Below, one piece after another: positions 1-64,000 of a stretch of DNA of 64,000 nt. Position numbers and translations under genes: made by a program. Source of the stretch: Strigamia acuminata. Its lineage: Eukaryota > Arthropoda > Chilopoda > Geophilomorpha > Linotaeniidae. Every line of letters begins with the position of its first letter. The first letter of the stretch is position 1. The DNA is taken from NCBI GenBank assembly GCA_949358305.1, contig OX442321.1:6163605-6227604 (forward strand). The letters run 5' to 3'. The notes under the pieces were generated by a model that had not been told where the DNA came from, searched no databases, and saw nothing but the letters and a program-made list of their open reading frames with translations.

Positions 1-631
1 TAATAAAAATTCGTCGTGAACATGTTCCTACGTTTCACAACTAGCCCGCTTGGCGCACTGTTTTTTTTCATTCACGGTGAAATCGTTTATTCTCACCGGA
101 GTTGTCGCATCTGTGTATTCCCCTAATCTGTGCATTACGTTAGGTTCCCACTTGACTGAAACAAGGCAGAAAGACCAGTTTTCTACCCAGTTTATTTTCT
201 GCTATGATATCACTTCCTTTTATTTGAGCAGAAAATAGGGGACAGGAAAAATAGACTCTATTCCTATTTTTTCTGCTGCAGAAAAACCCACGTTTTTATA
301 CAGATGGGAACCAACAGCAGAAAAAATAAATTTTCTGCTCTGTAGCAATCCAACATGGATTACAGTTAGCTTGACATAGAGAACGGGAATGACAAACAAA
401 CAACAAAAAACAATACGCTGTCTATTGATGGACAATACAATGCAATAAAACAACAACAAATCCACAATCACAACTAATACAAACTGATTTAAATAAACAA
501 ACAAAATATTCCTTCATCTCACTCCAGATGCAAATCTACATTGCAGCACAGTAGGGACTGTGCCCCCTTTGCAATTTTATTTATAATTTGTTTATTTATA
601 GAATGAAATGAATAAATTAGAATCTTTTCAG
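1..631 (+). other. Intron 4 of IR-A1, with foldback tail
   Basis: This is the 3' part of the large fourth intron of IR-A1. Bases 1-132 are the 3' arm of the foldback element seen complete at 21,988-22,694 in copy 2. Bases 133-346 hold short inverted TTTTCTGCT/AGCAGAAAA motifs and have no counterpart in the IR-B and IR-C introns. From about 347 the sequence matches intron 4 of IR-B and IR-C. The real acceptor is TTTTCAG at 625-631. No coding potential is seen. Confidence 0.75.
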
Positions 632-2232
632 TGCCAAGCTAAGCCAACATTTGCAAAACCGCATTCGGATAACAGCATTTCATGTAATTGTAAATTCAAG
701 TAAATTTTTCATCCAATAAATTAATTTTAAATTAATATTAACAGTATCCACCATTTATGACATTAAACAAATCACTAACAATGGGAGGATATTTTGGCCA
801 AGTGTTCGACGTTTTTATCACAAAATTTAATGTAAGGTAAAATATCAATGAATCAAAGGTCTTAATAAATTTGAGAAAAAAATGTCAAAATCCATAGTAA
901 AAAATCAATGTCCTTCATTTAATAGCTTTGAATTAATTAAATGTAAAGATGGTCAATTTGGAGCAATAAAGAATGGAACCTGGACAGGAATGATGGGCGA
1001 TCTAACAAAAGGGGTAGGAATTTCATATTAATCTAACACAATCAAATTTAAACTTTCCGTTTAATGTTATAATATCTAATGTTTGCTACTAGAAAGCGGA
1101 TATTGCGCCTGACTTAATTTTGACCAAAGAAAGAGTTGGCCATGTAAAGTTTTCATCACAATTGTTTCCATCCCAAACAAACCTAATGTTCAGAAAATTA
1201 AATACACGCAACTGGAATTACACCTTCTATTTGCAGACGTGTAGTGTTGAAATGTGGCTGTGTATATTTGCAATCAGTATGACCGTTATTCTAGTCAAAG
1301 TTTTAGCAGAAATTATTTCAACAAGAAAAAATCTAATGAGTTGTTTTCCGAATTTCATCAACGAGTTTCAGCTTTGGTGGCCAATTGTGTTAGTAGGTAT
1401 AATTCGTGCAATTAACTTAGGATAATGTAAATAAATTGAAATGTTTCACTTTAATTTCATGTAGCCAATATAAATAGTTTCTTACTGAAGTCCATGAAAC
1501 CTTTTCTTTTTATCTACATCCTTTTCTCAATGTTGATATGGATAAGTTATAATGCTGAGTTAACTTCTTTCCTGGCAACAACAGACGAAAAAATTCCTTT
1601 TACTTCGCTTGAAGATATGCTTGACAACACAGATTATTTGCCTCTCATTTTGAAGGGTACCAATAACGAAGAAATTTTTACGGTATAAGTATTATGATGC
1701 ACCATTCGTAGTTTTCAAAGCTTGTAGAACACTATATTTTAATAGAAGTCACCCTACGAAAATAAGAATGTGATAAGGATTGAAACAATAACAGACGGGC
1801 TAGAAGAAGTTTATAGCAGAAAGGTTTCAATGATAGAATCACTCCTAACTCTTCAACATCATATTGGTAGCAATTGCAGTTTTGCTATTGCACCACGTTA
1901 TGTCAACAGAAAATCTGTATCATTGGTATATTCAAACCAGTTTTCTCATGTGGAATATTTCAATTCCAAGTAATTAATATTTTGTACACAGACCTAAAAC
2001 TACCAGTTATATCATGCCTTTCTTACGCAGAATTTTATTACTAAAGCAATACGGAATTTTGTCAGTTGTGCATAAACGTTTCTTTCGTAAGACCAAAAGC
2101 TGTTCAGAAAATCCATTCAATCCTATTTCGTTTGGCCAAATAATTGGACCGGCAATATTAATTTTAGCTGCAATTTTGATCTCTTTAATTTTGGGACTAA
2201 TCGAATTACTTGTTTATAAATTTATCGTCTAA
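632..2232 (+). CDS. Divergent ionotropic receptor IR-A1 (3' part)
   Basis: Odorant/tastant-type ionotropic receptor, an iGluR-derived cation channel expected in sensory dendrites. Exons 5-11 are 632-683, 745-836, 926-1013, 1093-1396, 1465-1682, 1746-1969 and 2031-2232. All have GT/AG borders and phases that join in one open frame; exons 1-4 lie before the window. Visible parts are the S1 lobe end (LTKERVGHVKFS), TM1 after EMWLCIF, the pore stretch ending WWPIVLVG, the channel-gate motif SYNAELTSFLA, the S2 lobe, and TM4 after SFGQIIGP. The stop is TAA at 2230-2232 and a polyA signal AATAAA lies at 2444-2449. Against IR-A2 it carries clustered changes in exons 7-8, for example an exon 8 start of KAD instead of RAD. 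Family call is firm; the ligand is unknown. Confidence 0.88.
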
Positions 2233-4109
2233 GTGTTCTTAGATGTATTGTCCTACTTCTGATTAATGTATCTTTCATAAGTAAACTCTCAATCATGTAA
2301 GATGTTGTTAATGAAGAACGTAATTGTAATTTTAATTGTATGTCAACACAGTTCAAACAACCTAGAGAATGTCTATTTTTTATATTAAACCCACCTATAA
2401 GATAATTGTATATATCAACACAGTTTCAACAACCAACAATTTCAATAAAGTTTTTAAAACTATTTAAACAATGAGAAACTCTTGATTACATGTATATCAC
2501 ATTTCCTGAAATTAGTTGTGGGCAGTGTTGGTAAATTAATTTTTCTAAAGTATTTTTTTTTTCGTTTTTTCTTTTTGTGTTTAGTTTTTGACAATCTGAG
2601 TTTTCGTTCTCCAGATATTCATTTTTCATCAATTAGTATAAAAGTATAAAAAACCAATTAATTTCGAAGTGACATTCACTCGAGTGTTTACACTGGTATG
2701 AACAGAAAGGAATCAAGAACTATGTAAGTAGTCAGTTTAATTTTTTACAAGCTGTAATGACTCACACCCGACGTGGTCATTCAATTGCAGGTAAATTTAA
2801 AAGTTTAAGTCATAATAAGGTCTGAATTAGTCTAAGAATAAGTAGAAGTGGTAATTACATTTATGTAGATCGCTCGATGCGCAATTTAAGTCGACCTTTC
2901 CGTGGCTCAAACTGTAGTAATCATGCAGCCATTAATTATTTTTCAATGCGCTTATAGCACTAGTAGTGGTGAAATTGTAAACCAATGATGTAAAACTACG
3001 GTACTCTGTAGGATCTCTAGTCTTTAGATAAGACTTAATCCTCCACTTCCTCCAACTTTAGAATCTGAATAAGAAAATACAAAAAAATGTACAGTTTGAG
3101 AAACGCTATTCCAGAACAATAAATATATATTCTTAGGATTGTGTTTTTTTTTCTGCGTAATTGTAAATATTTGCGTCTTAGATTTTTACTCTTGGAGCAA
3201 TCTGACTGCCAACGTGACGTACCTAAGAATGACCAACACGCAAAAAACACGCGATAACAGCATCATGACGGATTTCTTCCATTTTGGAAAATAATATTCT
3301 TCGGCGCGATCAAGTTATAAACCAAAAAGCCAAAACAATTTTTTAACATTAAGCAAAAAAAAAAAAAAACTTTGTTTATTGAACGTAGAGCAAAAAGTTC
3401 TAACTTTTCTCTTCTATTAAAAAATGCTAGATTGCTGGAAATGTGTTAACTTATACAGATGTTTTGTACGAAACCTAATATTTTAATTTTTAATGAATAT
3501 TGTACTCTTTTTGTCACATCAACTGAATAAACACATCATTATTATTGAGTAATTATATGTCAACGATTGTGTCAGTAAGTGATATTGATTGTACTTAGTA
3601 AATCGAATCTGATTCTACAATTCGCGAGATGACAAATAGCCGCAATGGCACAATTTATTTCACAATACAACTGAGACAATTGCACTTCAAACAACACAAT
3701 CCACTCCACTGCCAGTATTGGCATATTTCTATTGTTTTGAACTTGGTGAAATGTTCACTGTTTTTACTATAAATATATCTCTTCTGGTATTACCAAAACT
3801 ATGTTTACATATTTGTGTTATTTGTATTTGTAATTTGGAAGTCAGGAGCAAGAAATAAAACCAATCTATATTGTTGACAGTTTACATTTTTTTCTGGTCA
3901 TAAGCTGAAAGTTTTAGTATCGGAAGTTATGCAAGTAATGTAGTTAGGTGGGTGTGAAACTTTATCATCGTAAAATAAAACTTAAATTTTACGACAAATT
4001 ATCCATAAAAAGTTATTGCAAAACTAAAGAGTACTGCGTTAGCGTCAACACTCCTGGTGCTTGCATATCCACAACAAATTTCTCTTGCAATTTCAGTTAA
4101 TTGTTGATA
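2233..4109. other. IR-A to IR-B intergenic region
   Basis: AT-rich spacer. It starts with the IR-A 3' UTR (AATAAA at 2444). Bases 3,058-3,196 match the spacer downstream of IR-B at about 8,550-8,690, so they are paralogous intergenic DNA. A Gr gene relic follows at 3,197-3,339. An A-run sits at about 3,355-3,369. The rest (3,370-4,109) shows no gene, RNA or mobile element that I recognise. Copy 2 is at 24,794-26,670. Confidence 0.7.
3197..3339 (-). pseudogene. Gustatory receptor relic
   Basis: About 143 bp closely match part of exon 1 of the intact Gr gene on the same strand (around 15,970-16,112), covering roughly residues 30-77 including the KWKK and MMLLPR stretch. Nothing matching the rest of the gene adjoins it. 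This indicates that a Gr once stood downstream of IR-A too, or that a fragment was pasted here by ectopic recombination. Too short to be functional. Confidence 0.85.
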
Positions 4110-6590
4110 ATGTATATTCTTGTACTCTTAGCTGTGTCACTTCACGCATGTAAGTAAAATAATTTGAATATAAAAGAAAATGTTTATACCTAAAAGCTGG
4201 ACTTTTAATTCAAGTGTCTTGTAAAAGTGAAAAGGCAACAAGTTTGAAATCCAACAGGACTGGTTGTCCTCATGTGACTCTACTTTCAACTCAAGGTACT
4301 TTACAAGTCACATGATGAAATTCAAATTTAATAATGTTTCACTTTGTTAAACAGAGTGTCTAGTTAGACTTGACGCCAAGGTAAGGCATTATCGCAAAAA
4401 AATAATAAATTTGACTACCGGTAGTTAATGCCGTTGAGTTGTGGAAGGTTTCTCTGTCACAGTCATCAATAATTCATTAATAATACATTACTTGTACAGA
4501 CCAATTTAGGACAAAAATGGATAAGAATTGATGTTACTAACATTCAGCAAGGAAACCATCTTTTCAAATTGAGTTGTGACAATCAGTCTGTAGAGTAAGT
4601 GTAATTATTAGTTTTGACGTAGAACTAATTATGCATCGCGTAAGTAGTCCGCACTAAGTAGCAAAACAGACGGGCTGTAACAATCCGACGGGAATTACAG
4701 TTAGATTGACATAGAGAACGGGAATGACAAACAGACAACAAAGAAACAATAATGGTACAATACAACGCAATAAAACAAATAAAAACAACAACAAAATCAC
4801 AGTCACAACTCATACAAACTCATTTAAATAAACAAACAAAACATTCCTTCACCTCACTCCGGATGCAAATCTACATTGCGGCACAGTAGTGACTGTGCCC
4901 CTTTGCAATTTTATTTATAATTTGTTTATTTATAGAATAAAATAAATAAATTAGAATCTTTTCAGTGCCAAGCAAAGCCAACATTTGCAAAAGCCCGTAC
5001 GAATAACAGCAATTCATGTATTTGCAAATTCAAGTAAAGTTTTTATCCAATAGATTAATTTTAAATTGATGTTAACAGTTTCCACCAGGAATGACATTAA
5101 ACAAATCGCTAACAATGGGAGGATATTTTGGCCACGTGTTGGACGTTTTTAACACAAACTTTAATGTAAGGTAAATTATCAATGAATCAAAGGTGTCAAT
5201 AAATTGAGAAAAAAATGCATAAAATGCCAAAATGTATAGTAAAAAATCAATGTCTTTCATTTAATAGCTTTGAAATAATTAAATGTGAAGATGGTCAATT
5301 TGGAGCAATTAAGAATGGAACCTGGATAGGAATGATAGGCGAACTAACAAAAGAGGTAAGAATTTCATATTAACCTAATACAATTATATTTAAACTTACT
5401 GTTTAATGTTATCATGTTTAATGTTTGCTACTAGGGAGCTGATATTGCGCCGCACTTATCTTTGACCAAAGAGAGAGTTGGCCATGTAAAGTTTTCATCA
5501 CAACTGTATCCACTCCAAATAGATCTGGTGTACAGAAAATTAAATACCCGCACCTGGAATTACACTTTTTATTTGCAGATGTGTAGTGTTGAAATGTGGC
5601 TGTGTATATTTTCAATCAGTATGACCGTTATTCTAGTTAAAGTTTTAGCAGAAATTCTTTCAACAAGAAAAAATCTAATGAGTTGTTTCCAGAATTTCAT
5701 CAACGATTTGCAGCTTTGGTGGCCAATTGTGTTAATCGGTATAAATAGCGCAATAATGCGCTGATAATGTAATAAAATTGAAATGTTTCACTTTAATTTC
5801 ATGTAGCCAATACAAATAGTTTCTTACTGAAGTCCATGAAACTTTTTATTTTCATCTACGTCGTTTTCTCAATGTTGATATGGATAAGTTACAATGCTGA
5901 GTTAACTTCTTTCCTGGCAACAACAGACGAAAAAATTCCTTTTACTTCACTTGATGATATGCTTGACAACACAGATTATCTGCCTCTGATTTTGGATGGT
6001 TGCCAATTCGAAGAAATGTTTAAGGTATAAGTAGTATGATGCACCATTCGAACTTTTGAAACTTTGTAGAACACTATGTTTTAATAGAATCCACCCTACG
6101 AAAATAAAAATGTGGTAAGGGTTAAAACAATAATAGACGGACTTAAAGAAGTTTCAAGCGGAAAAGTTGCAATGATAGAATCACTCCTAATTCTTCAACA
6201 TTATATTGGTAGTGATCGCAGTTTTGCTGTTGCACCGCGTTATATCAGCAGAAAATCTATGTCATTAGTATATGCAAACCAGTTTGCTCATGTGAAATAT
6301 TTCAATTCCAAGTAAATAATATTTTGCATACGGACCTAAAACTAAGATTACAAGTAAGAAAGATTCATATCATGCTTTTCTTACACAGAATTTTATTACT
6401 AAAACAATGCGGAATTTTGTCAGTTGTGTATAAACGTTCCTTTCCTAAGGCAGCAAGCTGTTCTGAAAATCCATTCAATCCTATTTCGTTTGGCCAAATA
6501 ATTGGACCAGCACTATTATTGCTGGCTGGGATTTTGATCTCTTTAGTTTTGGGACTAATCGAATTACTTGTTTATAAATTTATCGTGTAA
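4110..6590 (+). CDS. Divergent ionotropic receptor IR-B1
   Basis: Complete 11-exon IR, predicted 473 aa. Exons: 4110-4149, 4215-4295, 4355-4380, 4500-4594, 4966-5017, 5079-5170, 5268-5355, 5435-5738, 5807-6024, 6088-6311, 6389-6590. Exon 1 starts MYILVLLAVSLHA, a signal-peptide core. The second exon is diverged from its paralogs but keeps the spacing and ends GCPHVTLLSTQ like the others. The S1 lobe is built by exons 4-8. TM1 is near residues 213-233, the gate motif SYNAELTSFLA near 287-297, and TM4 near 447-468. The exon 5 acceptor is TTTTCAG at 4959-4965; the nearer TTTATAG would bring stops. Length and exon phases match IR-A and IR-C. Expected to act as a ligand-gated cation channel subunit in chemosensory cilia; ligand unknown. 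Confidence 0.9.
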
Positions 6591-9113
6591 GTTTTTGTAG
6601 ATGTATTGTCTTACTTCTGATTAATGTATCTTTCATAAGTAAACACTCAATCATCGAAGAAGTTATTAATGAAGAACGGAATTGTAATAATAATTGTATG
6701 TCAACACAGTTCAAACAATTTAGACAATTTCTATTTTTTTTTGTATTTAAAAAAACCGAGAAACACTATGTATTGCACCATATTTTCTTTCGTCTGAAAT
6801 ACTTTTAATATCCTGTATAATCCAAAGAAAAAGCAATGTGAACAATCAGTCCAAACTAACATGATCCATCGTCCTTGAAAATATTGATGTTCACAGTCAG
6901 TTTAAACAAATCGCATATTGTAAAAAGCACATTTTTAAAATAAATCTGCACAATTTCTTATTCACCTAACAACCTTGCTCTTATATCACTATCTCTACTT
7001 TCATCCCTTACTTTTGAAAAATAATTACATTTCATGAGTCCCGAATGAAGCAAAGAAAAAGTAAAAAATAAAAAAGTAAAAAAAAATATACCAACTAATC
7101 AATATTTTCCCACGTGTGTATTAACTAGGGACACCAATTTAATAGAAAAAAAATATTTCCGCCAGACAGCTATTGAAAATGTCCATGATGACACTTGTAT
7201 ATTAGCACCGATTGGAAAACACTACACACTACAGTATACTGGTAACCAAACGTTATTTTATTTTTTGAATTTAAAACTCTAATTTTGCCATCCTCCAATT
7301 TCGGTTGCCTATAAAATGATTACCTTAGCCGCTAAAATTCTACAAAATTGGAAAAGTGAAAAAATCGGAATCTGAAATTTTAAAAATAAATTAAATTTGA
7401 TTTTTCTTAAATGTAGTGCCTAATTGGTTACTTTAAGGCACTAAAACTCAAATTTTTCAAGCCCTGACAGCGCTGAGCACCTAAAACTACCCTTTTGGTG
7501 TAAGGTTGTAAAAACTGTAGTTTAAAGGTCATAAATTGGAGGTGACGCCATGTTTGGTCGCCAGGGGTCGACTAGTTGACCCACAAATGTAAAACGGGTT
7601 ATTCTATTTTATGTATAAAGGGGTTGAAGGTGGTGGCATTTTCACTGCTTGCCTCACCTAAAAATGTACCAAGAAATGGCCACACAAATGGAATAGCAAA
7701 ATTTCAATGAATCTGGCCAATAAATTGATCGACCAGGAAAGGCTGCATTCAGTAAATTATAATGTATATAAAAATAATAAATTATTTAATGAGAAAATGG
7801 TTGTTTTCTATATACAACAACATAGTTTCTGAGAATCTTACTGCTGACATGTGATTAACCAAACAAGCTTGAAGAAACCATTCTACATAAATAATTGTAG
7901 TTTATTTTCTCAGTGTTCTGTCACTCCCAACAGCGGAAAAGAATTATAATGTTTAAAACGAGAATTTTACCAAAATGTTATTTTATATTTTCCAAATAGC
8001 AGTTCTTGAGACGCAAACTGCTGACATGTAATTAACAAACAAGACTGAAGAAACCATTGAAATAGTATTCATGAAACTTAATTGTAATGTTTAAAACGAG
8101 ACTTTTACAGAGCTGTAATCTTATATTTTTATCTGATGGTAATAAGCTTTCCATGTTTTGGTTAATGTTGATGTCAGTTTTGCATTGCCGTATGATTAAG
8201 TTTTGATGCGATTCGGGCCACCATTGATCAGAGCAGTCGCATGAACCAAGTGCATAAAACAAAATTTTTCCGGGTTTAGACACAACTTAACAAAAATCCG
8301 AGTCAACTAGTTCCTCACGCGTCAGGCCTTATCTCCACATAAAGAAATGAGTGACAGAAGACATACAATTTGGTAAGAGTTATTCAAGCCTGCAGAACTA
8401 ACTGCAATATCAAATAATATTACTAAGAGCTTGTTGAGTTTTGTCCTAACGCCAGTGTTGAACCTAAATTTAAAAATTATATCTTTAGAAGATAAAATTT
8501 TAGGGAAAAAAAGTAGCATTTTTCTTGATTTTCGTATTCCGCTGTTATTCAGAATCTGAATAAAAAAGTAGAAAAGAATGAACAGTTTGAGAAACGCTAT
8601 TCAAGAACAATATATGTATATTCTTAGGATTGTGCTTTTTTATTCTGCGTAATTGTAAATATCTGCGTTTTAGATTTTTCCTCTTGCACTGCGTAGGCAA
8701 ATGTTTCTTAAATCTTCAAAATCATTTAAGCTTTCTTCGTAAACTTGTTTTCTGGACACAAGCCAGTATCGTATATTGGAAAACAAGCAGCAGTTTATTT
8801 TCCACTGAAACCATAAATTAAATCTTAATTATCTTTTATAGCACAAAAGAGAAAAGATCAATTTGCAAAAGCAAGATTAAACATTCATGAATCTATTCAT
8901 TGTCAAAGATCAATTTTCTTTTCTCTGCCAACTACTTTAGCAAGAGCTCAGACGTTGTTCAAACGTTCTACGCAGTTAAATTGCAAGTTCCTTTCCACGC
9001 AGTACCACCTGAGTGACTTTTAGAAGCGAAGCTGCTTTAATATCTATCTCATACTTTGAATATTTGCACAAACCTTCCGCAACTACAGAACAGAAACGGT
9101 AAAGGTCTCCGTA
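6591..9113. other. IR-B to IR-C intergenic region
   Basis: Bases 7,095-7,210 match the spacer after IR-C (about 14,545-14,650), so they are paralogous. From about 7,255 to 8,540 the sequence has no counterpart elsewhere in the window. It includes a diverged tandem pair sharing CTGCTGACATGT at about 7,842 and 8,018, with a repeat distance near 175 bp. Bases 8,550-8,690 match 3,058-3,196. No gene is recognised; the ORFs here are short and lack support. Copy 2 is at 29,152-31,674. Confidence 0.65.
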
Positions 9114-12100
9114 ATGGATTTTCTTGTGCTCGTAATCACATCGTTTCAAATAAGTAAGTTAAAACAATTAAATTAAAATTAAAAAAAGCAATTATAAAAA
9201 AATTTACGGATATTTATAGCAAGTTGCTTTGGTTATAAGATTCGATATTTTCAACTCAACACAGCTGAATGTTCACGAGTGACTTTAATTTCAAATAAGA
9301 GTAAATAAATAAAAGAATTTTAAAATTCAAATTTAAAAAATATTTTAATCTTTGGTTGCAGACAATTTTTTTAAAACAATTTCCGAGGTAGGATATTAAT
9401 CCAGATACGCAGTTTTATCCCGCTGCATTTTTCTCTATCTCTCTCTACTACACATTAGTTTTATTTAGCAGACATAATTATATTATTTAGAATATTGATA
9501 AATAAGAATAATCTAAGTATTATATATTGCAGGCTGAATTTCAATACTTAGGACACGATTGGCTGAAAATTGATGATGCTAATGTTCGGGAAAAAAATTA
9601 TCTTTTCCAAATAAGTTGTCACAATCAGTCTGTTGAGTATGTGTAATTATTAGTTTTGATGTAGAACTACTTATACGTCGCCCTTCGCACTAGGCAGTAA
9701 AAAAGACGGGCTGTAACAATCCGACGGAGATTACTAGTACACTTAGATTGACCTAGGACGATTACCTACAGGACTTCACATCCGCCATTTTTTTGTAATC
9801 TAAGTTGTCCCGTACAAATTCGAAGAAGGAGCAATCTGTCGTTGCATTGTTAAAACTTTTTGCGGGCAAATGGCGGACAATTGACATCCCACATTTACAT
9901 TTTTGAACGATGTTATAACATAGTTCAATTTTATTTAACGTTTGATTTAAAAATAATATCTAAAAATGTAATAAATAATTTTCAGATATTATTTTTAACC
10001 TTCCCATAGCCAAGCCTAATTTCCACCATTGCTAGCTGTGGTCGGTCAAATCGGCCTTCTTTTAAAATGCTTCTGCGCATGTGCAGAATCTTATTTCTCC
10101 AGGTGCAATCGCATTTTTCCTGGCCTCAGCACATGTTTTAATGTGCTCAAACCAGAAAAATGCGATTGCACCTGGAAAAGTAAGATTGTGCACATGCGCA
10201 GAATCGTTTCAATATAACGCCTAGTGCTAAAAAGTGGCAAAACAGTGTACGACGCTCACGTAATGGTGTTTTATGTTGTAAATATTATTCTTATTAGTTT
10301 AACTTATTCCTAATCAAAATAATATTAGAACTTAGTTATTATAAATTTATAAAAAATATTTTTGGATGAATTAAAGCTGGTTCCCTAAATTAATTTTCAG
10401 GAAAAAAAGAGTTACAATTATTTTAATACTTTTGTTATTTTTCTGACCCACAATGGCTATGGGAAGGTTAAATTAAACATAAAATATAAATGTCCTCTAA
10501 AAATGCAAATGCGGGATGTCATGTCAGTTGTCCGCCATTTGCCCGCAAAATGACGTCATTTTGTGCCGTTTCGGCTGGATGGCACCACGATCACAAGACA
10601 GAATCGCTTTACAGTCTAACAATTAAATTGTGCTAGATGTGAAGTCCTGTGGTTGATCGTCCTAGGATTGACGTAGTGAACGGGAATAACGTAAAGAACG
10701 AGAATGACGTAGAGAACTGGAATGACAAGCAAACACAAAGAAACAATACGCCGTCTGTTGATGGTACAATACAACGCAACAAAAACAGCAACAAAATCAC
10801 AGACACAACTCATACAAACCTATTTAAATAAACAATCAAAACATTGTTTTATCTCACTCCGGATGCAAATCTGCATTGTGGCTCAGTAGGGACCTTTGCA
10901 ATTTTATTTATCATTTGTTTATTTATAGAATGAAATAAATAAATTAGAATCTTTTCAGTGCCAAGCAAAGCCAACATTTGCAAAAGCGCGTTCGGATAAC
11001 AGCATTTCATGTATTTATAAATCTAAGTAAATTTTTTATCCAATTGATTAATTTTAATTTAATGCTAACAGTATCCACCATCTATGACATTAAACAAATC
11101 GCTGACAATGGGAGGATATTATGGCCAACTGTTCAACGTTTTTAACATAAATTTTAATGTAAGGTAAAATATCAATGAATCAAAGGTGTCAATAAATTGG
11201 AGAAAAAAATGCATGAAATGCCAAAATACATAGTAAAAAATCAATGTCTTTCATTTAATAGCTTTGAAATAATTAAATGTGAAGATGGTCAATTTGGAGC
11301 AATTAAGAATGGAACCTGGGCAGGAATGATAGGCGATCTAACAAAAGGGGTAGGAATTTCATATTAATCTAACACAATTAAATTTAAACTTACTGTTTAA
11401 TGTTATCATGTTTAATGTTTGCTACTAGGGAGCTGATATTGCGCCTTCCATACTTTTGACCAAAGAGAGAGTTGGCCATGTAAAGTTTTCATCACAATTG
11501 TTTCCATTCCAAACAGATCTAATGTTCAGAAAATTAAACACACACACCTGGAATTACACTTTCTTTTTCCAGATGTGTAGTGTTGAAATGTGGCTGTGTA
11601 TATTTGCAATCAGTCTGACCGTTATTCTAGTCAAAGTTTTAGCAGAAATTCTTTCAACAAGAAAATATCTAATGAGTTGTTTCCCGAATTTCATCAACGA
11701 GTTGCACCTTTGGTGGCCAATTGTATTAGTAGGTATAAATAGTGCAATTAACTTAAGATAATGTAAATACATTGAAATCTTTCAATTTAATTTCATGTAG
11801 CCAATATAAATAGTTTCTTCCTGAAATCCATGAAACCTTTTCTTTTCATCTACATCGTTTTTTCAATGTTGATATGGTTTAGTTACAATTCTGTGCTAAC
11901 TTCTTTCCTGGCAACAACAGACGAAAAAATTCCTTTTACTTCACTCGAAGATATGCTTGACAACACAGATTATTTGCCTCTGATTTTGAAGGGTAACCAT
12001 AACGAAGAAATTTTTAAGGTATAAGTATTAAGATGCACCATTCGTAGTATTCAAAGTTTGTAGAACACTCGATTTTAACAGAAGCCACCCTACAAAAATA

Positions 12101-12584
12101 AGAATGTGATAAGGGTTAAAACAATAAAAGACGGGATTAAAGAAGTTTATAGCGGAAAGGTTTCAATGATAGAATCACTCCTAACTCTTCAACATTATAT
12201 TGGTAGCAATTGCAGTTTTGCTATTGCACCGCGTTATGTCAGCAGAAAATCTATATCATTAGTATATTCAAACCAGTTTGCTCATGTGGAATACTTTAAT
12301 TCCAAGTAATTAATTTTATGCACACAGAACTAAAACTAAGATTACATGTAGTAAACAGTTATATCATGTTTTTCATACGCAGAATTTTATTACTAAAGCA
12401 ATCCGGAATTTTATCAGTTGTGCAGAAACATTCCTTTCCTAAGACAGACAGCTGTTCAGAAAATCCATTCAATCCTATTTCGTTTGGCCAAATAATTGGA
12501 CCAGCCCTATTAATCCTGGCTGGGATTTTGATCTCTTTAGTTTTGGGACTAATCGAATTACTTGTTTATAAATTTATCGTGTAA
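9114..12584 (+). CDS. Divergent ionotropic receptor IR-C1
   Basis: Complete 11-exon IR, predicted 476 aa. Exons: 9114-9153, 9220-9300, 9362-9387, 9533-9636, 10959-11010, 11072-11163, 11262-11349, 11429-11732, 11801-12018, 12082-12305, 12383-12584. It begins MDFLVLVITSFQI, a signal-peptide core shared with IR-A, IR-D and IR-E. The S1 lobe ends at LTKERVGHVKFS, TM1 follows EMWLCIF, the gate reads SYNSVLTSFLA near residues 290-300, and TM4 lies near 450-471. The gate lacks the AEL triplet seen in IR-A and IR-B. Intron 4 is 1.3 kb because a 913-bp transposon sits in it; the other introns are short. The frame is open throughout. Role as for the other IRs; ligand unknown. Confidence 0.9.
9753..10665. 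mobile_element. 913-bp non-autonomous DNA transposon in IR-C1 intron 4
   Basis: The ends are inverted: CTAGGACGAT at 9753 and ATCGTCCTAG ending 10665. Similarity between the arms continues inward, including TTTTGCGGGCAAATGGCGG on both sides. It is flanked by GATTGAC at 9746-9752 and 10666-10672. The IR-B intron at 4702-4708 has a single GATTGAC in the same context, which is the empty site. A 7-bp duplication is therefore favoured, although the palindromic end leaves 5-7 bp possible. No transposase ORF. A nested hairpin lies at about 10,070-10,205. The identical copy is at 32,314-33,226. Confidence 0.85.
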
Positions 12585-14824
12585 GTATTCTTAGAAGTAT
12601 TGTTTTACTTCTGATTAATGTATCTTACATAAGTAAACACTCAATCATCCAAGAAGAACGTAATTGTAATAGTAATTGTATGTTAACACAGTTCAAACAA
12701 TTTAGACAATTTCTATTTTTTTTGTATTTAAAACAAAACCGAGAAACACTAAGCTTATGTATTGCACCATATTTTCTTTCGTCTGAAATACTTTTAATAT
12801 CCCGTGTAATCCAAAGAGAAAGCAATGTTCACAGTCAGTTTAAACAAATCGTATATTGTAAAAAGCACATTTTTAAAATAAATCTGCACAATTTCTTATT
12901 CACCTAACAACCTTGCTCTTACTAGTATATCACTATCTCCACTTTCATCCATTACTTTTGAAAAATAATTACATTTCATGAGTCCCGAATAAAGCAAAAA
13001 ATAAAAATAAAAAGTAGGAGAGTAAAAAAAAATATATCGACTAATCAATTGTGACGGTTACACTGTCATGCACTTTACTAGTTAAGGACGATTATTCTGC
13101 CAATAGATGGCGCTTTCGTGTTTTAGCGTTAATTTCGAATTTCAATTATTTTTGAGTGCATAAAATATAAATTATCATTTATATTTTATTCTACTTCGTG
13201 TTTGAACAATTATTAAACACTTTTGATGCTTTAATATTGGTTGATCTGTTCGCCACATAATTCTATTGAATTATGTGCAAACTTCACACCTGGTGTAGTC
13301 ACCCCTCACCACCCACTGTGAGCTGGACTCCTTTCGGATTATAGTCAAAAGGACTTAATCCAAAGTGTGTCCTGCATATCCAGTTCCTGTAGTGGACCTA
13401 GTAGAAGACTATGTCCTAGGTATCCACTTCCTAAGAATTAGGATTGGATAGATTTAGGTGTCCAGTGATCCCATTGGATCACTGGACAGCCCATTCTTCA
13501 CACCGAGTATATATTCCAGTGCAAACCGGATTTACTCGCTATTGTTCTTGTTTTTGTTTGATACTGATATTTATTTGAGCGCTTATTATACTTCACTTCG
13601 TTCCGACAATCAGTTGAAGAAATACTTGATATTTAGTGTAAGTATCTAGAGTGGGTAAAAGACTCACAGACACACTGCCCGCCTCTTATGCCAACATCCC
13701 GTTGTAGAATGTAGTATCTAGAGTCGAGTAATTCACAGAGCATTTAAGTGTAGAATCTAGAGTGGAGCAATTCACAGACGCATTACTGGGGTAACCGAGC
13801 AGAGTAATTTCCCGGTTACTCTCCCGCCAGCCAGAACCGAGCGGAGTAATTTCCCGGTAATGGATAACCTTTCCTGCGAGAAACTTCTTGATTCAATTCG
13901 TTGTTGGATGATGGAACATCTTAATTATTATTTTGATGTTGATTGTACTTGTGGCAAAAATAGCTCGGCGCTATTTTAATTCATCTTTCATTTTATACAG
14001 ATTTTTGATGGCTTTGTAATTTTAATATCATGATTAATTCCATTGAATTAATATGAATATTTTCCTGAGTCTATTTCGCATTGTTACATCTCGCTGTAAT
14101 TATTAGTTACAATAATTACTAGCGATGTGATGTGTGTGACGATACGGAAAAGTCAACCGCATCTCTCGGATATACCTCACCCAAGCCTAACCATTACACA
14201 ACTTTCAGAATCAACCCAGAACCAGTTAGATGTTAGATCCATGCAAACCCATTTAAGACGACATCTTTTACGTCCCGATAATAAGACCGTTACATATTCT
14301 TATTATCCGACTGAAAACCGCAAGTGATATTATTTTAGGGCTTTTGCTAACCAATTGTATATTTTAACGTACCGTTATCTTAGCCATTTGTAGGCCTAGT
14401 ATTTATATAAGTTCCAATTCATAATAAATTGTTATATGTTTTGAGAAAACATGCAAGCCTCCTTTTTACACTTATAGTTCACATGCCGTTCACACTTTAA
14501 TTGTTATGCAATTGCTCTCTTAAAAAGGTAATCGTCACACAATAACTTCCCACATGTGTATTAATTTGGAACACCAATTTATTAAGAAAAAAATATTTCC
14601 GCCAGACAGCTGTTGCAAGTGTCCACGATGACATTTTTATATTAGTGCTACATATTTATACTACACACTATAGTAATATGGAATAAACATGAACTTCTTT
14701 TAATTAGACGTTGAATTAAAATCTGAATTGTTTAAATAAACATTGTTCTCACTTGAATAAAAATTCACCAAACCGAAGAAATGGACAGCTGTATGGCGTA
14801 AGCAGTTGGACGGTATATTTTAAT
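12585..14824. other. IR-C to Gr intergenic region
   Basis: The IR-C 3' flank matches the IR-B 3' flank up to 13,045. It is then interrupted by a 1,490-bp solo LTR-like element (13,050-14,539) and resumes at 14,540 with the IR-B-like spacer. The last 120 bp before the Gr stop codon contain nothing recognised. IR-C and Gr are convergent. Copy 2 is at 35,146-37,385. Confidence 0.75.
13050..14539. mobile_element. 1,490-bp solo LTR-like element
   Basis: It starts TGTGACGGTTAC and ends GTAATCGTCACA, TG...CA termini within a 12-bp near-perfect inverted repeat. CAAT flanks both sides (13046-13049, 14540-14543). The IR-B spacer near 7,100 has one CAAT in the same context, the empty site. There is no coding sequence. 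Three imperfect repeats around ATCTAGAGT lie at about 13,644, 13,718 and 13,756. A TATATAAG box lies near 14,404, with AATAAA-like sequence after it, suiting an LTR promoter/polyA region. Class (gypsy or BEL/Pao) is not determined. Copy 2 is at 35,611-37,100. Confidence 0.75.
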
Positions 14825-16199
14825 TTATGATTGGTAGACTAAAACAACATACGTCATCACGGTTGAAGCCATCTACGAGAAGAAAACATAATCGAATAAC
14901 CATTTTCTCCGAGGAGGCGAGAAAACTGAGTAAAAAATTGTCATCATTTACATTGAGGAAACTGAAAGTACTCAACAGGAACAATCCAGACACGCTGATC
15001 CCAACAGTATCAGCATTTAGAGTTTGACTGAACAGCAAACAATTGATGGAAACACACTGCACGCCAATCCAAAATTAAATAACCAATAATTCAATTTCAC
15101 CATAATCCATCTCACCTGGTTTGTGTTTGCTCCAACCACTTCATCACTCGAAATCATCATTTCGGTTACTCTTCCTTTCATTTTGCGAATCTATTAAAGT
15201 CATTTGAATAGAATTACACTTGAATTATTCACAAATCACGCTTCAACTGACCTGCGAATGCAATTCGGATGAATTTTTAAAAATTATAATTAAGTCATAC
15301 ACCAAGTGGAAAGCATCGACAGCAAAGAACAATCGAAAAATCATTTCAGCGGCCGGTTTAATCGAGCGTATTCTCAAGCACAAAATAAAAACCAACCCCA
15401 CCAACCAGGACAACAACAGCGGCGAAAATACATCACTTATTTTTTCCGCCAGATGCGACAAATATCGATATCGTCGACGAAACGCATTCAATCTTGCATT
15501 TGTCAACGCAGACGGCGAAACAATTGCCTGCTCCATCTCGTCATTCAACGCCTCGAAAGCAAACGACAAAACTTTACACATGAACGAGAAATACAACACC
15601 GCAACATCAATGAAAAACTGCGAAAACAGCGTGTAAAACAACGACTCGGCGAGTATGTAAACTCGCAGCAGATAAGAATTAAACTTTGTGTAGATGAACA
15701 AATTGTCCGTCATAAATTGGTCAGTTTGCACCACCATTACAACCAGAACAACACCCAGTGCCGCATTCAAAATTACACTGACTATCAGAGCCGTGTACGT
15801 GTAATTTCCCAACCGTTTTGAGTTTTCGGAACTCTTCAACGTCAGTTCCACGAGCGTGTTGTACAAGGCCGAAAATCTGGATTCTCTCGTTCGCAGGACG
15901 AGTGCGGTGAAGATCGAAATTACGTGGAAAAGTATCGGTGGAAAAAATAAGACAAACATTTCGTATTGCTGCAATCTGACTGCCAACGTGGCGTACCGTA
16001 AGATGACCAACACGCAAAATACACGCGGTAACAGCATCATGACGGATTTCTTCCATTTTGGAAAATAATATTCTTCGGCGCGATCAAGTTGCAAACCATA
16101 AAGCCAAAACAATCGAGACCATAATCGATTCAACTTACACGTGCTCCTTTCTTGCAATTGAAAATTGTCTCGGTTGGTTTGGGAAGTAAGGTGCGGCAT
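14825..16199 (-). CDS. Gustatory receptor Gr1
   Basis: Seven-transmembrane insect chemoreceptor, predicted 391 aa from four phase-0 exons on the - strand: 16199-15252, 15190-15116, 15056-14952, 14872-14825. The long first exon holds the N-terminus and most helices, with loops rich in basic residues. The last exon encodes TVMTYVVLVYQS, the family's TYhhhhhQF signature with S in place of the final F. Exon 3 contains VSGLFLLSTF, equivalent to the usual GxFxL stretch. Exon 1 alone would stop at 15,243; the CAG/GTCAGT donor at 15,252 avoids this. Residues 1-167 differ from Gr2 at 20 positions, and the remaining 224 are identical. Likely a subunit of a tetrameric ligand-gated channel in gustatory neurons; tastant unknown. 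ORFs on the opposite strand are shadows. Confidence 0.88.
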
Positions 16200-16506
16200 T
16201 GCTGTTAAAACTGGCGTTTAACGGGACGTGCGAAGTGGGGGGAATTGCTACTATTTTTCATCTCGCGAAACAGGATTGATTGTGCGTAGACCAACATCGT
16301 GAGTGAGATTGAATCGCTTATACATGAGCAAATGTTCTAATTGTGCTTATGGTAATTTCAATCATCATTAAGACGATAAGTGCCAGATGTATAATGGATT
16401 ATTGATTTCCCATTACAGTAGAAAATTAAATGCACATCAATCCACCCAGTGTTGTATAAGCCTGCTTGATTGTACAGTGATAAAAATCCAGTAAACGAAA
16501 TAATGT

Positions 16507-17035
16507 TTGACCGCTTGGCCACCCAAGGTGACCTGCATGTGACCTGCAGTGACCGCCCAGTGGCCCTAAGGTCGTCTCCCCTTGTGGGGTGCACTGACCC
16601 AGCTAGGGAAGGAGGGAGCCAAGTGGTGTGGAGAGAGAGTTGAGCAGAGAAGCCCAAGAAGAGAAGATGTGTGCTGCAAAGCCCCGACTCTGCTTCTCTC
16701 TCTCACCATTCACCACTGTGACGCTCAGTAACATGGCGATGTGAGCGGCTACATGGATGGGTCGTACAGGGTAAGTACGACAGAATGTTAGTAACTGACC
16801 GGCCCCGTCACCCATGGGGCTCGCGCCCTGTGTGTGACGGGTCGGATGCTGGTGTAGCGTGCCTAACAGCACTGCCACACATGGGTACGTAGATGGGAGA
16901 CTCCAACCCCTAGAAAACGATTAAAAGCCAAAACCCAACAATCTGGAGTCCCTGTCTCAATCATTATGTGAGTATGCGTCACTCCCATTGTAGTCAATCC
17001 CCAGATTGCAGTGGGTAAGCCCATAACCAGTCACA
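16507..17035. mobile_element. 529-bp solo LTR-like element, unit 1
   Basis: GC-richer block that ends CAGTCACA. It is flanked by ATGT at 16503-16506 and 17036-17039. It is related along its length to 39,163-39,765. Comparison with copy 2, where the sequence around this point is uninterrupted, shows the empty site. The start reads TTGACCGC where the other copy has TGTGACCGC, consistent with a lost base. No ORF of note. The related element in the other unit sits at a different target site, so the two are separate insertions. Confidence 0.75.
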
Positions 17036-17669
17036 ATGTACGGTCAAGACATTAGGATAAATAGCAAAAGATTCCCAAATTTAAAAAAACAAAAACTTAA
17101 TTTATATTGCGATTAAACTAAGAGTTTAGTCGCTTTCTTCCTGGCAATGTGCAACCGAATGTATCTAAAAGAAACTGAAATAAGTTGATCTTTTGCTTTT
17201 ATTTCTTGTAAATTATTGTTGACATACATCCTGCATTTAATGAAAAAAATAAAGAAAGAAATAAAGAATTTAATTTATACTAATAACATGAATTAACACT
17301 CAATAAACTTTTAGCACCTGTTCCCATGGTGAGGTGAGACTAAACATTTATGATTCTATTGATTCTTTTGTCTAGTAATTTCCGTTGTCAACCATTCTAT
17401 TCAGCTAAATTGCTACAGTTCTATTCCGGTCACGCTCAGTAAGACATCATTTTAGTTCAGCTAAATTGCTACAGTTCTATTCCGGTCACGCTCAGTAAGA
17501 CATCATTTTAGTTCAGCTAAATTGCTACAGTTCTATTCCGGTCACGCTCAGTAAGACATTATTTTAGTAGCAAAATAACTAAAATTCATTACTGTTATTT
17601 CAATTTTGTCACAAACCATTGTATTTCCACATTGCGACTACAGAAAAATCTAATGTTAAGCACCCCGAA
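17036..17669. other. IR-D upstream region
   Basis: Spacer between the solo LTR and IR-D. Up to about 17,208 it matches the Gr2 upstream region (to 39,912). From about 17,217 to 17,598 it matches 45,303-45,557, and from about 17,603 onward it matches 63,725 onward. This shows that the other unit received two large insertions here. The site equivalent to the TTAA of the giant element reads TTCA at 17599-17602. The region contains a 56-bp triplicate minisatellite. It presumably holds the IR-D promoter, but I see no clear TATA box. Confidence 0.75.
17401..17568. repeat. 56-bp tandem repeat, three copies
   Basis: A 56-bp unit starting TCAGCTAAATTGCTACAG repeats at 17401, 17457 and 17513 with almost no change. 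The homologous locus upstream of the giant insertion (about 45,474-45,526) has one diverged unit, so the expansion is specific to this unit. It lies about 100 bp upstream of the IR-D start codon. Confidence 0.95.
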
Positions 17670-20331
17670 ATGGATTTTATTGTACTCGTAATCACATCAC
17701 TCCAAATATGTAAGTAAAAACAATTACCGTAAATATTAAAAATATGAAATTAAATGGTATTATACTTGTAGTATGCTGTGTTGGAAATAAGATTCGATAT
17801 TTTCAACTCAACACAACTGAATGTTCTAGTGTGACTTTAATTTCAAATAAAGGTAGATAAATCAGAGATCTTTATAATTCATATTTTAAAAACGTCTTTA
17901 ACGATTGTGATTTGCAGATGTTTTATTGGAAAGCATTTCCGAGGTAAGGTTATTAATTAAAGAGAAATAATAGAAATAAGCAGTTTTATCATGTCAATTT
18001 TTGTAGAATTTCTCTCTCTCTACATTGATTTTGTTTTGAAAACAGAAATTTTATTATTTACAAGTATTTATATATTGCAGACTAAATTTCAATATTTCGG
18101 GTACAAATGGGTGAGAATTGATGATGTAAATGTTCAAACAAACAATTCTCTTCTAGAATTAAGTTCTGACAACCAGTCTGTAAGTTTAGTAAAATAATTA
18201 ATTTCCCAAGTGTTTACTTATTCAAACCGTTGAAATAACAGGTTACAAGCATTCGAGAAATTCAAAGCAAAATTGAGTATTTGAAAATGCCCATAAGAGT
18301 ATCAGTTGTTCATGTATGTATTGAATTTAAAAAAAAAGAATGTGTGCTTAAGTAAAACTTCAAGTCACACGAGATATCAAACGAGATGTGTCACAAAAAA
18401 CGTTGCGACGACTTATGGAAATAGCAGGCTGCAACGACATGATCATATTTGGTAGTCTTTTGCGCACTGCAGTATTTTTTTAAAAAATATAACACCACAG
18501 TATCCATCAAAATACCGCAAAACGGTATACCACAATACCGCTATTACCAAAAATACCGCAATAACCGCATTCATTGCGGTATTTGATACATACCGTACCG
18601 CAGTCACACAAAAAATTTACTGCACAAGCCTAATGTTTGGTGCCAGTTTCCCATAAACGGCAGTGCTTATCGTGACATCTCGTGTAACATCTCATTCGGA
18701 TTCACTCACGTGCCTAAAAAAGTTTAACTTCAAAAATGAAACTTATAGTTTTTAATTTTATTTTTAAAGCTTCCGCCTACCAGTATATTACTTCAAAAAA
18801 ATAAATCATTGACAGTCGGAGGTCACTTTGGTGAATTGTTAAACATTTTTAGCACAAAACTTAATGCAAGGTAAAAAAAGAAGTTATTTCCAATATCTAT
18901 TCATAAGCTGGCATAATTATATATATTTTTTTAAGACTTAAAACTGGACTGCTTTTTTACCCCTCATTTATTTCACTTGTTTCATTTCTTGATTAAATTA
19001 AATTTAATGTCCTAATATTTATTAGCTTGGAAATAATTCGATGCAAAGATGGTCAATTTGGAGCATTTTTCAACGGAAGCTGGACAGGATCAATGGGTCA
19101 ACTTATAGCAGGGGTATGTATTTCATACCAATCTAGCTCAATGCAAATAAAGCTAAATGTTGTAACAATTTAATAATTTCTAATTAGACTGCTGATATTT
19201 CGGTTTTAATTCTGACCAGACATAGAAGTGACTACATAAAGTTCTCATCACAACTTTTTTCATTCCAAACCGATCTTATATACAGAAAATTAGATCAACT
19301 CGAACAAAATTATAGTTTCTTCTTAAATCCGTGTAATATGGAAACGTGGCTGTGTATACTTGCAATCAGCTTGACAGTTATTCTAGTCAATGTTTTCGCA
19401 AATCATGTTTCAACCAAAAGAAATTTTGCGCATTGTTTTCGGAATTTCATCAACGACCTGCTGCTTTGTTGGCCAATTGTCTTGCAAGGTTTAAATTGCT
19501 TTTCTGAGTAAACAAATCTTTCTCTGTAATCTTTTGTTTACATTTTATCTAGGCAACTTCAACAGTTACTCGTTGAAGTCTATGAAACTTATATTTCTAA
19601 TCTATGCCGTTTTTTCAATGTTGCTATGGATGAGTTACACTTCTGTTTTAACTTCTCTTCTTGCAACAATCCATAGGAAAATTCCTTTTACTTCACTCGA
19701 AGATATGCTTGACAACACAGATTATTTGCCTGTAATCTTCCACGGTAATAGCGCTGAAGAAATTTTTCAGGTATCATGATGCAACATTCATTTTTTAAAA
19801 CGTTTGTTGAACTGTTATTTCCTAATAGAAGCCCCCATACGCGAATATAAGTGTTTTAGCAGCTGAAAGTGTAATTGATGCGATTGAATCAGTTTATAAA
19901 GGAAGATTTGCATTTCTATGTTCATTCCAAACCATTACAAACATGATTGGTAGAAATTGCAGTCTTACTATTGCACCGCGTTACGTCATAAGAGAACCTA
20001 TGTCATTAGTTTATTCAAAACAATTTGCTCATGTGGATTATTTCAATTGCAAGTAAACCATTTTTTGCATATGGACCTAAAACTAAAATTAGTTGTAGGA
20101 AGTCCTTAACTTATGGTTTTTGTACACAGAATTTTATTACTAAAGCAGTATGGAATCTTGTCAGTTTTATATAAACGGTTTCATCCTGACGCAGCACGCT
20201 GTTTGGAAAATCGATTCAATCCTATTTCGTTTGGCCAAATAATTGGACCACTCATATTAATTCTAGTTGGAATTTTGATCTCTTTAGTTTTTGGACTAAT
20301 CGAACTTCTTGTTTCAAAGTGTGTCATATAA
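17670..20331 (+). CDS. Divergent ionotropic receptor IR-D
   Basis: Complete 11-exon IR, predicted 483 aa. Exons: 17670-17709, 17772-17852, 17918-17943, 18081-18179, 18242-18313, 18770-18870, 19026-19113, 19188-19488, 19553-19770, 19829-20052, 20130-20331. It starts MDFIVLVITSLQI and has hydrophobic leader features. The S1 lobe carries LTRHRSDYIKFS. TM1 is near 221-241, the pore stretch ends CWPIVLQG, the gate SYTSVLTSLLA spans 297-307, S2 is about 310-430, and TM4 about 457-478. It is the most diverged IR of the unit. Its exon 4/5 junction is phase 0 instead of phase 2, and exon 5 is longer (72 versus 52 nt). The frame is open. Likely a ligand-gated cation channel subunit; ligand unknown. Confidence 0.9.
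18366..18705. mobile_element. Possible MITE in IR-D intron 5
   Basis: The intron is unusually long (456 bp). CACACGAGAT...GAGATGTGTCAC near its left is mirrored by GTGACATCTCGTG...ACATCTC near 18,678-18,703. Between them lie repeated ATACCGC/GCGGTAT motifs in both orientations. This looks like a small hairpin element, but the borders and target duplication are not clear. Confidence 0.45.
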
Positions 20332-21395
20332 AGTATTTGTTAGATGTAATGTTTCACCTCTGATCATAAAAGTATTGTTAGGTTAGGTGAGGTATTATTG
20401 TACCTTTGATTAATGTAAAGTGAGGTGTGATGCTACTGTTGCTATTGTATCTATAAGTGTCGATCCTATGGTAATCACAGATTTACCGTATATATGGTTA
20501 ATTATTACCGGAACCGGAAATGATGTTATCCGAAGATCATACAAATTTATTTATGACGTCATATTAGTATCGCATAAATCAAAAAACTACCGTAGTTACC
20601 GTATGCTAGTTTATATAAATAAAATACAATAATACAATACAATAAATACAAACTATTATTTAATCATTCGATTACATAAAAAACAATATTTCTTGTGACC
20701 TTGGGTTCTACAAATCTAAAATTTAAAAATTTAAAAAAACAACAGAATCCACTCTGTTGTGCACATACCACTATATTTAACGAGGTATCTCCTCCTTTAT
20801 CCCAAATTATAATGGACTTGACAAACCCTAAAAAAAGTCATTTCAAAACACAATAACTTGCGAGTGACAATTTTATAAACCACGCTAAACTCTCATCAAA
20901 CCCCGTCAACAGCTAGAATAAACTGGATGAAAGTCTCGATAAATTTAACACGAAGAACCGTCGTCAAGGCTATAACTATATACCCAAGACTATAAACAAG
21001 ACTATAAACAAAAATTGAATTAACTTTTACGATTACATTTATCTTTTTTAATGTTTTATGTTAAATCAATGTTTTCTTCTCAGGTTATTATACCTAACTG
21101 CTCACAGCTTGTTCTTAAACTGGCCGAGTTCATCTCGATCCAGTCAAAGGACAACTTCACGATCAAATTCAAGTAATCCCCTACAACAAGAGAACATTGA
21201 CTTCTATTGGCTCGTGATGCATCTTTTAATAATCCTAATTTGTAAGTTCAACCATTCATTTGAATCTAACATGTCGTGATTCGACTACGGAAATAGTAGT
21301 CTGGATTTGAAATCAAACAAAGCTTGCTTCGTGTTAATTATCGCCAATACGTTCGATCAAATTTCTAGCTTGGATTGTAAGCAAGGACTCCCATA
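20332..21395. other. IR-D to IR-A2 intergenic region
   Basis: AT-rich spacer. It holds the IR-D 3' flank and a possible orphan exon at 21,084-21,176. No mobile element borders are evident. The stretch at 20,640-21,050 shows nothing recognisable. The IR-A2 promoter should lie in the last few hundred bases; no core motif is convincing. Confidence 0.6.
21084..21176 (+). other. Possible orphan terminal exon
   Basis: TTTTCTTCTCAG at 21,072-21,083 is a good acceptor. Behind it lie 30 open codons and a TAA, reading VIIPNCSQLVLKLAEFISIQ and ending FTIKFK. The composition looks protein-like. No donor partner, upstream exon or paralog was found in the window, and I do not recognise the peptide. It may be a relic or chance. 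Confidence 0.25.
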
Positions 21396-24300
21396 ATGAA
21401 TTTTCTTGTACTTGGAATCACATCGCTCCAAATATGTAAGTTAAAACAATTAAATATTTAAAAAAAATTGAAATAATTATTAAAAAATCTGAACTTTATG
21501 GATATTTCTAGTATGTTGCTCCAGTTACAACATTCGATATTTTCAACTCAACACAACTGAATGTTCTAGTGTGACTTTAATTTCAAATAAGGGTAAATAA
21601 ATGAGCAGTCTTTAAAATTCTAATTTTAAAAACGTTTTAATCTTTGCTTGCAGACAGTTTTTCTAAAACAATTTCCGAGGTAGGATATTAATCCAGTGAC
21701 GTGGTTTTATCCTACTGCATTTTTCTCTATCTGTCTCTACTACATATTGGTTTTGTTTAACAGACATAATTATATTATTTAGAATATTGATAAATAAGAA
21801 TAATCTAAGTATTATATATTGCAGACTGAATTTCAATATTTAGGACACGATTGGCTGAGAATTGATGATGCTAACGTTCGGGAAAAATATTCTCTTTTCC
21901 AATTAAGTTGTGACAAGCAGTCTGCTGAGTATGTGTAATAATTATTTTTGATGTAGAACTACTTATACGTCGTCCTTCGCAATAAGCCACAGATTAGGGG
22001 AATACACAGATGCGATAACTCGCCGAAATGACGGTGATTGGACAGCAGAAGAACACCAAGCGGGTGAGTTGTAAAACAAAGAAACACGTTCACAATAAAT
22101 TTTTATTGGCTGACGGAGGTTGGTATGTTGCGGCCAACTGATCTAAACTTAAACCAATTAAACCAATTAAACCAATTAAAATTCTTTAAAAAATCTTAAT
22201 TTCATAATCGAAAATGGTTCATTCTTTTAGTTCATGCATTTACAACTCTTGTTTCAATAAAAAATGTTTTGATCACTTGCAAAGAGTTTTTTTTTAGCAA
22301 TTTTTTGATTATTTATTGACCGACAGTAAACGTGGTTAGATGCCGTCGCAAACCACAATTATCACGGCCAATCAAAAATCATAAAATCGCTATAAAAAAC
22401 TATTTTCAAGTAAACAAAACATTTTTTTAATTGAGACAAGAGTTGTAATTGCATGAACTAAAAGAATAAATCATTTTCGATTTTGGAAATTAAGATTTTT
22501 TAAAGAATTTTACTTGGACGGAGTTTGGATCTGTTGGCCGCAATAAACCAACATCAATCGGCTAATAAAAATTCGTCGTGAACATGTTCCTACGTTTCAC
22601 AACTAGCCCGCTTGGCGCACTGTTTTTTTTCATTCACGGTGAAATCGTTTATTCTCACCGGAGTTGTCGCATCTGTGTATTCCCCTAATCTGTGCATTAC
22701 GTTAGGTTCCCACTTGACTGAAACAAGGCAGAAAGACCAGTTTTCTACCCAGTTTATTTTCTGCTATGATATCACTTCCTTTTATTTGAGCAGAAAATAG
22801 GGGACAGGAAAAATAGACTCTATTCCTATTTTTTCTGCTGCAGAAAAACCCACGTTTTTATACAGATGGGAACCAACAGCAGAAAAAATAAATTTTCTGC
22901 TCTGTAGCAATCCAACATGGATTACAGTTAGCTTGACATAGAGAACGGGAATGACAAACAAACAACAAAAAACAATACGCTGTCTATTGATGGACAATAC
23001 AATGCAATAAAACAACAACAAATCCACAATCACAACTAATACAAACTGATTTAAATAAACAAACAAAATATTCCTTCATCTCACTCCAGATGCAAATCTA
23101 CATTGCAGCACAGTAGGGACTGTGCCTCTTTGCAATTTTATTTATAATTTGTTTATTTATAGAATGAAATGAATAAATTAGAATCTTTTCAGTGCCAAGC
23201 TAAGCCAACATTTGCAAAACCGCATTCGGATAACAGCATTTCATGTAATTGTAAATTCAAGTAAATTTTTCATCCAATAAATTAATTTTAAATTAATATT
23301 AACAGTATCCACCATTTATGACATTAAACAAATCACTAACAATGGGAGGATATTTTGGCCAAGTGTTCGACGTTTTTATCACAAAATTTAATGTAAGGTA
23401 AAATATCAATGAATCAAAGGTCTCAATAAATTTGAGAAAAAAATGTCAAAATCCATAGTAAAAAATCAATGTCCTTCATTTAATAGCTTTGAAATAATTA
23501 AATGTAAAGATGGTCAATTTGGAGCAATAAAGAATGGAACCTGGACAGGAATGATGGGCGATCTAACAAAAGGGGTAGGAATTTCATATTAATCTAACAC
23601 AATCAAATTTAAACTTTCCGTTTAATGTTATCATATTTAATGTTTGCTACTAGAGAGCTGATATTGCGCCTGACTTAATTTTGACCAAAGAGAGAGTTGG
23701 CCATGTAAAGTTTTCATCACAGTTGTTTCCATCCCAAACAAACCTAATGTTCAGAAAATTAAATACACGCAACTGGAATTACACATTCTATTTGCAGACG
23801 TGTAGTGTTGAAATGTGGCTGTGTATATTTGCAATCAGTACGACCGTTATTCTAGCCAAAGTTTTGGCAGAACTTCTTTCAACAAGAAAAAATCTAATGA
23901 CTTGTTTTCCGAATTTCATCAACGAGTTTCAGCTTTGGTGGCCAATTGTGTTAGTAGGTATAATTCGTGCAATTAACTTAGGATAATGTAAATAAATTTA
24001 CTTGTTTCACTTTAATTTCATACAGCCAATACAAATAGTTTCTTACTGAAGTCCATGAAACCTTTTCTTTTTATCTACATCCTTTTCTCAATGTTGATAT
24101 GGATAAGTTATAATGCTGAGTTAACTTCTTTCCTGGCAACAACAGACGAAAAAATTCCTTTTACTTCGCTTGAAGATATGCTTGACAACACAGATTATTT
24201 GCCTCTCATTTTGAAGGGTACCAATAACGAAGAAATTTTTACGGTATAAGTATTATGATGCACCATTCGTAGTTTTCAAAGCTTGTAGAACACTATATTT

Positions 24301-24793
24301 TAATAGAAGTCACCCTACGAAAATAAGAATGTGATAAGGATTGAAACAATAACAGACGGGCTAGAAGAAGTTTATAGCAGAAAGGTTTCAATGATAGAAT
24401 CACTCCTAACTCTTCAACATCATATTGGTAGCAATTGCAGTTTTGCTATTGCACCACGTTATGTCAACAGAAAATCTGTATCATTGGTATATTCAAACCA
24501 GTTTTCTCACGTGGAATATTTCAATTCCAAGTAATTAATATTTTGCACACAGACCTAAAACTACCAGTTATATCATGCCTTTCTTACGCAGAATTTTATT
24601 ACTAAAGCAATACGGAATTTTGTCAGTTGTGCATAAACGTTTCTTTCGTAAGACCAAAAGCTGTTCAGAAAATCCATTCAATCCTATTTCGTTTGGCCAA
24701 ATAATTGGACCGGCAATATTAATTTTAGCTGCAATTTTGATCTCTTTAATTTTGGGACTAATCGAATTACTTGTTTATAAATTTATCGTCTAA
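21396..24793 (+). CDS. Divergent ionotropic receptor IR-A2
   Basis: Complete 11-exon IR, predicted 476 aa. Exons: 21396-21435, 21512-21592, 21654-21679, 21825-21928, 23193-23244, 23306-23397, 23487-23574, 23654-23957, 24026-24243, 24307-24530, 24592-24793. It begins MNFLVLGITSLQI, a short signal-peptide core. The S1 lobe includes TGMMGDLTKG and LTKERVGHVKFS. TM1 is near 216-236, the gate SYNAELTSFLA near 290-300, and TM4 near 450-471. Intron 4 (1.26 kb) contains a palindromic foldback element; splicing across it is needed. All phases join. Exon 8 differs from IR-A1 in several residues (TVILAKVLAELLS here). Expected chemosensory cation channel; ligand unknown. Confidence 0.9.
21988..22694. mobile_element. 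707-bp foldback element in IR-A2 intron 4
   Basis: It begins CACAGATTAGGGGAATACAC and ends with the inverse, GTGTATTCCCCTAATCTGTG. The arms remain complementary, with mismatches, almost to the middle (about 22,280 and 22,400), leaving a loop near 22,340. IR-B and IR-C lack it in the same intron, so it is an insertion. The flanks GCAATAAG and GCATTACG agree at 6 of 8 positions, a weak hint of an 8-bp target duplication. No transposase. The window's first 132 bases are the end of the copy-1 version. Confidence 0.8.
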
Positions 24794-26670
24794 GTGTTCT
24801 TAGATGTATTGTCCTACTTCTGATTAATGTATCTTTCATAAGTAAACTCTCAATCATGTAAGATGTTGTTAATGAAGAACGTAATTGTAATTTTAATTGT
24901 ATGTCAACACAGTTCAAACAACCTAGAGAATGTCTATTTTTTATATTAAACCCACCTATAAGATAATTGTATATATCAACACAGTTTCAACAACCAACAA
25001 TTTCAATAAAGTTTTTAAAACTATTTAAACAATGAGAAACTCTTGATTACATGTATATCACATTTCCTGAAATTAGTTGTGGGCAGTGTTGGTAAATTAA
25101 TTTTTCTAAAGTATTTTTTTTTTCGTTTTTTCTTTTTGTGTTTAGTTTTTGACAATCTGAGTTTTCGTTCTCCAGATATTCATTTTTCATCAATTAGTAT
25201 AAAAGTATAAAAAACCAATTAATTTCGAAGTGACATTCACTCGAGTGTTTACACTGGTATGAACAGAAAGGAATCAAGAACTATGTAAGTAGTCAGTTTA
25301 ATTTTTTACAAGCTGTAATGACTCACACCCGACGTGGTCATTCAATTGCAGGTAAATTTAAAAGTTTAAGTCATAATAAGGTCTGAATTAGTCTAAGAAT
25401 AAGTAGAAGTGGTAATTACATTTATGTAGATCGCTCGATGCGCAATTTAAGTCGACCTTTCCGTGGCTCAAACTGTAGTAATCATGCAGCCATTAATTAT
25501 TTTTCAATGCGCTTATAGCACTAGTAGTGGTGAAATTGTAAACCAATGATGTAAAACTACGGTACTCTGTAGGATCTCTAGTCTTTAGATAAGACTTAAT
25601 CCTCCACTTCCTCCAACTTTAGAATCTGAATAAGAAAATACAAAAAAATGTACAGTTTGAGAAACGCTATTCCAGAACAATAAATATATATTCTTAGGAT
25701 TGTGTTTTTTTTTCTGCGTAATTGTAAATATTTGGGTCTTAGATTTTTACTCTTGGAGCAATCTGACTGCCAACGTGACGTACCTAAGAATGACCAACAC
25801 GCAAAAAACACGCGATAACAGCATCATGACGGATTTCTTCCATTTTGGAAAATAATATTCTTCGGCGCGATCAAGTTATAAACCAAAAAGCCAAAACAAT
25901 TTTTTAACATTAAGCAAAAAAAAAAAAAAACTTTGTTTATTGAACGTAGAGCAAAAAGTTCTAACTTTTCTCTTCTATTAAAAAATGCTAGATTGCTGGA
26001 AATGTGTTAACTTATACAGATGTTTTGTACGAAACCTAATATTTTAATTTTTAATGAATATTGTACTCTTTTTGTCACATCAACTGAATAAACACATCAT
26101 TATTATTGAGTAATTATATGTCAACGATTGTGTCAGTAAGTGATATTGATTGTACTTAGTAAATCGAATCTGATTCTACAATTCGCGAGATGACAAATAG
26201 CCGCAATGGCACAATTTATTTCACAATACAACTGAGACAATTGCACTTCAAACAACACAATCCACTCCACTGCCAGTATTGGCATATTTCTATTGTTTTG
26301 AACTTGGTGAAATGTTCACTGTTTTTACTATAAATATATCTCTTCTGGTATTACCAAAACTATGTTTACATATTTGTGTTATTTGTATTTGTAATTTGGA
26401 AGTCAGGAGCAAGAAATAAAACCAATCTATATTGTTGACAGTTTACATTTTTTTCTGGTCATAAGCTGAAAGTTTTAGTATCGGAAGTTATGCAAGTAAT
26501 GTAGTTAGGTGGGTGTGAAACTTTATCATCGTAAAATAAAACTTAAATTTTACGACAAATTATCCATAAAAAGTTATTGCAAAACTAAAGAGTACTGCGT
26601 TAGCGTCAACACTCCTGGTGCTTGCATATCCACAACAAATTTCTCTTGCAATTTCAGTTAATTGTTGATA
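24794..26670. other. IR-A2 to IR-B2 intergenic region
   Basis: Copy-2 version of 2,233-4,109, with one visible base difference near 25,735. It contains the Gr relic at 25,758-25,900 and otherwise nothing recognised. Confidence 0.7.
25758..25900 (-). pseudogene. Gustatory receptor relic, copy 2
   Basis: Duplicate of the fragment at 3,197-3,339. It matches Gr exon 1 around residues 30-77 on the same strand as the intact Gr genes, with no other Gr exons nearby. Confidence 0.85.
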
Positions 26671-29151
26671 ATGTATATTCTTGTACTCTTAGCTGTGTCA
26701 CTTCACGCATGTAAGTAAAATAATTTGAATATAAAAGAAAATGTTTATACCTAAAAGCTGGACTTTTAATTCAAGTGTCTTGTAAAAGTGAAAAGGCAAC
26801 AAGTTTGAAATCCAACAGGACTGGTTGTCCTCATGTGACTCTACTTTCAACTCAAGGTACTTTACAAGTCACATGATGAAATTCAAATTTAATAATGTTT
26901 CACTTTGTTAAACAGAGTGTCTAGTTAGACTTGACGCCAAGGTAAGGCATTATCGCAAAAAAATAATAAATTTGACTACCGGTAGTTAATGCCGTTGAGT
27001 TGTGGAAGGTTTCTCTGTCACAGTCATCAATAATTCATTAATAATACATTACTTGTACAGACCAATTTAGGACAAAAATGGATAAGAATTGATGTTACTA
27101 ACATTCAGCAAGGAAACCATCTTTTCAAATTGAGTTGTGACAATCAGTCTGTAGAGTAAGTGTAATTATTAGTTTTGACGTAGAACTAATTATGCATCGC
27201 GTAAGTAGTCCGCACTAAGTAGCAAAACAGACGGGCTGTAACAATCCGACGGGAATTACAGTTAGATTGACATAGAGAACGGGAATGACAAACAGACAAC
27301 AAAGAAACAATAATGGTACAATACAACGCAATAAAACAAATAAAAACAACAACAAAATCACAGTCACAACTCATACAAACTCATTTAAATAAACAAACAA
27401 AACATTCCTTCACCTCACTCCGGATGCAAATCTACATTGCGGCACAGTAGTGACTGTGCCCCTTTGCAATTTTATTTATAATTTGTTTATTTATAGAATA
27501 AAATAAATAAATTAGAATCTTTTCAGTGCCAAGCAAAGCCAACATTTGCAAAAGCCCGTACGAATAACAGCAATTCATGTATTTGCAAATTCAAGTAAAG
27601 TTTTTATCCAATAGATTAATTTTAAATTGATGTTAACAGTTTCCACCAGGAATGACATTAAACAAATCGCTAACAATGGGAGGATATTTTGGCCACGTGT
27701 TGGACGTTTTTAACACAAACTTTAATGTAAGGTAAATTATCAATGAATCAAAGGTGTCAATAAATTGAGAAAAAAATGCATAAAATGCCAAAATGTATAG
27801 TAAAAAATCAATGTCTTTCATTTAATAGCTTTGAAATAATTAAATGTGAAGATGGTCAATTTGGAGCAATTAAGAATGGAACCTGGATAGGAATGATAGG
27901 CGAACTAACAAAAGAGGTAAGAATTTCATATTAACCTAATACAATTATATTTAAACTTACTGTTTAATGTTATCATGTTTAATGTTTGCTACTAGGGAGC
28001 TGATATTGCGCCGCACTTATCTTTGACCAAAGAGAGAGTTGGCCATGTAAAGTTTTCATCACAACTGTATCCACTCCAAATAGATCTGGTGTACAGAAAA
28101 TTAAATACCCGCACCTGGAATTACACTTTTTATTTGCAGATGTGTAGTGTTGAAATGTGGCTGTGTATATTTTCAATCAGTATGACCGTTATTCTAGTTA
28201 AAGTTTTAGCAGAAATTCTTTCAACAAGAAAAAATCTAATGAGTTGTTTCCAGAATTTCATCAACGATTTGCAGCTTTGGTGGCCAATTGTGTTAATCGG
28301 TATAAATAGCGCAATAATGCGCTGATAATGTAATAAAATTGAAATGTTTCACTTTAATTTCATGTAGCCAATACAAATAGTTTCTTACTGAAGTCCATGA
28401 AACTTTTTATTTTCATCTACGTCGTTTTCTCAATGTTGATATGGATAAGTTACAATGCTGAGTTAACTTCTTTCCTGGCAACAACAGACGAAAAAATTCC
28501 TTTTACTTCACTTGATGATATGCTTGACAACACAGATTATCTGCCTCTGATTTTGGATGGTTGCCAATTCGAAGAAATGTTTAAGGTATAAGTAGTATGA
28601 TGCACCATTCGAACTTTTGAAACTTTGTAGAACACTATGTTTTAATAGAATCCACCCTACGAAAATAAAAATGTGGTAAGGGTTAAAACAATAATAGACG
28701 GACTTAAAGAAGTTTCAAGCGGAAAAGTTGCAATGATAGAATCACTCCTAATTCTTCAACATTATATTGGTAGTGATCGCAGTTTTGCTGTTGCACCGCG
28801 TTATATCAGCAGAAAATCTATGTCATTAGTATATGCAAACCAGTTTGCTCATGTGAAATATTTCAATTCCAAGTAAATAATATTTTGCATACGGACCTAA
28901 AACTAAGATTACAAGTAAGAAAGATTCATATCATGCTTTTCTTACACAGAATTTTATTACTAAAACAATGCGGAATTTTGTCAGTTGTGTATAAACGTTC
29001 CTTTCCTAAGGCAGCAAGCTGTTCTGAAAATCCATTCAATCCTATTTCGTTTGGCCAAATAATTGGACCAGCACTATTATTGCTGGCTGGGATTTTGATC
29101 TCTTTAGTTTTGGGACTAATCGAATTACTTGTTTATAAATTTATCGTGTAA
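26671..29151 (+). CDS. Divergent ionotropic receptor IR-B2
   Basis: Duplicate of IR-B1, apparently identical in coding sequence; predicted 473 aa. Exons: 26671-26710, 26776-26856, 26916-26941, 27061-27155, 27527-27578, 27640-27731, 27829-27916, 27996-28299, 28368-28585, 28649-28872, 28950-29151. It has the same signal-peptide core MYILVLLAVSLHA, gate motif SYNAELTSFLA and TM4 after SFGQIIGP. Because the two copies share promoter-proximal sequence as well, expression should be similar unless distant elements differ. Confidence 0.9.
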
Positions 29152-31674
29152 GTTTTTGTAGATGTATTGTCTTACTTCTGATTAATGTATCTTTCATAAG
29201 TAAACACTCAATCATCGAAGAAGTTATTAATGAAGAACGGAATTGTAATAATAATTGTATGTCAACACAGTTCAAACAATTTAGACAATTTCTATTTTTT
29301 TTTGTATTTAAAAAAACCGAGAAACACTATGTATTGCACCATATTTTCTTTCGTCTGAAATACTTTTAATATCCTGTATAATCCAAAGAAAAAGCAATGT
29401 GAACAATCAGTCCAAACTAACATGATCCATCGTCCTTGAAAATATTGATGTTCACAGTCAGTTTAAACAAATCGCATATTGTAAAAAGCACATTTTTAAA
29501 ATAAATCTGCACAATTTCTTATTCACCTAACAACCTTGCTCTTATATCACTATCTCTACTTTCATCCCTTACTTTTGAAAAATAATTACATTTCATGAGT
29601 CCCGAATGAAGCAAAGAAAAAGTAAAAAATAAAAAAGTAAAAAAAAATATACCAACTAATCAATATTTTCCCACGTGTGTATTAACTAGGGACACCAATT
29701 TAATAGAAAAAAAATATTTCCGCCAGACAGCTATTGAAAATGTCCATGATGACACTTGTATATTAGCACCGATTGGAAAACACTACACACTACAGTATAC
29801 TGGTAACCAAACGTTATTTTATTTTTTGAATTTAAAACTCTAATTTTGCCATCCTCCAATTTCGGTTGCCTATAAAATGATTACCTTAGCCGCTAAAATT
29901 CTACAAAATTGGAAAAGTGAAAAAATCGGAATCTGAAATTTTAAAAATAAATTAAATTTGATTTTTCTTAAATGTAGTGCCTAATTGGTTACTTTAAGGC
30001 ACTAAAACTCAAATTTTTCAAGCCCTGACAGCGCTGAGCACCTAAAACTACCCTTTTGGTGTAAGGTTGTAAAAACTGTAGTTTAAAGGTCATAAATTGG
30101 AGGTGACGCCATGTTTGGTCGCCAGGGGTCGACTAGTTGACCCACAAATGTAAAACGGGTTATTCTATTTTATGTATAAAGGGGTTGAAGGTGGTGGCAT
30201 TTTCACTGCTTGCCTCACCTAAAAATGTACCAAGAAATGGCCACACAAATGGAATAGCAAAATTTCAATGAATCTGGCCAATAAATTGATCGACCAGGAA
30301 AGGCTGCATTCAGTAAATTATAATGTATATAAAAATAATAAATTATTTAATGAGAAAATGGTTGTTTTCTATATACAACAACATAGTTTCTGAGAATCTT
30401 ACTGCTGACATGTGATTAACCAAACAAGCTTGAAGAAACCATTCTACATAAATAATTGTAGTTTATTTTCTCAGTGTTCTGTCACTCCCAACAGCGGAAA
30501 AGAATTATAATGTTTAAAACGAGAATTTTACCAAAATGTTATTTTATATTTTCCAAATAGCAGTTCTTGAGACGCAAACTGCTGACATGTAATTAACAAA
30601 CAAGACTGAAGAAACCATTGAAATAGTATTCATGAAACTTAATTGTAATGTTTAAAACGAGACTTTTACAGAGCTGTAATCTTATATTTTTATCTGATGG
30701 TAATAAGCTTTCCATGTTTTGGTTAATGTTGATGTCAGTTTTGCATTGCCGTATGATTAAGTTTTGATGCGATTCGGGCCACCATTGATCAGAGCAGTCG
30801 CATGAACCAAGTGCATAAAACAAAATTTTTCCGGGTTTAGACACAACTTAACAAAAATCCGAGTCAACTAGTTCCTCACGCGTCAGGCCTTATCTCCACA
30901 TAAAGAAATGAGTGACAGAAGACATACAATTTGGTAAGAGTTATTCAAGCCTGCAGAACTAACTGCAATATCAAATAATATTACTAAGAGCTTGTTGAGT
31001 TTTGTCCTAACGCCAGTGTTGAACCTAAATTTAAAAATTATATCTTTAGAAGATAAAATTTTAGGGAAAAAAAGTAGCATTTTTCTTGATTTTCGTATTC
31101 CGCTGTTATTCAGAATCTGAATAAAAAAGTAGAAAAGAATGAACAGTTTGAGAAACGCTATTCAAGAACAATATATGTATATTCTTAGGATTGTGCTTTT
31201 TTATTCTGCGTAATTGTAAATATCTGCGTTTTAGATTTTTCCTCTTGCACTGCGTAGGCAAATGTTTCTTAAATCTTCAAAATCATTTAAGCTTTCTTCG
31301 TAAACTTGTTTTCTGGACACAAGCCAGTATCGTATATTGGAAAACAAGCAGCAGTTTATTTTCCACTGAAACCATAAATTAAATCTTAATTATCTTTTAT
31401 AGCACAAAAGAGAAAAGATCAATTTGCAAAAGCAAGATTAAACATTCATGAATCTATTCATTGTCAAAGATCAATTTTCTTTTCTCTGCCAACTACTTTA
31501 GCAAGAGCTCAGACGTTGTTCAAACGTTCTACGCAGTTAAATTGCAAGTTCCTTTCCACGCAGTACCACCTGAGTGACTTTTAGAAGCGAAGCTGCTTTA
31601 ATATCTATCTCATACTTTGAATATTTGCACAAACCTTCCGCAACTACAGAACAGAAACGGTAAAGGTCTCCGTA
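29152..31674. other. IR-B2 to IR-C2 intergenic region
   Basis: Copy-2 version of 6,591-9,113. Same diverged tandem pair (now about 30,403 and 30,579) and the paralogous spacer piece at 31,111-31,251. No gene recognised. Confidence 0.65.
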
Positions 31675-34600
31675 ATGGATTTTCTTGTGCTCGTAATCAC
31701 ATCGTTTCAAATAAGTAAGTTAAAACAATTAAATTAAAATTAAAAAAAGCAATTATAAAAAAATTTACGGATATTTATAGCAAGTTGCTTTGGTTATAAG
31801 ATTCGATATTTTCAACTCAACACAGCTGAATGTTCACGAGTGACTTTAATTTCAAATAAGAGTAAATAAATAAAAGAATTTTAAAATTCAAATTTAAAAA
31901 ATATTTTAATCTTTGGTTGCAGACAATTTTTTTAAAACAATTTCCGAGGTAGGATATTAATCCAGATACGCAGTTTTATCCCGCTGCATTTTTCTCTATC
32001 TCTCTCTACTACACATTAGTTTTATTTAGCAGACATAATTATATTATTTAGAATATTGATAAATAAGAATAATCTAAGTATTATATATTGCAGGCTGAAT
32101 TTCAATACTTAGGACACGATTGGCTGAAAATTGATGATGCTAATGTTCGGGAAAAAAATTATCTTTTCCAAATAAGTTGTCACAATCAGTCTGTTGAGTA
32201 TGTGTAATTATTAGTTTTGATGTAGAACTACTTATACGTCGCCCTTCGCACTAGGCAGTAAAAAAGACGGGCTGTAACAATCCGACGGAGATTACTAGTA
32301 CACTTAGATTGACCTAGGACGATTACCTACAGGACTTCACATCCGCCATTTTTTTGTAATCTAAGTTGTCCCGTACAAATTCGAAGAAGGAGCAATCTGT
32401 CGTTGCATTGTTAAAACTTTTTGCGGGCAAATGGCGGACAATTGACATCCCACATTTACATTTTTGAACGATGTTATAACATAGTTCAATTTTATTTAAC
32501 GTTTGATTTAAAAATAATATCTAAAAATGTAATAAATAATTTTCAGATATTATTTTTAACCTTCCCATAGCCAAGCCTAATTTCCACCATTGCTAGCTGT
32601 GGTCGGTCAAATCGGCCTTCTTTTAAAATGCTTCTGCGCATGTGCAGAATCTTATTTCTCCAGGTGCAATCGCATTTTTCCTGGCCTCAGCACATGTTTT
32701 AATGTGCTCAAACCAGAAAAATGCGATTGCACCTGGAAAAGTAAGATTGTGCACATGCGCAGAATCGTTTCAATATAACGCCTAGTGCTAAAAAGTGGCA
32801 AAACAGTGTACGACGCTCACGTAATGGTGTTTTATGTTGTAAATATTATTCTTATTAGTTTAACTTATTCCTAATCAAAATAATATTAGAACTTAGTTAT
32901 TATAAATTTATAAAAAATATTTTTGGATGAATTAAAGCTGGTTCCCTAAATTAATTTTCAGGAAAAAAAGAGTTACAATTATTTTAATACTTTTGTTATT
33001 TTTCTGACCCACAATGGCTATGGGAAGGTTAAATTAAACATAAAATATAAATGTCCTCTAAAAATGCAAATGCGGGATGTCATGTCAGTTGTCCGCCATT
33101 TGCCCGCAAAATGACGTCATTTTGTGCCGTTTCGGCTGGATGGCACCACGATCACAAGACAGAATCGCTTTACAGTCTAACAATTAAATTGTGCTAGATG
33201 TGAAGTCCTGTGGTTGATCGTCCTAGGATTGACGTAGTGAACGGGAATAACGTAAAGAACGAGAATGACGTAGAGAACTGGAATGACAAGCAAACACAAA
33301 GAAACAATACGCCGTCTGTTGATGGTACAATACAACGCAACAAAAACAGCAACAAAATCACAGACACAACTCATACAAACCTATTTAAATAAACAATCAA
33401 AACATTGTTTTATCTCACTCCGGATGCAAATCTGCATTGTGGCTCAGTAGGGACCTTTGCAATTTTATTTATCATTTGTTTATTTATAGAATGAAATAAA
33501 TAAATTAGAATCTTTTCAGTGCCAAGCAAAGCCAACATTTGCAAAAGCGCGTTCGGATAACAGCATTTCATGTATTTATAAATCTAAGTAAATTTTTTAT
33601 CCAATTGATTAATTTTAATTTAATGCTAACAGTATCCACCATCTATGACATTAAACAAATCGCTGACAATGGGAGGATATTATGGCCAACTGTTCAACGT
33701 TTTTAACATAAATTTTAATGTAAGGTAAAATATCAATGAATCAAAGGTGTCAATAAATTGGAGAAAAAAATGCATGAAATGCCAAAATACATAGTAAAAA
33801 ATCAATGTCTTTCATTTAATAGCTTTGAAATAATTAAATGTGAAGATGGTCAATTTGGAGCAATTAAGAATGGAACCTGGGCAGGAATGATAGGCGATCT
33901 AACAAAAGGGGTAGGAATTTCATATTAATCTAACACAATTAAATTTAAACTTACTGTTTAATGTTATCATGTTTAATGTTTGCTACTAGGGAGCTGATAT
34001 TGCGCCTTCCATACTTTTGACCAAAGAGAGAGTTGGCCATGTAAAGTTTTCATCACAATTGTTTCCATTCCAAACAGATCTAATGTTCAGAAAATTAAAC
34101 ACACACACCTGGAATTACACTTTCTTTTTCCAGATGTGTAGTGTTGAAATGTGGCTGTGTATATTTGCAATCAGTCTGACCGTTATTCTAGTCAAAGTTT
34201 TAGCAGAAATTCTTTCAACAAGAAAATATCTAATGAGTTGTTTCCCGAATTTCATCAACGAGTTGCACCTTTGGTGGCCAATTGTATTAGTAGGTATAAA
34301 TAGTGCAATTAACTTAAGATAATGTAAATACATTGAAATCTTTCAATTTAATTTCATGTAGCCAATATAAATAGTTTCTTCCTGAAATCCATGAAACCTT
34401 TTCTTTTCATCTACATCGTTTTTTCAATGTTGATATGGTTTAGTTACAATTCTGTGCTAACTTCTTTCCTGGCAACAACAGACGAAAAAATTCCTTTTAC
34501 TTCACTCGAAGATATGCTTGACAACACAGATTATTTGCCTCTGATTTTGAAGGGTAACCATAACGAAGAAATTTTTAAGGTATAAGTATTAAGATGCACC

Positions 34601-35145
34601 ATTCGTAGTATTCAAAGTTTGTAGAACACTCGATTTTAACAGAAGCCACCCTACAAAAATAAGAATGTGATAAGGGTTAAAACAATAAAAGACGGGATTA
34701 AAGAAGTTTATAGCGGAAAGGTTTCAATGATAGAATCACTCCTAACTCTTCAACATTATATTGGTAGCAATTGCAGTTTTGCTATTGCACCGCGTTATGT
34801 CAGCAGAAAATCTATATCATTAGTATATTCAAACCAGTTTGCTCATGTGGAATACTTTAATTCCAAGTAATTAATTTTATGCACACAGAACTAAAACTAA
34901 GATTACATGTAGTAAACAGTTATATCATGTTTTTCATACGCAGAATTTTATTACTAAAGCAATCCGGAATTTTATCAGTTGTGCAGAAACATTCCTTTCC
35001 TAAGACAGACAGCTGTTCAGAAAATCCATTCAATCCTATTTCGTTTGGCCAAATAATTGGACCAGCCCTATTAATCCTGGCTGGGATTTTGATCTCTTTA
35101 GTTTTGGGACTAATCGAATTACTTGTTTATAAATTTATCGTGTAA
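31675..35145 (+). CDS. Divergent ionotropic receptor IR-C2
   Basis: Duplicate of IR-C1 with apparently identical coding sequence; predicted 476 aa. Exons: 31675-31714, 31781-31861, 31923-31948, 32094-32197, 33520-33571, 33633-33724, 33823-33910, 33990-34293, 34362-34579, 34643-34866, 34944-35145. Gate motif SYNSVLTSFLA. Intron 4 carries the same 913-bp transposon as IR-C1. All junction phases are preserved and no stop interrupts the frame. Confidence 0.9.
32314..33226. mobile_element. 913-bp DNA transposon in IR-C2 intron 4
   Basis: Copy-2 version of 9,753-10,665, flanked by GATTGAC at 32307-32313 and 33227-33233. It was carried along by the segmental duplication and is not an independent insertion. 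Confidence 0.85.
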
Positions 35146-37385
35146 GTATTCTTAGAAGTATTGTTTTACTTCTGATTAATGTATCTTACATAAGTAAACA
35201 CTCAATCATCCAAGAAGAACGTAATTGTAATAGTAATTGTATGTTAACACAGTTCAAACAATTTAGACAATTTCTATTTTTTTTGTATTTAAAACAAAAC
35301 CGAGAAACACTAAGCTTATGTATTGCACCATATTTTCTTTCGTCTGAAATACTTTTAATATCCCGTGTAATCCAAAGAGAAAGCAATGTTCACAGTCAGT
35401 TTAAACAAATCGTATATTGTAAAAAGCACATTTTTAAAATAAATCTGCACAATTTCTTATTCACCTAACAACCTTGCTCTTACTAGTATATCACTATCTC
35501 CACTTTCATCCATTACTTTTGAAAAATAATTACATTTCATGAGTCCCGAATAAAGCAAAAAATAAAAATAAAAAGTAGGAGAGTAAAAAAAAATATATCG
35601 ACTAATCAATTGTGACGGTTACACTGTCATGCACTTTACTAGTTAAGGACGATTATTCTGCCAATAGATGGCGCTTTCGTGTTTTAGCGTTAATTTCGAA
35701 TTTCAATTATTTTTGAGTGCATAAAATATAAATTATCATTTATATTTTATTCTACTTCGTGTTTGAACAATTATTAAACACTTTTGATGCTTTAATATTG
35801 GTTGATCTGTTCGCCACATAATTCTATTGAATTATGTGCAAACTTCACACCTGGTGTAGTCACCCCTCACCACCCACTGTGAGCTGGACTCCTTTCGGAT
35901 TATAGTCAAAAGGACTTAATCCAAAGTGTGTCCTGCATATCCAGTTCCTGTAGTGGACCTAGTAGAAGACTATGTCCTAGGTATCCACTTCCTAAGAATT
36001 AGGATTGGATAGATTTAGGTGTCCAGTGATCCCATTGGATCACTGGACAGCCCATTCTTCACACCGAGTATATATTCCAGTGCAAACCGGATTTACTCGC
36101 TATTGTTCTTGTTTTTGTTTGATACTGATATTTATTTGAGCGCTTATTATACTTCACTTCGTTCCGACAATCAGTTGAAGAAATACTTGATATTTAGTGT
36201 AAGTATCTAGAGTGGGTAAAAGACTCACAGACACACTGCCCGCCTCTTATGCCAACATCCCGTTGTAGAATGTAGTATCTAGAGTCGAGTAATTCACAGA
36301 GCATTTAAGTGTAGAATCTAGAGTGGAGCAATTCACAGACGCATTACTGGGGTAACCGAGCAGAGTAATTTCCCGGTTACTCTCCCGCCAGCCAGAACCG
36401 AGCGGAGTAATTTCCCGGTAATGGATAACCTTTCCTGCGAGAAACTTCTTGATTCAATTCGTTGTTGGATGATGGAACATCTTAATTATTATTTTGATGT
36501 TGATTGTACTTGTGGCAAAAATAGCTCGGCGCTATTTTAATTCATCTTTCATTTTATACAGATTTTTGATGGCTTTGTAATTTTAATATCATGATTAATT
36601 CCATTGAATTAATATGAATATTTTCCTGAGTCTATTTCGCATTGTTACATCTCGCTGTAATTATTAGTTACAATAATTACTAGCGATGTGATGTGTGTGA
36701 CGATACGGAAAAGTCAACCGCATCTCTCGGATATACCTCACCCAAGCCTAACCATTACACAACTTTCAGAATCAACCCAGAACCAGTTAGATGTTAGATC
36801 CATGCAAACCCATTTAAGACGACATCTTTTACGTCCCGATAATAAGACCGTTACATATTCTTATTATCCGACTGAAAACCGCAAGTGATATTATTTTAGG
36901 GCTTTTGCTAACCAATTGTATATTTTAACGTACCGTTATCTTAGCCATTTGTAGGCCTAGTATTTATATAAGTTCCAATTCATAATAAATTGTTATATGT
37001 TTTGAGAAAACATGCAAGCCTCCTTTTTACACTTATAGTTCACATGCCGTTCACACTTTAATTGTTATGCAATTGCTCTCTTAAAAAGGTAATCGTCACA
37101 CAATAACTTCCCACATGTGTATTAATTTGGAACACCAATTTATTAAGAAAAAAATATTTCCGCCAGACAGCTGTTGCAAGTGTCCACGATGACATTTTTA
37201 TATTAGTGCTACATATTTATACTACACACTATAGTAATATGGAATAAACATGAACTTCTTTTAATTAGACGTTGAATTAAAATCTGAATTGTTTAAATAA
37301 ACATTGTTCTCACTTGAATAAAAATTCACCAAACCGAAGAAATGGACAGCTGTATGGCGTAAGCAGTTGGACGGTATATTTTAAT
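35146..37385. other. IR-C2 to Gr2 intergenic region
   Basis: Copy-2 version of 12,585-14,824. Holds the solo LTR-like element at 35,611-37,100 and otherwise paralogous spacer without genes. Confidence 0.75.
35611..37100. mobile_element. 1,490-bp solo LTR-like element, copy 2
   Basis: Same element as 13,050-14,539 with CAAT at 35607-35610 and 37101-37104. Present at the homologous position in both copies, so inserted before the duplication. Confidence 0.75.
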
Positions 37386-38760
37386 TTATGATTGGTAGAC
37401 TAAAACAACATACGTCATCACGGTTGAAGCCATCTACGAGAAGAAAACATAATCGAATAACCATTTTCTCCGAGGAGGCGAGAAAACTGAGTAAAAAATT
37501 GTCATCATTTACATTGAGGAAACTGAAAGTACTCAACAGGAACAATCCAGACACGCTGATCCCAACAGTATCAGCATTTAGAGTTTGACTGAACAGCAAA
37601 CAATTGATGGAAACACACTGCACGCCAATCCAAAATTAAATAACCAATAATTCAATTTCACCATAATCCATCTCACCTGGTTTGTGTTTGCTCCAACCAC
37701 TTCATCACTCGAAATCATCATTTCGGTTACTCTTCCTTTCATTTTGCGAATCTATTAAAGTCATTTGAATAGAATTACACTTGAATTATTCACAAATCAC
37801 GCTTCAACTGACCTGCGAATGCAATTCGGATGAATTTTTAAAAATTATAATTAAGTCATACACCAAGTGGAAAGCATCGACAGCAAAGAACAATCGAAAA
37901 ATCATTTCAGCGGCCGGTTTAATCGAGCGTATTCTCAAGCACAAAATAAAAACCAACCCCACCAACCAGGACAACAACAGCGGCGAAAATACATCACTTA
38001 TTTTTTCCGCCAGATGCGACAAATATCGATATCGTCGACGAAACGCATTCAATCTTGCATTTGTCAACGCAGACGGCGAAACAATTGCCTGCTCCATCTC
38101 GTCATTCAACGCCTCGAAAGCAAACGACAAAACTTTACACATGAACGAGAAATACAACACCGCAACATCAATGAAAAACTGCGAAAACAGCGTGTAAAAC
38201 AACGACTCGGCGAGTATGTAAACTCGCAGCAGATAAGAATTAAACTTTGTGTAGATGAACGAATTGCCCGTCATAAATTGGTCAGTTTGCACCACCATTA
38301 CAACGAGAACAACACCCAGTGCCGCATTCAAAATCACACTGACGACTAAAGCCGTGTACGTGTAATTTCCCAACCGTCTTGAGTTTTCGGAACTCTTCAA
38401 CGTCTGTTCCACGAGCGTGTTGTACAAGGCCGAAAACTGGGATTCTCTCGTTCGCAGGAGTAGTGCGGTGAAGATCAAAATAAAGTTGAATAGTATTGGT
38501 GGAAAAAATAAGACAAACATTTCGTATTGCTGCAATCTGAATGCCAACGTGGCGTACCGTAGGATGACCAACACGCTAAAAACACGCGGTAACAGCATCA
38601 TGACGGCTTTCTTCCATTTTGAAAAATAATATTCTTCGGCGCGGACAAGTTGCAAACCAAAAAGCCAAAACAATCGAGACCATAATCGATTCAACTTACA
38701 CGTGCTCCCTTCTTGCAATTGTAAATTGTCTCGGTTGGTTTGAAAAGTAAGGTGCGCCAT
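37386..38760 (-). CDS. Gustatory receptor Gr2
   Basis: Intact paralog of Gr1, predicted 391 aa. Exons on the - strand: 38760-37813, 37751-37677, 37617-37513, 37433-37386, all phase 0. It ends in the TYhhhhhQF-type motif TYVVLVYQS. Residues 168-391 are identical to Gr1. Residues 1-167 differ at 20 sites, including S6F, D39V, H92N-V93F, L119Q and L167S (Gr1 to Gr2). The boundary is sharp at base 38,261. The divergent part covers the N-terminus and the first helices and loops, so the two receptors could differ in ligand access or assembly while sharing the C-terminal pore region. Function inferred from family only. Confidence 0.88.
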
Positions 38761-39162
38761 CGCTGTTAAAACTGGCGTTTAAAAAAACGTGCGAAGTGGG
38801 GGAATTGTTACCATATTTCATCTCACCAATTGTAACTGCAGATTCGATTTATCGAAACAGGAGACCCGGAACACGATTGATTGTGCGTAGACCAACATCG
38901 TGAGTGAGATTGAATCGCTTATGCATGAGCAAATGTTATAATTGTGCTAATGGTAATTTCAATCATCATTAAGATGATATCGGTCAGATGTATAATGGAT
39001 TATTGATTTCCCATTACATTACAAAATTAAATGCACATCAATCCACCCAGTGTTGTACTGTAGACATAACTAATATTAATAAGCCTGCTTGATTGATTGT
39101 ACAGTGATAAGAATCCAGTAAACGACATAATTTAGAGGCAAAACATTATAGGATAAATAGCA
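38761..39162. other. Gr2 upstream region
   Basis: Diverged counterpart of 16,200-16,502 with small indels. It presumably contains the Gr2 promoter. Bases 39,123-39,162 preserve uninterrupted the sequence that is split in unit 1 by its solo LTR. Confidence 0.65.
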
Positions 39163-39765
39163 TGTGACCGCTTGGACGTCCACGGTAACTTACGTCACTC
39201 CACACACCGCCCAGTGGCCCTAAGGTCATCCCCCTTTGCAGGGTAGACTGATCCAGTTTAGGGAAGGAGGGAGCTGTTTGGTGTGGTGAGACACACGTTG
39301 TTGAGAGAGCAGAAGAGCCAGTTCAGCAGAGAGAGCCGAGAGAGAGAGAGTTGTGACTGCAAGGTGTGCAGATGTGTGCGAAGAAGGTCCTGAAACTAGC
39401 AAGGGCAACCGTGCCCTGTGCTGACTCTGCTCCTCTCGGCATTTACCACTGTGACGCTCAGTAGCATGACGATGGGCCTGCTGCAGCCTCCATGAGCGGC
39501 TACATGGGTCGTACGGATAAGTACGACAGAATGTTCGTGTGTAACCGACTACGTCACTCAAGAGGATACGTCCCTGTATGTGACAGGCCAGTTGCTGGTG
39601 TAGCGCGCCTTATGGCACCGCCACACATGGGTAGATGGGAGACTCCGACCCCTAGACAATGATTAAAGGCTAAAAGCCAACAATCTGGAGTCCCTGTTCC
39701 ATTCTTTACAGAGTACCCTGGTAATCAATCCCCAAGTTATCGTGGAGAAGACCATACCCGTCTCA
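39163..39765. mobile_element. 603-bp solo LTR-like element, unit 2
   Basis: It starts TGTGACCGCTTGG and ends CCCGTCTCA. AGCA flanks both ends (39159-39162, 39766-39769). It is related to 16,507-17,035, yet sits about 35 bp further along the homologous sequence, with a different 4-bp target duplication. Contains AG-rich and CT-rich stretches. No gene. Confidence 0.78.
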
Positions 39766-40240
39766 AGCAAAAGATTCCCAAATTTAAAAAAACAAAAACG
39801 TAATTTATATTGCAATTAAACTAAGGGTTTAGTCGGTTTTTTTCCTGGCAATGTGCAACCGAATGTATCCAAAAGGAACTCAAATAAATTAATCTTTTGC
39901 TTTTATTTCTTGAGAATTTACCACTAGCTTGGGCTATAAATAACTACGAATGAGATTAGGCCTAACAAAACAACAATCGTTCTCCCGACCAATTCCGAGG
40001 CGCGTAACAAACCGCTTTTGACGTCTGATTGGTTCTCACCGGGAAGAAATTCCTGGCGCCATGCATAATTCCCGGGAATTTTTCTCGTGCTAGCGCCCCC
40101 AGTTGCGGTCTTTACGAACCAAGCATCACACGTCAAATGCGATTTGTTACGCACATCAGGATTGGACGGCAAAACGATTGTTGTTGCTTTACAAACCAAG
40201 CATCATGGCGGCCGCCTCTTTATGATAGGGCGAGGCCAGT

Positions 40241-41429
40241 TTGGATACAATTGACGACCAAGTGCAACACAACCAGCCAATAAATACTGTTAGAAGTAAG
40301 CAGTTCATATGGGCTCAATTTACATCACTTTGTGTGCACAGAAGTTACCACTTAACTAAAGAAACTTCCTTGACCCAGCTTAATGACATCCTGAAAGACT
40401 GGGCAGGGATCATGAAAAAAACTAATGGAGACGATTATAAGGAAGCTGTAATCAAAACAATGTTCAATACGACAGCCCGAATGCTACAAGAAAAATATGC
40501 CAAAGATTTTGATATTAATTTTAATCCTTTCAACTATGTGCAATTTAAGACCGCTAGAGACGCCAGAGACAGTAAAAAAAAAGAGCTTCAAAAACAAACC
40601 AACAAAAAGAAAATGTAGTGCTGAAGCACTTACGGTTAAAAAAAAAATTAAAATGCAAGAATTTTGGAATGAAAGAAATCCAGATAGTCTTCAAAAGAAA
40701 TTATTTAATATAATGGCAGTTGAATTGGCGTGGAGAGGGGAAGAAGGAGCAACAGCTGAATTAAGTTTTTTCAAAGAAGAAACAAACAATGAAGGAAAAG
40801 TGACCAGACTGATTGAATATAATCCAATTTTTACTAAAACCCAGCAAGGAGGAGCAGCACCATGTGCTTCAAGCAAATGGTTAACACCAAATTTAGGCAA
40901 CCCGAATTTATGCCCTGTCCGACTGTTTAAAAAACTAAAGGAAGCAAGACCAAAAACTATCACAACAAATAGACTTTTCCTAACACCAAATCCGTATTGG
41001 GAAAAGGAATGCACGACAGGTTAAAATATATAATAATCAATAGTATTTAATCAATTACGAATAACAAATTATCATTATTTAGGCTGGTATAAAAATGCAC
41101 CAGCAGGAAAGAATAAAATATCCAAATATCCAAACCAAGCAAACAGCTCAACACGTTGGTTTATCCTGCAAAAAGAAAATAACCAATCACAGTCACCGTG
41201 CAACAGCAGCAATACCGGAACAACAATGATGAAATTAACAAGGCACACTTCTGCTAGCTCAATCCAACCGTAACTACAGATGACCAGCTCTCCGCATGAG
41301 AAATTCATCTCAAAAGTTCGAGATTTGAATACTGAACTGACTCTCACAACAGAAGTGACTACAACAACTTCCAAAAACAAACCAGTATTTAATGACTGCA
41401 CATTTAATGTTCAAAATTTTTATAGATAA
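40241..41429 (+). pseudogene. Decayed Crypton-type (DUF3504-like) recombinase gene
   Basis: The N-terminal part (40,241-40,615) reads MDTIDDQVQHNQ and later WAGIMKKTNGDDYKEAV and LQEKYAKDF, typical of the ZMYM/QRICH1/KCTD1-like family derived from Crypton tyrosine recombinases. A +1 shift in an A-rich run near 40,600-40,614 moves the frame. The next part has LAWRGEEGA, CPVRLFKKL and, across a 63-bp intron (41020-41082, GT/AG, phase kept), GWYKNAPAGKNK. The C-terminal part contains KLTRHTSASSIQP followed by a TAA at 41271 where the family's catalytic tyrosine is expected. Open sequence then runs on to 41,429. The expected G of the TGH motif is R. Almost certainly dead. The family assignment comes from recalled motifs, not a search. 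Confidence 0.7.
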
Positions 41430-41437
41430 TTTGTTTC

Positions 41438-41606
41438 ATTGTTTTATTGTTTTATTTCTTATTCTTTGTTTCATTGTTTCATTTCTTATTCTTTGTTTCA
41501 TTGTTTTATTTCTTATTCTTTGTTTCATTGTTTTATTTCTTATTCTTTGTTTCATTGTTTCATTTCTTATTCTTTGTTTCATTGTTTTATTTCTTATTCT
41601 TTGTTG
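41438..41606. repeat. 27-bp minisatellite, about six copies
   Basis: Unit of the type TTTCATTGTTTTATTTCTTA plus TTCTTTG repeats about six times, with T/C variation at one position. It generates Phe/Leu-rich ORFs in several frames that are artefacts. It lies directly behind the recombinase remnant. Confidence 0.9.
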
Positions 41607-41680
41607 CATTTAACTTTTATTCTCCTTTTTTTTCTTTTCGCTTTTTGCATAATAAATTCTCATTTTCACTATCTTATTTT

Positions 41681-41855
41681 TGTGGGAAGAATTGTAAAAT
41701 TATGCGCACATTGTCATCGGTTGCTACGGCGACCGAGTTATTGTAGTAACTAGGCGCTTGTTGTTTAGCGCACTTGTTCATAAGCATTGATCGAGTAAAG
41801 TTGTCGTTTTTATTTTCCTCACCGTTATCAAAACGTTTTTCTCAATACAATCACA
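41681..41855 (+). repeat. Copia 5' LTR
   Basis: 175 bp, TGTGGGAAGAATTG to CAATCACA. Matches 44,756-45,106 apart from the MITE and scattered substitutions. Confidence 0.92.
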
Positions 41856-41857
41856 TT

Positions 41858-41868
41858 TGGTAGCAGAG
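41858..41868 (+). promoter_or_regulatory. Primer-binding site
   Basis: TGGTAGCAGAG starts 2 bp after the 5' LTR. It is complementary to the 3' end of insect initiator tRNA-Met as I recall it, including the CCA tail. Confidence 0.8.
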
Positions 41869-42002
41869 GGTGGTTGTCAAAATACGATTCACGACACAAG
41901 AAAGGCGTTTATAAACGTAGTTTCAGACGAGATAAAAAGTCGCAAGAAACAACGAGAGAGAGGAAAAAAGAACGTTTGAGAAAAAACACGCAACATTCGA
42001 AA

Positions 42003-44666
42003 ATGGCCGACGCGATCTTTGCGGGTTCGTTAAACAGAATTGAGTTGTTGAATGTCCAAAACTATTTCGTCTGGAGTTTTAAAGTCGGGGCGCTACTGGA
42101 GGCGAAAGGCTTGACCAGCGCGTTAACGGATGCGGAACCGAAAAAACCAGTTCAAGGTACACCCAATTTTGCAAACAAAGAGACGGTTTATAAAGCATGG
42201 GCGAAAAGCAACAGCGAGGCGATGGGGATTCTCGCATTAACGATCTCGGATGAAAAGGCGACGAGCTGTTTGGCCATGAAGAGTGCAAAAATATTATGGG
42301 AGCACTTGAAGACACAGCACGCCGCGCTGACTGTGGAAAAACAAGTGCACGTCTCACCACGTTAAAAATGCGTCCGGAAGAAACAGTTGACCAGTATGTC
42401 AACAGGGCAAGGTCAATGCAAGCGAAGGCAAAGGCCGTGGGACGCGATATACCGGATGGCGAGGTAATCTTGTACGCCACAAAAGGTCTGTTGCCGAAAT
42501 ATCACGCCACGGGGCGCAATTATCGTTCGAAGGTAGACGCTAAAATCGAGGATTTGCGCGCAGGTTTATTGACGGAAAAGCAATGGGGGCCCTCCACGAA
42601 CAATTCCACCATGCCAACTCCCATCGCGTTGAAAGCGCAAACGGGAAGAACTCCGGGAGGAAAGAAACCACAAGACCGAAATAAACGGGCATGTTTTGAA
42701 TGTGGCAAGACGGGCCACATAGCCAAGGATTGCTGGGTGCGATTCCCAGAGAAGCGATCCAAGCAGCGAAAAAAAGCTGCAAAGCTCGCGCAGGAAGCGC
42801 CAGCGACGTCACAACAGCACGCATACGTGGCTGTGTGCAGCGACGAAAACAAGACGGCACGCACAGAATTACTACACCATGCATTCGTTGTTGATTTAGG
42901 CGATGATAATATGACCAAGTCCAGATGGATACTGGACTCCGGCGCCTCGTCACACATGTCGTGTCGACGTGAATGGTTTGCGGATTTAGAGGAATTCGAG
43001 GCAACGGTCACGAAAGCTAAACGAGGAACCCAGCTGCTAGCAAAGGGCAGAGGAGACATTACCATTGAGTGCCATCTGCCAGACTCGACGACAAAAAGAA
43101 AAACATTACTGCAAGTTTTGTATGTTCCGGAGTTCAAGGGTAATTTACTTTCGATTCCCAAATTAACGTCCAAAAAATGCAAAGTAGTTTTCAACGACCA
43201 AATGGTGGACGTGCTTGACCCTTCCGGTCAGCTTATCGCACAAGGCAAGAAAAGCGGTGACATGTTCTTTTTGCAAGACGAAAAGAAAGAGAATGCCGTC
43301 GTAGCACAAGGAGCGACGACGCTGACAGAAAAGGAGTTGTGGCACGCACGTTTTTGTCACGTAAATGAAGAAACGTTGGACGAGATGCGAACACGCGAAG
43401 CGGTGTATGGAGTGAAGTATAAAGACCAAAAATTGTCAAAATGTGGGCCATGTATTGGTGGGAAAATGGCAAGATCGCTTTTTAAGCGGGTAAAAAGAAA
43501 ACAATCCCAGAAAATTTTGGAGCTGATCCACGCGGATTTGGTGGGACCGTTTCAAGTCCCGTCCTTGTCTGGGTCAAAATATGCACCACCACCAAGGCTT
43601 GCACACCGGTGGTGGTGGGGCAAGACCTCGATGTTTTTGAAGACTCAAAGAGCGTCGACCAACGAGCGTATCAGCGGATTTTGGGTTCCGTGATTGTGGA
43701 AACTGGTGGTTTCCAAAGTGAACCAGTTTAATTATGTTTTTTACCACCGTGGCGCAAGTGGAAAAGTTCACTTGTGACCCGGATCTATATTCTTGGAATT
43801 TAGGGATTAACTTAATCCTCTTGTTTTATATATCTAAAATTTTGAATAAAAACTCACTGTCTTTTCAAATGTAAACCTGTCTACATCATTTCTCGAGTAC
43901 GCAACAATCAACCTGAATCCGACTCCATCCGTCGTTTTAAACCGTTTTAAGTTAAATCATTTTATACAAGTTGCGTGTGCAACGTTATAGTGATGCACTT
44001 GATGGTCATCACAAGGCCGGATCTTTCATTTGCAGTGAGCAAACTCTCATCATATTCGAGAGACCCGCGCGAGATCCATTTTCGTGCGATGAAACGCGTT
44101 TTAAGCTACGTAAAGCGGACGAGGGACTTCAAGCTATTTTTCCCGTCTACAAGCGGAAGCGTCGTTGGTTTCTCGGATGCGAGCTGGTGCTCCACGAAAC
44201 AAGCAAGATCCTTCTCAGGAATTTTGATCAAGCTGGGAGAAGCGTCGATTTATTGGAAAACCAAAAAACAGCACCTTGTGGCACTCTCTTCATGCGAGAG
44301 TGAGGTTCTCGCCATGTGCGAGCTCCTCAAAGGACTCAAATGGGTACGGAGTATCCTTCACGGACTCGGCCAAGGAGCATCCCAATCTTCACCGATAGTA
44401 CGGCCGCGATGGACGTACTGAACGGATCCAATCAGTTTGGAAGGACCAAGCACATTAACAGACAATTAATGTTTGTTCGACAAGATGTCTACTTGGGCAA
44501 TATCCATCTGGTCCACATGCCCTCGGAGATTTTGACCGCCGATTTCCCCACGAAGGCGGTTCTGGCGGAGAAATTGGCAGCGAGTTGCGAAGCGGTCGCG
44601 CTTAAGGACTACACAGAGATGGAGAAGAAACCAAAGGAAGAGTCGGAGAAGATAAAGCGAAAATAA
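42003..44666 (+). pseudogene. Copia gag-pol remnant
   Basis: The gag ATG at 42,003 opens MADAIFAGSLNRIELLNV. An in-frame TTG lies further up at 41,874. The frame shifts by one near 42,340. It continues with a CCHC knuckle (CFECGKTGHIAKDC, about 42,694), the protease active-site motif WILDSGASSHMS (about 42,928), the pre-integrase HxxxH/CxxC region (LWHARFCHVNEE, KCGPCIGGKM) and the first strand of the integrase core (HADLVGPF, about 43,530). Coding is lost near 43,584 and resumes near 43,985 with TRPDLSFAVSKLS and RNase H (GFSDASW, LSSCESEV). After another shift near 44,370-44,395 come TDSTAAMDVL and HMPSEILTADF. Reverse transcriptase catalytic motifs are absent. Confidence 0.88.
43584..43984. 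other. Non-copia filler at the internal deletion
   Basis: About 400 bp replacing the integrase core and reverse transcriptase. It opens with an imperfect hairpin (CACCACCACC / GGTGGTGGTG, 43,585-43,616) and then becomes AT-rich without coding signs. Its origin is not recognised; it could be a filler inserted during repair or part of another element. Confidence 0.5.
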
Positions 44667-44745
44667 TTTGTTGTATTTGCAATCGTTTTTGAATTCATGT
44701 TAGTTTTTAGTGTTTCGAATTTATTTGTAACTGTGAGCATAATTT

Positions 44746-44753
44746 AAGAGGGA
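44746..44753 (+). promoter_or_regulatory. Polypurine tract
   Basis: AAGAGGGA just before the 3' LTR start, the expected position for plus-strand priming. Confidence 0.65.
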
Positions 44754-44755
44754 TT

Positions 44756-45106
44756 TGTGGGAAGAATTGTAAATTTATGCGCACATTGTCATCGGTTGCT
44801 ACGGCGACCGAGTTATTGTAAACTCTATTCCAAAAAGTATTACAAATACTCCCATTGGTTGGGAGATTCACAGTTCAGTTGTGTCTTGAATATGATGCTG
44901 TTTTCAGATTCCAGTAGACTTGTGCGAAGATTTTTTAAAGTGTCTCAACCAACCAACCAATGGGAGTATTTGTAATACTTTTTGGAATAGAGTTTAGTAA
45001 CTAGGTGCTTGTTGTTTAGCGCATTTGTTCATAAGCATTGATCGAGTAAAGTTGTCGTTTTTATTTTACTCACCGTTATCAAAACGTTTTTCTCAATACA
45101 ATTCCA
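44756..45106 (+). repeat. Copia 3' LTR, split by a MITE
   Basis: TGTGGGAAG to CAATTCCA. Homologous to the 5' LTR, with the MITE plus one TA copy inserted at 44,821-44,996. Confidence 0.92.
44821..44994. mobile_element. 174-bp MITE, TA target duplication
   Basis: Inverted termini of about 40 bp: AACTCTATTCCAAAAAGTAT at the left and its complement at the right, continuing to CCCATTGGTTGG. TA flanks both ends (44819-44820, 44995-44996). The 5' LTR has a single TA at the same point, giving the empty site. TA duplication suggests a Tc1/mariner-type mobiliser. No ORF. Confidence 0.92.
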
Positions 45107-45137
45107 ATTTTTAACTATCTACGTTATTTTCTATCGG

Positions 45138-45190
45138 TAAATTCTCGTGTAAATTTTCGTGTAAATTCTCGTGTAAATTCTCGTGTAAAT
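45138..45190. repeat. 12-bp tandem repeat, four copies
   Basis: AAATTCTCGTGT (one copy AAATTTTCGTGT) repeats directly behind the copia element, within the older insertion. Confidence 0.9.
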
Positions 45191-45770
45191 ACAACTCGTG
45201 CTTGAGTAAGTGTGGAGCACTCGTGATCTTATCAGGCATTCGTGCTGACCTAATTATCCTGACAATTACACGTTGCGCTTGGTATATTGCCTATAAAAAT
45301 TTTTGTTGATAGACATTTAATGAAAAAATAAAGAAATAAAGAATTTAATTGATACTAATAACATGAATTAAACGCAATAAACTTTTACCAATACGAAGAA
45401 AATGATTTGTTCCCATGGTGAGGTGAGACTATTGATTCTTTTGTCTAGTAATTTCCGTTGTCAACCATTCTATTCAGCTAAGTTGCTACAGTCTTTCTGG
45501 TCACGGCCAGTAAGACATCATTTTAGTAGCAAAACCACTAAAATTCATTACTGTTATTTAACCTTGGGGTATGTGTGCGGATTTTGTCGGGGGCGAAAGG
45601 GTCCCGCTTTTTAACATTACGGCGGCCTATACGTTGTTTCGTTGATCGCGACTGTGATGCGGAATTTGCGGATGTTGTTTTGGCCGAGTAGTTCGTGCGA
45701 CCGAGCGCGTTTTGTTCGTTGCTTTTCGGTGTTCGGTGGGTTTTGTGACCGGTCAAGGGTTTCGCTAAAA

Positions 45771-46011
45771 CGTGGTTTTTGTGACGGGAGGGAGGGGGGA
45801 TCGGTTCATGTGCTCCGAACGCGCCGCGACGCGCCGTGACTTGGGCCAAAAACGACCCGGTCGGAAACCGGGTCCCGGGCTTCGTCGAGGCGTGGTTTTT
45901 GAGAACGGGGGGAGGGGGGGATCGGGTCGCGTGCTCCGAAAGCGCCGCGACGCGCCGTGACTTGGGCCAAAAACGACCCGGTCGGAAACCGGGTCCCGGG
46001 CTTCGTCGAGG
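45771..46011. repeat. 120-bp direct repeat at the left end
   Basis: Two tandem units starting CGTGGTTTTT (45,771 and 45,891) contain G-rich runs and the string AAACGACCCGGTCGGAAACC. The start of a third unit is at 46,012. Related sequence recurs inverted or direct in all modules of the block. Confidence 0.85.
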
Positions 46012-46017
46012 CGTGGT

Positions 46018-46540
46018 CCCGATCGGGACAAACTCTTCCGGAAAATGTCCGGTGGAATGTTGAGAGTGTCGATGGACGACGTTCGAGTTTATATCGTAAG
46101 TAAGTAAGTATCTGACAAAACTTGCACAGAATTTTGTCAACATTTGATAAATTTCCACAGAATTTAACGTTGTTTTGCTAAAACCTGCGGAAACGTGTCT
46201 AGTCGGGCAGAAACGTCTCGTAAAATGTTGCTGAAATTCCGTGGAAATTTGTCAAAAATTGACAAAAGTTGGTGACCGACCCACATCGCGTTGCGGCGCG
46301 GTCGGAGCACGCGACCCGATCCCCCCCCCCCCCCCCTCCCCCCGTCCCCAAAAAACCACGCCTCGAGGAACCCCGAGGTTCGGTTTCCGACCGGGTCGCC
46401 TCTTGATCCGACTCGGGGCGCGTCACGGCGCGGTCGGAGGACGGCCCTCGCCCCCAAAAACCACACTCCGGGTCACGTGGTCTCGCACTCGACTTTTTCA
46501 GTTTTCCCGTTTTCGGCCCGTTACGGCCAAGGACCGTAAC
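46018..46540. repeat. Left inverted subterminal arm
   Basis: Segments 46,030-46,092, 46,195-46,320 and 46,345-46,540 reappear as reverse complements, in mirrored order, at 63,592-63,654, 63,040-63,165 and 62,850-63,030. The shared strings include CGGACATTTTCCGGAAGAG. A C16 run lies at 46,321-46,336. Confidence 0.85.
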
Positions 46541-47335
46541 GGGTCGAAAACGGGCCGCAACGGGTCGAAAACGGCCGCAACGGGTCGAAAACGGCCCGCA
46601 CGGGCCGTTAACGGGCCGCCGACGGTCCCGTCACAATCCCGTAACGGCTCGCACGGGCCGTTAACGGGCCGCCGACGGTCCCGTCACGATCCCGTAACGG
46701 CTCGCACGGGCCGTTAACGGGCCGCCGACGGTTCCGTAACTATCCCGTAACGGCCCGCACGGGCCGTTAACGGGCCGCCGACGATCCCGTCACGACCCCG
46801 TAACGGCCCGTACGACCTCATGCGGGCCGTTAACGGGCCGTTAACGGGCCGTTAACGGCCCGTTAACGGCGTAAAACCAAAAACAGGATTCGAGATTAAT
46901 GTCTATGAATGTTGTACGCGTTTTCATGTACGTGTTGTCGGTTGTTGATTTTTTCGATTTACACCGTCACGGCCCGTTAACGGCCCGTTAACGGCCCGTT
47001 AACGGCCCGTTACGATCCCGTAACGGCCCGCACGGGCCGTTAACGGGCCGCCGACGGTCCCGTCACGATCCCGTAACGGCCCGCACGGGCCGTTAACGGG
47101 CCGCCGACGGTCCCGTCACGGTCCCGTAACGGCTCGCACGGGCCGTTAACGGGCCGCCGACGGTCCCGTCACGGTCCCGTAACGGCCTTCGTTCCCGGAC
47201 TTCGGCTCGCCGACGGCCCGTGCGACCTCATGCGGGCCGCTAACGGGCCGTCAACGGGCCGTTAACGGCCCGTTTTCGACCCGCTACGGCCCGTCACGGC
47301 CTGTTGGCCGTGCGACCCGTGACTCGGAGTGTGGT
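46495..47335. repeat. Palindromic satellite array 1
   Basis: Built of 53-bp units (GGGCCGTTAACGGGCCGCCG then ACGGTCCCGTCACGATCCCG then TAACGGCTCGCAC) and 11-bp units CGGCCCGTTAA. The invariant centre is the palindrome CCGTTAACGG. One copy of the ~95-bp AT-richer core lies at about 46,870-46,962. Confidence 0.92.
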
Positions 47336-49075
47336 TTTTGGGGACGAGGGCCGTCCTCCGGCCGCGCCGCGACGCGCCGCGGGTCGGACAAGAAACGACC
47401 CGGTCGGAAACCGAACCTCAGTGTCCAATCGGGCAGAAATTGTGCGAAAGTTTAACCAAAAATGGCCAAAAGTCGGTGCAAGTTTTGCACGCAACAAACG
47501 TCCGATGTGACAGTGCCCATGCGGGTTGGACGTGCATGTGGGCGCGTGTGGGCGCTCGATTTACCGGCCCGTTGGACGAGTTAAACCAAAATTTCCCAAT
47601 ATCTTGCATAAATTTAAAGAAGATTTGACAGATTTCCAGATTTTAAGCGATGTTTTACATAAGTCCGTCCCATTGCTGAAATTCCGTGAAAATTTGTCAA
47701 AAATTGCCAAAAGTCGGTGCAAATTTTGTCAGAAATAGGAAACAAAAAATTTAAAATTCGTCCAACGCGCCAGTAAATCGAGCGCGCCCATGCGTGGACA
47801 GTGCGCCGGCGGGAGCCCCGGCCGTCCTCTCTCTCTCTCTCTCTCGGCCGCCAAGGCTCGCCCCTCCGCCCGTCGGCGGGAGCCCCGACCGTCCCCCCTC
47901 TCTCTTTCGGCCGCCAAAGGATCGCCCCTCCGCTCGTCACAGATTTTTGTCAATATTTGATGAATTTCAACAGATTTTCAGCAATATTTTACAGGACATT
48001 TCTGCTCTTTTGGATACATTTTCAAAGGTTTTATTGCTAAAATTCTGGGGAAATTTATCAAATATTGACAAAAAATCGATGCAAGTTTTGTCAGAAATTG
48101 ATAAAATCTTCTTAAACTCGTCCAACGCGCCGGCGAGTGCACATGCGGGGACAGTGGGCACGTCCAGCCCGCGTGCACACTGTCAGATCGGGCGGTTTCG
48201 GGCACAGTTTGATCCGGGCAAATATCTAGCAAAACTTGCACCGATTTTTTGTCAATTTTAGACAAATTTCAGCGATATTTTACGAGACATTTCTGCTCGA
48301 TTGGACACATTTCCAGGGGTTTTTTGTAAAACATTGATAAAATTCCGTGGAAATTTATCAAATATTGGCAAAATTCGGTGCTAATTTTGTCAAAAATTAG
48401 GAAAAAAAAATTTTCAAAACTTGTCCAACGTGCCGGTAAATCGAGCGCCCACATGCCTAGATAGTGCACGCCCAACCCGCCAAGGCTCGCCCCTCCGCCC
48501 GTTGGCGGGAGCCCCGGCCGTCCCCTCTCTCTCTCTTTCTCTCTCTCTCTCGGGCGCCCGGAGCTCGCCCCTCCGCCCGTCACCGACTTTTGACACAATT
48601 TTTGATGAAATTCAACGGAATTTTAGCAACGTTTTACAAAAAACCTGTGGAAATGTGTCCAACCGGGCAGAAATGTGTCGTAAAATGTTGCCGAAATTCT
48701 GTGAAAATTTGTCACAAATTGCCAAAAGTCGGTGCAAGTATTGCTAGATTTGGGCGCATCAAACTGTGCCGAGATCTGACAGTGTCCACGCGGTTTTGAA
48801 GCGCCCACTGTCGACGCACGTGGGCGCTCAATTTACCGGCGCGTTGGACGAGTTTTGAAAAAAGTTTTTTCCTAATTTCTGACAAAACTTGCACCGAATT
48901 TTGTCAATATGTGATAAATTTCCATGGATTTTAAGCAATGTTTTACAGAAGTCCGTCCCATCGGGCAGAAACGTCTCGTAAAATGTCGCTGAAATTCCGT
49001 GAAAATCTGTCAAAAATTGACAAAAGTTGGTGACCGACCCGCGGCGCGTCACGGCGCGGTCGGAGGACGGCCCTC
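47335..49075. repeat. Module block 1
   Basis: Mosaic of short pieces in both orientations: GTCCAACGCGCC with GTAAATCGAGCGC, CGGGCAGAAATGTCTCG, AATTTGTCAAAAATTGACAA, and CCCCTCCGCCCGTCGGCGGG followed by CT microsatellites (for example at 47,826). One unit of the 1,015-bp type spans about 47,730-48,740. The ORFs here are low-complexity Arg/Pro/Ser strings and are not considered genes. Confidence 0.85.
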
Positions 49076-49129
49076 GTCCCCAAAAACCACACTCCGGGTC
49101 ACGTGGTCTCGCACTCGACTTTTTCAGTT

Positions 49130-50035
49130 TTCCCGTTTTCGGCCCGTTACGGCCAAGGACCGTAACGGGTCGAAAACGGGCCGCAACGGGTCGAAAACGG
49201 CCGCAACGGGTCGAAAACGGCCGCAACGGGTCGAAAACGGCCCGCACGGGCCGTTAACGGGCCGCCGACGGTCCCGTCACAATCCCGTAACGGCTCGCAC
49301 GGGCCGTTAACGGGCCGCCGACGGTCCCGTCACGATCCCGTAACGGCTCGCACGGGCCGTTAACGGGCCGCCGACGGTTCCGTAACTATCCCGTAACGGC
49401 CCGCACGGGCCGTTAACGGGCCGCCGACGGTCCCGTCACGACCCCGTAACGGCCCGTACGACCTCATGCGGGCCGTTAACGGGCCGTTAACGGGCCGTTA
49501 ACGGGCCGTTAACGGCCCGTTAACGGCGTAAAACCAAAAACAGGATTCGAGATTAATGTCTATGAATGTTGTACGCGTTTTCATGTACGTGTTGTCGGTT
49601 GTTGATTTTTTCGATTTACACCGTCACGGCCCGTTAACGGCCCGTTAACGGCCCGTTAACGGCCCGTCAACGGCCCGCATGGGGTCGCACGGGCCGTTAA
49701 CGGGCCGCCGACGGTCCCGTCACGATCCCGTAACGGCCCGCACGGGCCGTTAACGGGCCGCCGACGGTCCCGTCACGATTCCGTAACGGCTCGCACGGGC
49801 CGTTAACGGGCCGCCGACGGTCCCGTCACGATCCCGTAACGGCTCGCACGGGCCGTTAACGGGCCGCCGACGGTCCCGTCACGGTCCCGTAACGGCCTTC
49901 GTTCCCGGACTTCGGCTCGCCGACGGCCCGTGCGACCTCATGCGGGCCGCTAACGGGCCGTCAACGGGCCGTTAACGGCCCGTTTTCGACCCGCTACGGC
50001 CCGTCACGGCCTGTTGGCCGTGCGACCCGTGACTC
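49130..50035. repeat. Palindromic satellite array 2
   Basis: Same units as array 1, with one core at about 49,528-49,620. Bases 49,875-51,440 repeat 47,165-48,730 at offset 2,710, showing duplication of array plus module together. Confidence 0.92.
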
Positions 50036-53000
50036 GGAGTGTGGTTTTTGGGGACGAGGGCCGTCCTCCGGCCGCGCCGCGACGCGCCGCGGGTCGGACA
50101 AGAAACGACCCGGTCGGAAACCGAACCTCAGTGTCCAATCGGGCAGAAATTGTGCGGAAGTTTAACCAAAAATGGCCAAAAGTCGGTGCAAGTTTTGCAC
50201 GCAACAAACGTCCGATGTGACAGTGCCCATGCGGGTTGGACGTGCATGTGGGCGCGTGTGGGCGCTCGATTTACCGGCCCGTTGGACGAGTTAAACCAAA
50301 ATTTCCCAATATCTTGCATAAATTTAAAGAAGATTTGACAGATTTCCAGATTTTAAGCGATGTTTTACATAAGTCCGTCCCATTGCTGAAATTCCGTGAA
50401 AATTTGTCAAAAATTGACAAAAGTCTGTGCAAATTTTGTCAGAAATAGGAAACAAAAAATTTAAAATTCGTCCAACGCGCCAGTAAATCGAGCGCGCCCA
50501 TGCGTGGACAGTGCGCCGGCGGGAGCCCCGGCCGTCCTCTCTCTCTCTCTCTCTCGGCCGCCAAGGCTCGCCCCTCCGCCCGTCGGCGGGAGCCCCGACC
50601 GTCCCCCCTCTCTCTTTCGGCCGCCAAAGGATCGCCCCTCCGCTCGTCACAGATTTTTGTCAATATTTGATGAATTTCAACAGATTTTCAGCAATATTTT
50701 ACAGGACATTTCTGCTCTTTTGGATACATTTTCAAAGGTTTTATTGCTAAAATTCTGGGGAAATTTATCAAAAATTGACAAAAAATCGATGCAAGTTTTG
50801 TCAGAAACTGATAAAATCTTCTTAAACTCGTCCAACGCGCCGGCGAGTGCACATGCGGGGACAGTGGGCACGTCCAGCCCGCGTGCACACTGTCAGATCG
50901 GGCGGTTTCGGGCACAGTTTGATCCGGGCAAATATCTAGCAAAACTTGCACCGATTTTTTGTCAATTTTAGACAAATTTCAGCGATATTTTACGAGACAT
51001 TTCTGCTCGATTGGACACATTTCCAGGGGTTTTTTGTAAAACATTGATAAAATTCCGTGGAAATTTATCAAATATTGGCAAAATTCGGTGCTAATTTTGT
51101 CAAAAATTAGGAAAAAAAAATTTTCAAAACTTGTCCAACGTGCCGGTAAATCGAGCGCCCACATGCCTAGATAGTGCACGCCCAACCCGCCAAGGCTCGC
51201 CCCTCCGCCCGTTGGCGGGAGCCCCGGCCGTCCCCTCTCTCTCTCTTTCTCTCTCTCTCTCGGGCGCCCGGAGCTCGCCCCTCCGCCCGTCACCGACTTT
51301 TGACACAATTTTTGATGAAATTCAACGGAATTTTAGCAACGTTTTACAAAAAACCTGTGGAAATGTGTCCAACCGGGCAGAAATGTGTCGTAAAATGTTG
51401 CCGAAATTCTGTGAAAATTTGTCACAAATTGCCAAAAGTCGGTGCAAATTTTGTCAGAAATAGGAAACAAAAAATTTAAAATTCGTCCAACGCGCCAGTA
51501 AATCGAGCGCGCCCATGCGTGGACAGTGCGCCGGCGGGAGCCCCGGCCGTCCTCTCTCTCTCTCTCTCTCGGCCGCCAAGGCTCGCCCCTCCGCCCGTCG
51601 GCGGGAGCCCCGACCGTCCCCCCTCTCTCTTTCGGCCGCCAAAGGATCGCCCCTCCGCTCGTCACAGATTTTTGTCAATATTTGATGAATTTCAACAGAT
51701 TTTCAGCAATATTTTACAGGACATTTCTGCTCTTTTGGATACATTTTCAAAGGTTTTATTGCTAAAATTCTGGGGAAATTTATCAAATATTGACAAAAAA
51801 TCGATGCAAGTTTTGTCAGAAATTGATAAAATCTTCTTAAACTCGTCCAACGCGCCGGCGAGTGCACATGCGGGGACAGTGGGCACGTCCAGCCCGCGTG
51901 CACACTGTCAGATCGGGCGGTTTCGGGCACAGTTTGATCCGGGCAAATATCTAGCAAAACTTGCACCGATTTTTTGTCAATTTTAGACAAATTTCAGCGA
52001 TATTTTACGAGACATTTCTGCTCGATTGGACACATTTCCAGGGGTTTTTTGTAAAACATTGATAAAATTCCGTGGAAATTTATCAAATATTGGCAAAATT
52101 CGGTGCTAATTTTGTCAAAAATTAGGAAAAAAAAATTTTCAAAACTTGTCCAACGTGCCGGTAAATCGAGCGCCCACATGCCTAGATAGTGCACGCCCAA
52201 CCCGCCAAGGCTCGCCCCTCCGCCCGTTGGCGGGAGCCCCGGCCGTCCCCTCTCTCTCTCTTTCTCTCTCTCTCTCGGGCGCCCGGAGCTCGCCCCTCCG
52301 CCCGTCACCGACTTTTGACACAATTTTTGATGAAATTCAACGGAATTTTAGCAACGTTTTACAAAAAACCTGTGGAAATGTGTCCAACCGGGCAGAAATG
52401 TGTCGTAAAATGTTGCCGAAATTCTGTGAAAATTTGTCACAAATTGCCAAAAGTCGGTGCAAATTTTGTCAGAAATAGGAAACAAAAAATTTAAAATTCG
52501 TCCAACGCGCCAGTAAATCGAGCGCGCCCATGCGTGGACAGTGCGCCGGCGGGAGCCCCGGCCGTCCTCTCTCTCTCTCTCTCTCGGCCGCCAAGGCTCG
52601 CCCCTCCGCCCGTCGGCGGGAGCCCCGACCGTCCCCCCTCTCTCTTTCGGCCGCCAAAGGATCGCCCCTCCGCTCGTCACAGATTTTTGTCAATATTTGA
52701 TGAATTTCAACAGATTTTCAGCAATATTTTACAGGACATTTCTGCTCTTTTGGATACATTTTCAAAGGTTTTATTGCTAAAATTCTGGGGAAATTTATCA
52801 AATATTGACAAAAAATCGATGCAAGTTTTGTCAGAAATTGATAAAATCTTCTTAAACTCGTCCAACGCGCCGGCGAGTGCACATGCGGGGACAGTGGGCA
52901 CGTCCAGCCCGCGTGCACACTGTCAGATCGGGCGGTTTCGGGCACAGTTTGATCCGGGCAAATATCTAGCAAAACTTGCACCGATTTTTTGTCAATTTTA

Positions 53001-53815
53001 GACAAATTTCAGCGATATTTTACGAGACATTTCTGCTCGATTGGACACATTTCCAGGGGTTTTTTGTAAAACATTGATAAAATTCCGTGGAAATTTATCA
53101 AATATTGGCAAAATTCGGTGCTAATTTTGTCAAAAATTAGGAAAAAAAAATTTTCAAAACTTGTCCAACGTGCCGGTAAATCGAGCGCCCACATGCCTAG
53201 ATAGTGCACGCCCAACCCGCCAAGGCTCGCCCCTCCGCCCGTCGGCGGGAGCCCCGGCCGTCCCCTCTCTCTCTCTTTCTCTCTCTCTCTCGGGCGCCCG
53301 GAGCTCGCCCCTCCGCCCGTCACCGACTTTTGACACAATTTTTGATGAAATTCAACGGAATTTTAGCAACGTTTTACAAAAAACCTGTGGAAATGTGTCC
53401 AACCGGGCAGAAATGTGTCGTAAAATGTTGCCGAAATTCTGTGAAAATTTGTCACAAATTGCCAAAAGTCGGTGCAAGTATTGCTAGATTTGGGCGCATC
53501 AAACTGTGCCGAGATCTGACAGTGTCCACGCGGTTTTGAAGCGCCCACTGTCGACGCACGTGGGCGCTCAATTTACCGGCGCGTTGGACGAGTTTTGAAA
53601 AAAGTTTTTTCCTAATTTCTGACAAAACTTGCACCGAATTTTGTCAATATGTGATAAATTTCCATGGATTTTAAGCAATGTTTTACAGAAGTCCGTCCCA
53701 TCGGGCAGAAACGTCTCGTAAAATGTCGCTGAAATTCCGTGAAAATCTGTCAAAAATTGACAAAAGTTGGTGACCGACCCGCGGCGCGTCACGGCGCGGT
53801 CGGAGGACGGCCCTC
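50035..53815. repeat. Module block 2 with 1,015-bp tandem triplication
   Basis: Three head-to-tail copies of a 1,015-bp unit lie between about 50,440 and 53,480, nearly identical. Each contains two CT-rich segments and the GTCCAACGCGCC motif. Downstream of the last copy, 53,460-54,230 repeats 48,720-49,490 at offset 4,740. Confidence 0.9.
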
Positions 53816-53869
53816 GTCCCCAAAAACCACACTCCGGGTCACGTGGTCTCGCACTCGACTTTTTCAGTT

Positions 53870-56800
53870 TTCCCGTTTTCGGCCCGTTACGGCCAAGGAC
53901 CGTAACGGGTCGAAAACGGGCCGCAACGGGTCGAAAACGGCCGCAACGGGTCGAAAACGGCCGCAACGGGTCGAAAACGGCCCGCACGGGCCGTTAACGG
54001 GCCGCCGACGGTCCCGTCACAATCCCGTAACGGCTCGCACGGGCCGTTAACGGGCCGCCGACGGTCCCGTCACGATCCCGTAACGGCTCGCACGGGCCGT
54101 TAACGGGCCGCCGACGGTTCCGTAACTATCCCGTAACGGCCCGCACGGGCCGTTAACGGGCCGCCGACGGTCCCGTCACGACCCCGTAACGGCCCGTACG
54201 ACCTCATGCGGGCCGTTAACGGGCCGTTAACGGGCCGTTAACGGCCCGTTAACGGCGTAAAACCAAAAACAGGATTCGAGATTAATGTCTATGAATGTTG
54301 TACGCGTTTTCATGTACGTGTTGTCGGTTGTTGATTTTTTCGATTTACACCGTCACGGCCCGTTAACGGCCCGTTAACGGCCCGTTAACGGCCCGTCAAC
54401 GGCCCGCATGGGGTCGCACGGGCCGTTAACGGGCCGCCGACGGTCCCGTCACGATCCCGTAACGGCCCGCACGGGCCGTTAACGGGCCGCCGACGGTCCC
54501 GTCACGATCCCGTAACGGCTCGCACGGGCCGTTAACGGGCCGCCGACGGTCCCGTCACGATCCCGTAACGGCTCGCACGGGCCGTTAACGGGCCGCCGAC
54601 GGTCCCGTCACGATCCCGTAACGGCTCGCACGGGCCGTTAACGGGCCGCCGACGGTCCCGTCACGATCCCGTAACGGCCCGTACGACCTCATGCGGGCCG
54701 TTAACGGGCCGTTAACGGGCCGTTAACGGCCCGTTAACGGCGTAAAACCAAAAACAGGATTCGAGATTAATGTCTATGAATGTTGTACGCGTTTTCACGT
54801 ACGTGTTGTCGGTTGTTGATTTTTTCGATTTACGCCGTAACGGCCCGTTAACGGCCCGTTAACGGCCCGTCAACGGCCCGTCAACGGCCCGCAACGGCCC
54901 GCACGGGCCGTTAACGGGCCGTCGACGATCCCGTCACGATCCCGCAACGGCCCGCACGGGCCGTTAACGGGCCGCTGACGGTCCCGTCACGATCCCGTCA
55001 CGGCCTTCGTTCCCGGACTTCGGCTCGCCGACGGCCCGTACGACCTCACGCGGGCCGTTAACGGGCCGTTAACGGCCCGTTAACGGCCCGTTAACGGCGT
55101 AAAACCAAAAACAGGATTCGAGATTAATGTCTATGAATGTTGTACGCGTTTTCATGTACGTGTTGTCGGTTGTTGATTTTTTCGATTCACGCCGTAACGG
55201 CCCGTTAACGGCCCGTTAACGGCCCGTCAACGGCCCGTCAACGGCCCGCAACGGCCCGCACGGGCCGTTAACGGGCCGTCGACGGTCCCGTCACGATCCC
55301 GCAACGGCCCGCACGGGCCGTTAACGGCCCGTTAACGGCCCGTTAACGGCCCGTTAACGGGGCAAAACCGAAAACAGGATTCGAGATTAATGTCTATGAA
55401 TGTTGTACGCGTTTTCACGTACGTGTTGTCGGTTGTTGATTTTTTCGATTTACGCCGTAACGGCCCGTTAACGGCCCGTTAACGGCCCGTCAACGGCCCG
55501 TCAACGGCCCGCAACGGCCCGCACGGGCCGTTAACGGGCCGTCGACGATCCCGTCACGATCCCGCAACGGCCCGCACGGGCCGTTAACGGGCCGCTGACG
55601 GTCCCGTCACGATCCCGTCACGGCCTTCGTTCCCGGACTTCGGCTCGCCGACGGCCCGTACGACCTCACGCGGGCCGTTAACGGGCCGTTAACGGCCCGT
55701 TAACGGCCCGTTAACGGCGTAAAACCAAAAACAGGATTCGAGATTAATGTCTATGAATGTTGTACGCGTTTTCATGTACGTGTTGTCGGTTGTTGATTTT
55801 TTCGATTCACGCCGTAACGGCCCGTTAACGGCCCGTTAACGGCCCGTCAACGGCCCGTCAACGGCCCGCAACGGCCCGCACGGGCCGTTAACGGGCCGTC
55901 GACGGTCCCGTCACGATCCCGCAACGGCCCGCACGGGCCGTTAACGGCCCGTTAACGGGGCAAAACCGAAAACAGGATTCGAGATTAATGTCTATGAATG
56001 TTGTACGCGTTTTCACGTACGTGTTGTCGGTTGTTGATTTTTTCGATTTACGCCGTAACGGCCCGTTAACGGCCCGTTAACGGCCCGTCAACGGCCCGTC
56101 AACGGCCCGCAACGGCCCGCACGGGCCGTTAACGGGCCGTCGACGATCCCGTCACGATCCCGCAACGGCCCGCACGGGCCGTTAACGGGCCGCTGACGGT
56201 CCCGTCACGATCCCGTCACGGCCTTCGTTCCCGGACTTCGGCTCGCCGACGGCCCGTACGACCTCACGCGGGCCGTTAACGGGCCGTTAACGGCCCGTTA
56301 ACGGCCCGTTAACGGCGTAAAACCAAAAACAGGATTCGAGATTAATGTCTATGAATGTTGTACGCGTTTTCATGTACGTGTTGTCGGTTGTTGATTTTTT
56401 CGATTCACGCCGTAACGGCCCGTTAACGGCCCGTTAACGGCCCGTCAACGGCCCGTCAACGGCCCGCAACGGCCCGCACGGGCCGTTAACGGGCCGTCGA
56501 CGATCCCGTCACGATCCCGCAACGGCCCGCACGGGCCGTTAACGGGCCGCTGACGGTCCCGTCACGATCCCGCAACGGCCCGCACGGGCCGTTAACGGGC
56601 CGTCGACGATCCCGTCACGATCCCGCAACGGCCCGCACGGGCCGTTAACGGGCCGCTGACGGTCCCGTCACGATCCCGCAACGGCCCGCACGGGCCGTTA
56701 ACGGGCCGTCGACGGTCCCGTCACGATCCCGCAACGGCCCGCACGGGCCGTTAACGGCCCGTTAACGGCCCGTTAACGGCCCGTTAACGGGGCAAAACCG

Positions 56801-57240
56801 AAAACAGGATTCGAGATTAATGTCTATGAATGTTGTACGCGTTTTCATGTACGTGTTGTCGGTTGTTGATTTTTTCGATTCACGCCGTAACGGCCCGTTA
56901 ACGGCCCGTTAACGGCCCGTTAACGGCCCGTCAACGGCCCGCATGGGGTCGTACGGGCCGTTAACGGGCCGCCGACGGTCCCGTCACGATCCCGTAACGG
57001 CCCGCACGGGCCGTTAACGGGCCGCCGACGGTCCCGTCACGGTCCCGTAACGGCCTTCGTTCCCGGACTTCGGCTCGCCGACGGCCCGTGCGACCTCATG
57101 CGGGCCGCTAACGGGCCGTCAACGGGCCGTTAACGGGCCGTCAACGGGCCGTTAACGGCCCGTTTTCGACCCGCTACGGCCCGTCACGGCCTGTTGGCCG
57201 TGCGACCCGAAAACGGGAAAACTGAAAGAGTCGAGTGCGA
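53870..57240. repeat. Palindromic satellite array 3
   Basis: The longest array. It holds eight AT-richer cores starting near 54,256, 54,743, 55,100, 55,362, 55,720, 55,960, 56,317 and 56,797. A higher-order repeat of about 600-620 bp with two cores per unit is visible from about 54,838. The orientation of the GGGCC/GGCCC half-units flips just before each core. Confidence 0.92.
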
Positions 57241-57910
57241 GACCACGTGACTCGGAGTGTGGTTTTTGGGGACGAGGGCCGTCCTCCGGCCGCGCCGCGA
57301 CGCGCCGCGGGTCGGACAAGAAACGACCCGGTCGGAAACCGAACCTCAGTGTCCAATCGGGCAGAAATTGTGCGGAAGTTTAACCAAAAATGGCCAAAAG
57401 TCGGTGCAAGTTTTGCACGCAACAAACGTCCGATGTGACAGTGCCCATGCGGATTGGACGTGCATGTGGGCGCGTGTGGGAGCTCGATTTACTGGCGCGT
57501 TGGACGAGTTTTAAAAAAATTCTCCAAAATCTGACAAAACTTGCAACGATTTTTAACGACATTTAATTGATTTCCACAGATTTTAAGAACACTGTTTTAC
57601 AGAAGCCCGTCCAATCGGGCAGAAATGTCTCGCAAAATATTGCTGAAATTCCGTGGAAATTTATCAAAAATCGTTGCCAGTTTTGTCAGATTTTGGAGAA
57701 TTTTTTTAGAACTCGTCCAACGCGCCAGTAAATCACGCGCCCACGTGCGTGGACGATGCGCACGTCCAACCCGCCAAGGCTCGCCCCTACGACCGTCGGC
57801 GGGAGCCCCGGCCGTCCTCTCTCTCCCTCTCGGCCGCCAATGCTCGCCCCTCCGCCCGGGACTCGCCCCGCCGCCAGTCACCGACTTTTGGCAATTTCCT
57901 TGCAAACAGC
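57240..57910. repeat. Module block 3
   Basis: A single, diverged module (GTCCAACGCGCC, CGGGCAGAAATG, CT microsatellite near 57,820). It ends at the non-repetitive island. Confidence 0.8.
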
Positions 57911-59790
57911 AACGATAATGATGTATTTATTGATAATTGTTTTTGCATCGGACATGTGTTTAATTTTAGTGGTTCCTCGACTCAGTTTGTGCGGTTCTTG
58001 CGCGTCGTGCGCACGTTCAACACGCGCCCACGCGAGTATATCGCGTGGACTCTCGTCTCTCTCGTCAGTCTCGATGTTTTGTATGATTTTATTTTGCTAA
58101 TTGTTTTGAGCGCGTGCAATTTCAATTGTTGCACCACACACGCATTTTCTATTGTACACCAGTGTTCCTATGTCGAATAAATTAGACTTGTTTTTAATTT
58201 CTCTGTCGCCATTGTTTGAATTCACTGCGCTGCACGAGAGCTTCAATTTATGAGTTGGACCGCTTTTTATACAAATTATGTGGGAATTTTGCTCGATTCA
58301 TGCGCGGTTCTTTCTTAAGCGTCGGGCAAGTTTTGTCAGATATTGCAAAAAGTACATCGCGCGTGCACGGGCGTGCGTGGACGGTGCCCGCGTCCAACGC
58401 TCATCGGCGTCCAACTCCTTGTCTACAAAGAAGGTCGGGGTTTCGGGCATATCCTTTGCCACGACCGCGTCTTGGTTCTCGCCTTCGGTGGTCATCTCCA
58501 AGGCGGGAATCAGCCCGGATTTCAACGGGGTGCTGTCGGTCAGAAAGGGAACGGTCGGTGTTGTTGGGGAGATGTTGGAGCAGTACTAAACGTCATGTTT
58601 TGTTCACGTGAAAATGAAATGTGCGTTTAAAAAGCCTATCGTGCTGCCGGGACGTTTATTAATTTTCCCAGTTTGACATAAGCGAGCGCGCACATGGCGA
58701 CGGCAATGTCTTTTGTCACCTTTAAATTCCTTTTTGGTTTCAACTATGTAAGTTACCTTGTTTTATTAAAATAACTGTTAGTTTTGTATATTTGCTAGTT
58801 GGTTCATGTTTGGTGCGTTAGATATAAACACCAAACCACCGTATTTATGTTTTCTGAGACGTACGACGCGAGTCGCGCTCGTACGCCGACTTCGACACAT
58901 CGGTAAACCGCCAGCGTGCACCATTTTTCTCGTGCTCACTCAGACGTGCGCATTACACGCGATATTGCGCACGAACGCGCACACCGCCTCCGCGACACAC
59001 ATCACACACCCGTTTAAACGAGTCTCGGCGCCTATTTGACCCCAGTGTTTACTTTTTAAAATTGTGGTGTGTTTTCAAAGTTCTTAATTTGTTCAAAAAC
59101 AAACAAAATGGATATCTGTTGATTTTTAAATGATTTTGTCGATTTAGTTTTTTGCTGGTTTTTAATCGATTTGTCTGTATTTTTAATCAATTCGAATGAT
59201 TGACACCATTCTGTGCTTTACTCGTATTCAAGATGGCGTCGCAAACTCAAGGTCGAATTCCGCTGAATTCATTTATTGCGACTGTTTGCGCTCCATACGT
59301 GCGAAAAGGATTATGGGAATAATCCTCAATGCAGGCCATTTTGGTGTTAAATGAGCGAGGAAGGCAGGACATAAGGAAAATTGGTGAAATGTAAAAAAAA
59401 ATGCTAAACAATCAACATTTAAATAAAGATCAATATTTCTGGCTCGAAATGCATATATCGGCAATTTCGGGATATTTTCGGGACGAAATTGACTCGTTCG
59501 GAACACAGGGGAGGGACTCCCACATTCCCCATGCGTCGGCGCGTGTGTTTACGAAATACCAAATCCAGGTTTTCATACAACCCCACGTTATTTTCGGGTC
59601 AAGAGTTTTTTTATGCGCTGCCGCGCGCAATCCCCGGGTTGATGAGTTTCGCGGAATCCGACGAGCGAGTGCGATCGTGTCATACCGCTTCTTCTCGTGG
59701 CAAAGTAGACACCTTAATTAAACTGGCTGTTGGCTTTTTTTTTTAAACAAAGTACGAGTCTTTAAGTTGAACGGTTGTTGAGATACACGT
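57911..59790. other. Non-repetitive island inside the macro-element
   Basis: About 1.9 kb that is not satellite or module sequence and is less GC-rich in its second half. An open stretch to 58,180 and another ending VRKGTVGVVGEMLEQY at 58,585 exist, but I recognise no protein. Short possible first exons start at 58,694 (MATAMSFVTFKF, with a GTAAGT donor at 58,748) and 59,233 (MASQTQGRIPLN). AATAAA occurs at 58,176. It could be captured host DNA or the remains of the element's own gene. Nothing here supports a function. Confidence 0.5.
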
Positions 59791-59794
59791 AGTA

Positions 59795-60060
59795 ATGTGG
59801 ACTCGCGACGCGTTGCAACGTGGTCGGAGAACGGCCCACTTCCCTCCCCCCGACCAGGTTGTCTTTCTCTCTCTTGTCCGACCCACGGCGCGTCGCGGCG
59901 CGGCCGGAGGACGTCTCTTTCCCCTCCCCCAGTCCCAAAAACCACACCTTGAGGAACCCCGAGGTTCGGTTTCCGACCGGGCCGTTTCTCGCCCGACCCA
60001 CGACGCGCCGCGGCGCGGCCGGAGGACGGCCCTCGTCCCCAAAAACCACACTCCGGGTCA
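59795..60060. repeat. Module fragment 4
   Basis: Fragment with GCGCGGCCGGAGGACG and AAAACCACAC strings, in the same orientation as the segment before array 2, leading directly into array 4. Confidence 0.75.
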
Positions 60061-60064
60061 CGTG

Positions 60065-62870
60065 GTCTCGCACTCGACTTTTTCAGTTTTCCCGTTTTCG
60101 GCCCGTTACGGCCAAGGACCGTAACGGGTCGAAAACGGCCGCAACGGGTCGAAAACGGCCCGCACGGGCCGTTAACGGGCCGCCGACGGTCCCGTCACAA
60201 TCCCGTAACGGCTCGCACGGGCCGTTAACGGGCCGCCGACGGTCCCGTCACGATCCCGTAACGGCTCGCACGGGCCGTTAACGGGCCGCCGACGGTTCCG
60301 TAACTATCCCGTAACGGCCCGCACGGGCCGTTAACGGGCCGTCGACGGTCCCGTCACGATCCCGCAACGGCCCGCACGGGCCGTTAACGGCCCGTTAACG
60401 GCCCGTTAACGGCCCGTTAACGGGGCAAAACCGAAAACAGGATTCGAGATTAATGTCTATGAATGTTGTACGCGTTTTCACGTACGTGTTGTCGGTTGTT
60501 GATTTTTTCGATTTACGCCGTAACGGCCCGTTAACGGCCCGTTAACGGCCCGTCAACGGCCCGTCAACGGCCCGCAACGGCCCGCACGGGCCGTTAACGG
60601 GCCGTCGACGATCCCGTCACGATCCCGCAACGGCCCGCACGGGCCGTTAACGGGCCGCTGACGGTCCCGTCACGATCCCGTCACGGCCTTCGTTCCCGGA
60701 CTTCGGCTCGCCGACGGCCCGTACGACCTCACGCGGGCCGTTAACGGGCCGTTAACGGCCCGTTAACGGCCCGTTAACGGCGTAAAACCAAAAACAGGAT
60801 TCGAGATTAATGTCTATGAATGTTGTACGCGTTTTCATGTACGTGTTGTCGGTTGTTGATTTTTTCGATTCACGCCGTAACGGCCCGTTAACGGCCCGTT
60901 AACGGCCCGTCAACGGCCCGTCAACGGCCCGCAACGGCCCGCACGGGCCGTTAACGGGCCGTCGACGATCCCGTCACGATCCCGCAACGGCCCGCACGGG
61001 CCGTTAACGGGCCGCTGACGGTCCCGTCACGATCCCGCAACGGCCCGCACGGGCCGTTAACGGGCCGTCGACGATCCCGTCACGATCCCGCAACGGCCCG
61101 CACGGGCCGTTAACGGGCCGCTGACGGTCCCGTCACGATCCCGCAACGGCCCGCACGGGCCGTTAACGGGCCGTCGACGGTCCCGTCACGATCCCGCAAC
61201 GGCCCGCACGGGCCGTTAACGGCCCGTTAACGGCCCGTTAACGGCCCGTTAACGGGGCAAAACCGAAAACAGGATTCGAGATTAATGTCTATGAATGTTG
61301 TACGCGTTTTCACGTACGTGTTGTCGGTTGTTGATTTTTTCGATTTACGCCGTAACGGCCCGTTAACGGCCCGTTAACGGCCCGTCAACGGCCCGTCAAC
61401 GGCCCGCAACGGCCCGCACGGGCCGTTAACGGGCCGTCGACGATCCCGTCACGATCCCGCAACGGCCCGCACGGGCCGTTAACGGGCCGCTGACGGTCCC
61501 GTCACGATCCCGTCACGGCCTTCGTTCCCGGACTTCGGCTCGCCGACGGCCCGTACGACCTCACGCGGGCCGTTAACGGGCCGTTAACGGCCCGTTAACG
61601 GCCCGTTAACGGCGTAAAACCAAAAACAGGATTCGAGATTAATGTCTATGAATGTTGTACGCGTTTTCATGTACGTGTTGTCGGTTGTTGATTTTTTCGA
61701 TTCACGCCGTAACGGCCCGTTAACGGCCCGTCAACGGCCCGTCAACGGCCCGTCAACGGCCCGCAACGGCCCGCACGGGCCGTTAACGGGCCGTCGACGA
61801 TCCCGTCACGATCCCGCAACGGCCCGCACGGGCCGTTAACGGGCCGCTGACGGTCCCGTCACGATCCCGCAACGGCCCGCACGGGCCGTTAACGGGCCGT
61901 CGACGATCCCGTCACGATCCCGCAACGGCCCGCACGGGCCGTTAACGGGCCGCTGACGGTCCCGTCACGATCCCGCAACGGCCCGCACGGGCCGTTAACG
62001 GGCCGTCGACGGTCCCGTCACGATCCCGCAACGGCCCGCACGGGCCGTTAACGGCCCGTTAACGGCCCGTTAACGGCCCGTTAACGGCCCGTTAACGGCC
62101 CGTTAACGGGGCAAAACCGAAAACAGGATTCGAGATTAATGTCTATGAATGTTGTACGCGTTTTCATGTACGTGTTGTCGGTTGTTGATTTTTTCGATTC
62201 ACGCCGTAACGGCCCGTTAACGGCCCGTTAACGGCCCGTCAACGGCCCGTCAACGGCCCGCAACGGCCCGCACGGGCCGTTAACGGGCCGTCGACGATCC
62301 CGTCACGATCCCGCAACGGCCCGCACGGGCCGTTAACGGGCCGCCGACGGTCCCGTCACGGTCCCGTCACGGCGCGTGCGGGCCGTTAACGGGCCGCCGA
62401 CAGTCCCGTCACGATCCCGTCACGGCCTTCGTTCCCGGACTTCGGCTCGCCGACGGCCCGTACGACCTCACGCGGGCCGTTAACGGGCCGTTAACGGGCC
62501 GTTAACGGCCCGTTAACGGCCCGTTAACGGCGTAAAACCAAAAACAGGATTCGAGATTAATGTCTATGAATGTTGTACGCGTTTTCACGTACGTGTTGTC
62601 GGTTGTTGATTTTTTCGATTTACGCCGTTAACGGCCCGTTAACGGCCCGTTAACGGCCCGTCAACGGCCCGCATGGAGTCGTACGGGCCGTTAACGGGCC
62701 GCCGACGGTCCCGTCACGGTCCCGTCACGGCGCGTGCGGGCCGTTAACGGGCCGCCAACGGTCCCGTCACGATCCCGTCACGGCCCGTGCGGGCCGTTAA
62801 CGGGCCGCCGACGGTCCCGTCACGATCCCGTAACGGCCCGTTACGGCCAAGGGCCGTAACGGGATAACTG
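60065..62870. repeat. Palindromic satellite array 4
   Basis: Six cores start near 60,425, 60,782, 61,258, 61,613, 62,111 and 62,532. Same 53-bp and 11-bp units. Several blocks are close copies of array 3 blocks, showing homogenisation across the island. Confidence 0.92.
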
Positions 62871-63660
62871 AGAGAGTCGGGTGCGAGACCACGTGACCCG
62901 GAGTGTGGTTTTTGGGGGCGAGGGCCGTCCTCCGACCGCGCCGTGACGCGCCCCGGGTCGGATCAAGAGGCGACCCGGTCGGAAACCGAACCTCGGGGTT
63001 CCTCGGGGCGTGGTTTTTTGGGGACGGGGGGAGGGGGGGATTGGGTCGCGTGCTCCGACCGCGCCGCAACGCGCCGTGGGTCGGTCACCAACCTTTGTCA
63101 ATATTTTATAAATTTCCACGGAATTTCAACAATGTTTTACATAAGTCCGTCAAATCGGGCAGAAATATCCCGTACAATGTCGCTGCAATTCTGTGGAAAT
63201 TTATCAGATATTGACAAAATTCGGTGACGGGCGGAAGGGCGATTCCCGGGCGGAAGAGAGAGAGAGAGAGAGAAAGGGGGGACGGCCGGCGCCTACGCCG
63301 ACGGGGCGCGGAGGGCGAGTGCACTGTTCACGCATGTGGGCGCGTGTGGACGCTCGATTTACTGGCGCGTTGGACAAGTCAAAAAAAATTTCCCAATGTC
63401 TGACAAAAATTCCATCGAATCACGGCAATATTTGACAACACTTGCACAGATTTTTAGCAACATTCACCGGCGAGGTCGTTGATGAACTCGCTTTACCCCG
63501 ATGAATCTCGCGCGACAACAACCCTGCGAAAATACCAAATCTCGTACGAATAATAAACACGGCGCAAACCGCACAAAAATCCACGACATAAAATCGAATG
63601 TCGTCTATCGGCACTCTCAGCATTCCCCCGGACATTTTCCGGAAGAGTTTGGTCCGGCCG
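62850..63660. repeat. Right inverted subterminal arm
   Basis: Reverse-complement partner of 46,018-46,540, made longer by an inserted module (63,165-63,580) with an AG microsatellite at about 63,255-63,275. Confidence 0.85.
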
Positions 63661-63790
63661 GAATCCGAGGAATAGTCACTCCCAAAGTGCGGATTTTGCG
63701 GGTGCACTCGCTTCCGAAGGTTAAATTTCGCCACAAACCATTGTATTTCCACATTGCAACTACAGAAAATCTAATATTAAGGACTCCAAA

Positions 63791-64000
63791 ATGGATTTTA
63801 TTGTAATCGTAATCACATCACTCCAAATATGTAAGTTTAAACAATTACCGTAAATATTAAAAATCTGAAATTTAATGGTATTATAGTATGCTGTGTTGGA
63901 AATAAGATTCGATATTTTCAACTCAACACAACTGAATGTTCTAGAGTGACTTTAATTTCAAATAAGAGTAAATAAATCAAAGATCTTCAAAATTCTAATT
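63791..64000 (+). CDS. Divergent ionotropic receptor IR-E (5' part)
   Basis: Exon 1 is 63791-63830 (MDFIVIVITSLQI, a signal-peptide core) and exon 2 is 63887-63967 (KIRYFQLNTTECSRVTLISN). Both have the same lengths and splice phases as in IR-D, which it closely resembles, including noncoding flanks. The rest lies beyond the window. It opens the next cassette of the array. Its upstream flank is natural only back to 63,721, only 67 bp intervening after the TTAA; beyond that is the 18-kb element. Confidence 0.85.

Follow-up and report, generated by a model that had tools for sequence, protein, structure and literature searches.

An 18,159-bp block flanked by TTAA in the 64-kb stretch of DNA analysed here (the window) is, with a probability that we put at roughly 0.88, a gene-less, non-autonomous element that belongs to a young family of giant DNA transposons of the piggyBac type. 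The best reading is that it is a derivative, filled with satellite DNA, of a giant piggyBac-type element and was probably moved in trans. Given that larger members of the family (~48 kb) contain a transposase and other genes, giant transposons appear to spread satellite DNA, and the question addressed is the route by which satellite DNA enters gene-rich regions.

A preliminary description had proposed that the block lies as a single piece between two copies of TTAA, and that its joined flanks align without a gap at the junction to an uninterrupted paralogous site reading TTCA in place of TTAA. Both proposals held, with the block confirmed at 45,562-63,720 (Table 1). When the flanks were joined with one TTAA and aligned locally to positions 17,512-17,809, 269 of the 289 aligned bases were identical, and the four small gaps (9 bases) all lay at least 41 bp from the junction. 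The block had also been called non-coding, and as far as tested it is: no Pfam match at E 0.1 was found in the seven ORFs scanned of the nine stop-to-stop ORFs of at least 150 aa (the other two, at 51,480-51,986 and 52,495-53,001, being near copies of a scanned ORF), and the 64-kb window gave no Rfam match at the gathering cut-off. By arm comparisons and the same ORF scan, the transposase (PF13843) is absent from the window copy.

Table 1. Features of the window copy and its paralogous empty site (window coordinates)
Feature	Position	Strand	Evidence or relation
Target-site duplication, left TTAA	45558..45561	.	Sequence reading
Target-site duplication, right TTAA	63721..63724	.	Sequence reading
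Whole element, single left-end-to-right-end unit, 18,159 bp	45562..63720	+	Exact end words once each in window
Uninterrupted paralogous site, TTCA	17594..17617	+	Alignment of joined flanks
Imperfect terminal inverted repeat, left, starts CCTT	45562..45578	+	11/17 positions match right end
Imperfect terminal inverted repeat, right, starts CCTT on minus strand	63704..63720	-	End-to-end comparison
Subterminal motif GTGCGGATTTTG, near left end	45575..45586	+	Direct reading
Subterminal motif GTGCGGATTTTG, near right end, direct orientation	63687..63698	+	Direct reading
Conserved left arm	45562..46526	+	99.7% over 965 bp to left arm of locus L073
Satellite array 1, GC-rich, 53-bp / 11-bp units, many with CCGTTAACGG	46534..47274	+	
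Satellite array 2	49160..49984	+	
Tandem 1,015-bp units, 99.6% alike	50383..53477	+	
Satellite array 3, 357/485-bp higher-order units	53900..57195	+	
Less repetitive module	57347..59875	+	In L071 and L084 at different element position
Satellite array 4	60119..62848	+	
Right arm	60155..63720	+	97.65% over 3,578 aligned columns to right arm of 47.8-kb gene-bearing L075

The terminal inverted repeats of piggyBac elements are about 12-19 bp long. The match between the two ends of the window element is short and imperfect, and its 11 of 17 positions would be reached with a chance of 0.006 among random 17-mers from the element. The direct repeats of GTGCGGATTTTG near both ends are possible transposase binding repeats. 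In L073, whose left arm is nearly identical to that of the window copy, the arm is followed by gene-like sequence that includes a coiled-coil ORF; no tRNA was detected in this locus by ARAGORN. The GC content measured for the element was 0.56, against 0.34 in the host flank, a difference of interest for possible horizontal transfer.

The same termini recur throughout the genome. The right-end 16-mer has 191 exact occurrences in 237.5 Mb (0 for the reversed control), the left end together with TTAA has 252 at no more than two mismatches (8 for the control), and the adjoining sequence differed for all 30 of the right ends read at TTAA. Only 57 of the 191 right ends lie directly at TTAA; about 95, a figure derived from the left-end count and agreeing with 48 of 48 checked by position, lie at an internal ATAG linker, and the remainder read TTAT, ATAA, CTAA or two-mismatch variants. 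Five single-unit copies, of 3,728, 4,427, 6,181, 9,320 and 18,159 bp, have both ends in common and differ in their interiors, although the duplication of the 6.2-kb copy is not clean, with ATAT at its left end and TTAA at its right. Other copies with both termini and TTAA, and shorter copies (3.7, 4.4, 6.2 and 9.3 kb), both of which the preliminary description had suggested looking for, are therefore present. Units also occur as concatemers, and one of these, a 42.6-kb three-unit concatemer at C1:47,090,322-47,132,952, occupies a single TTAA whose empty paralog is 260/265 identical, gapless and retains an intact TTAA. The family is large and very young. In a test of satellite TTAA as landing pads, no left end was found directly after GCCGTTAA, and because such sites are a small share of genomic TTAA only a few insertions of this kind are to be expected, and this zero is uninformative on avoidance.

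The copy number of the ends and the empty sites ruled out a chance occurrence of TTAA at the block edges. The interior is largely satellite and itself rich in TTAA, 169 of the 229 copies within the element falling in CCGTTAACGG, as would fit a segmental duplication, or simply a satellite array, with TTAA at its ends by coincidence; this reading is nonetheless highly improbable, given that the boundaries are non-satellite arms, near-identical between copies and beside different flanks, and that it is contradicted by two precise empty sites.

A piggyBac-type transposase with similar termini, also anticipated in the preliminary description, was found inside larger relatives sharing the same ends. 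Two gene-bearing elements, at C5:13,803,870-13,851,631 (47.8 kb) and C2:56,217-105,485 (49.3 kb), have the ends and TTAA of the family, and both contain an uninterrupted, spliced transposase whose gene has several introns. Its exon pieces match PF13843 positions 32-148, 193-248 and 253-341, in order, and the spliced 562-aa protein matches positions 32-348 with 191 bits (E 4.8e-56). It also matches piggyBac (6x67, E 3.9e-18) and piggyBat (9c0f, E 2e-13), the C-terminal Cys-rich region giving a weak match to the piggyBat tail, and D224, D313 and D425, together with C519, C522, C536, C539, C544 and C552, are invariant in 12 aligned sequences. As signs of youth, a second copy of the transposase differs at 0 of 562 residues, and a 27-base word from one of its exons has 55 exact copies in the genome (0 for the control).

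These elements share with the piggyBac superfamily (Trichoplusia piggyBac, piggyBat) the TTAA duplication, asymmetric ends with CCTT at both, and, in the gene-bearing relatives, a PF13843 DDD transposase with a C-terminal Cys-rich domain. Excision without a footprint is a further trait of the superfamily. Kolobok is another superfamily that uses TTAA, and the TTAA duplication would fit it. However, the transposase of the full-size relatives is of piggyBac type (PF13843, 191 bits), and a Kolobok identity, which we regard as very improbable, was dropped once this enzyme was found in elements with these ends. The CCTT at both ends of the window element also fits the CCYT with which piggyBac ends begin, according to the accessible part of a published account (PMC10175614).

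The preliminary description had left it undecided whether the block moved as one piece or was built up inside a small element after insertion, and the gene-bearing relatives speak for movement. Both are composites of the same order (left end, 8.4 or 8.9 kb, internal left end, 39.3 or 40.3 kb, right end) with different outer flanks, and since one architecture is thus present at two sites, these 48-49-kb relatives must have moved whole; their block movement is well supported. No empty site for the 49.3-kb element was found among the loci compared, only its right flank matching another locus.

For the window copy the alternative would be that a small TTAA element inserted and that 18 kb were then built in place through tandem duplication, and we consider this unlikely as a full account. 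Consistent with it, the interior is mostly tandem arrays of 53, 357 and 1,015 bp, the smallest single units elsewhere are 3.7 kb, and the order of modules varies among copies. On the other hand, modules of 3-4 kb present in the window copy are found again elsewhere in the family, with 96.5-99.7% identity, and must therefore be older than the window insertion or have arrived via conversion, and the two relatives with one architecture at different sites also argue against it. The modules of the window copy are differently arranged in other copies, and with internal modules shuffled in this way the satellites rearrange as well. Block movement and in-place build-up may thus both have contributed to the window copy.

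As to how a gene-less piggyBac-type copy would move, the transposase from the 48-49-kb relatives most likely binds the ends common to such copies, and we infer that it acted in trans on the window copy; it is possible that a different TTAA transposase elsewhere in the genome acts on these ends. The enzyme would excise everything from one left end to one right end, be it a unit of 4 or 18 kb or a concatemer tens of kb long, and insert it at another TTAA. Internal deletion may have given rise to the gene-less copies, with satellite-rich left and right arms joined without the genes, and the satellites would then expand, contract and swap modules, probably via recombination between copies. With the carrier, the likely enzyme, the target and two empty sites in one assembly, this route is testable.

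With moderate confidence we propose more broadly a self-mobile giant arthropod piggyBac of ~48-49 kb that encodes its own transposase, in a gene with introns, along with several nameless genes. It would have burst to dozens of copies and would carry satellite DNA into TTAA across contigs, as single units and as concatemers whose units are connected by a single constant 62-bp linker, the largest blocks measuring at least 49 kb. If true, macrosatellites would be seeded in euchromatin by cut-and-paste transposition, and Teratorn would have a counterpart without viral origin.

Giant piggyBacs are already known from fish. In the available portions of two accounts, the teleost Teratorn belongs to the piggyBac superfamily, is giant, sits at TTAA and contains internal copies of its ends; it is fused with a herpesvirus and 41-182 kb long, and the Teratorn-like viruses of that text are from teleosts only (PMC6431247, PMC10175614). 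The present elements resemble it, as there described, in giant size, TTAA and internal copies of an end, and with a piggyBac-type transposase and a cargo known only in part the window copy might be a gene-less remnant of a similar virus-transposon fusion. We think this improbable: among 20 ORF pieces from gene-bearing loci only the transposase passed the Pfam cut-off, none of them giving a viral gene; its gene has introns; and of 62 pattern matches in viral contigs none was confirmed as a transposase relative. For a 202-aa ORF of a gene-bearing element, none of 79 candidates proved to be a relative at E 0.001. We are dealing with a giant transposon with cargo, so far without a viral gene among the pieces tested, in which, unlike Teratorn as far as those accounts describe it, satellite arms stand out and many copies lack genes.

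For bees (Apoidea), a survey gives piggyBacs of 1.37-3.52 kb with a single ORF, and one table row goes down to 368 bp (PMC10140906). The present natural piggyBac-type element, at 47.8-49.3 kb, is well above these 1.4-3.5 kb, and it differs further in its several introns, its additional gene-like stretches, its satellite arms and its concatemers. No description of the family was found among the open-access papers searched for giant or satellite-carrying insect piggyBacs, and the words "giant" and "longest" are absent from the accessible text of a beetle piggyBac survey (PMC12732532).

Pokey of Daphnia is closer in some respects. The available sections of its description report a piggyBac-superfamily element with length-variable tandem repeats in a non-coding arm, some insertions tandemly joined at TTAA, non-autonomous derivatives of ~750 bp, and a specific 28S rDNA site besides other places (PMC3849761). 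Tandem repeats, non-autonomous derivatives and tandem joining at TTAA are shared, whereas here the gene-less single units are 3.7-18.2 kb, and a 28S rDNA site of the Pokey type is not seen, the window having no Rfam rRNA match and all 30 right flanks read being different. The repeats of Pokey, moreover, are derived from the rDNA spacer.

Helitrons and MITEs with internal tandem repeats are likewise transposons that disperse such repeats, MITEs being gene-less and under about 1 kb. Here, in contrast, the carrier is cut-and-paste and TTAA-specific, the blocks are 4-49 kb, and the gene-less copies, at 3.7-18.2 kb, are larger than MITEs. The near-identity of the copies suggests a recent burst, and insertion polymorphism between individuals is therefore worth looking for.

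TTAA stands at 45,558-45,561 and at 63,721-63,724 of the window, with 18,159 bp in between. When the two flanks were joined with a single TTAA they matched 17,512-17,809, an uninterrupted paralogous sequence, with 269 of 289 aligned bases identical and all four gaps at least 41 bp away from the junction, which upholds the preliminary description of a one-piece insertion at TTAA with a gapless junction. This empty site reads TTCA in place of TTAA, which counts against TTAA insertion. Two ORFs matching 7tm_7 (E 1.1e-6, over the cut-off, and E 1e-5, slightly under it) are spaced 22,561 bp apart, and given that 18-bp repeats at 10,665 and 33,226 have the identical offset, they belong to a tandem segmental duplication that is the source of the empty site. 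By these receptor matches the host appears to be an arthropod. A copia-type ORF, situated after the second receptor copy and before the element, was perhaps inserted later than this duplication.

Features of the window and related elements and blocks in the host genome
Feature	Location	Strand	Details
324-aa ORF, 7tm_7 chemosensory receptor	window 15,243-16,217	minus	Pfam
324-aa ORF, 7tm_7 chemosensory receptor	window 37,804-38,778	minus	Pfam
190-aa ORF	window 40,452-41,024		sub-threshold DUF3504 match (E 0.009)
ORF with copia-type gag-pol domains	window 42,254-43,693		zf-CCHC, gag_pre-integrs, Pol_BBD
C5 element, 47.8 kb	C5:13,803,870-13,851,631		outer left end at TTAA; internal left end 8.4 kb further on; right end at TTAA after another 39.3 kb
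C2 element, 49.3 kb	C2:56,217-105,485		outer left end at TTAA; internal left end 8.9 kb further on; right end at TTAA after another 40.3 kb
6.2-kb copy (L071)	C1:2,355,900-2,362,300		ATAT before left end, TTAA after right end
42.6-kb block	C1:47,090,322-47,132,952		three left-to-right units
Head-to-tail array	C1:57,578,263-57,629,898		12 units, context (c) type
30.8-kb block	C1:9,062,005-9,092,764		both outer ends right ends, inverted, each at TTAA

The block has a GC content of 0.558 and a CpG observed/expected ratio of 1.58, against 0.344 and 0.94 in the 45.6 kb to its left. That it is non-coding agrees with the lack of Pfam matches among seven of its nine ORFs of at least 150 aa and of Rfam matches across the window at the gathering cut-off.

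While the exact left-end and right-end words each occur once within the window, the host genome (237.5 Mb, 157 contigs) contains 191 exact occurrences of the right-end 16-mer (control 0), 57 of them directly followed by TTAA, and 252 of the left end with TTAA at up to two mismatches (control 8), so that other copies do share these termini and TTAA. Sequence just past TTAA differed in all of the first 30 of the 57 right ends, of which two (L048 and L053) lie 115 bp apart within copies of one paralogous sequence and three (L043, L049 and L056) have repeat pieces in common further out. The first 30 left ends listed fell into three recurrent internal surroundings, contexts (a), (b) and (c), in 9, 5 and 7 cases (46, 16 and 95 in the genome); two shared element interior, and the flanks of the other seven were absent from all other fetched loci, except for one 74% match. 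Given that the first 300 bp of left ends and the last 300 bp of right ends averaged 98.4% (35 distinct places, minimum 94.3%, 18 identical) and 99.1% (30 distinct places, minimum 90.1%, 18 identical) identity to the window copy, the family looks young.

Context (c) is a fixed join of a right end, exactly 62 bp, and TTAA with a left end, in all 48 places (of 95) position-checked among the matches listed; ATAG followed the right end in all seven joins read. By inference from these numbers, about 95 of the right ends away from TTAA are at this linker. Among the right ends listed, 16 had TTAT (12), ATAA (3) or CTAA (1) in place of TTAA and the others differed at two positions; part of the non-TTAA right ends may be off-target insertions or recombinants, and the same is possible for L071. 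On contig C115, TTAT follows five right ends, which lie between 5,668 and 211,049 in a partly mirrored layout, which suggests a duplicated or partly palindromic contig. The terminal inverted repeat is weak, matching at 11 of 17 positions; this counts against the reading, as do the low share of right ends at TTAA (57 of 191) and the unequal flanks of L071.

The piggyBac-like transposase that had been proposed as a target of search was found in the C5 element, where three ORF pieces matched PF13843 in order (positions 32-148, 193-248 and 253-341, the third by itself slightly under the cut-off). Joined with two further exons at GT-AG introns, they gave 562 aa with no internal stop, matching PF13843 over 32-348 at 191 bits; a putative start exon was seen upstream. 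The three catalytic aspartates of the piggyBac DDD correspond in the alignment with this protein, and N428 is the counterpart of the partner in piggyBac's last aspartate pair, one position further on. D224, D313, D425 and six C-terminal cysteines were invariant in all 12 aligned sequences, which include 11 database proteins 25-53% identical to it. Relatives of solved structure were piggyBac 6x67 (E 3.9e-18) and piggyBat 9c0f (E 2e-13). The C2 copy encodes the same 562 aa, and a 27-base exon word occurs 55 times in the genome, always exactly (control 0). Judged from transposase and TTAA, the family belongs to the piggyBac superfamily.

The internal left end of both gene-bearing elements is of context (a), with the transposase word 20.7 or 21.1 kb past it, and their outer flanks differ. 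The sequence read covers the greater part of the C5 element's inner 39 kb, in which a stretch reads N, and 2.5 kb of the C2 element. Because one composite sits at two different TTAA sites, some 48 kb moved in one piece; it is this recurrence that, for the gene-bearing elements, separates arrival whole from later growth, for which an empty site alone is insufficient. Among the fetched loci none was an empty site of the C2 element, a result that counts against the reading. On C1, a left end with its own flanks (31,811,873) lies 21.1 kb from a transposase word (31,790,734), suggesting that the inner part is mobile on its own too. Inside these elements, gene-like stretches whose ORFs are coiled-coil or of low complexity and which seem to contain introns (in L073 at 633-1,568 on the minus strand, and in L074) had no Pfam match above cut-off.

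The arms of the window copy resemble gene-bearing loci (left, 965 bp at 99.7% to L073; right, 3,578 columns at 97.65% to L075), and five such loci cover 10,458 of its 18,159 bp; the transposase-bearing piece L079 has no sequence in common with it. Short copies, for which a check had been suggested, exist: four complete ones of 3,728, 4,427, 6,181 and 9,320 bp are alike over at least some 1.25 kb on the left and at least some 1 kb on the right and have different middles, the 3.7-kb copy being an exception with an internally rearranged left arm. The window block contains tandem units of 53, 11, 357 and 1,015 bp, and a 17.2-kb copy on C4 (8,001 of 17,176 bp read) has the window block's modules at 97-99.7% in a different order. 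Of the two routes first offered, movement as a block or build-up inside a small element, simple growth in place is probably not correct, given that whole modules are common to copies and shuffled among them; repeat numbers may nonetheless have changed where the copy stands. Of the 229 TTAA sites in the element, 169 lie between 46,534 and 62,848 within the satellite unit's palindrome CCGTTAACGG, and TTAA is about 2.5 times commoner than predicted from dinucleotide content.

Most likely, transposase from the 48-kb elements cuts at the shared ends and inserts at TTAA; gene-less copies, retaining arms of gene-bearing elements, would be moved in trans. Contexts (a), (b) and (c) could have come from nested or adjacent insertion and then copying of the joined block. 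For piggyBac, autointegration and single-ended products are documented (PMC3952818), as are asymmetric ends in which the Cys-rich domain binds an internal repeat (PMC7351741); subterminal GTGCGGATTTTG, common to both ends, is a candidate repeat of this kind.

Searches of an open-access collection for giant or satellite-carrying piggyBac in insects gave no description of this family. The piggyBacs in an Apoidea survey are 1.37-3.52 kb with a single ORF (PMC10140906), whereas the gene-bearing elements here are 47.8-49.3 kb with a spliced transposase; the giant piggyBacs known, of Teratorn type, are fusions with a herpesvirus, 41-182 kb long, in fish (PMC6431247, PMC10175614), and Pokey of Daphnia has variable repeats derived from the rDNA spacer (PMC3849761). 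Within the superfamily, the present family is new in its size, in having spliced genes and satellite arms, and in forming concatemers.

Joined flanks of the 42.6-kb block matched an uninterrupted paralog without gaps (260 of 265) and with TTAA intact; this empty site cannot by itself separate arrival at 42.6 kb from later growth. The 30.8-kb block is possibly a right-right transposition.
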